64,000 nt of DNA from Tribonema minus (taxonomy: Eukaryota; Sar; Xanthophyceae; Tribonematales; Tribonemataceae), in the NCBI GenBank assembly GCA_017506865.1, contig JAFCMP010000075.1, positions 1 through 64,000 of the forward strand. Direction: 5' to 3'. Within the stretch, counting starts at the first letter, position 1. Each line of letters opens with the position of its first letter. The position numbers and the translations under genes were made by a program. Shown here one piece after another: positions 1 through 64,000 of this stretch. The notes beneath the pieces were generated by a model. It searched no databases, had not been told where the DNA came from, and saw nothing but the letters and a program-made list of their open reading frames with translations.

Positions 1-289
1 CCTAACCCTAACCTAACCTAACCCTAACCCTAACCCTAACCCTAACCCTAACCCTAACCCTAACCCTAACCCTAACCCTAACCCTAACCCTAACCCTAAC
101 CCTAACCCTAACCCTAACCCTAACCCTAACCCTAACCCTAACCCTAACCCTAACCCTAACCCTAACCCTAACCCTAACCCTAACCCTAACCCTAACCCTA
201 ACCCTAACCCTAACCCTAACCCTAACCCTAACCCTAACCCTAACCCTAACCCTAACCCTTAACCCCTAACCCTAACCCTAACCCTAACC

Positions 290-330
<41 letters not shown>

Positions 331-624
331 CCCTAACCCTAACCCTAACCCTAACCCTAACCCTAACCCTAACCCTAACCCTAACCCTAACCCTAACCCT
401 AACCCTAACCCTAACCCTAACCCTAACCCTAACCCTAACCCTAACCCTAACCCTAACCCTAACCCTAACCCTAACCCTAACCCTAACCCTAACCCTAACC
501 CTAACCCTAACCCTAACCCTAACCCTAACCCTAACCCTAACCCTAACCCTAAACCCTAAACCCTAACCCTAACCCTAACCCTAACCCTAACCCTAACCCT
601 AACCCTAACCCTAACCCTAACCCT
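1..624. repeat. Telomere, CCCTAA (TTAGGG-type) array
   Basis: The first 624 bases are almost uninterrupted CCCTAA units, about 100 copies, in the C-strand orientation expected at a left chromosome end. Variant units are few: two short CCTAA units at 5-16, a disturbed stretch near 255-268, one seven-base CCCTAAA-type unit near 305-312 and two more near 546-561. The array ends abruptly in unique sequence at about 625. TTAGGG is the vertebrate-type repeat, also found in fungi and several protist and algal groups; land plants and many green algae use TTTAGGG, which appears here only as rare variant units. Confidence 0.98.
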
Positions 625-1957
625 CCAGTATCAAATGTCAAGGTAGCACTTTTTCTGAAGTAGTACTTAGTCACTACCGTAATGGTACCAAGTAGCTCCT
701 GATGGACTCGAGTCATTGCCAGTGGTGAATCCTGACTTAGTAATACTAGACTCAGTAACTAAGTAGAGTTGCTCGCGACTAGTACCGTAGTGACTGCTCC
801 TCATATCCGATGAGTCACTGCAATGCGCTTGCTATTACGTGCCATGATGGTTGTATCCACAGTATGCAAGAGTCTCACTCTGTAACACATAAAGTTTAAG
901 CCCTGAGTAAAATGGCATCAGAGCTGCAGTCGTCAGGTTGGCCATGGTGCACCTTAGAAAACGGCGTTGCACTATACAGCCATTATGATACCTGCTGAAA
1001 GTGAGGATGTCATTTCACGGGTCACAATTGCACAGCATGGCTGATAGGAGTGCAACAGCTGTCAACAGTCGCGTGCAGTGATTTGCGCCACATCAACGTG
1101 ACTCTTTTGCCACCTAAATTGTCACATGCTGGCGTGCCTTACTGGTTTGAGTGCTTGCAGGAGTCCGCTGATTATTGCAACTTGTTCGGCATTACGATGA
1201 CTTTGCTGGCATTAACCTGAGTTATTCAAGAAGTTCTGCTGATCGTTTTCTGCCCCCAGGTCAATTACATAGATCACAGGACTCAGCTGGCGCTGGCAGG
1301 CGCTTGCATGGAGTGGAGATGGCGCATGCGGTTCAAAGTTTAGGAGGAGTACTTGTCACGTCAGCAGCAACCAACAGGACGCAGCGTGACCAGGCGTCTG
1401 GCGCGCAGTTGCAGCCTGTGAGATTTAGAGCGAGGCCGCTGCGCGCCAGGCCGCTGCGAGCTGTGAACCTGCCAGCCAGCAGCGAAAGCCACAACATTTA
1501 CGGACGTCGTTTAATACATCTTGGTGCACTCAATCGGCAGTGGTGTGGGCGCTTGTCTTGCTCCAGTGTTGTTAATAATACGCACGCAAAGTCGACTATA
1601 GCCGTGGCGGTGCTGCCCCATTGCCGCACCGTTGCGGTGCAGAGTTGCGCACCGAATCTGCATAAAGTGCCGCACCGCAGACCGCACCGGGGGCAGCCCC
1701 GGTGCTGCACCAATTTTTGAAACCCCCACAAATTAAATGAGATGTCTCGTTTTCCCGACGTTGTGTGGACAAACATATTTTTGTGCAACACTATACATAT
1801 GTGAGCACTAAGTCTTTCAGAGATAAAAACACGGCACAAGTAACAGGCGGCATCACAACACCTCAGATTGCTAGCGGTAAAAATACCGATGCCAGATTGC
1901 CTGAAACGAGGTAGACATGCAAGCTATAATCGACCACATACTCTCAGACTGACTGTG
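625..1957. other. Subtelomeric spacer, no gene seen
   Basis: About 1.3 kb of mixed-composition sequence between telomere and retrotransposon. The open frames here are short and look non-coding. Between 1621 and 1712 the hexamer GCACCG and its complement recur. One copy forms a perfect 9-bp hairpin (1684-1692 with 1697-1705, four-base loop) and another a 6-bp hairpin near 1626-1640. Function unknown; it may be the end of an older inserted element. Confidence 0.6.
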
Positions 1958-2341
1958 TGTGGGGAGTGTGCATTTTGCGTGCAATGTTCCCTGCCATTCC
2001 ATGAGTTAGTCTAGCTGCCTTGCAGGGTGCTTGGCAGTTACACAGTTGTCAGCAGTAACTGCCTAGTGTCTGTTCAGAGCAGGAATTTGTGGGAAGATTC
2101 TTCTTGCTTCCAGAAGACCCTTAAGTAGTTTCATTGCAGTTGGATTTGTGTTCAGTCTGGTAGTGCTAGGGAGCACTTGGGGAATAGATATAGTGTTTGG
2201 GGATTGAAGACAAGCCTTGCCTTCTGCTTTTGCTGTTTGTGGTGTCAGCATAGCTCAGCAGTAGCTTGTTGGTGTCAGGCTTGATCAACCTGGCTCAACG
2301 GCTGCTGCTGCAGAACCACAGGAGATTGGGCTAGCTCTTCA
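1958..2341 (+). repeat. 5' LTR
   Basis: Matches 18242-18624 almost base for base, starting TGTGGGGAGTGTGC and ending GCTAGCTCTTCA. It should hold the element's promoter and polyadenylation signals, but I see no convincing TATA box; an AT-richer patch (ATAGATATAG) lies near 2184-2193. The leader that follows contains a possible primer-binding site. Confidence 0.95.
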
Positions 2342-2599
2342 GTTGGAGGAGTCTGTTAGCGTTTTAAACCTCAGGCGTGCAATAAGCGCGTACGGAGCGG
2401 AACAGAGGGGGCACTGCAAGCGGGCTAGCAGTGTCAGGAGGGCGCCGGTCGGGTAGCAACCACAGGCGATTCCAGCGAGCACTGCAAAGAAGTCAGACTC
2501 GTTGCGGCGTATACCACTCGAGAGGGCAGGGGGCTCAGCTGTACCTAGGAGCACCAGCATCACTAGGCAAGGCGGCGCAGACGTGTGCCAGTAGCACTG
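2342..2599 (+). promoter_or_regulatory. Retrotransposon leader with candidate primer-binding site
   Basis: Non-coding leader between the 5' LTR and the first gag ATG. Two bases after the LTR, at 2344, lies TGGAGGAGTCTGTTAGC. It begins with TGG, the complement of a tRNA 3' CCA, as primer-binding sites usually do. I cannot match it to a particular tRNA, so the assignment rests only on position and the TGG start. Confidence 0.4.
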
Positions 2600-4435
2600 A
2601 TGGTCGGGACCATCACGAAGGCAGTGGCCAAGACTCGCTCGCGGAGCTCGAGTTGCAGCAGAGTGGCTGCAGGTTCTGCGGCAACGAAGGCCGGAGCAGA
2701 AGAGACAGGGGCGGGCGCGGCCGGAGCTGCGCCCAGGGGCAACACTAATGCCGCCCTGGCGTACCCGCCAGGCGTCATGGACGCGGCACCTGCCACCGGT
2801 CTCGTGAGGACCCCAGCGGCGGCGGCGGAGCCTGCCGCCATTTTAGGGGGGGAGGATGATCCCAACGCGGCGCACCAGCAGCCGCAGGATCAGGGGGCGG
2901 CGCCCATGGACGGGCAGCCGCACGCGGGCCAGCAGCACCCGACTGCAGACGCACATGGAGGGGCGGCGCCCATGCAGGAGCAGGCGCCGCAACAGCTGCA
3001 GGGGACAGCTATTGGCCACGTGGCGGTGGGCCCGGCGAGGAACGCCAGCGAGGAGCTACGCCGCGCACGCGCCGAGGAGCTCGAGAGGGGCCGGGCTGCA
3101 CACGCCGAGGGGCTCGAAAGGAGTCGGGCGGAACGCGCCGCGCGCACAGCAGCGCGCAGCGCGTCGCTGCCGCCCGCGGCATTCGGAGGTCCCACCGCCA
3201 GTGGGAGCCAGCCTTCACCTGGAGCCGTGGAGCGCGCGGAAGCAGGCCTATCGTCATTCCCTGCGCGCGCAGCCGCCATGGCGGAGACGGCGCGCCAGGA
3301 GGCCACGCAGCGCGCTGCCGCAGCGGCGAACGCGGCGCGCAGAGGAGCCGCTGCCGGGGCTGCGGAAGCGGCGCGCGGCGCCGGCGAGCTACAGTTCGCG
3401 GCGCTGCAAGAGGAGAACGCGGCGACACGCGCCGAAATGCGCAACTCGCTCTCTGCCATGCCCGGCAGTAACGAGCGCAGGCACACGACGCTCGCCGCGG
3501 ACACGGCTAATTTCAGAACTGCCGTGACGGAGGACGCAGCCGCGCTGCGTGGGGACGTCGGCGCCCTCGCGCGCCGATCAGAGGAGGGCCTAACCCAGCT
3601 CGCCCGGAACATGGGCGACCTGGCGCGCCAGATGGCGCTCATGGCCCGTGACGCAGCGGCGCGGGAGCAGGCGGCTCGCGAGCGCGAGCACGAACGCGAG
3701 CAGGCGGCGCGCGAGCACGAGCGCGAGCGCGAGCAAGCGGCGCGCGACGCAGCCGCCGCCATGGATCGGGCGGCGCGCGAGCGCGAGGCCGCGAGGGACG
3801 CGGCGATGCAGCGCATGCTGCTGCAGGCGGTGCAGGATGCCATGGGGGGCGCGGCGCACGCCGCGCCGGGGGGGCGCGGCGCGCCCCAGGCGGCAGACGC
3901 CGCCAGCGCATCGCCCGTGTGGGGCAACAGCGCTCAGGAGGACTGCGCACTGCTCGGCGTGGATTACCTCGCCGGCAGCGGCGCCGGAGGCGGCGGCGGC
4001 GGCGGCAGCAGCGGCGGACCGCCGTCGGATGACGGCAGTGGCCGCAGCGACAGCGACCGCAGCCGCCGCAGCAGCGCGAGCTCGCGCTCCGGCGGCGAGA
4101 CGCGCGCGCAGCGCCAGCAATGCAGGCATCGCCGCGAGCGCCGCGAGCGCAGCGACAGCCGCGACGCCGAGCGCGAAGCTGCAAGGAACAGCTTTGCGCC
4201 GCCACCGCCAACAGCCGCGGGCGCTGGCAGTGGCGGCCGGGGCCGCCGCGACCGGCGCATGCCATCACCGGACGGCGAGAGGGCGGGGCTGGCATCAGCC
4301 GCGTCAGCAGCCTTTAACTCCACCCCGGAGCTGGAGCCGGGGGAGGGCACTTGGGGCCCCGACCGCCGTGTCCCCGCGGGGGAGGTAGCCTCTTGGGGGT
4401 CGTGGACCTCAGCGAGGGGGAAACGGCCGAGCTAG
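2600..4435 (+). CDS. Retrotransposon gag, N-terminal segment (frame broken downstream)
   Basis: The open frame begins upstream of 2600; ATG at 2600 is the first methionine codon (a GTG lies at 2585). About 610 residues, rich in Ala, Arg, Gly and Glu. A strongly charged coiled-coil-like stretch (repeats of AAREREHEREQ type) is encoded near 3640-3800, followed by poly-Gly/Ser and Arg/Ser-rich segments near 3980-4180. The stop at 4433-4435 is probably premature: the same style of protein continues in the next frame from about 4350, near G-rich runs where one-base changes are common. No recognised domain. It is placed in gag by position and composition. Confidence 0.6.
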   Translation: MVGTITKAVAKTRSRSSSCSRVAAGSAATKAGAEETGAGAAGAAPRGNTNAALAYPPGVMDAAPATGLVRTPAAAAEPAAILGGEDDPNAAHQQPQDQGAAPMDGQPHAGQQHPTADAHGGAAPMQEQAPQQLQGTAIGHVAVGPARNASEELRRARAEELERGRAAHAEGLERSRAERAARTAARSASLPPAAFGGPTASGSQPSPGAVERAEAGLSSFPARAAAMAETARQEATQRAAAAANAARRGAAAGAAEAARGAGELQFAALQEENAATRAEMRNSLSAMPGSNERRHTTLAADTANFRTAVTEDAAALRGDVGALARRSEEGLTQLARNMGDLARQMALMARDAAAREQAAREREHEREQAAREHEREREQAARDAAAAMDRAAREREAARDAAMQRMLLQAVQDAMGGAAHAAPGGRGAPQAADAASASPVWGNSAQEDCALLGVDYLAGSGAGGGGGGGSSGGPPSDDGSGRSDSDRSRRSSASSRSGGETRAQRQQCRHRRERRERSDSRDAEREAARNSFAPPPPTAAGAGSGGRGRRDRRMPSPDGERAGLASAASAAFNSTPELEPGEGTWGPDRRVPAGEVASWGSWTSARGKRPS

Positions 4436-5165
4436 TGGCGTATCAGGCGCTGCAGCAAGGTGACGCTCGCCTAACGGGGGCCAGCGACGCGCGCCTGCAT
4501 AGCGAGGAGGGGCCCGTGGCCCTGATCCGCTGGAGGCCGGAGGAGCTCACCACTGGGGGGCCGGTGGACGAGGCCTCCGAGGACCGTGAAGCGGCGAGAG
4601 ATCACCTCGTACGTGTCGGGGAGACGCCGGGCGGCGTCGTACAACTACTGCGGCTGCAAGGCTACTACCGCGTATACGTGCGGCCGACAGCGCAGCAGCG
4701 GCAGCGCGGCGAGCGCTGGGACGCTGCGGCAGCGAGCCTTATGGCCGAGCGGCAGCTGCGCCGCAGGATGCAGCTGCTGCACGTCGCCGTGCTGCGGGCG
4801 TCGAGGGAGGGCACGCCCCAGCAGCAGTTCGGCCCCGGCTTCATCAGGAGGCTGGAGCGCCTGCAGCGGCGGGGCGGAGAGGGGGGGCGCGCCCCATCCC
4901 TCAACAGCAACGCGCCTCTCCTCGAGGTCGAGAGGAGCAGGGCGCTGGCGGAGCGGGCGGAGGCTGCGTGGAGGCCGTGGCTCCACCTGAGCGATGCCGA
5001 CAACAAGGGGCTACGCCTCCAGCACGTACGCGAGGAACGACGGCGCATAAGGGAAAGCGAGACCAGGCGGCGCCTCACCGACCTCTACGGCGCCGAGCTG
5101 CGCGCCGCCGGACTGAGGTTGAGCGCCGCGAGCGACGCCCTGCGCGCGGCGGAGGAAAGCTACTA
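4351..5165 (+). CDS. Retrotransposon gag, second segment (different frame)
   Basis: About 270 residues in frame 1, continuing the first gag segment after a frame change somewhere between 4330 and 4430. The sequence is charged and helical (many Arg, Glu, Leu), for example LRLQHVREERRRIRESETRR near 5010-5060. The frame runs on to 5298, but the true coding frame is lost at the 25-bp duplication at 5141-5190. No named domain recognised. Confidence 0.55.
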
Positions 5166-5190
5166 TGCGCGCGGCGGAGGAAAGCTACTA
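5141..5190 (+). repeat. Perfect 25-bp tandem duplication that breaks gag
   Basis: The 25 bases at 5141-5165 are repeated exactly at 5166-5190. Twenty-five is not a multiple of three, so the copy moves the reading frame by one. Before it, frame 1 reads DALRAAEESYY; after it, frame 2 reads RAAEESYYRGGANHKR. Removing one copy would restore a continuous reading. This is direct evidence that the element copy is mutated, or that the assembly carries a local duplication error. Confidence 0.9.
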
Positions 5191-6272
5191 CCGTGGCGGC
5201 GCGAACCACAAGCGCAACACGGAAGCCGAGAGGGCGCTGCGGGGGCTGCGCGATACGGTCGAGGACGAGCAGCTTGCCCACGACGAGGTGCGGGATAACT
5301 ACCGGCGCGACGCCGACGAGGGCACCATCGACCCTAGCGACCGCATGCGCCGGCTAGCCGAGCAAGCCGCCACGCGGCGGGGCTTCGGCGCCGCCGGGGC
5401 GGGCAACAGCGATGTTGCTGACGCAGTGGCGGCGCGCGCCGCCGCAGCGCGCGCCAACACTGGCAGCGGCGCCGCGGCAGCGGCGTCGGCGTGCGACGCC
5501 GACGCGCGCGCCAACTCCAGCAGCGACGCTGCGGCAGCGCGCCGCTCTGGCACGCGCACCTACAACGTCGCCGAGGCCGCCGCCACAGCCGCTGCCGCCG
5601 CGGCGGCAGCCGCGCACGGCGGCGACCCCTTTTCCGCGCCTCGCGGGATCGGGGCGCCGCTCACGGAGGAGGAGCTCAACCTACTGGGGGTAGGCAGCGT
5701 CATGACATCCATGGTGTTACAAGAGCAAGCGGCCGCAAACGGCAACCGAGCGGCGAAGGGGATGGGGGATGATCACGTGCCGCGCTCCCACCGGGAGCAG
5801 TTCAACGCCATGCTGGCGCTGGACACCAATTGGCGCCGCCGGTATTCCAACTGGTGGGACCGGACACTCGCCGCGGCGGGCGAGGGGGGCGCCGCGCAGC
5901 TAGCGCGGCGCCACATCGAGGCGCAGTTGAGGCAGCGCGCCCGAGACATGTTGGCCAACGCCGACTACGGCGACAGCGACGAGGAGGGTCAGTCTAGCGA
6001 CGACTACCTCAGCGACATGGGGCATCAGGAACTACGCCGTAGAGGGATGCTCGGCGGCAACGGCGCCGGCGACGCGCGCGCGGGCGCGCGCCACACTGCT
6101 GCCGCCGCCAATGCCGCGGCGGAGCGGCGCGGCGGCGCCGGCGACGCGCGCGCGGGCGCACGCAGCGCTGCTGCCGCCGCCGATGCCGCGGCTGAGTGGC
6201 GCGGCGGCGCCGGCGACGCGCGCGCGGGCGTACGCAGCGCTGCTGCCGCCGCCGATGCCGCGGCAGAGCGGC
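5166..6272 (+). CDS. Retrotransposon gag, third segment
   Basis: About 370 residues in frame 2 between the 25-bp duplication and the next frame change near 6272. Begins with a charged helical part (AERALRGLRDTVEDEQLAHD), followed by Ala-rich sequence and a stretch that looks more globular (around 5650-6030, including FNAMLALDTNWRRRYSNWW), then 24-residue Ala/Gly repeats. In frame 2 the sequence after about 6275 turns into unlikely Gly/Arg-rich protein, while frame 3 carries a plausible helical sequence from there. Confidence 0.55.
6057..6272 (+). repeat. 72-bp coding tandem repeat, three copies
   Basis: Three head-to-tail 72-bp units (6057-6128, 6129-6200, 6201-6272), each encoding 24 residues of the pattern GGAGDARAGARSAAAAADAA. 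The second and third copies differ at only a few bases. Related GGAxDARAxxR-AAAA units recur in two pol linkers of the same element. Confidence 0.85.
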
Positions 6273-8747
6273 GTACCGGAGCTGGAGGCACTCCTTGCCC
6301 GGGAGCAGCAGCAGGAGATGGAGCTGCGCGCGGCCCTGAGCCAAATCACCTCCCAGAGAGGCACAGAGGAGTGGTGCTCGGCGGGGGGGGGGATCCTGAC
6401 GGTCAGAGAGTTGGAGGCGCGCTGGGATGTTACCAATGCAGCCGATCGCACGGCCGCACTCACGGCGGAATTACTGCACTTGCAGCACGCGGTGGGGCTC
6501 GCAGAGCGCGGCCGGGCAGCCGACGCAGCGGCGGCGCGCAGCGAAGCCGCCGTGGCTGCGCACCGTTACCAAACCGCAGTCGCAGCAGCGCCAGCGGCGG
6601 TCGTTGCGGCGGCACTGGCAGCACAGGCGGACGCGCGGCAGCACGGCGCCGCTGCCGCCGCCGCGGCCGCCGCCGCCGCCGTGGCGGAAGCAGCTGCGAG
6701 CCGGGAAGCGGCTGCGCGCCGCGGCGCTGCCGCTAGCACCGCCGCCGCCGCCGCCGCGGCGGAAGCAGCTGCGTACCACGACGCTGCTGCCAGCGCCGCA
6801 GCCGCCACCGCCGCCGCGGCAGCAGACGCCGCGACGCGGCGCAAAGCTGCTGCCGCTGCCGCGACGGTTGCGGCGGCTACGCCAGCAAGCGCGCCACACC
6901 ACAGCATGGCCACTGGCGCGCCAGGGCCGTCGGCGCGGGGGACCACTACCCCCAGCCTGGGCGCACTGCACGAGGAGAAGGCGGTCCTCGACGCATGGCT
7001 CAGTAGCATGGCGGAGCAGCGCCACACCATAGAGGGGGAGGAGTACACTCTAGATCGGCAGAGCAGACTGGCAGCACTGATGGCGCGCCAAGTCGAGCTA
7101 CAGCTGGAGCTGCAACGCGTCGAGCACAGCATTCAGCAGCGCACGCCCCTGCAGAGCCGCGGAACGACCTGCCGCGTGGCGGCAGGCGCCGCGCCAGGCG
7201 GCGGCGGCGGCGACGACTCAGACAGCGACGACAGCATGGGCGGTCGCGGGGGAGGCGCAGGGCGCTCAGGGGGGTTCCCGCGGGGACTTCCAGGGGGCGG
7301 AGGCGGAGGCGGCGCTGGCGGCGGCGGCGGCGCAGGGGGGGGTGGTGGCGGCAGCGGGGGTGGGGGCGCTGGCGACCACCACGACTATGGAGGCCCACCT
7401 GCCGGGGCAGGTGGGGGAGGGGGGGGAGGCGGCGGCAGCTCGGAGCCTAGCACAGACGACACAGCGAGCGCGGTAGGCTCAATCTCATCCGGTGCATCCG
7501 CTCTTGCGCACGCAGCGGCGGGCGACTGGGTCCCTAGGACCTCTGGTAACCGGTACTGGGTGGACTTCAACTCCGGCAAGAAGCCGCCTAACCTGTTCTG
7601 TCCCCCCCGTGACTACCAGAAGGACCCCGCATGGCCAATAGAGTCTTTCAAGACGACTCGTAGGCTACTTGAGCAGGCGTGCCACACTCAACTCGCACAA
7701 TACAACTCGCGCAAGCGTACGGATCAAGTAGAGAAGATCTATACTGAGGCTGACATGCAATTCGAGGTGGTTGTTGCTTACTCAACCTTCATCAGGGGGT
7801 GTTTCAGCACCTACTTACCCAAACATGCCAAAATCGCTAGTGATATGAGCATGACCTTAGACAGTGCGCTGGAAACTGCCAAGGACAATGCTGCTAGGAG
7901 GATGCCGGACAACCTCTGCCTCAAGATCTTCGAGAAGACCTTGACGGATGTGGTGTATGTGGCTAACCCTGAACTCTTTGTAATGCAGGTGGAGCTGCTA
8001 AGAGTTGAAGTTGGCGTCGCGCTACGCGACACGCTGTCACCCATAACGCGATTGATCCAGCAGGCAGAGGCACACGTGCCTGCTGATGACAACTTATACA
8101 AATGGAGAATGCATGTCCCCCTGCTCAACTTCTTTAAAGGCACGTGGACAGCATTGCAGCCGCTGTGTGACAGGATACTCCTCAACCCTGACTACAGGCT
8201 GCACACTAAGGGGCCGTACCCCATCACACTGATGCAGATTGTGAACGCAGTGCGAAATGAGAGGGCGGCGCAGGCACACACCGCCGCGCCATACAACCCT
8301 CTAGACGATGGCAGAGGGGGCGGGGACCCCCCCCTGGTAGTAAAGCGAGAAAGTAGTAGGGCGCCAGCTGGCGGCACGCCCGCGGGCAGGCCTGCTATGC
8401 CCGCGGGCACCCCGAGGGAGAGGTTCCGGCCAACCCGAATTAATTACATGATGAAGGAAGGGCAGGGGAGCAACGACACTTTAGAGTGGATGAAGGAAGT
8501 CGTTTGCACAAACTGTAACGGAAAGGGACATGTTGGCCACTGCTGCAAAGTATATCATAAAAATCCCTACAACGCAGATGTTCAAAAAGCTAATGCAGGC
8601 AAGAGGGGCATGGCCAAAACGGAAGCCCACTGCGATTTTATGAACCAAGTGTGGCAGGACTGGCTGGATTCGTCGCCCAGACCTGATCGTAGGGATTACT
8701 TCAAGCAGCGCATGAACGACAAGTACCCTACTAGGAGGCGCCCATAG
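6273..8747 (+). CDS. Retrotransposon gag, C-terminal segment with capsid-like region and CCHC zinc knuckle
   Basis: Frame 3. It contains, in order: a helical segment (VPELEALLAREQQQEMELRA); a very Ala-rich stretch (6480-6900); a poly-Gly stretch (7190-7440); a well-mixed globular region of about 250 residues (7530-8280), the likely capsid part; and a zinc knuckle CTNCNGKGHVGHCC (8505-8546) that fits the CX2CX4HX4C nucleic-acid-binding motif of Gag proteins. It ends at a TAG at 8745-8747, after which the same frame stays open into the protease. The open frame extends upstream to 6111, but that part overlaps the repeats read in frame 2. Confidence 0.8.
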   Translation, partial: VPELEALLAREQQQEMELRAALSQITSQRGTEEWCSAGGGILTVRELEARWDVTNAADRTAALTAELLHLQHAVGLAERGRAADAAAARSEAAVAAHRYQTAVAAAPAAVVAAALAAQADARQHGAAAAAAAAAAAVAEAAASREAAARRGAAASTAAAAAAAEAAAYHDAAASAAAATAAAAADAATRRKAAAAAATVAAATPASAPHHSMATGAPGPSARGTTTPSLGALHEEKAVLDAWLSSMAEQRHTIEGEEYTLDRQSRLAALMARQVELQLELQRVEHSIQQRTPLQSRGTTCRVAAGAAPGGGGGDDSDSDDSMGGRGGGAGRSGGFPRGLPGGGGGGGAGGGGGAGGGGGGSGGGGAGDHHDYGGPPAGAGGGGGGGGGSSEPSTDDTASAVGSISSGASALAHAAAGDWVPRTSGNRYWVDFNSGKKPPNLFCPPRDYQKDPAWPIESFKTTRRLLEQACHTQLAQYNSRKRTDQVEKIYTEADMQFEVVVAYSTFIRGCFSTYLPKHAKIASDMSMTLDSALETAKDNAARRMPDNLCLKIFEKTLTDVVYVANPELFVMQVELLRVEVGVALRDTLSPITRLIQQAEAHVPADDNLYKWRMHVPLLNFFKGTWTALQPLCDRILLNPDYRLHTKGPYPITLMQIVNAVRNERAAQAHTAAPYNPLDDGRGGGDPPLVVKRESSRAPAGGTPAGRPAMPAGTPRERFRPTRINYMMKEGQGSNDTLEWMKEVVCTNCNGKGHVGHCCKVYHKNPYNADVQKANAGKRGMAKTEAHCDFMNQVWQDWLDSSPRPDRRDYFKQRMNDKYPTRRRP
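8745..8747 (+). promoter_or_regulatory. Single amber codon between gag and protease in the same frame
   Basis: TAG is followed directly by GGGGGCGACCTG. The frame downstream has no other stop until the methyltransferase shift at about 10.7 kb and no ATG for at least 230 bases. Gag and Pol in one frame separated by one UAG followed by G is the gammaretrovirus readthrough arrangement. I infer readthrough here; an ordinary nonsense mutation in a fused Gag-Pol is the alternative. Confidence 0.5.
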
Positions 8748-10685
8748 GGGGGCGACCTGGGGGACAACGCTCCCGTCCCCGGGGAAGCAAAGAGGGAGGG
8801 AATAGGCGTAGAGAGTAGACGTAGTACAAGGGCCGACGCAGCGCCGAGTACGCGCGCGCGGCAGCGAAAGCGCGAGCGCATAGCTGCACTAACTTCAACT
8901 TCAACTGATAATCAGGGACTCGCCGCAGGAAGCGCTGCGACCCCCCCAGCAACTTCAACTTCAACTGCTGATGAGTCACATGCAGTGACGCAATATGGTA
9001 GCGGCGCGGGCGCCACTACAACAACACTTAACACTAAACGGCATAGGGTGTCGTGGGCGGACAAATCTGACGTAAAGAACGACGCTAATAGTGATCTTAT
9101 CTCGCAGGCTGCGCAGGGGCGCAGCACTCTCTCTGAAGGGGGGGAGGGACCTCAGGCACCCACAGTAGCACCTGATTTTAGCGACGATGAATTTGCGGGA
9201 GCGTACACTAGCGAGAGCGAATGTGACGACTCTGACTCTGACTCAGGCCATGCAACCTCAACCAACAGAGTTGACGTTTGGAAAGACTGGAAACCCGCCG
9301 CCGAGGGCAACAACGACCCCCCAGCGACATCAGTTCACCACAATGTCACTCACGCTGACCCCTTCATTTCAGCGTTGCATAGTGAGACTCACCTTGACCC
9401 TGCAGAGCGCAAGCTCAACATCGCACATGTGCAGGAAATGGAAGAATTGCAAGCGCTGCGCATTGGCGCAGCATCGCACCAGCAACGAGGACTACAACCT
9501 GGCACCATTACGTGCTACGGCAGAGCCAAGATGCTGTTCGACTTCGTCGTCAACGCTCGGCGACAACTTCAACATCGGCCACCACCCAAAATTCGCTGCA
9601 ACTCGTACGACACCGGCTGCGGCGCATTGTGCGTCGTCGGCGCGCTCGTGAAGCGGCTGTTGGACGACGGCTCCATCGACCCCGACTCCATACACATCAT
9701 GGAGCACCCGCGCATCCTTACGGGATTCGACCTCGCCAAGGGGAGCACGCGCGTCCACATGACAGCCACGCTGAGCATCACCTTCCACGCAGCAAGACCC
9801 CACACACCAGTAAAGCTCACGTGGATCTTCCTCGTGGTGCCTAACCTGGGGGTCCCCATGCTGCTAGGAGGGGACGTCATCTCGCTCCACAACGTTGACC
9901 AGCGCCAAGGCGAGCACACTGGCACGGTGGACCTGCACTTCCTTGCGGGCCACAAGCCGATGGCGCTGGCGTCCAGAGGGTCGGCGCACGAGGTCGTGCC
10001 GACCCTCAGAGTGGCGGCGGGGGGGGATCCTGCTGAGCAGTGGGTAGCGGTGGCGGCGCGCACGGCAGACGTCGGCGGCGACCGGCCGCGCTGGGTCAGC
10101 ATACGCATATGCCATGCGGACGGCAAGACACCGGTGCGGCCCACGGACGCTGGCGCGCACGCGGGCATGCGCGTGGAGGTGCGCGTGCGGCACCCCGAGC
10201 TAGCGGCGGACAGGCTGCTGGTGGAGCTCACGCCGGACGGTTCGGTGCCTGTAGTGCTGCAGTGTCTAGGGGGGGACGTGAGACTGCGGCCAGGCGCCGC
10301 GGTGGGGCGTGCCTTGGGCATGCTGGAGACTCCTGCGGAGGAGCTCCCCTACGACGCGGACGGCAATCCATGCCTAGCGCGGCTGCGCAAGCCCGTGGTG
10401 ATGGAGATGTACTGCGGAGCGGGGGGGTTCACGCACGGAGCCAAGGAGTACTTAAACACTTCTCTAGCTACGGACTTCAGCCAGAGCGCGTGCGCGCTTT
10501 ACGCGCGCAATCACCCCGCGGCGCGGGTGCTTCAGGGGGACGCCAACGAGCGGGGAGTGCAGCTAGCGCTCATCGCGGAGGCGACGCGGCTGGGGGTGGA
10601 GGTGGGGCTCGGCGGGCCGCCCTGCACACATTTCAGCCAAGCAGGCAAGCGGGAACGCACGAGGGCTGGCAATGCGTGCTTAGCA
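8748..10685 (+). CDS. Retrotransposon pol N-terminal part: aspartic protease and first half of DNA methyltransferase
   Basis: Frame 3, open without a stop from the gag amber codon. A low-complexity acidic region with two TSTST-type patches is followed by a retropepsin-like domain. The active-site triad DTG is at 9609-9617 (SYDTGCGALCVVGALV), and the flap or C-terminal landmark LLGGDVIS is at about 9861-9884, matching the usual LLG-D pattern. From about 10395 the C5-methyltransferase begins, with motif I at 10401-10440 and catalytic motif IV at 10611-10640. The frame then runs into a stop at 10722-10724; the rest of the enzyme is in frame 2. Confidence 0.8.
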
Positions 10686-11390
10686 TGCTGCTGGTACACG
10701 CGACGATTCCATCGCTGCGCATGACCGTTCTGGAGAACGTTCTTGGGTTGCTGTCCACGCCGCAGTGGCAGCACACGCTTGCTGCCGCGCGCGCGCTGGG
10801 CTTCAGTTTCAGCCACCATGTCGTCAGGGGCGACGATTGTGGCCTACCCACTATGTGGCGGCGCGTCTTCCTAGTGTTCACGCGGGGGCGCCCCGCGGGC
10901 AGCGGGTTGGCGGAGGAGGACGCAGCGGATTGGGCGGGGGTACATGCTCGGCTGCAGACGCTCCTGGCGGCCGAGAGGGGGGTAGAGGGGTACTGCAGCG
11001 TCGCGGAGGCAACCGGCGTCAGCGCTCAGGAGGTACCGTTCTACCGCTTCTGCGCGCGCAACGTGGTGGCGCCGGAGATACTATCCACGCGGCAGCCATG
11101 CCCCACGCTGCGCAGCTCGTGCCTACGGCTGCCTTACAGCGGCTCCAACGGCGGCAGCGGCGTGCTGAGGCATAACGCGCGCAACGCGACGGAGCTCCCT
11201 GCGGAGGTAGCGGCGGCGCGCCATCTCACGTGGCAGCAGCTGCTGCAGGTTAGCACATTCGAGGGCTACGACTGGCCGGAGCCGGCGCAGGGCGCGCGCA
11301 GCGACAGCATGCGCATGCTTGCCAACGCGGTGCCGCCGCGCATGTCGCGGTACGTGTGGGAGGCGCTGTTCAGAGCGGGCGCGCTGCACT
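10395..11390 (+). other. C5-cytosine DNA methyltransferase domain (all core motifs, frame-split)
   Basis: Motif I is MEMYCGAGGFTHGAKEY (AdoMet binding, 10401 on), followed by ATDFSQSACALYARNHPAA with the acidic motif II position and a conserved NHP. Motif IV is GGPPCTHFSQAGKR, with the catalytic Cys codon at 10623-10625. In frame 2 follow motif VI LENVLGLL (about 10730), motif VIII CGLPTMWRRVFLVFTRG (about 10838-10890), a PTL-containing motif IX region (about 11100), and motif X ANAVPPRMSRYV (about 11319). At about 330 residues this is a minimal enzyme without regulatory domains. The frame changes from 3 to 2 near 10675-10690, where sense joins as NACL to SMLLVHA. Such enzymes methylate C5 of cytosine in DNA. 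The target sequence cannot be read from the sequence. Confidence 0.9.
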
Positions 11391-14300
11391 TGGCGGGAGA
11401 GCAGCGCACGCGGGGGGGCGCAGCAGCGGAGCCCCTCAGCGAGCAGCAGCAGGGGGAGATCCTTGACGCGCTGGCGGCGCGCTTGGAGCCGGTGTCGGTA
11501 CTGCAAGCGCAGCTGCGCGGCCGCGAGACGCGCAACCCCTGGCGAGTTGAGGCGGGCGTCGCGGTGGACCGTGCGCTGGCGGCGCTAGCGGCGGCAGACA
11601 ACGAGATGTATATGGCGTACAGGACGGCTTGGCGGGAGCCGCTCATTGATGCAGAGGAGCACTACAGCTTGAGCGTTGCGGAGGGCGCGGCGCGGTACAG
11701 CACGGAGGTGGGCGCCTCGGCGCCCGTCCTCCAGTTTACGCGCCACATAGCCGATAGGCGGGGGTGGAACTTGGGGGTGGGCAGCGGGTGCGCGCCAATC
11801 CCCTACGACGGCGGCTTCTGCGACATCATGCGCAGGGGGCTCGCACAGGTGCGCGCGGCGCACGCTGAGCGGAGCAAGGGGGGCTCCATAGGCGCGGAGG
11901 GGGGCTCCGCACACATGGAGCGCTACATCAAGATATGGCATCGCGACGTCGCGCACGACGCGCGCACAGCCGCGCGCGATGCTGCCGCTGAGCTGAGCGG
12001 CGGCGGCACTGGCGGCGCGCACGCGGGCGTGCGCAACGCTGCTGCTGCCGCTGCTGCCGCGGCAGGAGAGCGCGGCGGCAACACGGGTGCTGCCGCTGAG
12101 CTGAGCGGCGGCGGCACTGGCGGCGCGCACGCGGGCGTGCGCGACGCTGCTGCTGCCGCTGCTGCCGCGGCGGGAGAGCGCGGCGGCAGCATGGGTGCTG
12201 CCGCTGAACTGGGCAGCGGCGGCGCTGGCGACATGCGCGCGTATGCGCGCGATGCCGCCGCTGCCGTGGAGCAATGGCGCGGCGGCGTCGCAGGTGCTGG
12301 TGCTGCCGGCGAGCTGAGCGGCGGCGGCGCTGGCAGCGCGCGCGCGGGCACGCGCAGCGCTGCCGCTACCGCTGCTGCCGCAACAGAGAGGCGCGGCGGC
12401 GGCACGAGTGCCGCCGCTGGACTGAGCGGCGGCGGCGCCGGTGACGCGCGCGCGGGCGCGCGTGGCGCCGCTGCTGCCGCTGCGGCTGGGCACAGGGCCG
12501 CCTCTGACGTCGCAGCACGACGCACCGCCATGGTGGCAGATCACGGCGACGCCGCTGCAGAAGCCGGCGCCGCGGGCGGCGCAGCTACTAGGGCGGAGCG
12601 CAAGCGCTCGGACGCGGAGGCGAGCGAAACGCGCGCGCGCCTGAAACGTCAACTGCGGGCGCAACTAGCACCGGTGCTCTCGCCAGCCGCGCGGCGGCGC
12701 GCGACACCCCTGATGGTGTGCGCCGCTGCGCTGGCCCTCGGCGTGGAGGTTGACGGCACGGAGCAGCAGGCGGCGACGCTGCTGCACGTGGGGGCATTCA
12801 TGGGGCTGTTTGACAGCATGCCGCCGGCGGAGAAGCTCGAGGCCCCGCTCGGCGAGGTGGTCAGCGACAACCCGGCGGTGGCGGCAGTGCTAGCGTCGGC
12901 ACGCCAGCAACTCGCACCTCACCTGCTGAAGGTGAACGTGCAAATAGGGGGGTGGTCAGCGGACCAAGTGGCGCGGCTGGCGTTCGAGCTCGCGCTCTTC
13001 GCCGACGACTTCTCTAAGGACAAGTGGGACCTGGGGTACTGCACCACGCTGCCTTTCCGCATCGCGCTGCGCGAGGGCGCGCACCCGGTGGCAGACCGGC
13101 CGTACCGGTACAGCCCCCAGATGACAGCGCTCATCCGCGTGGAGGTAGACAAGCTGCTGGCGGCGGGCATCATACGCCCTTCACAGTCAGAGTGGAGCTC
13201 CCCGGTGGTGGGCGTGATGAAGCCCGACGGCACGGCGCGCATCACGGTCAACTTCAGGAAGCTCAACGCCATGAGCATCATCCCCAAGGTGCCGCTGCCC
13301 TTGATCGAGGACATCTTCAACTCCCTCGGCGGCGCGCGACTCTACCTCGGCATCGACATCAGCGGCGCGTTGTTTGTGTCGGCGATCGACGCGGCAGCGG
13401 TGCCGCTCACCGCCATGGCCACGTCATTCGGCCTACACGAGTGGACGCGCTGCCCGCAGGGCGCTGCCGGCGCGCCGGGCCACTTCACGCGGCTGATGGA
13501 GATCGTGCTACAGGGCATCGAGCGCGCGCAATCCTTCATCGACGACGTCATCGCGCACTCGCCGGACATGGACATGCACCTCGACGACCTACACGCACTC
13601 ATGCTGCGCATGCGCGAGCACGGCATCAAGCTGGCGCCAGCGAAGATGCACGTCGGCTGCACGCGTATCAAGTTCCTGGGGCACATAGTTGAAGTTGGCG
13701 GCATCCGGCCTGACCCCGACAAGGTGACTGCACTCGTGCAGATGCCGGTGCCGGAGGACATTTCCGCCTTGCGCAGCTGGCTGGGCCTGGCTAATTATTA
13801 CAGGCGATTTGTCAAGGGGATGGCGGAAGTCATCGCGCCGCTGACGGCGCTGATGGCGAAGGACGTGCCCTTTCACATGGGGGAGGCGCAGCTGGCGGCG
13901 CTGGAGGAGGTCAGCATGGCGCTGTCGTTACACGCGCTGATGACCTTCCCGGACCACGCAGCCGCCGGCGACGGCACGCGGCCGTTCATCCTAGCCACGG
14001 ACGCGTCGAAGCTCGGCTTTGGCGCGGTGCTGTCGCAGGCGGACGCGGCGGGGGTGGAGCACCCCATCGCGTTTGCCAGCCGCGCGACGCTTAAGCACCA
14101 GCGCAACTGGACCACCACGGACCTGGAGGCGTTCGGGGTGGTGTTTGGGGTCAAGAAATTTCGGCATCTGCTGTGGGGTACGCCGTTCATCATCGACACC
14201 GACCATCGCGCGCTCCTGTGGCTCGAGAGCTGCAAGGACAAGACGGCGCGGCTGGCGAGGTGGTTTGAGTTCCTAGGGGCGTTCCCGCATACCATACGGT

Positions 14301-17300
14301 ACAAGGAGGGCACGCGGAACGTCAACGCGGACGGCTTCAGCCGTAACCCTATACCAGCGACGGCAGCAGATGCAGCGGAAGAGGCGGCGGACGAGCTCGT
14401 GGAGGCGTACCGCGCGGCCGATGCCGCGGCGGCGGCGCCTGGCTTGTCAGACCGCGCGGCGCGCGTCGCGGCCGCGATGATCGAGGACTTGTGCGCGCGC
14501 ATCCACTGCGCGCTGGAGACCTCCGAGGAGGGAGACGGGAGCAGCCCGCACGGGGGCGGGGGCGCTGCCCTAGGGGATTGGTCTTGGACCGACACACGCT
14601 CAGCAGGCGTCGGCGCGACACACATTTACGCGCTGGAGCTTGGGCGCACGCGCGCGGCGTCGCGCGCAGCCGCGCGAACGGCCACCGCAGCAGCAGCGCG
14701 CGGCAGCGACAGTACTGTCGCAGCTGCAGCTGGTGCTGCGGCAGTACGAGCTGCGGAGGGGGGCGATGCGCGGCGCGGCGGCGCGGCGGCGGCGCAGCGC
14801 GGCGACGCGGCTGCTGCTGCTGCCGCCTCTGCCGCAGCGGCGCTGCGCGGCGGCGCGGCGGCGGCGCAGCGCAGCGACGCGGCGGCGGCGCAGCGCGGCA
14901 ACGGTGCTGCTGCTGCTGCCGCCTCTGCCACAGCGGCGCTGCGTGGCGGCGCGGCGGCGGCGCAACACGGCGACACCGCCACTGCTGCTGCCGCTGCCAC
15001 TGCGGCGGCAGCCGCTGCCGCTGCTGCCGGATGGCGCGGCGTTGCTGCCACCGCCACGGGCGGCAGCCTCAGAGGCGACGCTATTGGCAGCGGGAGTGCG
15101 GAGTACCGCGGCGCAGCGGGCGCCGCGGCGGGAAGCAGCGACGCGCTGAGCGCGGAGCACCGTTACGGGGCAAGCATGGGCGGGTGGAACGGCGCTGCAG
15201 GGGCAGTGCCGCCGCCCGTCACTGACACAGCAGCGGTAGCGGGGGTGGAGCACCGCTACGGGGCAAGCATGGGCGGGCGGAACGGCGCTGCCGGGGCAGT
15301 GCCACCGCCCGTCACTGATACAACAGCGGTTGTGGGGGCGGAGCTCAATCGCGGGGGCGCGGGCGCCGCTGAACGGAGCGATACCGACACCGCGGCGGGG
15401 CGCGGCGGCGCACGCGACGCGCACACAGTTGCGCGCGGCGCCGCCGCTGCTACTGCCGCCGCGGCAGGAGAGCGCGGCGGTGCGCACGACGCGCGCGCGG
15501 ATACGCGCGGCGCTGCTGCTGCCGCCGCTACGGCAGGAGAGCGCGGCGGCGCGCACAACGCGCGCGCGGGTACGCGCGGCGCCGCTGCTGCCGCCGTTGC
15601 GGCAGGAGGGCGGGGCGGCGCGCACAACGCGCGCGCGGGTACGCGCGGCGCCGCTGCCGCCGCGGGAGGGGCGCGCGGCGCGGAGAAGACACCTTCTTCT
15701 CCGCCGCCACGGGGGGGTCTTGAGGGGGCGCGCGGCGCGGAGGAGGCGGCCCCTTCTCTGCCACGTCGGCCGCCCACACCAGAGCCCTCGGGCTTGAGCG
15801 CCGGCGGCGCTGCCGCAGCCAAGATGGCTGCGGCGGGCGCCGCTGCCGCGCACCGGCGCGCCGCTGATCAGTCAGCAGGCGCCGACGCGGCGCTGAGCAC
15901 TGACTCGCGCACGCTCGGCGCCATGACGGCGGCGGACTGGCGCGCAGCCCAAGACGCAGATCCCTTCTGCAGCGCCATGATCTCCTACTGCGGCGACGCT
16001 ACTGCCCTTCCCTGCGACAAGGAGCTGCTGGCTCTTGTCAAGAAGCATAGGGAGGCGTGCAGCTTGGAGTGGGCTGCGGGGGTGAAGCTGCTGTGCCGGC
16101 GCGAATGCGGACTTGACGGCGAGCTCGGCGACGCCGTGCTTGTCATACCGCTCGCGCTGCGCGACAAGGTGCTACACTGCTTGCACGGGGAGGTGTGGGC
16201 GGGGCATCAGGGGGTTAGGAGGACCATGGAGCTGGTGCAGCGCCATGGGTGGTGGCCGGGATGGAGCATCTCAGTCACTCACTGGGTGGAGCACTGCTGG
16301 CCGTGCCAGGCGCGCAAGGGCAGCGGCCAGCGCGCGCGCATGCCCACCATCTACAGGGAGCTACCACCGCACCCATTTCACACGGTTTCAACGGACTGCT
16401 TCGGGCCGCTGCCAGTTTCGGCCAGCGGCAGCATGTACGTGCACGTGTTCATGTGCCTGCTGACGTCACACGTCGCAGTGTACGCGGTGCGGGAGGGGGA
16501 GAACACAGCGGTGCGGGCGGCAGAGCTACTGGTGGACGAGTACAGCACGCTCTACGGCATGCCACACACGCTGCTCAGCGACCGGGGGTCGCAGTACTCG
16601 GCGGAGGTGGCGCGCGAGGTGTACGCGCTCATGGGAGTGCGCAAGCTATACACCACGGCGTACCATCCGCAGGCGAACGGCCAGGCGGAGCGCTTCATGA
16701 AGTCGCTCGCGCAGATGCTGGCGATGGCAGTGAGCAGCGCTCAGAGCGACTGGGATCGGTGGATCAACAACGTCGCCTTCGCGCACAACTCACGCTCGAA
16801 CCGCGAGCGCAGCTGCTCGCCGTTCTTGCTGGTGATGGGGAGGGAGCCGCGGGTAGCGCTCCACACCATTTTGGGGCAGGTTGCAGAGGGGAGCAAGCGG
16901 CGCGCCAGCGACAGCACCTGCGCAATTCTCGCGGAGATGCAGGGGCGGCAGGCGTCTGCCATGGCGATGCTGCACAGGCGCGCGGAGCTCAAGCGCGAGC
17001 GCATGCGCGGCAACGCGGCGCTCGCGCGCGCTTTCAACTTGCGCATCGAGCCGGAGCGGGGCGATCTCGTGTGGGTACACTCAAAGCCCATCACGCACAC
17101 GGCAACTTCTAGCGCGGAGCACGGCGCCACGTGGCGCGCAGTGCTCAGCAGGAAGATGCTAGATCAGTGGGTGGGGCCTTACAAGGTCATAGCGGTTGGG
17201 CCAGTGTATCACGGGGATATGCTGGTGCAATCAAACGTGGTGCTGCTGGAGATGGACGGCGGTCCTACTCGGGTCACGATGTGGCGCGTCAAGCCGTGTC

Positions 17301-18109
17301 GTGACCCTAGCGGAGCGAGCGGCAAGCCCGTGGGGCTGCCTGAGGGCTACGCGCGCTACTTGCTCAGCAGGAATCCGCTCGCGGCGCCGGCGCCGCGATC
17401 GGTCACGGAGGACGACGTTACGTGGGCGTCGGATCGGCATAGAGTGGAAGCGGTGGTGGGGCACAGGGTTGTGCGGGACCGCAGGGGGAGGCCGGGGGAG
17501 TTACAGTATCTGGTGCGCTGGGAGGGCGCGCACGTGGCGGATACCTGGGAGTCGGCCAGTCTCCTTGACGCGTGCGAGCACGCAACGACGGAGTACTGGA
17601 ACACGGCGAACGCTGCGGGCGTAGCGCTTGCCGACGGCGGCGCATCAGTTGTGCAGGGGCGCTTGCGGCAGGCGCGGCAGCGCGCCAGTGGCGAGGGGCC
17701 TACAGTTAGGCTTGCGGGGGGCAAATACAAGTTGCCACAGGGGGTTCGGCGGTTTAGGGGGGTGCCCACTGCAGAGTTGCTTTCTGGCCCAGAAATCATG
17801 GGGGCTAGGGTATTAATGCGGTGGCGCTTCCCGGAGTTGCCTATGGGGGCGCGGCTGCAGTGGTGCGAGGGGGTCGTACGCCGGGGCGTATCTACTCTAC
17901 GCAAGAGCAGCGGCGCTCAGTCGAGGCGTGCACGGGGCAACACGCTGAACATTTATTGGGTTGGCGATCCGCGCGCGCGCGAGACGCCGCTGTTGCTAGA
18001 CAAGTACTTGGACAGCAATGAGTTTGCTGCGCCCAAGGACTGGTGGTTTCTCTTCGGGGACGAGAAGCAGTTGGGGATTTGGGGCAAGGTGGTCACAGGG
18101 GGGGGGTAG
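10686..18109 (+). CDS. Retrotransposon pol: methyltransferase C-terminal half, reverse transcriptase, RNase H, integrase, chromodomain
   Basis: A single open frame (frame 2, open from 10040 but meaningful from about 10686) of about 2470 residues. After the methyltransferase come a linker with Ala/Gly repeats (11980-12500), RT with first Asp at 13355 (LGIDISGA) and catalytic FIDD at 13535-13546, RNase H with TDAS at 13997-14008 and DTDHRALLW at about 14197, a second long Ala/Gly repeat linker (14640-15850), integrase with HHCC zinc site and D, D, E codons at 16394, 16580 and 16688, then a chromodomain at about 17430-17590. About 170 further residues contain an unassigned C-terminal region with LMRWRFPELPMGARLQWCEG. 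RT has FIDD where YIDD or YVDD is commoner. The protein is probably made as a Gag-Pol fusion, since no separate start is evident. Confidence 0.88.
11983..12495 (+). repeat. Ala/Gly coding repeats between methyltransferase and RT
   Basis: Imperfect units encoding patterns such as AAAELSGGGTGGAHAGVR followed by a poly-Ala run and GERGG. Two neighbouring units (from about 11989 and 12091) are nearly identical; later copies drift to AGDARAGARGAAAAAA. It is a flexible linker with no globular domain, and it shares the DARAGAR core with the gag repeats. Confidence 0.8.
13045..14350 (+). other. Reverse transcriptase and RNase H domains
   Basis: Ty3/gypsy RT blocks in order: ADRPYRYSPQM, LLAAGIIRPSQSEWSSPVV, TVNFRKLNAMSIIPKVPLP, LGIDISGA with the first metal-binding Asp, FIDDVIAHS with the catalytic pair, IKFLGHIV and LRSWLGLANYYRRFVKG. 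RNase H follows with ATDASKLGFGAVL, TTDLEAFGVVFGVKKFRHLL, IDTDHRALLWL and NADGFSR. Every catalytic residue I can place is present, so this half of pol looks intact. Confidence 0.93.
14640..15850 (+). repeat. Long Ala/Gly repeat linker between RNase H and integrase
   Basis: About 400 residues of low complexity in three styles: RGGAAAAQRGDAAAAA units (14760-15000); two copies of a 93-bp unit encoding EHRYGASMGGWNGAAGAVPP (about 15157-15249 and 15250-15342); and several units of about 22-23 residues, GGAHNARAGTRGAAAAA (15400-15680). Linkers of this length between RNase H and integrase are unusual for chromoviruses. Confidence 0.8.
16165..17000 (+). other. Integrase core with HHCC zinc-binding domain
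   Basis: The zinc domain has His in CLHGEVWAGHQG and Cys in EHCWPCQARKG. The catalytic core carries STDCFGPLP (Asp codon 16394-16396), LLSDRGSQY (Asp 16580-16582) and QANGQAERFMKSL (Glu 16688-16690), the DD35E triad with 35 residues between the second Asp and Glu. The spacing is correct, so the integrase fold appears intact. It would insert the cDNA into host chromatin. Confidence 0.93.
17430..17595 (+). other. Chromodomain at the C-terminal side of integrase
   Basis: The residues run VEAVVGHRVVRDRRGRPGE, then LQYLVRWEGAHVADTWES and ASLLDACEHATTEYW. This matches the chromodomain pattern: an initial Val/Ile-rich strand, YLVRW with the aromatic-cage Trp, and the TWES segment followed by the C-terminal helix. 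In chromoviruses this domain reads histone methylation and biases integration to heterochromatin, consistent with the position about 1.3 kb from the telomere. Confidence 0.88.
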
Positions 18110-18241
18110 TGTGCGCAGCGCATACATGACCGCCTTGCACAGGTGTGTGTGGGGGGGGTGTTGCATACACATGCAAGCTCTGTTGTAGTGGTCTTGTTTG
18201 CTCCCTGCTTGTAGGGACACAAGCGGAGCTCCGGGGGCGAT
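18110..18241 (+). other. Retrotransposon 3' untranslated region
   Basis: It lies between the pol stop codon (TAG 18107-18109) and the 3' LTR. G-runs occur around 18096-18106 and 18148-18158. The bases just before the LTR, GGAGCTCCGGGGGCGAT, contain only a short purine stretch, so the polypurine tract is weak or atypical. Confidence 0.5.
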
Positions 18242-18624
18242 TGTGGGGAGTGTGCATTTTGCTTGCAATGTTCCCTGCCATTCCATGAGTTAGTCTAGCT
18301 GCCTTGCAGGGTGCTTGGCAGTTACACAGTTGTCAGCAGTAACTGCCTAGTGTCTGTTTAGAGCAGGAATTTGTGGGAAATTCTTTTTGCTTCCAGAAGA
18401 CCCTTAAGTAGTTTTATTGCAGTTGGATTTGTGTTCAGTCTGGTAGTGCTAGGGAGCACTTGGGGAATAGATATAGTGTTTGGGGATTAAAGACAAGCTT
18501 TGCCTTCTGCTTTTGCTGTTTGTGGTGTCAGCATAGCTCAGCAGTAGCTTGTTGGTGTCAGGCTTGATCAACCTGGCTCAACGGCTGCTGCTGCAGAAGC
18601 ACAGGAGATTGGGCTAGCTCTTCA
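18242..18624 (+). repeat. 3' LTR
   Basis: Pairs with 1958-2341. Differences are seven substitutions and one missing base near 18381. Five of the seven have C or G in the 5' LTR and T or A in the 3' LTR. The 4-bp target duplication TGTG follows at 18625-18628. Confidence 0.95.
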
Positions 18625-19073
18625 TGTGATCCCACGGAAACAGTGATCCCCACTCTGACCGTGATTCTGGGTGAGCGGGCACGTGACCACAACACTTGGC
18701 AAGCATGGAAGGCGGTTGCCTCGAGCCCCAGACCATAGTGGCCAATATACCATTCACAAGCAAGGGTCAAACTGATGTGACATCTGGCGCATTGTTTGAC
18801 AATGCCCCCAGTCAAATGTTGGCAACAATGGCAACTCGTGCTTTTTGCGTGCTTGTGGCTTGCTGACCATACCACGATACCACCTTTCAATATATTGTGT
18901 CATTAAACCTGCTCAACAGCAACAGTGAGCATAGTGCATGGGGCGTCTTGGCAATACACGTGCCACTTAGTACTAGTAGTGCCTGCGTGATCGCCGGGTC
19001 CCGGGGCCCTGGACCCAATCTCCCTCTGTCACCCTTGGCGCCTTATGCCCCTAACCCCTCCGCTGTAGTGAAG
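18625..19073. other. Spacer, no gene seen
   Basis: Non-coding-looking sequence after the retrotransposon. No convincing frame, splice pattern or repeat. Confidence 0.5.
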
Positions 19074-19414
19074 CTATGCTCGAGCAGGCAGCTCCATGCC
19101 CAGATCTCGAAGGTGTGGCGCGATGCGTTTTTCAATGGCGGCGCGCAACTCCTCATTTGTGGTGACTCCCCAAGCAACCTCTGTCTGCGACTCCTTTGTG
19201 CCTGATTGAACAGCTCAAAGCTGCCGTGGTACAGATTGGCGGGGGGCGTCATCTTGAAGTTGCAGTTGCTGACATGGTCGTGCGCATCCTGGCCGCATGG
19301 CTGCATGCACCAGCCACAGAAACTGTTTTCGCAGCCAACTTTCCCTCCCACGTGTCCAGGCAAGTCCACGGGTGTGCACTTGATGGCAAAGCAGCCTTCA
19401 AAGTCCAGGAATGC
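19074..19414 (-). pseudogene. C-terminal fragment of an RBR/IBR-like zinc-binding protein, frameshifted
   Basis: An acceptor-like TGTCAG precedes 19414 on the minus strand. The first frame reads AFLDFEGCFAIKC, then VGCENSFCGWCMQPCGQDAH and DHVSNC, with the Cys/His spacing of IBR-type zinc sites, and ends in FELFNQAQRSRRQR, a helix that commonly follows this zinc module in protist proteins. Near 19180-19190 the sense moves to another frame, which reads TNEELRAAIEKRIAPHLRDL and ends GMELPARA before a stop at 19074-19076. The gap is too small for an intron, so this is a frameshift or a base-calling error. No upstream exon was recognised. RBR proteins are E3 ubiquitin ligases; the family call rests on the Cys/His pattern only. 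Confidence 0.5.
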
Positions 19415-19673
19415 CTGACACCAAGTATAACATGGACAAAGGAACAGAACAAGCCGGGCGGGTGAATGAAATAAGATTTGACACTCATTAGGTGATGTGG
19501 AAGAAGTTACTGTAGAGAAGGGGGTACAAGAGACGTGTGCTGGTAAACTGTGCTCCTCGACGCAAACTACTACTACTGTGCTTCAGGGCCCACCAAACGG
19601 CAATGGCAATAGCAGCGCAGAACCAGCGCAATGATGCCCCATTCTCAAGACACACCCACGACCAGTGCTGCAG

Positions 19674-19771
19674 CTAGAGGGCCTGGATGAGCTGAGCTGG
19701 GGGTGGATGGAGGGTGAGCCTAAGGACCTTGAACCTGTCAAGACACCACTCAACCAGCTGCTTGAAGCCTG
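19674..19771 (+). CDS. Probable internal exon of an unidentified plus-strand gene
   Basis: Flanked by CAG and a consensus donor (CCTG followed by GTAAGT). It reads LEGLDELSWGWMEGEPKDLE and ends PVKTPLNQLLEA, with a split codon at the donor (two bases left over). The composition looks coding, unlike its surroundings. The frame can be extended upstream to about 19588, but an in-frame TGA at 19630-19632 then intervenes. Function unknown. Confidence 0.35.
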
Positions 19772-20490
19772 GTAAGTACATGAATACACTTCAATTTCAA
19801 TGTACAGCGACCTACGTGTAGGTAGGTAGGTAGGTCTGCTCCAGCTGGGCAATAGCGGCAGGATGAGGGGGGGCGCTCAAATACAAAGTTCAACATGTAC
19901 TTGAAGTATGCATGTAGAGGGAAGTAATACTGGCTTTTTCATTAACACACGCGAGTGCCTTATGTCCTTCAATCATCTTCAGTTGCCCACATTTCGGGCG
20001 CAAGCACGGTGACGTGCAACTGTAACCCTTGAAGTTACTGACCAGGTACTGGTGCTCCACACAGAATCGAAATCCCCGTTTAGGATGTGCAACGCTATCT
20101 ACATGTCCGATGATGCAAACAACATTGGAGGCACAACATTGGGGGCCAGGTGCAGCATTTGTGGAGCAGCAGTCAATGCTGACTTAGGGTCACATGCGGC
20201 CACCGCAAGTGGCCAAAGCATCAAGAGCCTTTCAGCCCATACTCAATGGATGCCTAATCACACACAGTATTGTGTTTGGGGAGTAAACACAGGTTTATTA
20301 CAGCAGTCCTGACCTTCTCACACCAATGTGTATGTTTGCAGCAGTAGCAACCACATATACTATCGTCCATTCCCCAAGGCTTGTGGTCTATCGCCTGTCT
20401 CTGCTCAACCTGATATTGCGGTTTGCATAGCGCTTCAGTCACGAGTTAGCTATGCTGGTATGGTGACATTTATGCAATTTCTTTGCATAG

Positions 20491-20627
20491 CAGCTCTCAC
20501 AGATCTTCTCAAGAGGCGGAGAGACATGCATGTAGAGGAGGAGTTGAAAGAGTACATTTGTGCAAAATGGCAAAACATATCGCATGAGGCATTCAGGGAC
20601 ATGATGGCCAGGTTTTTGATACATTAA
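20491..20627 (+). CDS. Probable last exon of the same unidentified plus-strand gene
   Basis: Possible acceptors end at 20490, 20493 or 20502. It reads LTDLLKRRRDMHVEEELKEY, then ICAKWQNISHEAFRDMMARF, then LIH and a TAA at 20625-20627. A charged, amphipathic helical C-terminus of credible coding character. All the acceptors leave two bases to complete a codon, which does not fit the phase of the 19674-19771 exon, so at least one exon in between is missing from this model. The stop lies only 10 bp from the convergent stop of the PrmA-like gene. Confidence 0.35.
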
Positions 20628-20637
20628 AATCAATAGG

Positions 20638-23600
20638 CTATTTTTTTGTTGCTGTGATGAGCACCCACTCGCCATCCTGTTCAGCAATCATAATGTCGTA
20701 GAAGTGCTTGCTGTATGCCTTCATGACCTCATCAGCTTGGTAGTGCAATACGCCACTCATGGCAAGGAGGCCACCTGAACGTGTCATGGCAGAAATTGCA
20801 GGCTCCGTGCGAATGAGACACCCAGCAAGGATGTTTGCAACTGTCAAATCGAATGGGTGTTCCAGTTGTTGCACGACTGGCCCCGCAGCAAACCCGGCCG
20901 GTGCTGCAGCTGCCTGGATTTGTCGAAACTCCACACGCTCCACCTGCCCCTCATCATTGAGCACCTCTCTTGGGTGGTAGAATTTGATGTCCAGATCGTT
21001 CATCTGCGCGTTGTACAAACTGCTTAAGATGGCATCCACGTCTACCTCAATGCCTATGGCCTCTGATGCGCCATACTTCAAGGCTGCGAGACCAAGCAAG
21101 CCGCTGCCGCTACCGTAGTCCAGGACGCGCGCACCCGGGGACACTTGCAGGCACCGCTCCAGCCATGTGCAGCACATCCTGCATTCAACAGCGAATCAAA
21201 GTGAGTGCATTGTCCGCCGTGACAAGATGAAACAGATTGCATGGGAGGTTCGCTGTCAGCGCAGCAGCATGAACGCTGATATGCCATTGTACTAGCAGTA
21301 CCTAAGACAAAGGACCTGGGACAGGTGATGTACACAGTGCTGAAGACCAAGGCAGAGGAGGAAAGTGGGCCGTGTCCGACGGTGATGATGTCCATACACG
21401 AAGGCTTGAAATGATGCATGCGAGTGCTGCATTTTTTACTGTGCATGATACATGGCTTGTGGCAATGAACAAATCTCAGCTGCACCTGTCTCAGCTACAG
21501 CATAGTCCACAAATCACATACTTCGAAGTAGCAAAGTGGTGAGGCACATGAAGGCCCCCGTGATTTGACAAAAAACATCATCACGGACACGATAGCCTCA
21601 CCGTCACCATTTAAAGCATGGAGCAGGCTGCCCTTAGACTAGGCCATGACACACGGTTGAAGTGCATGATACCAGCATACACATGACAGCATGCCTGCTT
21701 CATCTAGTAAATGCCAGAAGCGTGAATAAATGACAATGTCACAATTACAGTGCGCGCTCACCGTGTTGTTGGGTGCTCGCCGGTACCGAATGCCCTTCCT
21801 CCCTCCAGGCACAACTCGACCTGCACAGACCGCAGGCCAGCGTAGATGAGCTATCAAGTGTCTGCAGATCACGGTGGTGTTGCACCCACGTACTGAGATC
21901 ACTGCAGGCAGTCGCAGCTGCACCGGACTGAGTGTCATCCAAATCAATGGCACGCATGTTGACAACGCCTGAGCACACAGAACTGGGACGCGTTGTGCTT
22001 TCACACAGCTCACCACAAACCACTCTCAGCTACTTGGGGGAGGAACCAGCAGCTTTACTCTTGAGTGAGACAACTGCATACCTACATACCTGGCCAGTCC
22101 CAGCAGAGTCTTCATTTAGCGCGTCATGCCAAGGAAATCGGATGCGCAGGTTGCCCAGGGTGATGGGATGCCACGTCTGCTGCACGCTCTTGACCCAGTC
22201 CTTGTCTTGAATGTCATCCACGCTGAATGAGAGTGCACATGGTAAGTTGAACACCTGTGCAACAAGCAATGAGCAACGTGGATTATGAATTGTTTCAGAC
22301 GCAAGCGAAACTGTGGTTAGGGTCACAATCTTGAGAACCGCTGTCGCTCTCTGCATTTTTGACAGCTGCGTTGGAGGTGCTCTTGCCGCGGCATTGACTG
22401 GAGTGAACTCCTGGTACACATACCCCAAGTAGTGTCTCCACCACATGAGCGATATGTTGCCGTTTGCATTGCCATGGTAGACAATCAAAGTACGTTTAAC
22501 TACATGTCTGTTTGTGCTGCCACCCCATTGTCAATGCTGCTGCCATGAGAGCCCCCTTGCAACACAGCAGTCATGAGCAGTATGGGCTGAGCACGTATTC
22601 AATGTACAGCTGCAGACGGTACCCTGCAAAGTGCAAATTGTCAGTGGATGCCAGTGTTTTAATACTTCTATGTGTTGTAGCGTGTTGGGATTCGCAAGCA
22701 TACATGGCTCTGAAACCAAAGTATAGTGTCAGCACGGATCTTTAAGTCGTCCAGCAGCAGGTGCCTGCCATATCACAAACAGTGATCAGTCCGTGACTTG
22801 TTCGGTACTTCCATCCAAGCAATGGGTCGTTTCAGACCTTGTGTAGTCCGCAAACACCATGCGCGCAACTGCAGTTGCTTGAGGAAGCTGGAGCAGTCTA
22901 CTTGAAGTTTGCGCACCTGTTCGATCATGTCGATGGTCCCCTGCAGCTCCCAGTCGCGCGGAAAGTGCGCCGTGACAGTTGTGTTTGCCCAGTACTCACT
23001 TCCGCTGGCAATGTTTGTCCAGGTAGTCTCCAGGCCCAGCGAAGCATCGTGCTCGTGTAGCAGCGGTATTTCTTGGTCTGTGCCTCGGGCCGCATCTTCT
23101 GCAGTGACGCTCAGCGCACCTACCTCGCTGAGAAAACCCATGAGGGTACCTGCATCCAAAACATTGCCTTTGCAGTCGCTATGCAAACAGCGATTGCGGT
23201 GCACAAAGGCAAAACAAAGTGAGGCAAGCCAGCACTCAACGCATGTCCGTTGTTGTATTCAGGTCACAACCCACATCATCGAGGACCGGAGTAGCTTAAG
23301 GCACTGTAGCAAACATGCGCAGGCCATTGGTACACGGTGCGTGCAAGTACCTCAGGTCATGCTTAAATAGATGAGACAGCGGCGGTCATTCATGAAGGCA
23401 CTGAGTCTAAGTTGCGACAAACACAAGGAGCAGCAGACGTGTGCACAACACACACACTAGCGGCTTCACTGATTAATGTCCGCTATCATTGACAGTTGCT
23501 GTGCTGTCATCTTGAGAGTGGACAAATACGTACATTCCCTGAGGCGAGCATCACATAATTTCTGGTGGGTATTGTTTCAGCTGCCAAATGATAACAGACA

Positions 23601-24161
23601 AGCTCACGCACCAGGGAGCAGTGGAAGGACGGGCCGCAAAGTAAAACATGACCACCCAATCATCAGTGAAGCATCGCGTGTAACGCTTACATTCTCACCC
23701 TCGTGGCTTTCGAAAAGGATATAGGTGCATTTCCATCACTGACCACATACGGCTAATGACAATCATTAGCTGAATGCAGCACTCGGTGTGTTTGAGCAAA
23801 AGAAGGTATACATGCCAATACACATCAGCCCTTGGCACAGCAGGCGAATCAAAAACGAGGTGGTCGGCAGCACCTGATCTGGCTCTGCGCAAGGTACTTA
23901 AGAATGACCTGTCAGCAGTGGATCAGCTGCGCAAACTCACCTGCATGGTATTCGCAGCGCTTTCAGCTGCGTGTCCTCACCCCACCACTGATGATAGCCA
24001 TCGTTGTCCTCCTCCACCAGAGTCCCAACCAAGTTCGCGCCATCCCTGTGAGCAGTTCTTGCGCAAGCTGTGGACGCTTGCAAGGCTCCGCGGTTTATTG
24101 CTGCGCTCGCAATGAAGGCATGCACTGCAGCAGGTGCACGTAGTATCAGCAGCGTCCGCAT
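20638..24161 (-). CDS. PrmA-like (ribosomal protein L11-type) lysine methyltransferase, organelle-targeted
   Basis: Exons on the minus strand: 24161-23941, (one small unresolved exon), 23149-22809, 22254-22090, 21820-21762, 21178-20638; about 445 residues. Exon 1 starts MRTLLILRAPAAVHAFIASA, an Arg/Ala/Ser-rich leader typical of mitochondrial or plastid targeting. The N-terminal domain has GTLMGFLSEVGALSVTAEDA, as in bacterial PrmA. The PrmA signature GGRAFGTGEHPTTR spans the 21762/21178 junction, followed by VLDYGSGSGLLGLAALKYGA (AdoMet motif I), EAIGIEVD and a DLTVANILAGCL motif where PrmA has N-I/L-L. PrmA trimethylates ribosomal protein L11. Phases match at every junction except exon 1 to 2, which needs a small exon of 3n+2 bases. 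A plausible TGTAA lies near 20300 on the minus strand. Confidence 0.82.
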
Positions 24162-24848
24162 TGTTTTCACACCAGCTCGCGCGCGTTTGAAGTTGAACCT
24201 GCCCTTGAAGTTGGTTCGAACAGAAGGAGCTTTTGTGCGGGGGCGGTGGACTGGCGAAACCTGCTGTTGGGTGAGTGGTACGTACCTCAAACTACTTCTA
24301 CGCATGCATCGACAACTGGTGTACCATCCACACGCACACACTTTCGTGCTGATCAGAACTTGTGAAGAAATGCACAAGTTCGATGCGCTTTGCCTTACAG
24401 CAAGTCGTCATTACTGCAATTTTCCCCAGCATCGAGCGACAATATTGTCACATATTGCTGAGTTATCTGGCTCAATGGTCTTGAAATGCTTGATGCTCAA
24501 TTTTCAAGCTGGAAGGACATCACTAGCGGTCTAACATCACGATTCCATGCAACGTAGCATGGATGCAAGGCTCTGCCCCTCTCCCGACTTCATCATTACT
24601 CTAGATCCTCCCCAGCATCGAGCGACCATGTTGTCACATGTTGCTAAGCTACCTGGCTCTATTATGCTGGAATGCTTGTTGCTCAATTTTCAAGCTGGGA
24701 GGACATCATTTGCAGTCTAGCACCGCACCATGTGAATGCGTGCAAAATCTAGCAATCATGCAGACCGTCTTTGAACGGTGCTTGCCCAATGAATGTATAC
24801 AAGCATCAGATGTGACACTCCAGTTTGTACATGTGTACGCCGCAGGAC
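24162..24848. other. Divergent promoter region of PrmA-like and DNA ligase genes, with a direct repeat
   Basis: It separates the start of the minus-strand PrmA-like gene from the start of the plus-strand ligase. The main feature is a direct repeat: 24424-24540 and 24610-24728 are alike over about 115 bp, sharing for instance CCCCAGCATCGAGCGAC and GCTCAATTTTCAAGCTGG. No obvious TATA box. Confidence 0.55.
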
Positions 24849-27800
24849 ATGAGCGAAGCAGCCATGGACTCGCCTGCAGCAACCCTTGCAGCCATGCTGG
24901 AGGTGCCAGTGGAGCGCGCGCAGCAGCTATTGGAGGCTGCTACTGGCTCTATGGAGCGCGCGGTGGAGCTTCACTACTCTGCACAATCGGAGGATGTGCC
25001 TTCAAGCGGGCAGAAGCGTCCGGCCGCTGCTGCTGCTGCTGCTGGTGGTGCTGCTGCTGCTGCCGCTAGTGCTGGTGCTGCATCACGCTCGCCGCCAAAG
25101 CCCACAACTGCCATACAGGCTACGGCGCAGGCGCAGCGCAAGATATCCATGTTCTTTGGCAGCACGCCGTCAGCTTCGCCGGACAAAGCTGGCATGAATG
25201 GCACAGGCAGTCCTTTCGGCACGCCAGACAGCAGCAGCAGGCCTTCCCAGCGGCCCCGCACTGATCCGGTGGGCATGGCAGCAACTGCAGTGCGCTTCAA
25301 CGAGGTGCAGAACGCTGCATCAGGCGACCCTCAACCTGCGCCTATCTGCTTAGCGCAACCAACAGCAGCAGAGCACTCATGTGCCGCCCCTGAAACTGGC
25401 CAGGAGCAGTCTCTTACAGCCTCGCCGCCTGCTGCAGCCGCTGCAGCCGTGGCACCTGCCGAACCAGCAGCGGCAAGTGCGGTGGCAGCTCCAGCAGCGG
25501 GCGGCGGTCGTGAGAGCAGGCTTGACGTGCCATGGGCCCAGTACCACCCAGTGAACGACGCATGCTGGACGGCAGGCGAGCCCCCCCCCTTCATGCACCT
25601 CGCAGCTGCCTTTGAGGCCCTGGCCGCGACCACCAAGCGCCTCAAGAAAGCGGACATTCTGGCCAATTGCTTCCGGAGCTTGCTGGCGCTGACCCCAGAG
25701 GACTTGTTGCCTGCAGTGTTTCTAAGCTGCAACAAGGTAGCAGAGAACATGGAAGGGGTGGATATGGGGGTGGGGGGCTCGCAGGTGACGTCAGCCATAC
25801 TACAGGTTAGTGGTTTGCTTTTTCATGCAGGGGGTGGGCTCATTCAATAAACTGCATGTGGGCTCAAAAACCTAACGGCATGGGGGCAAGAACATCAATG
25901 AATACTCACACGGCAATAAGACCGCCACATCACGTAGTAAAGCAGTAGAAGTTGTGGTGATCACTTGCGTTGTGGAGTGGCAGGCACTCAGCACATTCAC
26001 ACGTAGATGTTGCGGAAGTAATGCCGTGTTGCACCTACATGAGGAACATGTCAAAGCCATTGCGCAACAGTTTTGATACCGCAAGTAGTGATGCTGCAAA
26101 TGCCAAGTGACGGATGCAAAGCATTGACAGAACATGAAGTTCAGACCTTTTGCCTGCATCCGTTTCATCATCGCTGCAAATGTGCACTCATTGCCATCAC
26201 AGGATTTAATCACTGCATGCTTGCTGCAGCAACATGCCGGTTCATCTGGCAATGTTACACTTGAACTGCCTTTTCAAAGTTCAAGGTGATTTGTGCTGGG
26301 CATGTATGGGCATGTACTCTTTCTTTGCACCCTCGTTGTGAAATCGCCGTTACCATTCAGTGTGAAGACTTTCACTCGTATATGTGAACGCATACCGACA
26401 TGTCAGAAATAGGATGTGCGCTGGTCTAGCTGCCATACATCTCATGTTAAGTTTCGGCGTGTCCGATGCTTAGGGTTAGGGTTAGCTTAGGGTTACGGTT
26501 AGGGTTAGCAGGGAATTCACTGGCCATGATGCGGCCATCTGCCCAGCACTAATTGTTCGTCTTGCAAATTCTTTGTTGCCATACCACCTCACAGGCAACT
26601 GGCACAAAACCAGAGCAGCTGCGCCGGCTCAACCGCTCCACAGGCGACCTTGGCGACGCAGCTCAGGCATGCAAAGCCAACCAGCGCCTGCTTGCAAGCC
26701 CCAAACCGCTGACCATACGTGGTGTGCATGATGCTCTCCTGGGTCTAGCGCGTGACGGTGGCACCGGCTCTGAAGGCCGAAAGGTACGCTACAGCAGGTA
26801 CAGCTTGGACAAGAAGAAGTGGCACTGAAGGCAACATCATCTTGATTCAGTGAGTGACTCGTGTGTTGAGTCACAGGGCCCGCTTGCCTCAATGCATCCC
26901 AGAACACCGCAATGCCTCCACAGCAGTCATACAATGTGAGGTTTCTCGAGATTGATTGTTGAAGTTGTAGTTGGCTCAACTTGGGCAAGCCTGCTGACCA
27001 TGTTGTTTCTTTGATTGAAAATAGGTCGATGATTTAAGTCCAGTTGAATCAGCTTGACACATTGAAATGTGATAAATCTCTATCAACTTCAACAAGCGAA
27101 TGTCTGCAGAAATTGTCAGCAGTTACCATTTTGAGTAGAGGGGGCTATAATGTGACAACACCCAACTCTGTTGTTGCTCTCGTCCTGATAACCTTGCCGT
27201 GAACAATGGTCTCACTCGCACTTGGGCGCTCCCGGTTGCGTTAAGGCTGAATGGGGCCTTGGCAGTTAGGTGTGGCATTATTACAACGGCAGCCACAACA
27301 GTAGACAGCCACGACAGCCGCGCGTAGGGCGACAATGGAGGCATCACTAGAGCGTATACATTGGAGCAAAGAGCACATGACCACAGAGCATGTAAAATTT
27401 CAGATTGGCCTTAAATCTGTGGCATGCCTAGCTGTGCTGGAGCAGAGCACTGCTTCATGGCCACAATGGAAGCCTTCGAAGTGCGTTGAAGAAGTTCAAG
27501 GTATGGCAGTGTGAATTGTCTTTGGACACAGGCTGCATTGTATTCAGAGGTCACCATGAACAGCTGTCACTCTTCAAGATTGAGTCTGTTCATGTCAATG
27601 GCAGTGATCTTTGGAAGAGGGTTGGCTTATATCAGTGGCACTTGTTGGTGCAAGAAACGCTTATGAACATGGAAGCCTATACAGTCAAATCACAGTTAGA
27701 CTCGTGGTGTCTGATACACCAGCCAGACGTCACTTAATTCCAGCACCCATATCCAATAAACGTCATGACACTTTTGAGTGTCCACCACTGCATCTGGCTT

Positions 27801-30800
27801 TTGTCATAAACGTGTTCGCTCTCCCCCTCACCGCTGCTGCAACTCGTCAACGCGGCAGGTGGCGGCCATGGCAAAGCTGCTCCGCGCGTGCCAGGGGCCA
27901 GAGACGCGCTGGCTGGTGCGCACGCTCATCCGCAACATCCGCACAGGCGCAACGCTGCTCAGCGTGCTGGATGCGCTCGCAGCCGCCGTGGCCATACACA
28001 CGCTCTCCAGCCGCTCACAGGGGCGCGTGCCGGTGGAGCGCATCGCCGCGCCGCGCATTGCGGCTGCGCAGCGCGCCGTGCGCGACTGCTACAACCTCAG
28101 GCCTGACCTGCCGCTGCTGGTGGGTGCCCTGATAGAGGGGGGCGTGGAGGGTGCGGTAGAGACGTGCACCGTGCGTGTGGGCATGCCCGTGAGGCCCATG
28201 CTGGCAAAGCCCAGCACCGGAGTGGAAGATCTGCTGAGCACGCTGGGCGATGGGTCGTTTTTGGTGGAGCGCAAGTACGATGGAATGCGTGCGCAGGTAC
28301 GGTGTTGGCTGTCGCACGTTCACTGCATGCTCAAAAGCAACTTTTCATCAGGCTATACTTCGAAGTAGTATATATGACGTGGGTGTATATGCAGCAAATG
28401 TCAGAAAGTGAGTCTTTTTGAGCTCGAAGGCGCCTTGCACAGGGTGCACAACAGCAGCTGCAGTGAATTCATTTTGGTGGTCTGTTGTAAAACAGAAGCA
28501 TGAGTCGCTGCCCCACAGATACACATCAAACAGTCTGGTGCTGGTATTTTGTAATTTTATGCAAATACCGTACTTTCTACAATGACCAGCCAACAGTCAC
28601 TCATGCTCACAACTCGGTGGTCCAACAGTGCTCATCATGAAGGGGGCATATGCGAGTACTTGCTTCTTCGTTCAGAAGAAGTACCCTTTCCATCTAGTTC
28701 GCAAAGCAGATGGAGATTTGGCTATGCAGTTTTGTCTACAACTATGTGCTTATTTGACATGTGCATGACCCGAGCAGGTCATGGCGAACGCTTCATATTA
28801 TGTCACAACCCAAGGACCCAGCATACACTCCGAGCATACTTGCTGTCAGACGTCATGCAAACAACATTTTCTTGGGGCACACCAAATCTGAACGGTCACT
28901 CATTACTTCACCACCAGCAGAGCACTCTCTTTGGCACTGACGACACTGGTAAAATGTGTGCGGTGCAGTAGACGCTGTTGTTGCGCTTTTGAATTTTTGT
29001 CATGAGTGCCATGCAACAGCTCGCACCTGAAAACCCTCATCTTGTGAACCATCAGCTTGCTCCAAATGTGAAGCATCAGCTTGCTTCAAATGTGGTATCT
29101 TGCTGCGGCAGTTGCTTTGCAGTAATGTGTTGCAGCGTCATGTGACTGTATGCAGTGTGCCGTATATGCCCTGACACTGCTGCTGCCATGTGCTGTTGGT
29201 GATTGATTATAGCCATCACTGTACTCTCCAGTTGCCGGCAAGGGGGTCTGAGAAGTCTTTCCCGCTTTTCTAGACCCCCTTTTCTCAGGTGCGCAACTGC
29301 TTGTGTAGTGACCCTGGCTTTACCACTGATCTGAAAGGCTTGTGCACGCTTGACAAAGCAGCCCCCCCGATGATGGTTTGGCATGGAATCATTCCTCACA
29401 ATGCTGCTCGGCGTACTCGCTGCGCAGGTGCATGTCGCTGCAGACGGGCAAGTCACCATCTACAGCCGCAAGCTGGAGAACACAACAGCGCAGTTCCACG
29501 ACGCAGCAGCCGCGGTTTCCGCTGCGGTGCGCTCGCCAGGCGCGGGGCTCATCATCGACGCCGAAATCACGGCCGTGGACCCCGCGCAGGATTTCAGGCT
29601 GCTGCCCTTCCAGATGCTGTCAACACGGCCCAGGAAGGGGCAGCAGCAGCAGCAGGATGTGAGCGCTGCCTTGGCCTCTTCTTCAGGCACCACTGTGGAG
29701 CCGTCAGGAGCGCCGGGCTCCGTTGCGGTGTGCGTGGTCGCATTTGATCTGTTGGCCTACAATGGCGCGCCCTGCCTGGCGCTGCCGCTGGAGGACAGGA
29801 GGCGCCTGCTCGCTGAGGCAACCGTCGCAGCGGAGGCAGGGCGCTTCATCCTTGCCACAGCTGAGACGTGCCATCTCACTGCAGGCACAGATGCAGATGC
29901 TGGCTCGGCCTCACAGCTGGAGCAAGAGGGGAAAGATGGCATACGCCCTGTGCCAGTCGCAGCCTTGCAGGAGCATGTGAGCAGTGAGCAGGGCGATGCA
30001 GTAGTGCAAGTAGAGCAAGCCTCAGTGCACCAGCACTTGGAGGCAGGCAGTGCAGCCACATCAGCACCGTGCGCTGCTCCAGCTGAAGAGAATGAAGATG
30101 TCAGGGGTGAACAGATCCTTCGTTTCCTGCACGAGAGCATTGCCGCCAGCTGCGAGGGCGTGATTGCAAAACGGCTGGGCAGGGGCAGCGAGTATGTGCC
30201 AGGTGACAGGGGGTCTGCGTGGGTGAAGCTCAAGCGTGATTACATACCAGGTAACCTCTACTTTTCTAAATAATGTAATGTGGAAGTCTGTCTGACTGTA
30301 TGAACCTTGAACAAACGGATTTGGAAGTGACTGTACCTCTTGAAACATGAGGTATATTTCACAACTCCATCAACGTGAAGTATGGTATACTAGTGCAAAC
30401 CAAGACTAGATGAATTTGGGTGCATCAAGTCAATATATAGGGTTAGGGTTAGGGTTAGGGTTAGGGTTAGGGTTAGGGTTAGGGTTAGGGTTAGGGTTAT
30501 TTGATTTCTCATGCACAGAATTGTTTGCAGCACATTTTTCAGACTTTTCAAACATGACAAGTGATGATACAGGTTTTGGCCTGCGTTCACGAAGCTGTGC
30601 TTGATTGCAGGTTTAAGAGTACCGCTGTGTGTATGGGAGCATGTATTGTGTACGCACACAACTTTGTTGAGCATCATCTGCATCAGCCTGCTTCATGAAG
30701 TGGCGCACTGCGCAGGCGCCGGCGTAAGGCCCAATCAGCGATGCCAACTGTTATGCTCTGATTGCGTTATGATTAAATCTTGCATTGCACAAGTTGCCAA

Positions 30801-32127
30801 GTACTCATACATCGCGCTATCCATTTCTGCGCGTCCGCGGGCACTGCGCACCTCTGCATGTACACTTTTTCTGAGCTTTCTGTTATAATCAATCATTGTT
30901 GTCTTCTGTTGTAATCAATGATTGTTGTGCAGGTCTTGGCGATACATTTGATTTAGTGCCGATAGGGGGCTGGTATGGGCAGGGGCGCAAAGCAGGCTGG
31001 CTGTCCCCAATACTGCTGGCGTGCTGGGACCCTGACAGCGGGGAACTGCAGAGCGTGTGTCGCTGCATGAGCGGCTACACAGACGCATTTTACAAGGTGA
31101 GCGCCAACAAAATCTCACTGCCAATAACGTATATTATGCGGTAAGGTCATATGCAAAGGTAACTGCCAAGTGTGGTACTTCCCTGACGCCACAATTTGAC
31201 CATCTGGTGCTATAGCAGTGGCGCCACGCATTGGAGAGACGCACGTTGGCTCTTACGGAGGTGATTTCAGTCTGTTGTGTGACTGAAGAAGCAGTGCTTA
31301 CATGAGCGCACATCCTGATCCATTCACCTGCTGCTGAGCTTCTGCAGCTATTATTTGAGGGCCTCACTTAGTCTACTTGCTGCATAGCACTCCAACCATG
31401 TGGCGTCCAGAGTGATGAGTAGCATTAAGCCCAGCCTCTGCACTTGTGTCTGCCCTTGTGAAAACATGAACACTGCAAACAGCAGAACAAGCAGCCATTG
31501 TATATCTGTGTGTTCAGTCCAAGTATTGCAGAGCGTTTTCCCATTGCCTTCTTGCACCCTGCTTCCTGTCCTTGTCACTGTCGTGCCAGAGTCTGTACCA
31601 TCAATTGCAACAGCGGCTGTGTTTGCTGAAGCACTGGGTCGTTGCAGGTGTTGTGGAGGTGGAAGGCGTTGTGAGTCAGGTCTGGCCAACACCAGTGATC
31701 TAAAGGCTGATGCTGGCACCTGCCTCACCGTAAAGTGCTGCTCATGTCTGGCCCATGACTCATTTGACTGCTTTTCACTTGAATGCAGGAGATGACGGCT
31801 TTTTACTTGGAAGGCAACCGCACCTTGGAGCGCCCTCCCTCGTACGTCAGCACCGGTGAAAACTGTCCGGTGTGGTTTAACCCCTGTGAAGTTTGGGAAA
31901 TTAGAGGTGCAGACCTGACCCTTTCACCCGTTCATACAGCTGCTCTGGGCAAAGTGCCTGCTACGGTGGGCGGTTCCAAGGGCAATGGGGGGAAGGGCAG
32001 GGGTTGCGCACTGAGGTTCCCGCGCTATATACAGACGCGCCAGGACAAGGGCATTGAGGATGCCACTACGTCAAATGAGATAGCAGAAATGTTCTGCAAG
32101 CAAGCGGTCCGGCAGGGCACAAGCTGA
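24849..32127 (+). CDS. LIG1: ATP-dependent DNA ligase I
   Basis: Six exons with matching phases: 24849-25805, 26595-26783, 27859-28296, 29428-30250, 30933-31096, 31789-32127; 969 residues. It joins Okazaki fragments and repair nicks in the nucleus. N-terminus: a UBA-like helix segment (LAAMLEVPVERAQQLLEAAT), poly-Ala, then the PIP box QRKISMFF for PCNA binding. The DNA-binding domain starts near VPWAQYHPVNDACW and includes GSEGRK at the exon 2 end. The adenylation motif KYDGMRAQ (exon 3 end) holds the catalytic Lys in ERKYDG. Exon 4 has DAEITAVD, FDLLAYNG, EGVIAKRLG and WVKLKRDY; exon 6 has VWEIRGADLTLSP and LRFPRYI with RQDK. Two low-complexity insertions enlarge exon 4 (about 29635-29710 and 29880-30100). 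Start chosen at the ATG of MSEAAMDSP; another ATG lies at 24831. TGTAA at 32224 is a possible polyadenylation signal. Confidence 0.93.
26470..26509 (+). repeat. Interstitial TTAGGG tract in ligase intron 1
   Basis: About six TTAGGG-like units with two interruptions (GCTTAGG and TTACGG). The G-rich strand is on plus, opposite in orientation to the terminal array. Confidence 0.85.
30438..30499 (+). repeat. Interstitial telomere array, ten perfect TTAGGG units, in ligase intron 4
   Basis: A perfect 62-bp run of TAGGGT units lying inside the intron between 30250 and 30933, with no degeneracy. Orientation is inverse to the chromosome-end array. It is too short and too perfect to be an old fusion point; insertion during break repair or local templated synthesis is more likely. 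Confidence 0.95.
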
Positions 32128-33285
32128 TGCCATTGGTCGGCCTCGCTTTGGACTTGCATCAGAACAGTTGCATCCGTTGACCATGTGTGATGCAAGCCAC
32201 CGGCACTCATCTGTACAAATCAATGTAATCAGAACATGCACGCTACTTGCTGATCTCTCACAATGCTGTAGTCTTTCTCAAACTCTGCTGCATGCGCGTT
32301 ACGCTTGCAGTGCATTCTGCAACTTGTGAATCCTTAGGCTAGTAGAGGTTCTACACCTGGTGGTAGATCTCCTGTTGTGCCACTTGTCGATGCCTTGCTG
32401 AATGGCAGCCCAAAACTACCGCGCATGTCCATGTGTCGTATCAGTGTCTGCCGTAAACTACCTTGTATTGAAATACTATGTGAATTGTAGGAAGATTGAG
32501 CGCAATTCCTCATGCACCAATTATGCGTCAAACTCACATCATTAAAATAATGATTTCATCAAAGCTGCTTCTGTACCAAAAGTTTGAAGGTGTCACTATT
32601 GTCATGCACCCAGAATGGAGTTCAAGAGTGTTGCGCGCAATTTGACTGTATACACGTAAGTGCATTTGCCATCCCCAAGCCTCGGCTCCACAAGTGTCAG
32701 TGATGACATGAGCGCAGTTGCAATGGTGGCAACACCAATCAGTTGCAGTGCCTGCGAGTGACCAAGGCAAAACAGCAGACATGCATGGGGAAAACACGTG
32801 GGAGAGGGAGACGATGTATCCAGCCTTCGTTAGGAGTAGGTCTAGGGTTAGGGGTAAAGGTCGTGTTCAGACCTCAGGGATGACAAGGCAAGCAAAAGAT
32901 TGTCATCTATTATTTGTAGAGATGGAAACTCTGAGTCCTTTCATCGAGAATTGCATCAAGTAGCTATGTACATGTAGAAGCAGCACTGCAGTCGAGCGTT
33001 GCATCCAAGTACCTACATATAGACGCGGCACAGCAGGCATTCATGTCTCGATGAGAATGTTTGGAAAGTGACAAGCCGCCCTCTCGCATCACTTCAGCGC
33101 CAGAAGGGCTTGTCAACATCGGCATCAAAATCAGTCTTCCCTTGTAACCGCCGCTTTCCAACTGCACACAAAAACCACCAGAAAACACAGCGTCCACGGC
33201 AGCTATAGCGCACCTTGGCACTCGCTCCTTTAAGCGGAAGTTCCAACAGCATACATCATCTGCGCCTCTGCAGGAGTGCCAGATC
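32128..33285. other. Spacer between ligase and F-box gene
   Basis: No gene recognised. It holds a TGTAA at 32224-32228, a degenerate TTAGGG patch near 32842-32857, and presumably the F-box gene promoter. The last 100 bp contain TCTGCGCCTCTGCAGG just before the ATG, which could be a splice acceptor of an untranslated first exon. Confidence 0.5.
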
Positions 33286-34503
33286 ATGGCTGCTGCAGCA
33301 CCACGGCTCTCATTGAGCTGGCGCCCTCACATCAACGGCCATATTGATGGCAGCATCATCGAAGATGTAGTCACGCCCAGCAACAAGACCACGGTGGCCT
33401 GGGGCAGCCCAGGGCTGGTGGCACCATTTGGAGGATTTGGGCGGCAGCACCATGCTAGACACATCCCTCCCCGCTCATCAGGCAATGCCGATGCCACCTC
33501 CTGCAAGGATGAGTGGGTGTGTGCTCTGGAGCAGTGGCGACGGGCAGGCACGGTCAAGGAAGCTGTGGCAAGCCTCAACCGACTAGAAGCAGCGCCTATC
33601 GATGCAGAGGCCCACGTTGCTGCTGTGCACAACGCCCAATTTCAGCAAGCAGTCAACTTCAAGCGCATGGAGGCACCCTCGCTGTTCGTCTACAAGGTCG
33701 AGGAGGCAGTTGCAGTCATCACCTCCCATCTGTTGCGCAGCAGTGAGCCAGCCGCCAGCTTGCCGCCTGGCCTATTCTTGGATATTGCGCAGTTCCTGAC
33801 GCTAGAGGAGCGGGGCAAAGCCGTGTGCTGCGTCTCCCGCAAGTGGCGCCAGCTCGGCGAGCACAACCACCTGTGGCGGGAGCCCTACCTGACCCGATTC
33901 AAATTCCACTCTCCACAGGAAGACTTGGCGACGCACACTGAGGCGCAGGAACTCGCGCAACCTGGACCCAAGGTCAAGGATCTGTTTGCGCGCCGCCTCG
34001 TTCGCCCGCAGGTGGGGGACAGGGTGGAGGTGGCCTGGCGCGGCAAGTTCCGCCTAGAGTCCCTGGAGATCTACAACGGCCTCGCCTGGTGGCTGGCGGA
34101 GATCGTGGAGTGCGACGCCGACGGGCAGCGCTACAAGGTGCACTACCCCGGCTGGGAGGCGCGCTGGGACGAGTTCGTGCCCCGCGAGCGCCTGCGCTGG
34201 GGCAACGACAGGCGCGCCGCGCAGCTGCGCGACGAGCGCATCGCCGTAGGCGACATGGTGGAGATCTGGTGCGGGGGCACCAACGTGCCGGGGGCGTGGC
34301 TCGAGGGGCGCGTCAGCAGCATCAGGGGCGAACGCGTGTTCCTCGGAGACGTTGTCGCGGAGGGCTTTTTTTCTGTTACGGAGGAGCGGTGCAGGCTGGT
34401 GTCGAAGGGCGCGTCGGCGCCGCCGCAGAGCGAGGGCCGCAGCGACACGGCGCGCGCGCTGTGCAACATCGCTCGCCAGTCCTGCGGCTGCAGCGTCATG
34501 TGA
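33286..34503 (+). CDS. F-box protein with Tudor/chromo-like barrels
   Basis: An intronless 405-residue protein from an ATG in good context. Residues around 160-205 form an F-box: LPPGLFLDIAQFLTLEERGK followed by AVCCVSRKWRQLGEHNHLW, the SKP1-binding fold. After that come two small beta-barrel modules. The first, VGDRVEVAWRGKF with WWLAEIVECDADGQRYKVHY and WDEFVP, resembles Tudor-knot/MBT-type readers. The second, VGDMVEIWCGGTNVPGAWLE with GRVSSI, resembles Agenet/Tudor. The F-box would hook it to SKP1 (encoded at 57.6 kb) and the barrels could recognise methylated targets; that role is inference. It ends CSVM with several Cys near the C-terminus. Its GC content is higher than the spacers. Possible TGTAA at about 34848. 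Confidence 0.8.
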   Translation: MAAAAPRLSLSWRPHINGHIDGSIIEDVVTPSNKTTVAWGSPGLVAPFGGFGRQHHARHIPPRSSGNADATSCKDEWVCALEQWRRAGTVKEAVASLNRLEAAPIDAEAHVAAVHNAQFQQAVNFKRMEAPSLFVYKVEEAVAVITSHLLRSSEPAASLPPGLFLDIAQFLTLEERGKAVCCVSRKWRQLGEHNHLWREPYLTRFKFHSPQEDLATHTEAQELAQPGPKVKDLFARRLVRPQVGDRVEVAWRGKFRLESLEIYNGLAWWLAEIVECDADGQRYKVHYPGWEARWDEFVPRERLRWGNDRRAAQLRDERIAVGDMVEIWCGGTNVPGAWLEGRVSSIRGERVFLGDVVAEGFFSVTEERCRLVSKGASAPPQSEGRSDTARALCNIARQSCGCSVM

Positions 34504-36019
34504 CAGCATGGCGGTAGCTGCAGGTGGGCGGGCGTCATGTTCTATCGCAACAGGCGGCGCCGGCAAGGACGGGGGGGGGGGGGGGGGGGGAGATGCTGCG
34601 TCGAAGTGGCGTGCAGCGGCGGCGGCAGCACCAGTGTGCTGGAGGCAGGCCGCCCCTTGCTACACACATATGGTGAGGCGTCCGAGATTATCGCAGATGA
34701 GGTGCGGGAGCAGCTTTGTGTATTGTCACCAGCGTGCGACCAGCACTGCCGCGCTTTAGCAAGCAGCATGTTTGAGTGTGGACCTGTGTGTGTGTGTGTG
34801 TCATTCAAAAGTGGTACTTGCTCCGACGAGCCTGTTCTGGTGTGACTGTAATGGCTGAGACGGGTAAAATAGAGATGACAGTGATCCATGTAGAGCAGAC
34901 CCCAAGTAAGTGCGTGTCACATATGTTGAACATGGCACCTGTTGCTGCAGTGTGTTGGAAGCGCTTTATCTGGTGACACATGTGGCCCCATAGTGGTGGG
35001 CTCCTGACTCTTTTCGCCAGACATTCCAAGACCCTATTCAAACCAGGCTTGAGTGTGCCGCCGTTGAACAAAAGCAAATGATTGTGTCCACCTGCTCTCT
35101 CTGCGTGAGTCTGTCTGCATGTTTTTCGGCCAAGCAGACAACGCCGCCTTCTGTTGCAGAGCTCTTGTGCTGTGCCGAGCGACTGATAGAAGTATGCGTA
35201 GACTTTCCTCGTTGAACATGGGTGCACAATGATGCCTTGTTGCCTGTGAACACTGAGTGCATGTGTCTGCATCAGTAGAGCCTATTAACAATGCTCAAAT
35301 CCGGCAGGCTGTGATGTGCAGTAGTTGCAGCATAAACACGCCTTCGGTATAGCATTTAGACCTGCCAGTACGCATGCATGCATGCACATTACGTTCACGT
35401 TTTACGGCAATGGCACAAAACGCATTTTGAAGAGGCAAGTCAGACATCGAGCCTACATTGCATGCATTTGTGACAGCGCACTCCAGTGCTCGCACACAAG
35501 CTGAAAACCTACGCAAAAATGCGGTGGAGGAAGCTCGCTGCGCTGCTCTGATGGATGCTATGATGAAAAGTGCAAGTTTCATTGACGGAATTTCACTCTC
35601 AAATTCACATACTTCGAAGTATGAGAAGGTGTAGGCGCTGACGCGGTCTCTTGCTATTTTTAAAAGCGACCTCCGTGAGGGACCTCTATGCACACATGCT
35701 TTGAAGCATAACTGCATGCTATTGCCGCAGTGGCATAGCTGGATGCTATCCGCGCAAGTGCAGACATGTATTGCCTACAAGCAATGCACGGACAGGACCT
35801 GTTTGACTTGATCAGATGGTGGCAAAACAGCACTTTACCGTCAGTTGACAAAAGCAAACATGCTGCACACGTAGCTACACTACAATACAACAAAACTCAA
35901 GCGGGTGCGCTGGGTGCGCCACACACACACACAACAGCAGCAGCCGCAAATGAGGCCATTATGTCCAGAGCATGTCGCTCAGGCTATCTGGAGTGTCAAA
36001 GTTGAATATTCACTCACAG
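34504..36019. other. Spacer with 20-base G homopolymer
   Basis: No gene recognised between the F-box and Sfi1-like genes. 34571-34590 is a run of 20 G, 34783-34800 a short GT repeat, 35374-35386 an ATGC repeat and 35920-35932 a CA repeat. Confidence 0.55.
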
Positions 36020-37409
36020 TCAAAGCGTTGCTGCCTGCTGCAGTCGCGCCACGATGCGGCCCTGCAGCGACGCGATAGTGGCATCGAAACCCTGCAGCTG
36101 CTGCTGCGCTTCACTGCCGCTGCAACTCGCATCACACATACTCGCCGCCTCACCTTGCGTGCTCACGCTCGGACACTGGCGATCGCTGCGGACGGCAGCA
36201 GCAGCAGCAGCAGCAGCGCTCTGCATCGTCGCCTGCAGCTGCTCCACCCGCGCCGCCTTCTCTCTAAGCATGGCGTCCGCCTCCCGCGCGCGCGCCGCGG
36301 CACGGCCGACGCTCTCCGTCAGTACCTGCTGAGCACTGATGAGCCCCCTCAGCTGCTGCGCACGCCGCGCCCGCTCCTCCACAGCTGCCTCGCGCTGCTC
36401 CTCCAGCTCCGCGGACAGCGCCTGCAGCGCGGCCTCCGCTTCCGCGCGCCGTGCCCGAAGCGCCCCGACGTCCGACCTCTGCGCAGCCGCTGAGTGCTGC
36501 CACTCACGCGCCGCGCGCACCTCCGCCGCCAGCGCGCTGCTGTGCTGCGCCTTGGCTTCGCACAGCGCCGCGCGGGCGGCGGCACAGGATGCGTCCGCGG
36601 CGGCGGCGGCGGCCGCGTGCTGCCGCAGCTCAGCCGCGGCGGCGTCGGTGCGCTGCTTCCGCGCCGCTGCTCGCGCGCGCTTCTGGCGGGAGCCTGCCTC
36701 CGCCGCCGCGGCAGCACTAGCGCGGATGCACTGCAGTTCCTGCAGCTCTGCCGCAAGCTCTCGGGCCGCGCTGTCGTGGCGCTGCCGCTGCTGCACTGCG
36801 CCGGCGGTCCGTGCCTGCAGGGTGCGCAGCTGCTCACGCTTCGTTGCGACGTCGGCTTGCCGCTGCTGTATCACGGCGTGCGCATGGCGCAGGCCCTCCC
36901 TGCACCCTGCCAGCCGTGACGCCAGCTCTGCCAGCGCATTGTCGTCTGCCTCCTGCGGCGCGCTCACGAGCTGCGCTGCTGCAGCGTCCGCCTCTACCGC
37001 AGTTGCAGCTCGCCTGGCCGCCAGTGACCACGCCTGAAGCCAGCAGGTGTATGCTCTGTGCATGCGCCGCAGCTGCGCCTTCCGCTGCACCAAGCTCGTC
37101 AGCCGTGCTGCGTGCCTCCGAGCTTTGGCAACAGAGCGCCACTGTCCTATTGCGTTGATGCACGACCTCCTTTGCGCGGCTGCAGCCAGAGATCTAGACC
37201 GCATCCCTCCTTGAGCCGCACAAGCATGCCGCCGCAGCAGCGCAATGCTGCGACGCAGCCACTGTGTGTCGCAGTGCACGACGGCCACGCGCAGCGCCGT
37301 GCGGCTGCGGCGCGCAGCAGCATGGGACTGCTTCCACAGACAGAACCAGCGCCACAGGTCGTGCGCAGGCGCTTGCCAGTGTGTTGCTGGGGCTGCTGCT
37401 GCTGCTGGG

Positions 37410-37449
<40 letters not shown>

Positions 37450-38845
37450 GGGCATTGCCCTCTGCCGCTCCGTTCGCTAGGGCTAGCTGCGACGCCGCTC
37501 GCGCCTCTATCCACACCCCTCTCTGCACCACCCGGGCAGGCCGTACTCCCGCCACCATGTTTGGTCCGGCAGCGTGCTGCTGCTGTGAATGAGTTTGCCG
37601 ATGCAGTGGCGGCAGCGGCCGCCGCCGCGCTGCCTCCCTGCAGTACCCCGCCCACGCCGTCCACACCGCCAGCATGCGGCGCTCCAGCGACCGGCAGCGG
37701 ATGGCGCGCACGCGCTCCGCATCACCCTCTTTCTGCCACTCTGCGCCCCTGTGCCAGGCCGCAAAAGCCCCTGCCAGGCATGCTCGCTCCTCCACCCTCA
37801 GCTGGCGACCGTGCTGGCACAGTGTACGCCATGCGCGCAGCACGCGGCGCTGCGTGCGCCGCAGTGCCAGCGCGCAAGCGAGCATGCGCCGCTGCCGCCA
37901 CTGCCTGTAGCGCTTCCAGCGTGCCATGGCGGCGGTCTGCAACCGCCGCTGCGCCGCTGCACGGAACCGGTCCTCCATGGCTGCAAACAGCTGCCAGCGC
38001 AGGAAGGCGGAGGCGGCCAGTGCTTGCGCACGCTGTATAGCTGCGCGCCGCGCAAAGGCGCCCTGCTTCACTCGCCGGCGCCACGTGGCGAAGCTCGTGC
38101 GCATTAGTGTCAGAGCTTGTCTGGCGGTGCGTTGAGCCTCAAACGAGCGCAACGCGCGGGCGCGGCGGGTGGCGGTGCGCAGCAGGAGCAGGGCGCGTGT
38201 GTGCTGATAGCGCCGCACGAAACGGGCGCATTGCTGTGCAGCTTGTTCTTCGATGGCATCCCGTCTGAGCTGCTGCGCCACCTGTGCGGCCTGCGACTTC
38301 ATGGCCGCCAGGAGATCGACGTCAGTGCGCAATGCTGTCTCCGCATCATGGCCTGCTTGAGTTGACGCCTGCAGCTCCGCCTCCAAGGTTTGCTTGCTGA
38401 CGTCTAGCTGTTGCAGGGCTGTCGTCTCGCTTGCGACCTGCTGAGCAAGACCCTCAAGCGTGTCCTGGCATCGCTTGACCTGCGTCAGTGCTCCCCTGAA
38501 AGTGCGCCGCCTTGACCGCAGCTCCCCAAGCTCCTGCGCCTGATGTGTAAAAGCCGCTTTTGAACTCTCCATACTTTCATCATTTCGCTGCTTGCAAGCG
38601 AGCAGTGCGCTCAACAAAGCCGCACCCAGCTCGCACAGTGCTACGTGGTCGGCATACCGCTGCCTGCACTCATTTTCTACGAAAGCAGCCTGCTTCTTGA
38701 GCGTGTGCCAGTCGAATGCAAGAGGCGCTTTGCTAAATGGTGGTGGCTTCGGGATGGCAACATTCGCCAGGTCGCGTGTTTGTCGAGGTTGCTCTGCCAT
38801 GCTCGAGTGAGACCTGTGGGTGCTGCCATCAGCTGCGTAATTCAT
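36020..38845 (-). CDS. Sfi1-like repeat and coiled-coil protein
   Basis: A single open frame of 941 residues starting MNYAADGSTHRSH; a second Met (MAEQPRQ) lies 15 residues in. An N-terminal coiled coil of about 200 residues is followed by about ten Trp-containing helical repeats of the type LMRTSFATWRRRVKQGAF, AMARWKRYRQWRQRRML, RRVLRAWRTL and MLAVWTAWAGYCR. This AxxxxW spacing of about 30 residues resembles centrin-binding Sfi1 repeats. A poly-Ala/poly-Pro stretch (about 37390-37490 on plus) separates them from a further repeat region and a long C-terminal coiled coil rich in Ala, Glu and Arg. A role at basal bodies or centrioles would fit the family but is inferred. No sign of introns. Confidence 0.65.
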
Positions 38846-39420
38846 TTAATGGGCTTCCTGAACACCCCTGCAACATCTCCTACCGAGAGCAACAGGTCTC
38901 GTTGATTCAGTCAAGGTACTTCAACAACTGGCATTTTTGGGTTGAAGTTCACAAAAAGGCTGTTCGTCGTTTACACACATGTGTGTGCTTTTGTATAAAT
39001 ATGCATGTACCTTTTGTCACAATTCAAGGCAAACACCACCCACATGGCGCCAATGCATAGCAAAAATCTCTTGTTTGCAGTCTCATCACAAGCGCACACT
39101 CTGAGCCTTGATGCAGGTGGCATGACATTGGTCACACGGCATGGGGTCGTTTGCAAAAGAAAAAGCACCCGCAGTGACACATCGCACAAAATGATGAACG
39201 GCAGCGTGTGTTGCCAATGTACATTCTGAGAGCACATCATTTTGAGGGGCAGCGGAGGAAGCGCTGCCACAACCTTGCAGTGCAGGTGTGCACCACTGCT
39301 ACCTCTCAACAAAACTCCCCTGTAATGCAGTACCAAGTGGTTTGCTCCGTGCGCTTGGCACGATGGGAGCTGCAGCACATTGCAGAGAGCGCCCAGTGTC
39401 GCATGTCAGAAGTTGCTAGC
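38846..39420. other. Spacer between Sfi1-like and DUF155 genes
   Basis: It lies between the start of the Sfi1-like gene and the stop of the DUF155 gene, both on minus. A TTACA (minus-strand TGTAA) near 38971 could be the polyadenylation signal of the DUF155 gene. Nothing else seen. Confidence 0.45.
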
Positions 39421-42400
39421 CTAGAGGTTCGTGCAGCCGACCAGGTGCATGATGTCCCTAACGCCTACGTTCCACACCAGCTCCACGACAACCTCCAGCA
39501 AGATGAGGTAGATGATGATCCTGCAACACAAAACCGCAAAACGCATCGTCAATGATAGTGTCGGCCACGTGATGACTTTGGGACGATCGCATTTTGCAAG
39601 GCTGATCATGACATGACACAGAGTGCATGTAGAGTGCATGTCCAGCTGCTTCGTCCTGCAGGATAATGCAAAACATGGCAACCAGTGGGCAATTGCACAG
39701 TTGCAAACCCTGTACTGCTGGCTGTTCAGGGCAGACTTGTGACAAGACTATGTTGCAGTTATTAAGTACTTTCATGCTTTGTTGGTAGTCCGCTGACTCT
39801 CTTTCTGGACCTCGCATGCTGTGGAATGGCAGTTGGTTGCAAGCAACTGACTCCAACCGACCGAGTTGGCAAATACCTACATCGTGGTAATGCAGAGCAA
39901 GACAAGGCACTGCTACACAGAATGACCATGCTTGGCTGATCAGCATCTGACAGCCCAAAGGTACTGTAGCCATGCGTCAATGCATCACGCATAGCGCCCT
40001 AACTAACATCTTCACGAGGCACTGTTGTTGAGCTTACTACAGCACGTGAGGATGATCAAGTCGCAAGTTGATGCCATCTGTTCGCATGTGTATCTTCGAC
40101 TTCTACAGCGCGGCTTGAAGAACAAGTCGATGAACTCATGTCACAAATGGCAGGGCTGGCACAGAATTACAAATCCGTCGCATATAACTAGCTCATGGCA
40201 TACGCCTGAACCCTGAGCGCAAATAAGCAAGCAGGCGTATGTATGTGCAAGTTCCACTCACATCTGTTGATGTAGGTTTGCACCCATGTCAGAAGGTGTC
40301 ATAGCCCCATGTCACCGCACATGCAGTCGCAGCAAAAGAGCAGCAACATGCGGACAGCAGGCAAGCAAGCAGGCAAGTGAGCCGGTGATTGAGCAATACA
40401 ACAATGACATGTTGAAGGAGCAGTTCAGATCATCATGCCAGGCACCACTGCCGAACAAAAAGTGCTTGTGTTCTCAGAAAATTACTTGCATGTAGCAGAA
40501 GATGGCTGTGCTGCCAGTAGATGGAAAGCTTTCACAGCCCAATGCCACACAGTGACTACAGCCTCGCCGTGTAACCCTAACCCTAGCCTCGCTGTACTCG
40601 CCAGTAGTCACCAGCTTGCAGAGCACGACAAGATCTGTATCATTATTGAAACTCAAATCCCATCTCATCATAGCGGCAATATGCAGACCGTTACATCAAG
40701 CCCAGTTGCGACTGGTACACATTTGAATGTGGCCAATTGCACGGGGTAAACATGAGGAGCATTGCAGGATATAAATGAAGGCCAAGTGTGGCGACGCAAT
40801 GCTGATGCTAGTAGCGTAATTGATCTTCATGGCGGTTTTGCAGTTACCTCGAGGCGGATGGCGTGCGTGTTGGTGACCTGGTTGTGCAGCACATCCAGCA
40901 GCTCGCGGAGTACGTCAAGGCGCTTGTTGATCACCACCAGCCTCAAAGGCATGTCCAGGTATGTACATAACCGCTGGTACTCCGGCTCCCATGTCTGCGT
41001 TTCCCAGAAGAATTCTAAGGGGGGGAGAGGATGTGGGGGAGGCACGACAATGAAGCAGCGTGGTGTCAACAGATGGTGAGGCGCCTGTTTCACATGCAGC
41101 CCGCAGATGCATCACCGATTGACAACATATGAGGAGGAGATGCTAACGCAACTCCAGCGGCCGGTGGCTTTCTCAGGCAAGCTTCATGTAGAAAAGTGTC
41201 GAACTGCAAACACTAAAAGTGTTGTGCCACAAGCTGTGGCGCGTCACTGGGCCCCCAAAGCTCTGAGCAGTTGGCCAAAAACACACTCTTTGCACAGTGG
41301 CGCCTAGCTGGGGCATATTGTGGACAAGCTCACAGGCCTTGATGCGCTGCAAGAGCCAATTCGTGGGAGCGGTGCCAAGTGCCTTTACAGTGCCTTTAAA
41401 TGCCACCTACATACATACATACTATGCGTACCTGGCTTGTCCAGCACATCACTATGCAGGTTGACCTCATTTCGCTCCACCAGCACCTGCAGTAAACATC
41501 AGCCAGCGCATGACATACACATCACGCGTTGCCACAATGCGCATTCAAGTGCGCAGGGTAGGTACAAGTGATCATGACACATCCTTGTGCCAGTGAGGTG
41601 TGTACTCGCATTGCTACAGAAGTGCACATGCAGATGGCGCAGACGATTCATGCGAGTGAACACTGCAGTGTCCTAGTACCATGCATATGCCCGTAGGCTT
41701 CACAGCACAGGGGTCACGGTACCATGACGTCTAACTCTACTGGAAGTATAAGCAGTGGTCTCAGCTGATGGATGCAAACGGTCATATGAGTCACTCAAAG
41801 GGTAACGGTATGTAGGCCATTCACAATACACTGCTCCTTGACATCACAATTGAGCAAGACGCAACACCCATGTGTTGTACACACGCGTCTCGTTCACATC
41901 CAATACTACAGCTATTGCAGTGATATACCTGAGTTGAGGGATGAACCAATACGATGAAAGCATCTGAGATGGCACTTACCCGTCCAATGAGCTTGTTCAT
42001 CTGCATCTGTGTCAGCTGGATTTTGCCAGTCAGTTTCAGCTCCTCAGGGTACACGCGCGTCTGCTCAATGATGCTGTGGGGACGCACATCATGCGGACAT
42101 GGCATCACACAAACATGTGTAATCAGCAAAAGTGAGTTAAGCAGATTGGGCATGGCTGGTCTCAATTGCCAAATATTTGGCACGTACAACAGACATACTG
42201 GAAGCAATTATGTCTACAGCTGCTCCAGATCATCAACACGCTTCTTAGTTTAAGCTTGAGCATCTCATCATAGGGTTGGTGTTAGGGTTTGCTGCAAGTG
42301 CGCCACTTTTTGGGGCCTTGTGTGTGAATTGTCAACACTGCAAATGACAATGCAATGTCACCAAGCTCATTACATGTACACAATGACAACCATGATATAC

Positions 42401-45400
42401 TGCTCCAGAAGTACAAGTTGAAGTCGCTGCCTGACTTGACTCTGATTTGACTCTGACTCACTTTCCAAGGCGCTCCTCAAACACAAAGAGCTTGGCGCTC
42501 TGGGCCAGCGCAAACGAGTAGCTGAGCTTTTCCAAGGCGCTGTCCGTGGACAGCACCAGCTCATCCGCTTTGATCACTCTGCTCTCCTTGTCATCGCCAG
42601 CATCCACAAAGCTGTCATGCAGACACGCAAGCGTCACAGCACACCAAAGATGAGACAGTGTTGCCTCTAGCAGTGCGTAGGAATAGCAGAGCATGTGGCA
42701 CTGTAGCCCTGATCATAGACAGGGTTCATGAACGCAGTTTCATGGCTTAGAAAAAATGAGCGCGTGCATGTTCACTGTGTGAGCACATCTGACTGTTCGA
42801 GTTGGGAGTAAAGCGAGTCCTGTGTTGCTGACACAGTGTCAGTGTCAGTGTCAGTCGTCGTAGTGGCCCATACTGACAAGCATAAGTTGAGGTTCACGGG
42901 TGCACTTGAACACTCACACCTCATACACGAGCATATATGAACATGCATGCAATACATTACTGTGCATTATCATTACATACAGTACTCACATCAGCAGTAC
43001 CATTAAACATGCAAGGCTCTCGCAAGCATGAAACAAACAGTGCATGTTTACTGACAATAATTTGCAGCTGCTATGATAGTCAACTAGCCACATGAGTGAC
43101 TACGCGAATCAGTACTGTTTTTGCATCAGTCCAGTGACTCAGGACTCATGTGCGCAATGACTCAAAGCAGCAGCAGTGGGCTTCAACACGGCATCTAGCT
43201 CTTAAATACTTCCAAGGGGCAGCGCTGGTAGCTGTGATGTAACTGTGTCTCTCAGCAGCAGAGCATTGCTTTACACATGTGCAGCTACAAACTGCGGCTC
43301 ATGAAGGATAGTGGCTGCCTGTTAAATGTCTTCAAGCATCCTACAATTACAATACAGCAGCTGTTCCGCAGCCAGAGGGCAGTGGCATTGGGTCATTCAG
43401 ACCAATCAAAGAAGGCCAGACACTCAAGCGCTAACATCATTGTTTTGTACTTCGAGAAGTATTACTTATCATGTAGAGTAGACAACAGACACACCCCTCA
43501 CCAGAATGTCATGTCGTCCTGGCTTTGCTCCAGCTCGCTTTCGCTCACTGGCCCAACAGCAAACTTTCGTATCTCAGACAGTAGCTTGAGCTCCTCTGCA
43601 GGCGTGAACCCCCAGAATATGATGCACCTGAGTTCACAGAGTATATGAAGCGCGTGCGGGACAATTAGGATACTACTAGCGGGGACTATCAGAGTACTAT
43701 AAGAGTCAAGCACATGTCGCTGTAATCATATCTGAGACACGGTATAAATTTCAATTGCACATGTGATCACATCATGTAGCCTTCTGGACACAGCCATCTA
43801 TGTCAACATTGGAAGCTTCACTTGGAGTCTACGTAACACGATTCAATAACTTGCGTCTGTGATGTTTATGATGACAACAGTATGTGGTGGATGGCAGACC
43901 TTGCAATGAGCAAAGCTTTGACGAAAGTACTACACCATGCCAGCACCACAGTATGGCAGCGTCAAGGCCATATGATCTGTTTTACTCGATGATACAGTAT
44001 CATATGGCCGTACTGTGCAGGGTGCGTGGCAAATGAGCTGAAATCATCGCCTAGGTGCGTAGTGTCTTAAACATGCCTGGGAGCGCTAGTTGTTTGGGTA
44101 CTTGACAAGCATGATGCAGCACACACACCAGGTGTGGTTTGTGTCCTCAAGCCAATCTAGAAGGTGCGTAATAAGCACGCGTCGTTATGCATATTTACTA
44201 TAGCATTGGTATGCTGTACCATCCAGTCATGACACGCCAGTGCTACATACACGAAAGACGCAGTCCTGATCCTACTTCACCGAGCCGCAGGAGCAAGCTT
44301 CAGTATCACTGATGCAGGTGCAGGGATAACTTCAAGTTGCAGTTCACTTGGACTCACCCATAGGGTAGGATGAACATGTCCTTGCCAATATGCGATGGCA
44401 CCGCCAGCAGGCTGTGCTGCGACCGCTCGTGCTCGCGCTCCCTGTCCCTGGCATACTTGCTTTCCCTGTCTGTTTCTGCCTGTGAGTCCTCCGCGTTTTC
44501 ATCTCCCTCCTTTGTGGCATAGTCCTCTGCTGGCTCCTCCGTCAGCAGCTTGTCAGTTGTGCTGTGAATGACGTCTGAGTATAGCACGTCTGCCCAGAGG
44601 ACCATAGGTTCCTCCCGTGACACGGCTCCATTGCCGGAGACGCCCTACGTTGCATGACAAATGCCATTGACAAAAACGATTGATGAGAGATAGATGTATG
44701 TTCCACTGCCACGCAAATTCGAGGTCTTCCTTCGCTGGCCGATGCGGTTGCTCTTCAACTGATCGATTTTGCTTCTGCATCAGTTTTCATCCATAAAGAA
44801 AGCATAGGCGTTGCTGGGTGCAGCAACAGTCGGGCAAACACGGTGCAGCAACAGTCAGGCAAACATGATGTAAACGCGGTGTCATCTCTACATGTGTACA
44901 GCAAGGTATGCCGGATCCTTAAATTGCGCCTCGTTACAAAAAGCGCTGTTAGCAAAACATTGCATGAAATGGGATGCAATACCAATGCCTGTTCTTGCAC
45001 AGAAACACCACGTCAGTTCATCTACCCAACCCATCCTCCATGCTTTGCCTTCATCCGCAGGAGCCCGCATTTCTGATTTGAACAGTTGTTTGTAGCAGAA
45101 TTGATAACCTTTGCCGCACTCGTATAATGCATCATACAAATTTTAACAGATGAAACTGTAGGTGAGAGGCTGAAACTTCGAAAAATATAATGTCACTGTC
45201 ACTCGCCATGGCTGGCCCAGGACCAGATGGGGTACAGACCGTAGTCACAAGCATAACTATGGCCTGGTCGCTGCAAGCAGTGACTAGACTACTGCGCACC
45301 TTGCGAGGCACTTTTCTATTTGGCTTCCCCTTGAGGTATTCCAGCAGTGGCTCGATCTTCAGCTCATTGCTGATGCAATAGGAGCTGACCCTCCCCTTCT

Positions 45401-45874
45401 CCGAAATTAGCTTGCGACGGATTCTCCTGCGCCCGCCTCGCTTCGGCATGCGCGCCTTGCTCTCATAAAGCGGAAATGATTCCTGCAAGCAAAGCGCACA
45501 AACACACGGTGAGTTGATCCAGCAGGATGCGCGTCCACCCCCAGAAAAAAATCGCAGTCGGCAGGATCTTGACACATGACACATATTGACGCAGCGCGTA
45601 CCCTCTGCCTGGCTGACGGGGAGCCTCCCTCGCTCTTGTATCCCTTCGATGCATCGAAGTTCAGCGGAGCGTAGGCTTCGATGCTGGTGGGACCCTCCGA
45701 AGGCTCGAACCTCGTGGCTTGCCTGCTTCCGTAGCCCCCCTCAACATCTCCAATTTGTGTGTACTTAGCCTTGGATCGGCTGCCGCGGGTCAGCGGCTCT
45801 CTCACGCTGCTCACAAAATTTCTCATGACTGGCTTGTCTGGCACAGGCTGTCGCCAGCTGGGTTTCTGTGTCAT
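39421..45874 (-). CDS. DUF155 / RMND1 (Rmd1, Sif2-like) family membrane protein
   Basis: Minus-strand exons with matching phases: 45874-45602, 45482-45300, 44644-44358, 43627-43502, 42611-42462, 42073-41980, 41486-41432, 41014-40848, (one unresolved small exon), 39520-39421; about 480 residues. Family landmarks in order: GRRRIRRKLISEKGRVSSYC, GKDMFILPYGCIIFWGFTP, LEKLSYSFALAQSAKLFVFE, YPEELKLTGKIQLTQMQMNK, LIGRVLVERNEVNLHSDVLD, EFFWETQTWEPEYQRLCTYL, INKRLDVLRELLDVLHNQ and a C-terminal membrane helix IIIYLILLEVVVELVW. RMND1 supports mitochondrial translation in animals; plant members are organellar. The N-terminus here is long and shows no clear transit peptide. The Trp expected before III needs TG from a missing exon of 3n+2 bases. 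An acidic insertion (EEPAEDYATKEGDENAEDSQ) sits before the conserved core. Confidence 0.87.
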
Positions 45875-46177
45875 CCAAATACAACTTCAAGCCACCCTTC
45901 AACAACTTCAACTCAGAAGTGAAACCGTTTTTTTTTGTGTTGGTTTGTGTAGGCGATGGCACGGCTACACAGGCTCGTCAGAGTGCAACGGGAGATGTGG
46001 CGCTGGGAGGCCATGAGGTTGCAAGGAGAAGAGGACTGACGAAAGGCGCCGGCTCAGCAGTTGCTCAGCAGTTGATGGGGTGGTGGTGCTGATGCAGCGA
46101 TTTCGTCGCTGATTGAAAGAAAGAAGCAAGTGGTTTTTGTGCTGCCAGCAATCGGTCGCCGATAAAGCCTGAGTAGC
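45875..46177. promoter_or_regulatory. Bidirectional promoter between DUF155 and RGS genes
   Basis: The two start codons face away from each other across 303 bp, so both promoters and 5' untranslated regions must share this segment. It contains a run of nine T at 45930-45938, a CT/GA-mixed segment and no clear TATA box. Confidence 0.55.
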
Positions 46178-49100
46178 ATGGGGGCCAGTGCATCAGTGGA
46201 ACAGCAGTGGCGGTCACATGGGAAGAGTTCGCCTGCGAAGTACAACAGGCGAGCGAGCCTGCAGACGTATTCGCGGTCGAGCCTCGCGTATGACTTGATG
46301 CACGAGGCCTCGCCGGAGGTTGACGGCGATTCACAACAAAAAGTGGCAAAGTCGAAGCTGCCCTTTCGAATGAGCGGCTCCAGGCCGTCGTCTCCAAAGC
46401 GCAGAGGTACTCATACAGGTGGCAGCATGTTGCACCGGGAAGCAGCCACTTCGGATTTGGACCGCCTGAGCCGCTTTTTCAGGGAGTTGCTGTCTGACCC
46501 AGGTAAGGACCTGTTTAGTCAGTCATGAAAGCGATGTAACGAGGCTGCTTTTTGACACCGCTATGAAGCTTTGGTTGACTCACCAGCATCCGCCACAAAG
46601 GCATGAGAATTTCATGGTCAACAGCTCTTGACTGAGTGAGGCATCATTCACGACAACCTGATGTGGTATTGGTGTACAGCGCGAGAGCTTCTTTCTCCTT
46701 CTTGTGCGTTCAATGCACCCCCCCCCTTCGAGATGACTCTGTAGCACCATCGTCCTCACAGCGCAGCACCATTACGTCACAAGGTGCTTTACACTACAAG
46801 CAGCGGACAGGTGTGATGTGTGGTAGATTGCGCCTGCAGCTGCTCAGCTCAGGCTGTCGCGTGCTACACGTCAAGCTCTACACCCATCTCTTACATTACC
46901 CTAAACCACGGGTGTTCAGGCTTGCGCGGCTGCTTCCGAGACTACCTGTCCTGTCGCCACCTGGCGGAGCACCTGCTGCTGGCGTGGCTAGACATGGAGC
47001 AGCTCAAGCGAGCGTGCGACAGGTTCGTGCGGTGCGTCAAGGGGGCCAACAGGGAGGAGGGCGCGAAGGGCGGCAGCGATGACCTGCGGAGGCTGCTGGA
47101 GGACACCGCCTGCAAATGCGACGACATGTACAACAAGTACATGGGAGAGCAGGCAACGCACTCCGTCAACATATGCGTGGGGCCGGAAACGCGCGCGGAC
47201 ATCAACAAGTCCGTGCAGCACCTGCTCAAGGTTGTGGAAAGGGCGTATGAGACTGTGCCCGCTCCCAGCTCTACTAATACAAAAGCTGCGACGGCGATCC
47301 TGAAGAGCCCCTTGCTGATGGATCACAAGGACGTCGAGCTCGATCAGCAAGCGGAGCAGGTGACAGCCATCAAGGCGGTGCGTAAATACGTTACATCTGC
47401 GCAGACCAAGGTGAGGCGCCACCCGAGTATGTCAATTGGAAGTGAAATTGGGCATTGATTCATGTGCGTTCAGGTGGGCAAAGCCTTTCCAACCTGGCGT
47501 AACCCAGGTCCGCATACCGGCATTGGGTTGGCGTGCAGTCCAAAAAGTGTGGGCCGCAGAAGAACTACGCGCACAATTCAGATGCACCTGCTGATTCAGC
47601 ACTGAAGCACCAGTAGGCCCGCACAGGTTATGGTAGTCTGTGAGCTGTGCTCTGGAAGACATTGACTGCGTCCAGGCTTGGCGCGTGCAGAGCAGAGCTT
47701 GCATCAACAGCTCACTTGCACTTGCGCATGCGCTTGCGCTTCACTTATACTTGCAGTTGATGCCTGTTTGTGCAGGGCTGAATGCACAAACACACTTGAG
47801 GGCTTACATGTATTAGGCATGCGGTGCTGCTTCCAGCATGTCTGCCGTGCAGGTGTATCATTGCGAACAGCTTTGAACCCTCAGCTGCTGGCGCGAAATG
47901 CAATGCCCGGCAACAAGGTCAAATACAATGCTGCCTCCTTGCTGTCCAGAGGAGCCCCGTGGCATTTCATGAAGCGCCACACGGATGATGTGTCAGTTTG
48001 TGACGCCATGATGACTGCCTACCTGCATTTCGTTGTCACACGCTGCTGATCACTATGCAACAACAGCAATTTGGTGCATGCTGAAGAATATCAGTCCACT
48101 GTCAACGCCCAGTTCTGCCCTGTCTCTGCTCGGTTGACTTTCACAGATCTTCACGACCATGCTGTTTGACTTCTTGCCGGGGTTCATCACTAGTGAGCAG
48201 TCCAAGGCCAGCAGCAAGGGCCCTGGAAACCTGATAGGTCAGTATAGTCAAGGGCTTGCTTTAGGGTCAGGGTTAGGGTACAGCTGAGCAGTAGTGTCAC
48301 GTGCACTGATACCAAATGGCATAGCATTGCTCAATGATGCAGTGGCAGTCATAGCGCGATGACTGATGCCCATCGAGTGAGGAGTGTATTCAGTGCGGTA
48401 TGACGGATGCCGTGCACTTGCATAGCTTGCGTGTTGCTCAGTCATGCATGTGTGCATTACAACCCGCATTACCATATAGTTTGAGGTACTTTAGGATTAG
48501 GGTTAGAGTTAGGGACCAGATACGATGTTCAACACAATACTTCATGCCTGATATCTCGTTGTTCTGGTCATCATGAAGTATTGCTGACAATTCTCACAAG
48601 TGCAACAAGCATCTCTGTTTTGCACGGAACCTCCGCTAGCACGCCCTTCTAGCATGCTTGTTTGCACATATTGGTGAAACAGATAAGAAGTGGCAGCACA
48701 AACAAGCTGACACTGCAGTGTGTCCCTGACAAGCACACGGGTCTGCTCAATGACATGCGTGCCGTGCAATGTCAAAAATGCAGCTTGGTGGCATCTCGGC
48801 ATGTGTTGCAGTGCCAGCTGCGTGCGCATTGAAGTGACAGCGTGTCATGGACAGATGCTTCCAACGCATGGCTTACGCGTCTTGCACCGTGTAGTGCTGC
48901 CAGCAATCCTCTGCTTCTGTGTCCATCCGATGAGCTACAGTCGCTGGCACCACACATACCTACTGTACGCTGCTGTGCCATGTATACGTACCCTACCTGC
49001 GTCATACATCATACCCATCCATGGCAGGCGCCGACATCCGCGCCATACTGGAGAAAGGCGTGCACGCAGCCCAGCTGCACAGCGCCATGGGCACGCCGCT

Positions 49101-52100
49101 GTCGCCGGTCGCCAGCGAGAACGTCACCGCCGCTACCGCCATGGCGCGCAACTCCTTCATCGGCATTGGCCTTACACGCGGCTCCTCAGACTCCGCCCCG
49201 TCGGACGCCGTGGTAGCGTCCATGCAGTTGCACCAGGTGGTCGCCGACCCCTGCTGCAGCATGTACTTGGAGAGCTATCTGACGCGAGTGGCGGATCAGA
49301 TTAAGGCCTTGGGGGTGCCTGTGGGCACTGCGCCGCCGCCGCCGGCGGGCGCTGCTGTGACGAGTTTGGGCTTCACGCCTGACCTTGTCATCTCCTGCCT
49401 GCTGGAGATAGGTCAGTTCTACGTGGGTGTGGTTTACAGAAGCCGCTTATTTATTTCAGCAACATGCTGCTGTGTTTACTTTTATACAGGGCGAGTGCCA
49501 TGTTGAAATAGTGACATTGTGAGCGTCACTATCAGCACTGCATCATGGTTGTCAACACTCCACTTCTGGACACGTGTGCGATCATGTGAAGTCATGGCAT
49601 TTGCGATGTTGGGCTCGAGCCGTTGAGGAACAAATGTGCCTGACGGTGGACACGCGGGTGTTGACTCCACACTTCAATTACTTCTTGAAGCAGCATCCTT
49701 GCCTTGTCCTTTTCTTAGGTAGCCTCCACTGAGACATCAATGATCTCGCAGCTGCACCACCAATGCATACATACTATAGCATACTCACCACCAGCACGTT
49801 GTCTCACCCCCCTGGCAGACGACTTCAAGCGCAGCGAGGGCAAGTACCACAGGACACACAGGGCCAACCTCATACTGGCGCGCTACGCCACTCCAGAGCT
49901 CGGCTGCCAAGAGCTCATAGCTCTCAAAGACATCAAGCGGGACTTCATCGACCCCACCATGTTTGACCTGGTATACGTGCTGCTGAGCACACGCCTACTT
50001 GTGGATCATGCTGCTGGCTTCCTTGCCAGCCCCGAGTTCAAGGATCTAGAGCGCGTGCTGGCTTCGCACCAGACCACCGCGGCAACGGTGGTGGACACGG
50101 CGGCCAAGGTCAGCTGACGTTGAGAGTGAGCATGCTGCCTGTTGGGGTGTGTGCTGTACGGGCATGTATGCACTTAAATGCACGTATTATGATGTGATGT
50201 GTCATTGTACATGTATTTATGTACAAAGTGTGCATATAGTATGTATGCACCACAAGTGTGTGCTCGTGCATGGTATGTATGCACCACAAGTGTGTGCTCA
50301 AAGGCCAACAAAACTTGTACATTCGGGCAAAGAATAGCCAAAGCACTTGCCACCTGCCTTCAACTGTCATGACAAGTCCAAAGGCAGGAGTGGGCTGTGT
50401 GGTGTTGAAGTTTGTGTTGAACTTGGCTGTGGGAGATGTGATGGTGCCCTGCCATGAAGCATGTCTGGATTAACTGGCAGTTGAGTGGAACTTTCCTCTT
50501 GTGTTTATCTATGGTTTGCACACAAGGCCTGTGTAGCAGCGGCACACACACACACATACACACACACACACACTTTTGCAGGATGTGCAAGTCAGTTAGA
50601 GACGTAATGACTTCATATGCGTTGCTCAACTGCTTTGCTTGTGCTTTGTTCCTTGCTGCTCTGGTGTAGGTCACAAACATTCGAGCATACGTCATTGAAA
50701 AACTGGGTCTGAAGGACACAGCAGCTGTACAGCGGCTTAGCGCCAACCAACAGGTGCGTCATGAGGCTATGCCTGCTCAAAGCTCGAATCTCCGAACGTA
50801 CACACGATTCAGGTTAGCCTGGATCATACCTTTAGCTTCAAGGTTAACGTGAATAGTATAAGTAGTGATCCTGCTTGCACGGGCTGACGCAGATGCTTGT
50901 GGGTCAGCTTGTCTTGTCTCAAGTGGCTCTCAAATGATGCCAAGTGATCGTCTGATGTGCGTTGCTTCAAAGCAACCAAACCATGGCGATCTGCTGCTGT
51001 CATGGTTGCCGGGCAAGCAGGGCAGGTCCCTAAACTCAGACGGCCGCAGCGCAACTGAGTTTGAGTTTTGTGCCAGGCTAAACTAGTTTAGCCATGGTGC
51101 AACTGGCGCAACTCTCATTAAGGCTTCTAGTCCTTCTACAGGCACAAGAAGGCCTTGCAGCTTACCTAAGGGTTAGGGTAAGGGTTGCAGTCATGACTAA
51201 CCCTAGTTAAAACACTAGGCAAGACTCGCGAGTAATCTCATGAGTAATGAGTAGTACTCGTGAGTAAACTTGCGAGTATCGCCAGTTGCGCCACGAGTCA
51301 CTTGAACCGCCAGTTGGCGCAACTGGCGCAACTCACTTGCGCAACCTGTTTGGCGCAAGGGTTTAGTTCAGGCGCTAGCCCTGCGGGCAGGGCTGTATGC
51401 TAACCCTAACACTAACACTCAGACGCTCTGCGATGTAAGCGCATGCCATGCGAGTCAATCAGCCCATGCCCGTGTCTGACACCTTGGCTACTTGAATGCT
51501 CGGGACAGATGCATGTTGAAGTTGATGTTGCAGCATCAAGTTGAGCGGACACACGGCAGATAGTGAACTCCTGTCAGCGAATGGGCGTCACTTACGCAAC
51601 GCTTTGCACCATGTTCTCGGTACTGTAGGATGAATGTGGAAGTGCCTCAACGGTCAACAAAGTACAGTAAGCAGCTGCTAAAGAAACTGTGTGCGCTCGC
51701 GCGTTGCCTCCATGGGACATTGAGCAACGTTGATCGAGCAAGGGGTTGAGAATGCTGGCCCTTTGTCCACTGTTCACATGTCTGGCGGTTGCATCACACA
51801 TGTGCGTAGCGCGCAGCACCGCCGCAACTTTGAAACAGCAGCGCATCATAAGAGTAACCTCTTGCTGATGCGTCTTTTTCTATGCTACTCAGGTCCGAGC
51901 AGCTGCGACAGCAAAAAATGTGGAAGACCTGCTGAAGACGCTCGAGGGCGTCCTGAGCCTGGCATTGGGGCGCAGCCTCTTCAAGCGGTTCAGCATACAG
52001 CAGTTCCAGGAGGAGAACGTGTGCTTCTACCTGGAGGTCATGCACTACAAGAACGAGCAGTATCTGGTGCCACCCGACGGCAGCGCAATCTACCTGGACG

Positions 52101-54949
52101 GAACAGAGGCAGGGGGGACCGCGGCAGGTGAGCACAGGCTGAGCACTGATATTGCGTCTATGCATCTCCTCAACCTCTTGTGGAATGCCGAAAATCATTC
52201 CAGTGAGCCAGTTGCGGGCTGCCTCTTGGGGCGCCGTCGCCTCCCATTTGTCATTTGTAGTCATTCGCCATTTGTCATTCTGCCGGCGTTCCAAAGTGTT
52301 CTACACATGCGTGGACTGGTGTCATGACTGGTGTCATGTGCCAGTGCTGTCGAGATGTCGTAAAAACACGTGCATGCTGGGTGCGGTGGCCTCCCATGAT
52401 CTGTTTCCTTGCGTACAAGAAGCCCTTACGATTCATGTCCTATTTCGCTGTAGGACAGATCTAGTACAAGGGGAGGATCCCGAGATGCCATTTGGCTGCG
52501 GTGGCGTTTGAGTGGTTGTCGTTGAGACACTTTCCACGACATGTGTAGATTCCGTACAGCAAGCTTCCAGTTAGATTCCGTTCATCTGGGCTTTTTCGCG
52601 CCCTGAGTGAGAATTTATAAATGTACATACTTGAAGCACTCTAATTTTTCTGTGCAATCTAAATGTGTGACGAATAGGCAGATACACCACCAGTATTCAC
52701 ATGCCATGCCATGTCTGTCTGTTCAGATAGTGCCATTACGTTCCTAAATTCTACACAGGCTGCTTCAAACCCAGTTTGCGCCATCGAATACAGACGTTTC
52801 ATCATTGTAATCTGGTGCATGCCTCTTGAAACTCTGCATGATGCTCCAGGCACAGCCACAAAAAATGCGGATCCAAACAGCCCAGACGGTGAGATGACAC
52901 TTGCAGAGATGAGGCGACTGCGTGCTGAGCACATCTGCAAGAAGTACATTGAGGTGAGCATACTCAGTTGAAGTTGAGTTGAAGTTGAACGCGCCTGCTA
53001 TGGATGAAAACAGGCAGCTGCAGGATTATGAAGGCCAACATGGCCTGCTCTGCGATTGATACTCCAGTAAAACTGATGTGTGGAACAGTCTTGACCAGTG
53101 AGGGCCAGTGAGGGCTTTGTCTGGAAAGTATGCATTTTCTGGTGTGCTGAGATAAACGGCAGGTGCAACGTCTTCAGCAGGCAGTGCATGTGCCGGAATC
53201 GATGTCAACCTTCGACTTCACATGTGTCTTGCAGTACTTCAACAGTGAATCAGAGGTTGACATGAATTTGAAAGCGGCGCTGCACACCATGCATGCATGA
53301 CCCAGTCGATTGTGCCGACCACACAACATTGGTCACCCCTTCAAATTGTCACCTGACAGCAATCTGCTGCAATATGTAGCACCAGAGTGCGCAGCTAAGT
53401 CAGCCCGATTTACCAGCCACCAGACCAACGCAAACAAGTATTGTTGTTGACTACTTTCACCTGTGTGTGTCGCAAGGTGTTTCTGTGTCGCAAGTGCTAG
53501 CTGGCATCTTGAGGTTCATGGCACCGCTGAGCATCCAGATGTGGAAGCATGCGGTGCAGCGACAAGCGATGCTCAGCCTGCATGATTACCTATGGTACGG
53601 CAGTGCTCAGCCTGCATCATTATGGTACAGCAGTGCTCAACCTGCATTATTATGGTACGGCAGGGCTCAGCCTGCATCATTACGAACATGAAAACGTTGG
53701 CGTATGAAAGAAAAGTGCTCAGCGTGATTCACCAAAACAGAAATTGGCACACAGGCACACCGCCTGCAGCTGCAACTCTTAATCAGCTGCTCGGGCGCAC
53801 GTCATGACATCTAAACCTACTGATTGCATGCGTGTTGTCGTCGCTGCCGCACCGTGCCTCAACAGGTTGGCAGCCGGCGCCAGATCAACATATCCTCCGC
53901 CATGCGCAACAACATACTCCACACGGTGCGGCGAACGGCGCCGGCAGCAAGTACCGCTAGTGGCACGCTCACTGGGCCAGTGGCTCTTGAGGATCCGCAA
54001 TGCAGTGACGACGACTCCGACACCGGATCTGTTAGCAATCCTGCGCTGACCGCTGATTCATCCAAGTGGGCACCACCTCTCAACGTGTTCAACATGGCGC
54101 AGCGCGAGGTCTTGCACTTGATGAAGCTCAATCTGTGGCTCAAGTTCCAGGTAAATGCGTCTTGGTGATGAGGTTGATGAAGGCCACCACCTCAGTCTGC
54201 TTTAGCACTTTTGGCTGGGTGTTTGATGCGTCGTCTATGCTCAATTGCTACACGCACTTGAGCTCGTACTCTTTATCAGTTCTTGCTCATGGCGTGCAAT
54301 GCATGAACATCAGTGAATTCACATTCTGCATATTGTGTGTGTGCTGTGTTCCCACCAGCAGCGGGCATGCACCTGCTGTGTGCTCATGTCAGGCATGGAG
54401 CCACTGCCTGCTCAAATCGTGCCAATGTGCCTCACGGAAGTTTGGGTTGACTGTGCGCATTGCACGCAATGCACATGGTCCTTACCACTGCCTTGCACGA
54501 TGAGTTTCAAAGCAATCATCAGCTGCAGTAATGTACAGTAGCGCAATGGTCAGCTGTGAATGGCCACACGTGCCACGGTGTGCTGTGCAGTGAGGCCAGC
54601 CACTGACCAACCTCTGCCTGACCAAGTCCATTCCTCAGAGTGATCTGTTGGCTAAACAGCAGCGCTCGCTAGATCTCAGTCTGCAGGGTCAAGCAATCAC
54701 TGATCAACACTGCTGCCCTTTGGCCGCCATGACAAAAAAGAGCCCACTCTGCATGATGTACATGCTTCGACATCGCAGGGTTCCCCGTTCTACAACAGCC
54801 TTAACAGGCAGGTGCGGAAACGCGCAGCCATAGGGGTGATGGTCAAGGCAGGGCAGATATCAACAGCTCTGCTGCAGGGCACAACCAGTACGGCACCAGG
54901 TGATTCAACAGGCAAACGCACCGGTGCCAGTGTCAGAGGCACCTCATAG
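46178..54949 (+). CDS. Multi-unit RGS-domain protein, predicted N-myristoylated
   Basis: Exons: 46178-46502, 46920-47410, 47885-47989 (end uncertain by a few codons), 48147-48237, 49028-49411, 49819-50108, 50670-50753, 51893-52127, 52850-52953, 53866-54150, 54779-54949; phases agree throughout; about 854 residues. MGASASVEQ fits the N-myristoylation rule (Gly2, Ser6). A first RGS-like unit begins DLDRLSRFFRELLSDPG and includes MYNKYMGEQATHSVNI. The middle exons contain a second, more diverged unit (DIKRDFIDPTMFDLVYVLLS). The last unit is the clearest: LFKRFSIQQFQEENVCFYLE, AEHICKKYIE, RRQINISSAMRNNILHTV, VFNMAQREVLHLMKLNLWLK and FQGSPFYNSL. RGS domains accelerate GTP hydrolysis by G-alpha proteins at membranes. 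TGTAA at 54990, 41 bp past the stop. Confidence 0.8.
51160..51420. repeat. Telomere-motif-flanked segment in RGS intron 7
   Basis: Starts with AAGGGTTAGGGTAAGGGTT (51169-51187) and ends with the opposite orientation, TAACCCTAACACTAAC (51402-51417). Between them lie several short palindromes (CTCGCGAG, CTCATGAG, ACTCGTGAGT) and repeated TTGCGCCA / TGGCGCAA words. It looks like a small non-coding inserted element. Confidence 0.4.
53235..53300 (+). other. Extra RGS-like exon with stop codon in RGS intron 9
   Basis: Preceded by the acceptor CTTGCAG and in phase with the previous exon, it reads YFNSESEVDMNLKAALHTMH plus Ala, then TGA. The pattern parallels the segment VGSRRQINISSAMRNNIL of the next exon. 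It may be a duplicated exon relic or a cassette whose inclusion ends translation. No good donor follows. Confidence 0.35.
53571..53682 (+). repeat. 30-bp minisatellite in RGS intron 9
   Basis: Three to four tandem copies of a unit built around GCTCAGCCTGCATCATTATG and GTACAGCAGT, with few differences. Confidence 0.8.
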
Positions 54950-57595
54950 TGCCTGACGAGCAGTATAGCCTTTGTACACACTACGTCCATGTAACATGAC
55001 ACCAGGGAAGGGTGGTCAAGGGGCGCCGCAAGCAACGCACACCAGCGGTAATACTCGCTGCCAGAGACAGCAACAGGCGCGTGCTGACAAAGTGTTGCAG
55101 CCAAGGTGTGTGTGCACATGGGGAACTGCCGCCGCATTGTTGGCGCCAGCTGCTTCAGCGACATGTAGTACAGCTGTGCAGCTAGGCGCTCGTGCGAGGT
55201 GTCTCCATTCCCGTTTTGCACTGCAGCGGCAACGCCAGCTGGTACATGGGTGCAACTTGCACCCCTCCATTATCACAATACAACGCACGCATACACCTGC
55301 TTGTTAATCTCAAATGGAGGGGCGTTCTTGTTGTGGCTCTGCATTTGAGCACTGAAGCACTGCATGGCATGAACGGCGCACCTGAAGGTTGGCACATAAC
55401 AATATTCTGATAGCATGTCACAAGTGTTATATATACATCACCAAGTATGTTGATTTGCAGTACAGTGTGGGCAGGAGTAGACAGCTTGCATTGCGCATGT
55501 TTTACAAGGTCTGTCAACGTCTGTCACAACATCACAATTGACTGACATGTGACATGCAATGTGTCAAGTCATACTTCTGGAAGATGTCACAAGTACTTTT
55601 ATTATATTCCACTTGTGGCTGTGGAAATGCCATGCTGTAGGTGTGTCACACATTGGCTATGGCGGCAGCTTCACATGCTTTGCTGCCAAGAACGCATCAG
55701 CTGTAAGAAGCATCCCACGACAACGCCAGTATTTCAAAAGCACTCATGGACACTGCGCCTGCAGAGGATGTGTGGTTCAAACATATCATCTTTCAGAAGA
55801 CTGTTCTGAACATGTCATTTTCTGGCCTTGGGGTGTGGAATGTTCGTTCACTGCCGTTGTTGACACCGTGCACATGTTGTAGGCGTGTCATGTGCGCTAC
55901 TACACTAGGTAGACTATGTAGGTATCACGCGAGTCCTGTTTCATGCCTAGTCTACTGATACTGACAGCGTGCCTAGTCTATGTAGGTGTCATGCAAGTGC
56001 TGTTACACGCCGCATGCACACATTGCATGAACAATAGAAGTAGTCCTGTACCATACATACCTGGCCGCACCTCGCCAAGTTCGTGGGCTGCCTTTACGTG
56101 GCTCACATGCACAGTTGCAAGGTGCTATGCTCAGATTGTCGCCTTATTATGCGATTTTATGCTCACATTGTCGCCTCGTCATGCGATTCTTTTTGTAATA
56201 CTGACATGCAGTGGCCAAGCTCATTGTGCACTCAGCAATGGCGGCACTGAAGTCTGCTGCATAAAGGCGCAGGTATTGAAGTAAACGGCAAACAACCAAT
56301 CCGACTGCAACTGCTATGATCATTTCTGTGATACAGGAAGGCAAACCACCAGCAAAATACTTCCAGCACAGGCGTTGTGTACACATTGCGTATCAATAAC
56401 AGCAAATGCACATCATCAAGTAACTCCCTGAAGTTGATCAATGCAAGAACCAACATGAGCTGTGACAAGAACACCATATCCATGGTGTACATGTACATAT
56501 GATCATCATCAGTCAGCGCTGACAAGGCTGGCTTGCGCCCATTTACCTTTGGCTGTCGGTCTGATGCGTTAGCAGGTCCCCATATGTACAGCCCTTCCGC
56601 CCTGTTCCTGTTTGCTCCACCCCATGCTGCGCTTGTGTAATCCTTTCAAGGCGGCTCCAGCTTCAAGGGCGCACAAACATACTCGTGAACACATCAATGC
56701 CTACACAGCGCGCTGCTAACGCGCTAGTCACATAGCAAACACATCAATGTTTATTCAAGTGCAACAGCGCGTTGATGGCACAATACTTGAAGGCAATACC
56801 AAACTTACCAGAATCTTGGGGAGTGGGATGGACATACCTTTCTGCAGTTCCTAATAACCCACCTGTGCGAGCTGAACAGCACTGCTCAACCACAGCACCT
56901 TTCTTGATTGCCACCGCACACAAGTATCTACTGCTTCATAGTGCACGAAGATTTATGTCGAAACAGTACCGCAGATTCAAACAGTCAAGTATGACTCTAG
57001 CATCCAACGCATTTATGTGCCATAGCATCAACTTCAACCTTGAATGATCTGACCAGGTGCACATGCCTGCATGCTGTTCTGTACAGGGCGTATGCATACA
57101 CATGGCAGCTTTCAAAATCACGCCCACTACTGCTCACAAGACGCGCATTCTGCGATCACACATGTGCCAGACTCACTGAGCACAATGATAGAAGTCATCA
57201 CAATTGCTGGTGCCGAGTGTTCATGCTTGTGCAGCACTGTAGGAATTGCACGCATGTTTGCAGCGCCCATTTCTATAAGGAGATGTGCAGAGACACGTGC
57301 TGCTTGCCTTGATGAGCGCTGATCAAGTTCAATGCCAAATGGAGCAGCAGCACAAGTCAAGTCAAAGATGTCAACGGACCGCACCGCTATGCATTTTCAA
57401 CATGCGCTCGGTGATGTGAACATGCCCCTCCAACAAGGGGCACCACTGTCGCAGTCTCTCACCCCCTCTTCCTCCTCCCCCGTTCCGCACGAATTTGTGA
57501 GCACACCCCCCCTGATTGTGAGCACCTCTGTGAGTACGCCAGGTCACGTACGTGGTATGTACAGCTCTGATGCTCTGCTGTATTTGCGCGCTAAG
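54950..57595. other. Spacer, no gene supported
   Basis: About 2.6 kb between the RGS gene and SKP1, both of which end into this spacer. It contains TGTAA at 54990 and two related stretches at about 55905-55950 and 55970-56010 (GTCTATGTAGGTGTCATGC type). The minus strand opposite the last RGS exon is open for about 140 codons (54790-55221), but the plus-strand RGS reading explains that DNA better. Confidence 0.5.
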
Positions 57596-58159
57596 CTAAG
57601 CTTCTTCGCACCACTTGTTCTCCTCCCGCACCTGGGCCTCCTCCTCTGGTGTGAAGTCGTTGACAATGTTGAAGGTCTTGCGAATCTCCTCGGGCGTCTT
57701 ACCCTTGATCATGCTGGCGACCGTGGCGCAGGTCAGATCCAGCAGCGGCTTGATGTCCATGTAGTTCGCCGCCAGGATGAGCTCAAACAGCAGCTCCTGC
57801 TCCACCTGCACAAAGTTGGCAAACCAGTCCTGCACGACCTCCTGCATGTTTGCGCTCTTGAGGGGCTTCTCGATCTCGTTCATGGGGTCCTCGATGTAGT
57901 GCCTGCAGAACTCGATAATCTTGGTCAGCACGCTGCTCTTGACATTGGGCAGAGGTATTTCCTGTGCCTCCGCATCCTCGTCCGCGTCATCGTCGATCAT
58001 GGTCTTCACCAGCTCCGACATCTTGGCGACCTTGATGGAGACATCGAAGCTGTCGCCCTCCTGAGACACCAGGTTGACGGTGCGGGTGTCCTCGGCCTGG
58101 GTCTCCGTCGCGGCAGCGGGGGCAGCCTCTGCTGCGGGTGCGGCTGCTGCGTCTGCCAT
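57596..58159 (-). CDS. SKP1: SKP1, core adaptor of SCF ubiquitin ligases
   Basis: An intronless 187-residue protein starting MADAAAAPAAEAAP; an upstream in-frame Met exists at 58240, but the family begins after the Ala-rich leader. BTB/POZ-like N-terminal part: VNLVSQEGDSFDVSIKVAKM, SELVKTMIDDD, EIPLPNVKSSVLTKIIEFC. C-terminal F-box-binding helices: NYMDIKPLLDLTCATVASMI, GKTPEEIRKTFNI and VNDFTPEEEAQVREENKWCE. Length is slightly above the usual 160 residues because of the Ala-rich leader. It links CUL1 to F-box proteins, such as the one at 33.3 kb. Seems complete and functional. Confidence 0.96.
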   Translation of the reverse strand: MADAAAAPAAEAAPAAATETQAEDTRTVNLVSQEGDSFDVSIKVAKMSELVKTMIDDDADEDAEAQEIPLPNVKSSVLTKIIEFCRHYIEDPMNEIEKPLKSANMQEVVQDWFANFVQVEQELLFELILAANYMDIKPLLDLTCATVASMIKGKTPEEIRKTFNIVNDFTPEEEAQVREENKWCEEA

Positions 58160-58803
58160 GGTGCTAAGCTGCGACAAACAGAGAGAGCGAGAAGGAGGCA
58201 CATCTAAAAATTTCCAGGCCGTATCTTTGATTTGACACATGGCGCAGCAGTCGAGGGAACTGTTGTGTCACGCACGGTGGCCACATCGCAAGCCGCAGAG
58301 GAACAGCGAGAGAGTGTACGCCGACAGCTGCTGAGCAAAGGGGCGCAAGCGCTGTAACAGGCAAAACCAACATCACCCACACCACAAGATTTCGACACCA
58401 GTCACGATTGCAGCAGCTGAGTGCCACACGACAAGGACGTCGGACCGTGTGCGCTAGGCGCCTCAGACAGCAAGTTGCTGCGGAAACATTACACCGATCG
58501 CTCCAGCTGGCTCGCGAGGCTCTTCTGACAGATTTGACGACTCCGGGAACACGAATTGTGCCTAGCGAGCAAAGCGCGACCTTCAGCGGCACAATGATGC
58601 AGAGTTGAAACTGACCTGTCTGCCGGGATAAAGCTGGTGCGGGAGAGCCTGGTGCAGAGGCAGAGACGATGAGGGTCGTTTTTTGGAGTTCAGACAACAG
58701 GGTATCAGGGGTATCAGGGTATAGATTTTTGGCGTGGTGACCGATCACAACCGCTCACGGCCGTGCAGTGGAGTGAGAATGGCGTCGGTTGTATAGAGCA
58801 GTG
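58160..58803. other. SKP1 promoter side, no gene seen
   Basis: Upstream of the SKP1 start on minus. GC-rich and without a coding signal I trust. Confidence 0.45.
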
Positions 58804-59126
58804 TTACCATAAAGTCATGTTGCGCGCGTGCGCCGCGAGCTGGCGCAGCTCTGCCATCTCTCGCACGAAGCCGTCGCGCAGCGATGCCGTGGGCAGCAGC
58901 GCTGACTCGGTCGGCGAGCGCGCGCACACGTGCCTCCATGCGCGTTGCCTCCGCCAGCCGAGCCACCAGCAACGCGTGCTCCGGCGCGGCGCCGCACGCG
59001 CCACAGCGCCACGCCTTGTCGCCCAGCTGCGGCGGCGCGTACGCCCAGGGCGGCGGCGGCGCGAACGTCGGCATGACCACGCCGTCAGTGCAGTGCACGC
59101 ACGCGACTTGACATCTGCAGCTGCGG
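58804..59126 (-). pseudogene. Cys-rich minus-strand exon, possibly decayed
   Basis: From about 59126 the minus strand reads SCRCQVACVHCTDGVVMPTF, then a Pro-rich stretch and DKAWRCGACGAAPEHALLVA, four CxC or CxxC pairs suggesting a zinc site, then an amphipathic helix (RMEARVRALADRVS). Close after it the neighbouring frame gives LPTASLRDGFVREMAELRQL and AAHARNM before a stop at 58804-58806, which looks like the true C-terminus. The frame change suggests decay or a base error. The zinc spacing recalls the post-SET cysteines of SMYD proteins, but no SET domain is seen; I leave the family open. Confidence 0.35.
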
Positions 59127-59845
59127 CAAGTCCATGTCCCTGTGATCCAACATCAGCAAGCCAAAGGCGCAACTCCCAGCAGCACTTGCCGCGTGCGCGT
59201 GACGCGACACAAGGCCGCGCGCGCGCTCGCCGCCTCTCCCCCCCTTGTCTTCATCGTGAGCACCGACAAACGGTCAATGAACCCTTGCCGTGCCTCTCTC
59301 TGCGCCACATGGAATCACATTTGTCACATCCCAATGACACTTGTGTTCGAATGGGCCATGTCAGCGCTAAGTGTACCTCTTTCTCCGCGCCCAAATCGCT
59401 TTGTGTTCTGCATAAGGCGCGCTGGCGCCAGCTGCACTAGCTGTGTGCGTGTGCTGCACACAGCTGCCTATGTATATACATGTAACGAATGACACATATG
59501 ATACAGCACAAGAATGATGTACCTGACCTGACTGCTAGCGACATTGGATGAGGGCGGTCATCAGGCCAAGAGTCAACTCGAACTTCATGCACGAGTACTT
59601 GTCACAGACACACAGCATTCTTCTAGTTCAGCACACATGCAATGATATCCAATTCATGGCTATGCAGACAGTTGAACATGCACACAGCAGGAGACAGGGT
59701 CGCCAGTATTCAACATTGAGCTGTGCGGGGCGTGTGAAAGTCAATGCGCGCAAGCTCGAAGCCCAGGGGGCCTGGTGGAGCGCTTCAGCGTCGCAAGAGG
59801 TGCCTCTCAACATGTATACTCTTTCACTGCCTCTTCTGTCCGCTT

Positions 59846-59996
59846 TCAAGCACTGTTCGGCCATGTGCGCTCCGCATCCGACAGCCCCCGCCACTTCGCC
59901 AACTCATCTGCCTTGACTGCGGCGCGCCTCGCCAGGCGGGTGGCCACAGCTGACTGCGCTCTGGCCCTATTGCTGTCCGTGAAATTCAATGCATGG
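59846..59996 (-). pseudogene. Exon copy A of an unidentified gene
   Basis: After an acceptor (GATGCAG) it reads HALNFTDSNRARAQSAVATR, then LARRAAVKADELAKWRGLSD, then AERTWPNSA and a stop at 59846-59848. It is homologous to the segment at about 60275-60365, so it is one half of a local duplication. No domain known to me. Confidence 0.35.
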
Positions 59997-60306
59997 CTGC
60001 ATCCTTGGCGACTGTGTAGGTGTCAATGCCGACCTCTTCCTCAGCAGCCAGTGCCATGAGCGTGGCATTCGAGCTGGCGAATGTGGCACTGGCAACACCC
60101 CCCCCTACCACCCCTAAACCCCACAGCGATGCGCTCGCCCTCGGCAGCGCTGCCGTTGTAACTGCCGTTGTAACAGTACGTGCCGCTGCCTGGCAGAGCA
60201 GCGACAGCGTGCGTCTCGACTACGCGCTGGGCGGCCACCACCAGCGGATGAGAGCGAAGCAGCACGGCTGGCCATGTGCGCTCCGCTCCGCATCCGACAG
60301 CCCCCG

Positions 60307-60729
60307 TCACTGCGCCAACTCATGTACCTCGACTGCCGCGCGCCTCGCCGGGTGGGTGGCGGTGCAAGCGGCCCCTGCAGCACCCTCCTCGTGCAGCTCC
60401 TCGTGCAGCGCGCGCAGAGGCATCTGCAGGCCGCGCGCGATCCGCGCCAACGCGTCGCCGCGCACCGCCAGCCGCAGCAGCGCGCGCCGCGCGTCCTTGC
60501 CGCCGCGGGTCTCGCCCACCCACCGGCACACGTCGTCTACGGCGGCGTCGTCAGCGGCCCACCCCTCCCGCAGCACCCCCTCCGCCAGCTCCGCGCCGCG
60601 CGCATCCGCCGAGCAGTAGCGGCATGTCGATAATTCCAGGGCGTCATTCTCCTCCTCAGCCCCCTCGCTGGAGGCCTCGGAGTCCGAGGCTTCGTCCACG
60701 TCCGTGGCCCGCCAGCAACAGATGGCCAT
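60307..60729 (-). CDS. Unidentified protein, with exon copy B ending in a stop
   Basis: From ATG at 60729 the minus strand reads MAICCWRATDVDEASDSEAS, an acidic stretch, STCRYCSADARGAELAEGVL and a helical part (DARRALLRLAVRGDALARIA), 140 residues in all. The end, HPARRAAVEVHELAQ then TGA, matches LARRAAVKADELAKW of copy A at 59.9 kb. The stop replaces the Trp codon TGG, and RGLSDAER follows in frame beyond the stop. The most economical reading is that copy B carries a nonsense change and that splicing to copy A, if it occurs, would bypass it. Confidence 0.4.
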   Translation of the reverse strand: MAICCWRATDVDEASDSEASSEGAEEENDALELSTCRYCSADARGAELAEGVLREGWAADDAAVDDVCRWVGETRGGKDARRALLRLAVRGDALARIARGLQMPLRALHEELHEEGAAGAACTATHPARRAAVEVHELAQ

Positions 60730-60779
60730 GGGCAAAGTGAGGTGGTTGGGGGCGGCGACACACGGCGACCTCTCGAGTG

Positions 60780-60949
60780 CAACTCTAACGAAAACAGGGG
60801 CTGGATTCAAAAGGCAGAGGCAGCAACACTCACACGGTAAATTCTTGTCACCAGAAAAGATTACATCTAATCTAGCAGTTGTACGCTGCATGTGAGGCGG
60901 CGACCGCTCGAATACGGTACAACTCTAACGAACAGGGCTGGATTCAAGG
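60780..60949 (+). repeat. Short direct repeat beside the unidentified gene
   Basis: CAACTCTAACGA followed by an ACAGGGGCTGGATTCAA-like stretch occurs at about 60780-60813 and again, slightly altered, at about 60920-60949, roughly 140 bp apart. Confidence 0.6.
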
Positions 60950-63900
60950 AGGGTGGACACGGACACGCCGTGGCGGCAACGGGAGGACAGGCGGTGGCGA
61001 GAAAAGGGCTATGCGGTCGGCAACAGCAAGGGCAGCAGCAGCGAGGACAGCATTACCACGCACAGCAAGCAACACCTTGCACCGCAAGCACAGAGCAGAA
61101 GTGCACGTTTCACCTCGCTCGCGTCCTCCTGCATGGGGGAGGGTTCTGCGTAGTTGTTTCTAGCGGCGCAGGCGCGACGAGGAGCACGAGTGTTTGTCAT
61201 GATGTCAGCGTTGTCTAGCTCGCTTCGCAGGTTGTGCAGAAACTTTTTTTCTGTCAAAAAAGGGCGCCAAAGCAGGGGCTGAGGCGTGGACGCAAAAAGA
61301 CTGCAGCCAGAACAAATCAGCGCACAACTTACCTCAGTGCTCACCATCTCAACAATGATGACATGTATGGCAGCACACACATCAAGAATTTACCCCCATC
61401 TTGCCTTTGGGACCACAGTTTGCAAACGTGAGGGGCAAAAAGCACGACAGTAGTACCCTGCTCAATTTACTGCAGCAGTAGTTATGTCGTGTTGCCACCA
61501 ATGTAAATACGTTCACTTCTTTGCACCATGCGCATGCGCAGATTACAGCAGCAGCGATGGTACATCGAATGTGCAGCAGGGTACATGAGACACTGAGGGG
61601 GGCAGGCAGAATGGATCTTGAAAAAATAAGTGAACATTCGTCCAGGTTCCCCTCATCCTTCAAAAGGCAGGGGCCCGAGCAACACCTTGTCTGTTGTGTT
61701 CATCAGCAAACATGGTGGCCGGATCCATCGCGTAGAGGCGCCAGCCTGTTGTCTCCCCAGCTAGGTCAATCAGTGATCTGCATCTGCGCAACCATCACGA
61801 ACCAAAACAGAAACAACACAGCGATCAGCAAATGAAGGCCAACTACCACAACGCCATTGCCTTCGGACCGAGCGGAAATGCATGCATGCATAGACGTGTG
61901 TGTGGATGTGCCGTGCTTGTATATCTGAGAGCCATGCCATAGGCTTAGACCAGTCAGGAAAGTTGAACACAGCGTATTCCATCTGCCTGGCAACGTGATG
62001 GTTCCTTGCTCTAGGCATGGCAGCAAGGCTCCATAAATCATTTGCCAGGCACACGCGAAATGGCATGCAACTTTTTGTCCACTTCGTCACTGACGCGTTC
62101 ACATGCAGAGTGGTTGCGCGACGAGCAGTATGTGTAGACTGGAGAGCTCCAATTCACGCTAACAGCAGTGTCTTTCGCAAAATTGTAAACAGAGCGTGCA
62201 GTGCATCGCTTCATGTACTTTCGGACAAAGGCTTGCTTCATGGCAGCTGTGTTGCACTGCAATGAAGTCATCCAATGAACACAAGGTCACTGCGCCGAGC
62301 TGTGATTGAACATCAGCATCATGCAAAGAGATATGTACTTGTCTCCTACCACAGGTGATATGCATGAGATGCACGAAATGGACAGGACAGGAACCGCCCA
62401 AAACGCAACTACTCAGAGTACATCTGTTACCAACCAAACGTCAACCGCTCATACATCACACAGTGAATGCGCTCAAATGCGACCTTCATCTCATACCTCG
62501 TAGCAAGTGGAATACTCACAGCGGGTTCAGGTTTGTGGTCGCCACGTGCAGGAGTCAGGGCGTACATACCGCCACCTGCCTCAATGAGAACATGACAAGA
62601 GCAGGCTATTGGGTGTGTAGCGGCAGCAGCGCATGCGCATAGTGGTGACAATACCAGCTCTGCTTTCCGGCCTTGCAACAATAATGAGAGTGAGTTTCTG
62701 AGTGAGTGAACACACATGCTATGACACTTGCTACTTGGGTGTTACTGCAGTGCGCCTGGATAAAACATTTATAAAGACATGTGCATTGAAAGAAAATGTG
62801 GCAGTCCTGATTAGTCAAACTCAGACTGGTGATTGGTCCGGTAAGACATGCCCAGAGACTCCCTGCTATGATCTGCGCCCCATTCCAATGGAGAACCTCC
62901 ACAGCAGCAAGGAACTGCATGCTGAGAGGGGACATGTTGCGCACTCCCAAATACAATGCATTTGAAAGCTGATGATTATAGTGTTCCATGGTATTACATT
63001 AATGCGGTCATCTGCAATCAGCTCCCATCAGTGAAATCAAAGGCAACACACTATAGTACTGAGTATACCGCTGTGAAGTCATGGGGAATGCAGTACAGAA
63101 CTGAGTATACCGCTCACGCTCCACTTATGATAGCGCAATACCCACACATACAATGCGCAGTTCAGCAACAGCCCAGAAAATCCCTTGCCGGGCAAGCAGC
63201 AGCTTTAACATGGCTTCAACAGGCTGCAGCACTGCTCATTTGTATTGTCTACTCATGCTTGCTTGAACCTTGCATGAGCCACTGACATCATTGGACACCC
63301 AGAACTACTGTGAAGCAAGAACATGGCGTACCTGTGCCAATGCTCCGTTAAAGGCCTCAAGGCTTGACCTGGATGCTGTGGGCTGTTCCAAAGCAAGCAA
63401 CATGCACAAATGGTATTGTGAGCGCGTTGCTATCGAACACGGATTATATGAGGGCATAAACATGTAGCAACCTCATAATGTCCCGATGAGAGAAAGCCAA
63501 GAAGGCATATCGCGTAAACTGCTGGTAATTGCGCGCATTTCTGCCGACAGGATCTGTGGTCTATTGCTCGAGCGACTGTGCATGAACAAGCTGATAAACA
63601 CGATTTCAACACAGCCATGCTATGCTGCCAACAATCGGCATATCAACTCAGAAGAGGACACGTTAGTCTAAGCTGTACCTGTCGGTCTCAAAGAGCTGTT
63701 GATACCTGCCATCACCACACATCCCTAGATGGCTTGATTGTCACATATATGACGTATTTATGGTGAATATTGGCACAAGACATTCCGCGCTGCCCATGAT
63801 AAGCAGAGCGGCCAAGACCGGCCAGGGCTTAATCACACCCATTTTCCTCTAGCCGCAATGTAGATCCCGCTACCCTATATGGTCATCAGGCGCGAGATGG

Positions 63901-64000
63901 AAGTAAGAGCGGCAAACTGCATTCACTCAGTATGCTGAGCGGATGCGACGACACCTGACCCTAACCCTAAATCAGACCTTGCTTTACCACGCACCGCAGA
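60950..64000. other. Right-hand spacer, no gene supported
   Basis: About 3 kb with only short open frames and no convincing splice-consistent coding signal. A CCCTAACCCTAA patch lies at 63958-63969. The window may end inside a large intron or an intergenic region. Confidence 0.45.

What the first reader, a model, noticed from the sequence alone, without database searches (positions are those of the whole stretch)
10395..11390. A chromovirus that carries its own C5-cytosine DNA methyltransferase
The sequence shows motifs I, IV with the PPC catalytic Cys, VI, VIII and X in order, between the retropepsin and the reverse transcriptase of one LTR element. DNA methyltransferases captured by retrotransposons are known in dinoflagellates and charophyte algae, in distinct retrotransposon classes. 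This host seems to be neither (TTAGGG telomeres, intron-rich GT-AG genes), so it may be another capture. Inference: the element could methylate its own cDNA or genomic copies, either to hide from host sensing or to restrain toxicity, and the chromodomain would place it in heterochromatin.
Basis: partly seen in the sequence, partly recalled or inferred. Interest (0 to 1): 0.92.

Follow-up and report, generated by a model that had tools for sequence, protein, structure and literature searches.

The report
Algal retrotransposons with captured DNA methyltransferases
A jumping gene of the Ty3/gypsy type in an unnamed alga carries its own DNA-methylating enzyme domain, and so do many related jumping genes in that genome, which makes this a large new case of elements that took over a mark normally used to silence them.

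Summary
Window 1958-18624 is an LTR-bounded Ty3/gypsy element with a chromodomain, and a C5-cytosine methyltransferase (DNMT, PF00145) lies between protease and RT. In this copy the DNMT is broken: motifs I and IV are in one frame, VI, VIII and X in another. Sister copies with an unbroken frame exist, and 72 of 81 RT matches of the window's clan have a DNMT match upstream, so it is no chance insert. Four capped searches merge to 259 DNMT loci (fragments and four stand-alone genes included). Seven RT families carry one: six met through their DNMT, the seventh through its RT. A/B run protease-DNMT-RT; E/F run DNMT-protease-RT. Retroelement DNMTs group together (98/94; 92/95 on a shorter stretch) and agree with the RT backbone, favouring one ancient capture. 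They are not Dnmt3-like, unlike the published Klebsormidium Gypsy case. The LTRs are nearly CpG-free, the body CpG-rich; CpG transitions between copies are raised 1.4-3.4-fold. The host seems to be an alga with a red-type plastid. Verdict: a new variant of a known kind; activity untested.

The parts
1958..2341 (+). 5' LTR (384 bp, TG...CA), 2 CpG where 21.9 are expected
18242..18624 (+). 3' LTR (383 bp), 7 substitutions and 1 indel from the 5' LTR; TGTG outside both LTRs
5931..8747 (+). gag-like ORF with a zinc-knuckle-like motif at 8505-8543 (named from the motif, recalled; no Pfam hit)
9603..9881 (+). retropepsin-like protease motifs (DTG ... LLGGD)
   Evidence: motif only, no Pfam hit for this family
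10398..10667 (+). DNMT N half (Pfam stretch), motifs I and IV (PPC), frame of ORF 8748-10724
10724..11344 (+). DNMT C half, motifs VI to X, frame of ORF 10037-18109 (frame broken relative to the N half in this copy)
13040..14350 (+). reverse transcriptase and RNase H; best solved-structure match Ty3 RT
16139..17050 (+). integrase (H2C2 zinc domain and DDE core); best match Ty3 Gag-Pol
17444..17602 (+). chromodomain C-terminal to the integrase
   Evidence: Pfam Chromo, E=6.5e-8, residues 2470-2522 of the 10037-18109 frame

Best explanation
The window holds one broken copy of a Ty3/gypsy LTR retrotransposon with a chromodomain, whose polyprotein includes a C5-cytosine DNA methyltransferase domain. 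The domain was most likely taken up once by an ancestor of this host's Ty3/gypsy elements and inherited with the RT through at least seven families, with one later change of order relative to the protease. It belongs to no assigned DNMT class and is not Dnmt3-like by profile. Most likely mechanism (inferred): the DNMT is made with Pol and methylates the element's own double-stranded cDNA or fresh insert, mainly at CpG. The new copy then carries a mark of silent host DNA from the start, while the CpG-free LTR promoter escapes it. Shown: domain, motifs, position, retention in the clan, agreeing trees, CpG pattern of the window family. Not shown: enzyme activity, substrate, timing, benefit.
For: Domain and order. 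Retention: 72 of 81 clan A/B RT rows and 70 of 98 E-type RT rows have a DNMT match upstream on the same strand within 6 kb; 41 of the 115 rows cover at least 350 of 370 query residues without a stop. Family G, near which no search had matched a DNMT, has one in the single stretch read. Selection: dN/dS of the DNMT is 0.09, 0.18 and 0.22 between subfamily pairs. Catalytic columns (PC, ENV, RxR) are invariant in the 11 rows of A1, 9 of them retroelement (G is not in A1). Single origin: retroelement DNMTs A-F form one clade at 98/94 and A-G at 92/95 (under the starring threshold), where the host's own Dnmt2-like exon joins DNMT2 at 100/99; the DNMT and RT trees share the backbone (A,B)|(D,(C,E,F)). 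CpG: LTR o/e 0.09 and 0.05, a sister LTR 0.09, against a mean of 0.60 and a minimum of 0.15 in 557 overlapping GC-matched 384-bp stretches of the window; transitions at CpG exceed those at other C in 13 of 13 copy pairs, which share rows and so are not independent.
Against: The window's own DNMT frame is broken, and that of sister L029 too. dN/dS of the DNMT is 0.32-0.58 in four pairs of closer copies, higher than for RT where both were measured (C: 0.58 against 0.18; E: 0.32 against 0.12; B subfamilies: 0.22 against 0.12), and 0.53 and 0.26 in two wider pairs. dS of the wider pairs is near saturation. Family G has STRC in place of PPC at motif IV, so catalysis may be lost there (one locus). 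Coding-region CpG is not depleted (o/e 1.14), so there is no sign of heavy long-term CpG decay of the body. One search had no non-element control, and coding constraint may add to the CpG excess. The class is read from profile scores and short trees without Dnmt3, Dnmt5 or CMT rows. Two domain orders would also fit two captures.
Confidence: 0.55

Rival explanations
1. Two or more independent captures: clan A/B took up a DNMT after the protease, and clan C-G another one between gag and protease.
For: Different domain order: B has PR 609-700, DNMT 871-1189, RT 1573- (L048); E has DNMT 673-820, PR 1236-1319, RT 1663- (L044); F has the order of E by motif. DNMT identity of L030 to C, D, E and F is only 21-23%, no higher than to a haloarchaeal virus enzyme (25.9%).
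Against: Retroelement DNMTs form one clade at 98/94 and 92/95, and the DNMT and RT backbones agree.
Confidence: 0.25
2. The DNMT acts on RNA, for example the primer tRNA or the element's own transcript, in the way of DNMT2.
For: With a single family-A domain as query the best solved-structure matches are DNMT2 / tRNA C38 methyltransferases (E about 8e-8). PMC5890265 raises RNA methylation for SymbioLINE-Dnmt (discussion read).
Against: The domain does not group with DNMT2, although the host's own Dnmt2-like exon does; motif IV is GGPPCTxFS in family A, not PPCQP[FY]T as in 1g55 and L004. The CpG pattern points to DNA.
Confidence: 0.15
3. The domain restrains the element (self-silencing to spare the host) rather than hiding or protecting it.
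For: The body is CpG-rich and shows raised CpG transitions between copies, as expected if copies become methylated.
Against: The LTR promoter is nearly CpG-free, which would exempt the promoter from self-silencing.
Confidence: 0.2
4. Chance insertion or passenger gene in one copy.
For: The window copy's DNMT frame is broken.
Against: Sister copies, 72 of 81 clan RT rows, in-frame fusion in sisters, and dN/dS below 0.25 between subfamilies.
Confidence: 0.01

Closest known systems
KnitGypsy-Dnmt3 of Klebsormidium nitens (PMC5890265, parts 1-4 of 7 read)
   Same: Ty3/gypsy element with a C5 DNMT domain inside the Pol polyprotein, several copies, purifying selection
   Different: There the DNMT is Dnmt3-class and the repeats are arranged as in DIRS (paper's text; PMC12344493 calls the streptophyte element LTR Copia). 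Here the DNMT is not Dnmt3-like by profile, an ordinary LTR pair flanks the element, a chromodomain is present, two domain orders exist and seven RT families carry the domain.
SymbioDIRS-Dnmt3 and SymbioLINE-Dnmt of Symbiodinium (PMC5890265)
   Same: Hundreds of DNMTs in retroelements of one genome; DNMT and RT trees congruent in DIRS; two orders of domains in DIRS; SymbioLINE DNMTs are an orphan lineage
   Different: Other retroelement orders (DIRS with tyrosine recombinase, LINE); here Ty3/gypsy with a DDE integrase
Retrotransposon-encoded DNA methylases as reviewed in PMC6338049 (passages seen)
   Different: Adenine and cytosine enzymes are lumped there, and for the cytosine enzymes it cites only de Mendoza et al. 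2018 in the passages I saw; a wider Ty3/gypsy precedent is therefore possible
Orphan DNMTs of PMC12344493 (section 5 and passages read)
   Same: Eukaryotic DNMTs that fall in none of the families DNMT1/2/3/5/6
   Different: Names SymbioLINE and giant-virus cases; the parts I saw report no Ty3/gypsy orphan DNMT
Orchid Gypsy elements with an AlkB RNA demethylase (PMC9289625, abstract and passages seen)
   Same: Large Gypsy elements that fixed a nucleic-acid-modifying enzyme
   Different: Demethylates m6A in RNA; additional ORF; other enzyme fold

Membership tests
Ty3/gypsy LTR retrotransposon | Pol order RT-RNaseH-integrase, RT closest to Ty3 | tested here: met
   Pfam order; best PDB matches Ty3 RT 4ol8 (E=2.1e-54) and, for the integrase, Ty3 Gag-Pol 7q5b (1.6e-19)
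Ty3/gypsy LTR retrotransposon | Paired LTRs TG...CA with target duplication | tested here: met
   LTR matches also bracket the two 96% sister copies on C212 and C290
Chromovirus | Chromodomain C-terminal to the integrase | tested here: met
   Pfam Chromo E=6.5e-8 in the window, 9.1e-7 and 7.9e-5 in family B (the last is under the curated cut-off). The C termini of families C, D, E and F were not scanned for it.
Chromovirus | RT inside the chromovirus clade | not tested
   No reference chromovirus RT was put in a tree; PMC12477816 (passage seen) reports chromodomain-bearing Gypsy elements of a brown alga that are not chromoviruses
C5-cytosine DNA methyltransferase | Motifs I, IV (PC), VI (ENV), VIII (RxR), X in order | tested here: met
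   in the window split over two frames; in family G motif IV reads STRC
C5-cytosine DNA methyltransferase | Methylates DNA | not testable with these tools
   needs an assay
KnitGypsy-Dnmt3 | DNMT nearest to Dnmt3/DRM | tested here: not met
   L030 alone against PDB at E<=1: 22 matches (DNMT2, DNMT1, bacterial enzymes), no DNMT3 or DRM. Profile A1 at E<=0.01: 60 matches, HhaI 5e-29, DNMT2, HaeIII and DNMT1 far ahead of DRM2 at 7e-4, no DNMT3A/B; A1 holds two stand-alone HhaI-like rows that may lift HhaI. No Dnmt3 row was in a tree.
KnitGypsy-Dnmt3 | DIRS-like repeat structure | tested here: not met
   Plain LTR pair
DNMT2 | Groups with DNMT2 | tested here: not met
   host L004 joins DNMT2 at 100/99, the retroelement DNMTs do not

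The most novel reading that the evidence does not exclude
In this alga most or all Ty3/gypsy lineages depend on an element-encoded C5 methyltransferase of a new orphan class. The elements methylate their own CpG-rich bodies and have purged CpG from their LTR promoters so as to escape their own mark. Part of the host's 5mC would then be written by retrotransposons rather than by host DNMTs.
Probability: 0.22. Interest if true: 0.88.

Novelty: new variant of a known kind. Interest (0 to 1): 0.72.

Why it matters
Cytosine methylation is a usual weapon against transposons. The C5-DNMT-bearing retroelements described in the paper I read come from dinoflagellates and one charophyte, and their purpose is unknown. 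A further host with some 259 merged DNMT loci, at least seven Ty3/gypsy families that carry the domain, 72 of 81 clan RT rows with it, two domain orders, one family with an altered catalytic motif, and LTRs nearly free of CpG gives a natural series for testing what the enzyme is for. Long-read methylation calls on this one genome could decide between self-methylation, self-restraint and an RNA role.

Tried and rejected
Chance insertion: rejected. Programmed frameshift at the DNMT: not supported, since L030, L032 and L034 run through in one frame; treated as a lesion of this copy. Viral or prokaryotic donor: pattern-based scans, two peptide patterns each, found no relative for clan A/B in viral contigs or in prokaryote genomes, and for C/E/F two weak viral matches, 25% and 24% over residues 31-163. 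Among the ten phage rows listed for family A identity was 24-26%. My first idea of two captures, from the two domain orders, lost weight when the retroelement DNMTs formed one clade. My idea that family G lacks a DNMT was wrong. Host name: not obtained; the 18S search never ran. Nearest-homologue search in the protein database: not possible. PF12047 gave no match, but its control rang nowhere, so it says nothing about a host DNMT1. No structure was predicted, because the stated list of structure prediction does not name loci taken with the fetch from genomes or the genome search. LTR age: no mutation rate, so none given.

Counts and dropped rows. One search used 93 typed rows of the 103: 81 at 57% identity or more and 12 at 35%, judged apart; the window itself and nine short pieces were left out, and a few of the 81 rows may be pieces of one element. 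It held them against rows. One search used 98 of the 99 rows and merged positions typed; rows that lie beside a listed row were left out. The 259 loci are matches merged within 1.5 kb on one strand. They include L001-L004, which showed no retroelement probe hit in their 3.5 kb, and fragments; identical copies on short contigs may be assembly duplicates. The searches scored only part of their candidates (123 of 378, 111 of 397, 113 of 447). The 70 of 98 is low partly because type-C DNMTs were scarcely scored. The 20 stretches were chosen around DNMT matches; RT was found in 20 of 20, which is no unbiased rate, and families A-F were met in this way. One viral row (UViG27511) was skipped; L050 and L054 were not used.

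Full report
WHAT IS THERE. The window is the start of contig C75 of an unnamed 158.2-Mb genome in 554 contigs. It begins with a TTAGGG-type telomere. Positions 1958-18624 are one LTR retrotransposon: LTRs of 384 and 383 bp with TG...CA ends, 7 substitutions and one indel apart, flanked by TGTG on both sides. Inside lie a gag-like ORF with a zinc-knuckle-like motif (5931-8747), protease motifs (9603-9881), the DNMT (10398-11344), RT-RNaseH, integrase and a chromodomain. The RT and integrase match Ty3 best among solved structures, so it is a Ty3/gypsy element with a chromodomain.

THE DNMT IS REAL BUT BROKEN HERE. Pfam finds PF00145 in two pieces: E=2.7e-10 in the protease frame and 6.5e-4 in the RT frame, the latter just under the curated cut-off. 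Motifs I and IV (PPC) are in the first frame, motifs VI, VIII and X in the second. Sister copies read through without a break: L030 (E=6.6e-19), L032 (1.5e-17) and L034 (1.7e-21); sister L029 is broken too. The L030 domain aligns over about 90% of its length to the ten best phage and archaeal-virus C5 methylases at 24-26% identity; 12 of the 127 phage records with a match reach 80% coverage. So the enzyme fold is sure, and this copy's is inactive as it stands.

IT IS A PROPERTY OF THE ELEMENTS. Besides the window itself, the DNMT DNA has two full-length matches at 96% in the genome and more distant ones; LTR matches bracket both. Of 81 RT rows at 57% identity or more to the window RT, 72 have a DNMT match upstream on the same strand within 6 kb. 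With an RT of family E, 70 of 98 do, which is low partly because type-C DNMTs were hardly scored. Merging four capped searches gives 259 DNMT loci, fragments and four stand-alone genes included. RT families A to F were met in the 20 stretches fetched around DNMT matches, so they carry a DNMT by choice. Family G was met through its RT; no search had shown a DNMT near its 12 rows, yet the one 1-kb stretch read has one (PF00145 E=4.1e-10), with STRC where the others have PPC or APC.

TWO DOMAIN ORDERS. In A and B the protease precedes the DNMT. In E and F the DNMT precedes the protease. In C, D and G the protease was not located. The two orders follow the deep split in both trees.

ORIGIN. The DNMT and RT trees share the unrooted backbone (A,B)|(D,(C,E,F)); the tool warns of long branches. 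With viral enzymes and two stand-alone host genes as company, all retroelement DNMTs put in (A-F) form one clade at 98/94. On the shorter motif I-VIII stretch, with DNMT1, DNMT2 and HhaI fragments and G added, A-G form one clade at 92/95, which the tool marks as not shown and not rejected; A-F without G are not a clade there but are not rejected as one (p-AU 0.138). The host's Dnmt2-like exon joins DNMT2 at 100/99 as it should. No Dnmt3, Dnmt5 or CMT row was included, and HhaI is the only cellular bacterial one, so I read this as favouring one capture, not proving it. Against PDB, L030 alone matches DNMT2, DNMT1 and bacterial enzymes and no DNMT3 or DRM at E up to 1. The profile scores HhaI, DNMT2, HaeIII and DNMT1 far above DRM2, with no DNMT3A/B row; two HhaI-like stand-alone rows in that profile may lift HhaI. 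The class is therefore orphan and not Dnmt3-like.

SELECTION AND CpG. dN/dS of the DNMT is 0.09 (L030/L032), 0.18 (L030/L034) and 0.22 (L039/L048), with dS 1.4-1.85 and so near saturation; L032/L034 is saturated; two wider pairs give 0.53 and 0.26. RT for L039/L048 is 0.12. Between closer copies the DNMT gives 0.42, 0.57, 0.58 and 0.32, and RT 0.18 (C) and 0.12 (E), so the DNMT is the less constrained domain. The LTRs hold 2 and 1 CpG where about 22 and 20 are expected; a sister LTR holds 2 against 21.6, and a 163-bp piece of a more distant LTR 1 against 8.4. None of 557 overlapping GC-matched stretches of the window downstream of the element is as poor (minimum 0.15). The coding body has o/e 1.14. 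In 13 of 13 copy pairs transitions are commoner at CpG than at other cytosines, by 1.36 to 3.36; the pairs share rows, the three B pairs rest on 4-9 CpG changes each, and there was no non-element control. That suggests some CpG methylation of copies. LTRs of the other families were not seen.

MECHANISM. Shown: domain, place, retention, selection, CpG pattern. Inferred: the DNMT is made with Pol and methylates cDNA or the new insert at CpG, giving it the look of silent host DNA; the chromodomain may send it to heterochromatin; the CpG-free LTR lets the promoter escape. Whether this hides the element, shields it from a nuclease or restrains it cannot be told from sequence. An RNA role is a live rival, because single-sequence PDB matches are led by DNMT2.

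HOST. Light-harvesting genes are present (92 exon-wise matches); RbcS gives 0 matches, with a control that rang; SBP gives 0 matches, but no control could ring; rbcL appears only as two short fragments. This fits an alga with a red-type plastid, such as a haptophyte, cryptophyte or ochrophyte. The telomeric motif CCCTAA is reported for the haptophyte Phaeocystis globosa (PMC11347835, passages seen). The species is unknown.

WHAT IS KNOWN. PMC5890265 (parts 1-4 of 7 read) describes SymbioLINE-Dnmt, SymbioDIRS-Dnmt3 and KnitGypsy-Dnmt3, and cites Iyer et al. 2011 (not read) for an earlier DNMT-RT link. PMC6338049 (passages) states that methylase-bearing Ty3/Gypsy and DIRS elements, adenine and cytosine enzymes taken together, occur in stramenopiles, red and green algae and charophytes. 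PMC12344493 (section 5 and passages) lists orphan DNMTs without Ty3/gypsy cases in what I read. PMC5963040 on a haptophyte's transposons has no word beginning with methyltransferase or methylase in its main text. The right filing is a new variant of a known kind.

Noticed in passing
L055 (C462:6300-7299): Family G DNMT has STRC where the other families have PPC or APC at motif IV; the 12 RT rows of this family at 35% lie in open frames of 1446-3455 aa with no stop inside the match. It may be a domain kept without catalysis.
   Followed up: partly
L001-L003 (C223, C181): Stand-alone C5 methylase ORFs of 367-390 aa, HhaI/phage-like (FPCVGLS); L001 has four relatives at 30-32% in viral contigs.
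   Followed up: partly
L004 (C523): Exon of a Dnmt2-like gene; groups with human DNMT2 at 100/99.
   Followed up: yes
window 30443-30496: Interstitial (TTAGGG)9 array, 170 bp after the end of the DNA ligase ORF 29374-30273.
   Followed up: no
window 24816-30273: DNA ligase exons (PF04675, PF01068) of what looks like an intron-bearing host gene, with a weak UBA-like stretch at the N terminus.
   Followed up: partly
window 6050-6294, 11872-12486, 14768-15567: Alanine-rich repeat expansions inside the gag and pol frames of the element; a family-B copy has similar stretches.
   Followed up: no
L044, L045: Protease-like stretch of families E and F has DCGA instead of D[ST]GA at the active site.
   Followed up: no
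L039 (C101:632500-642400): Two family-B copies sit head to head, their long frames about 320 bp apart.
   Followed up: no
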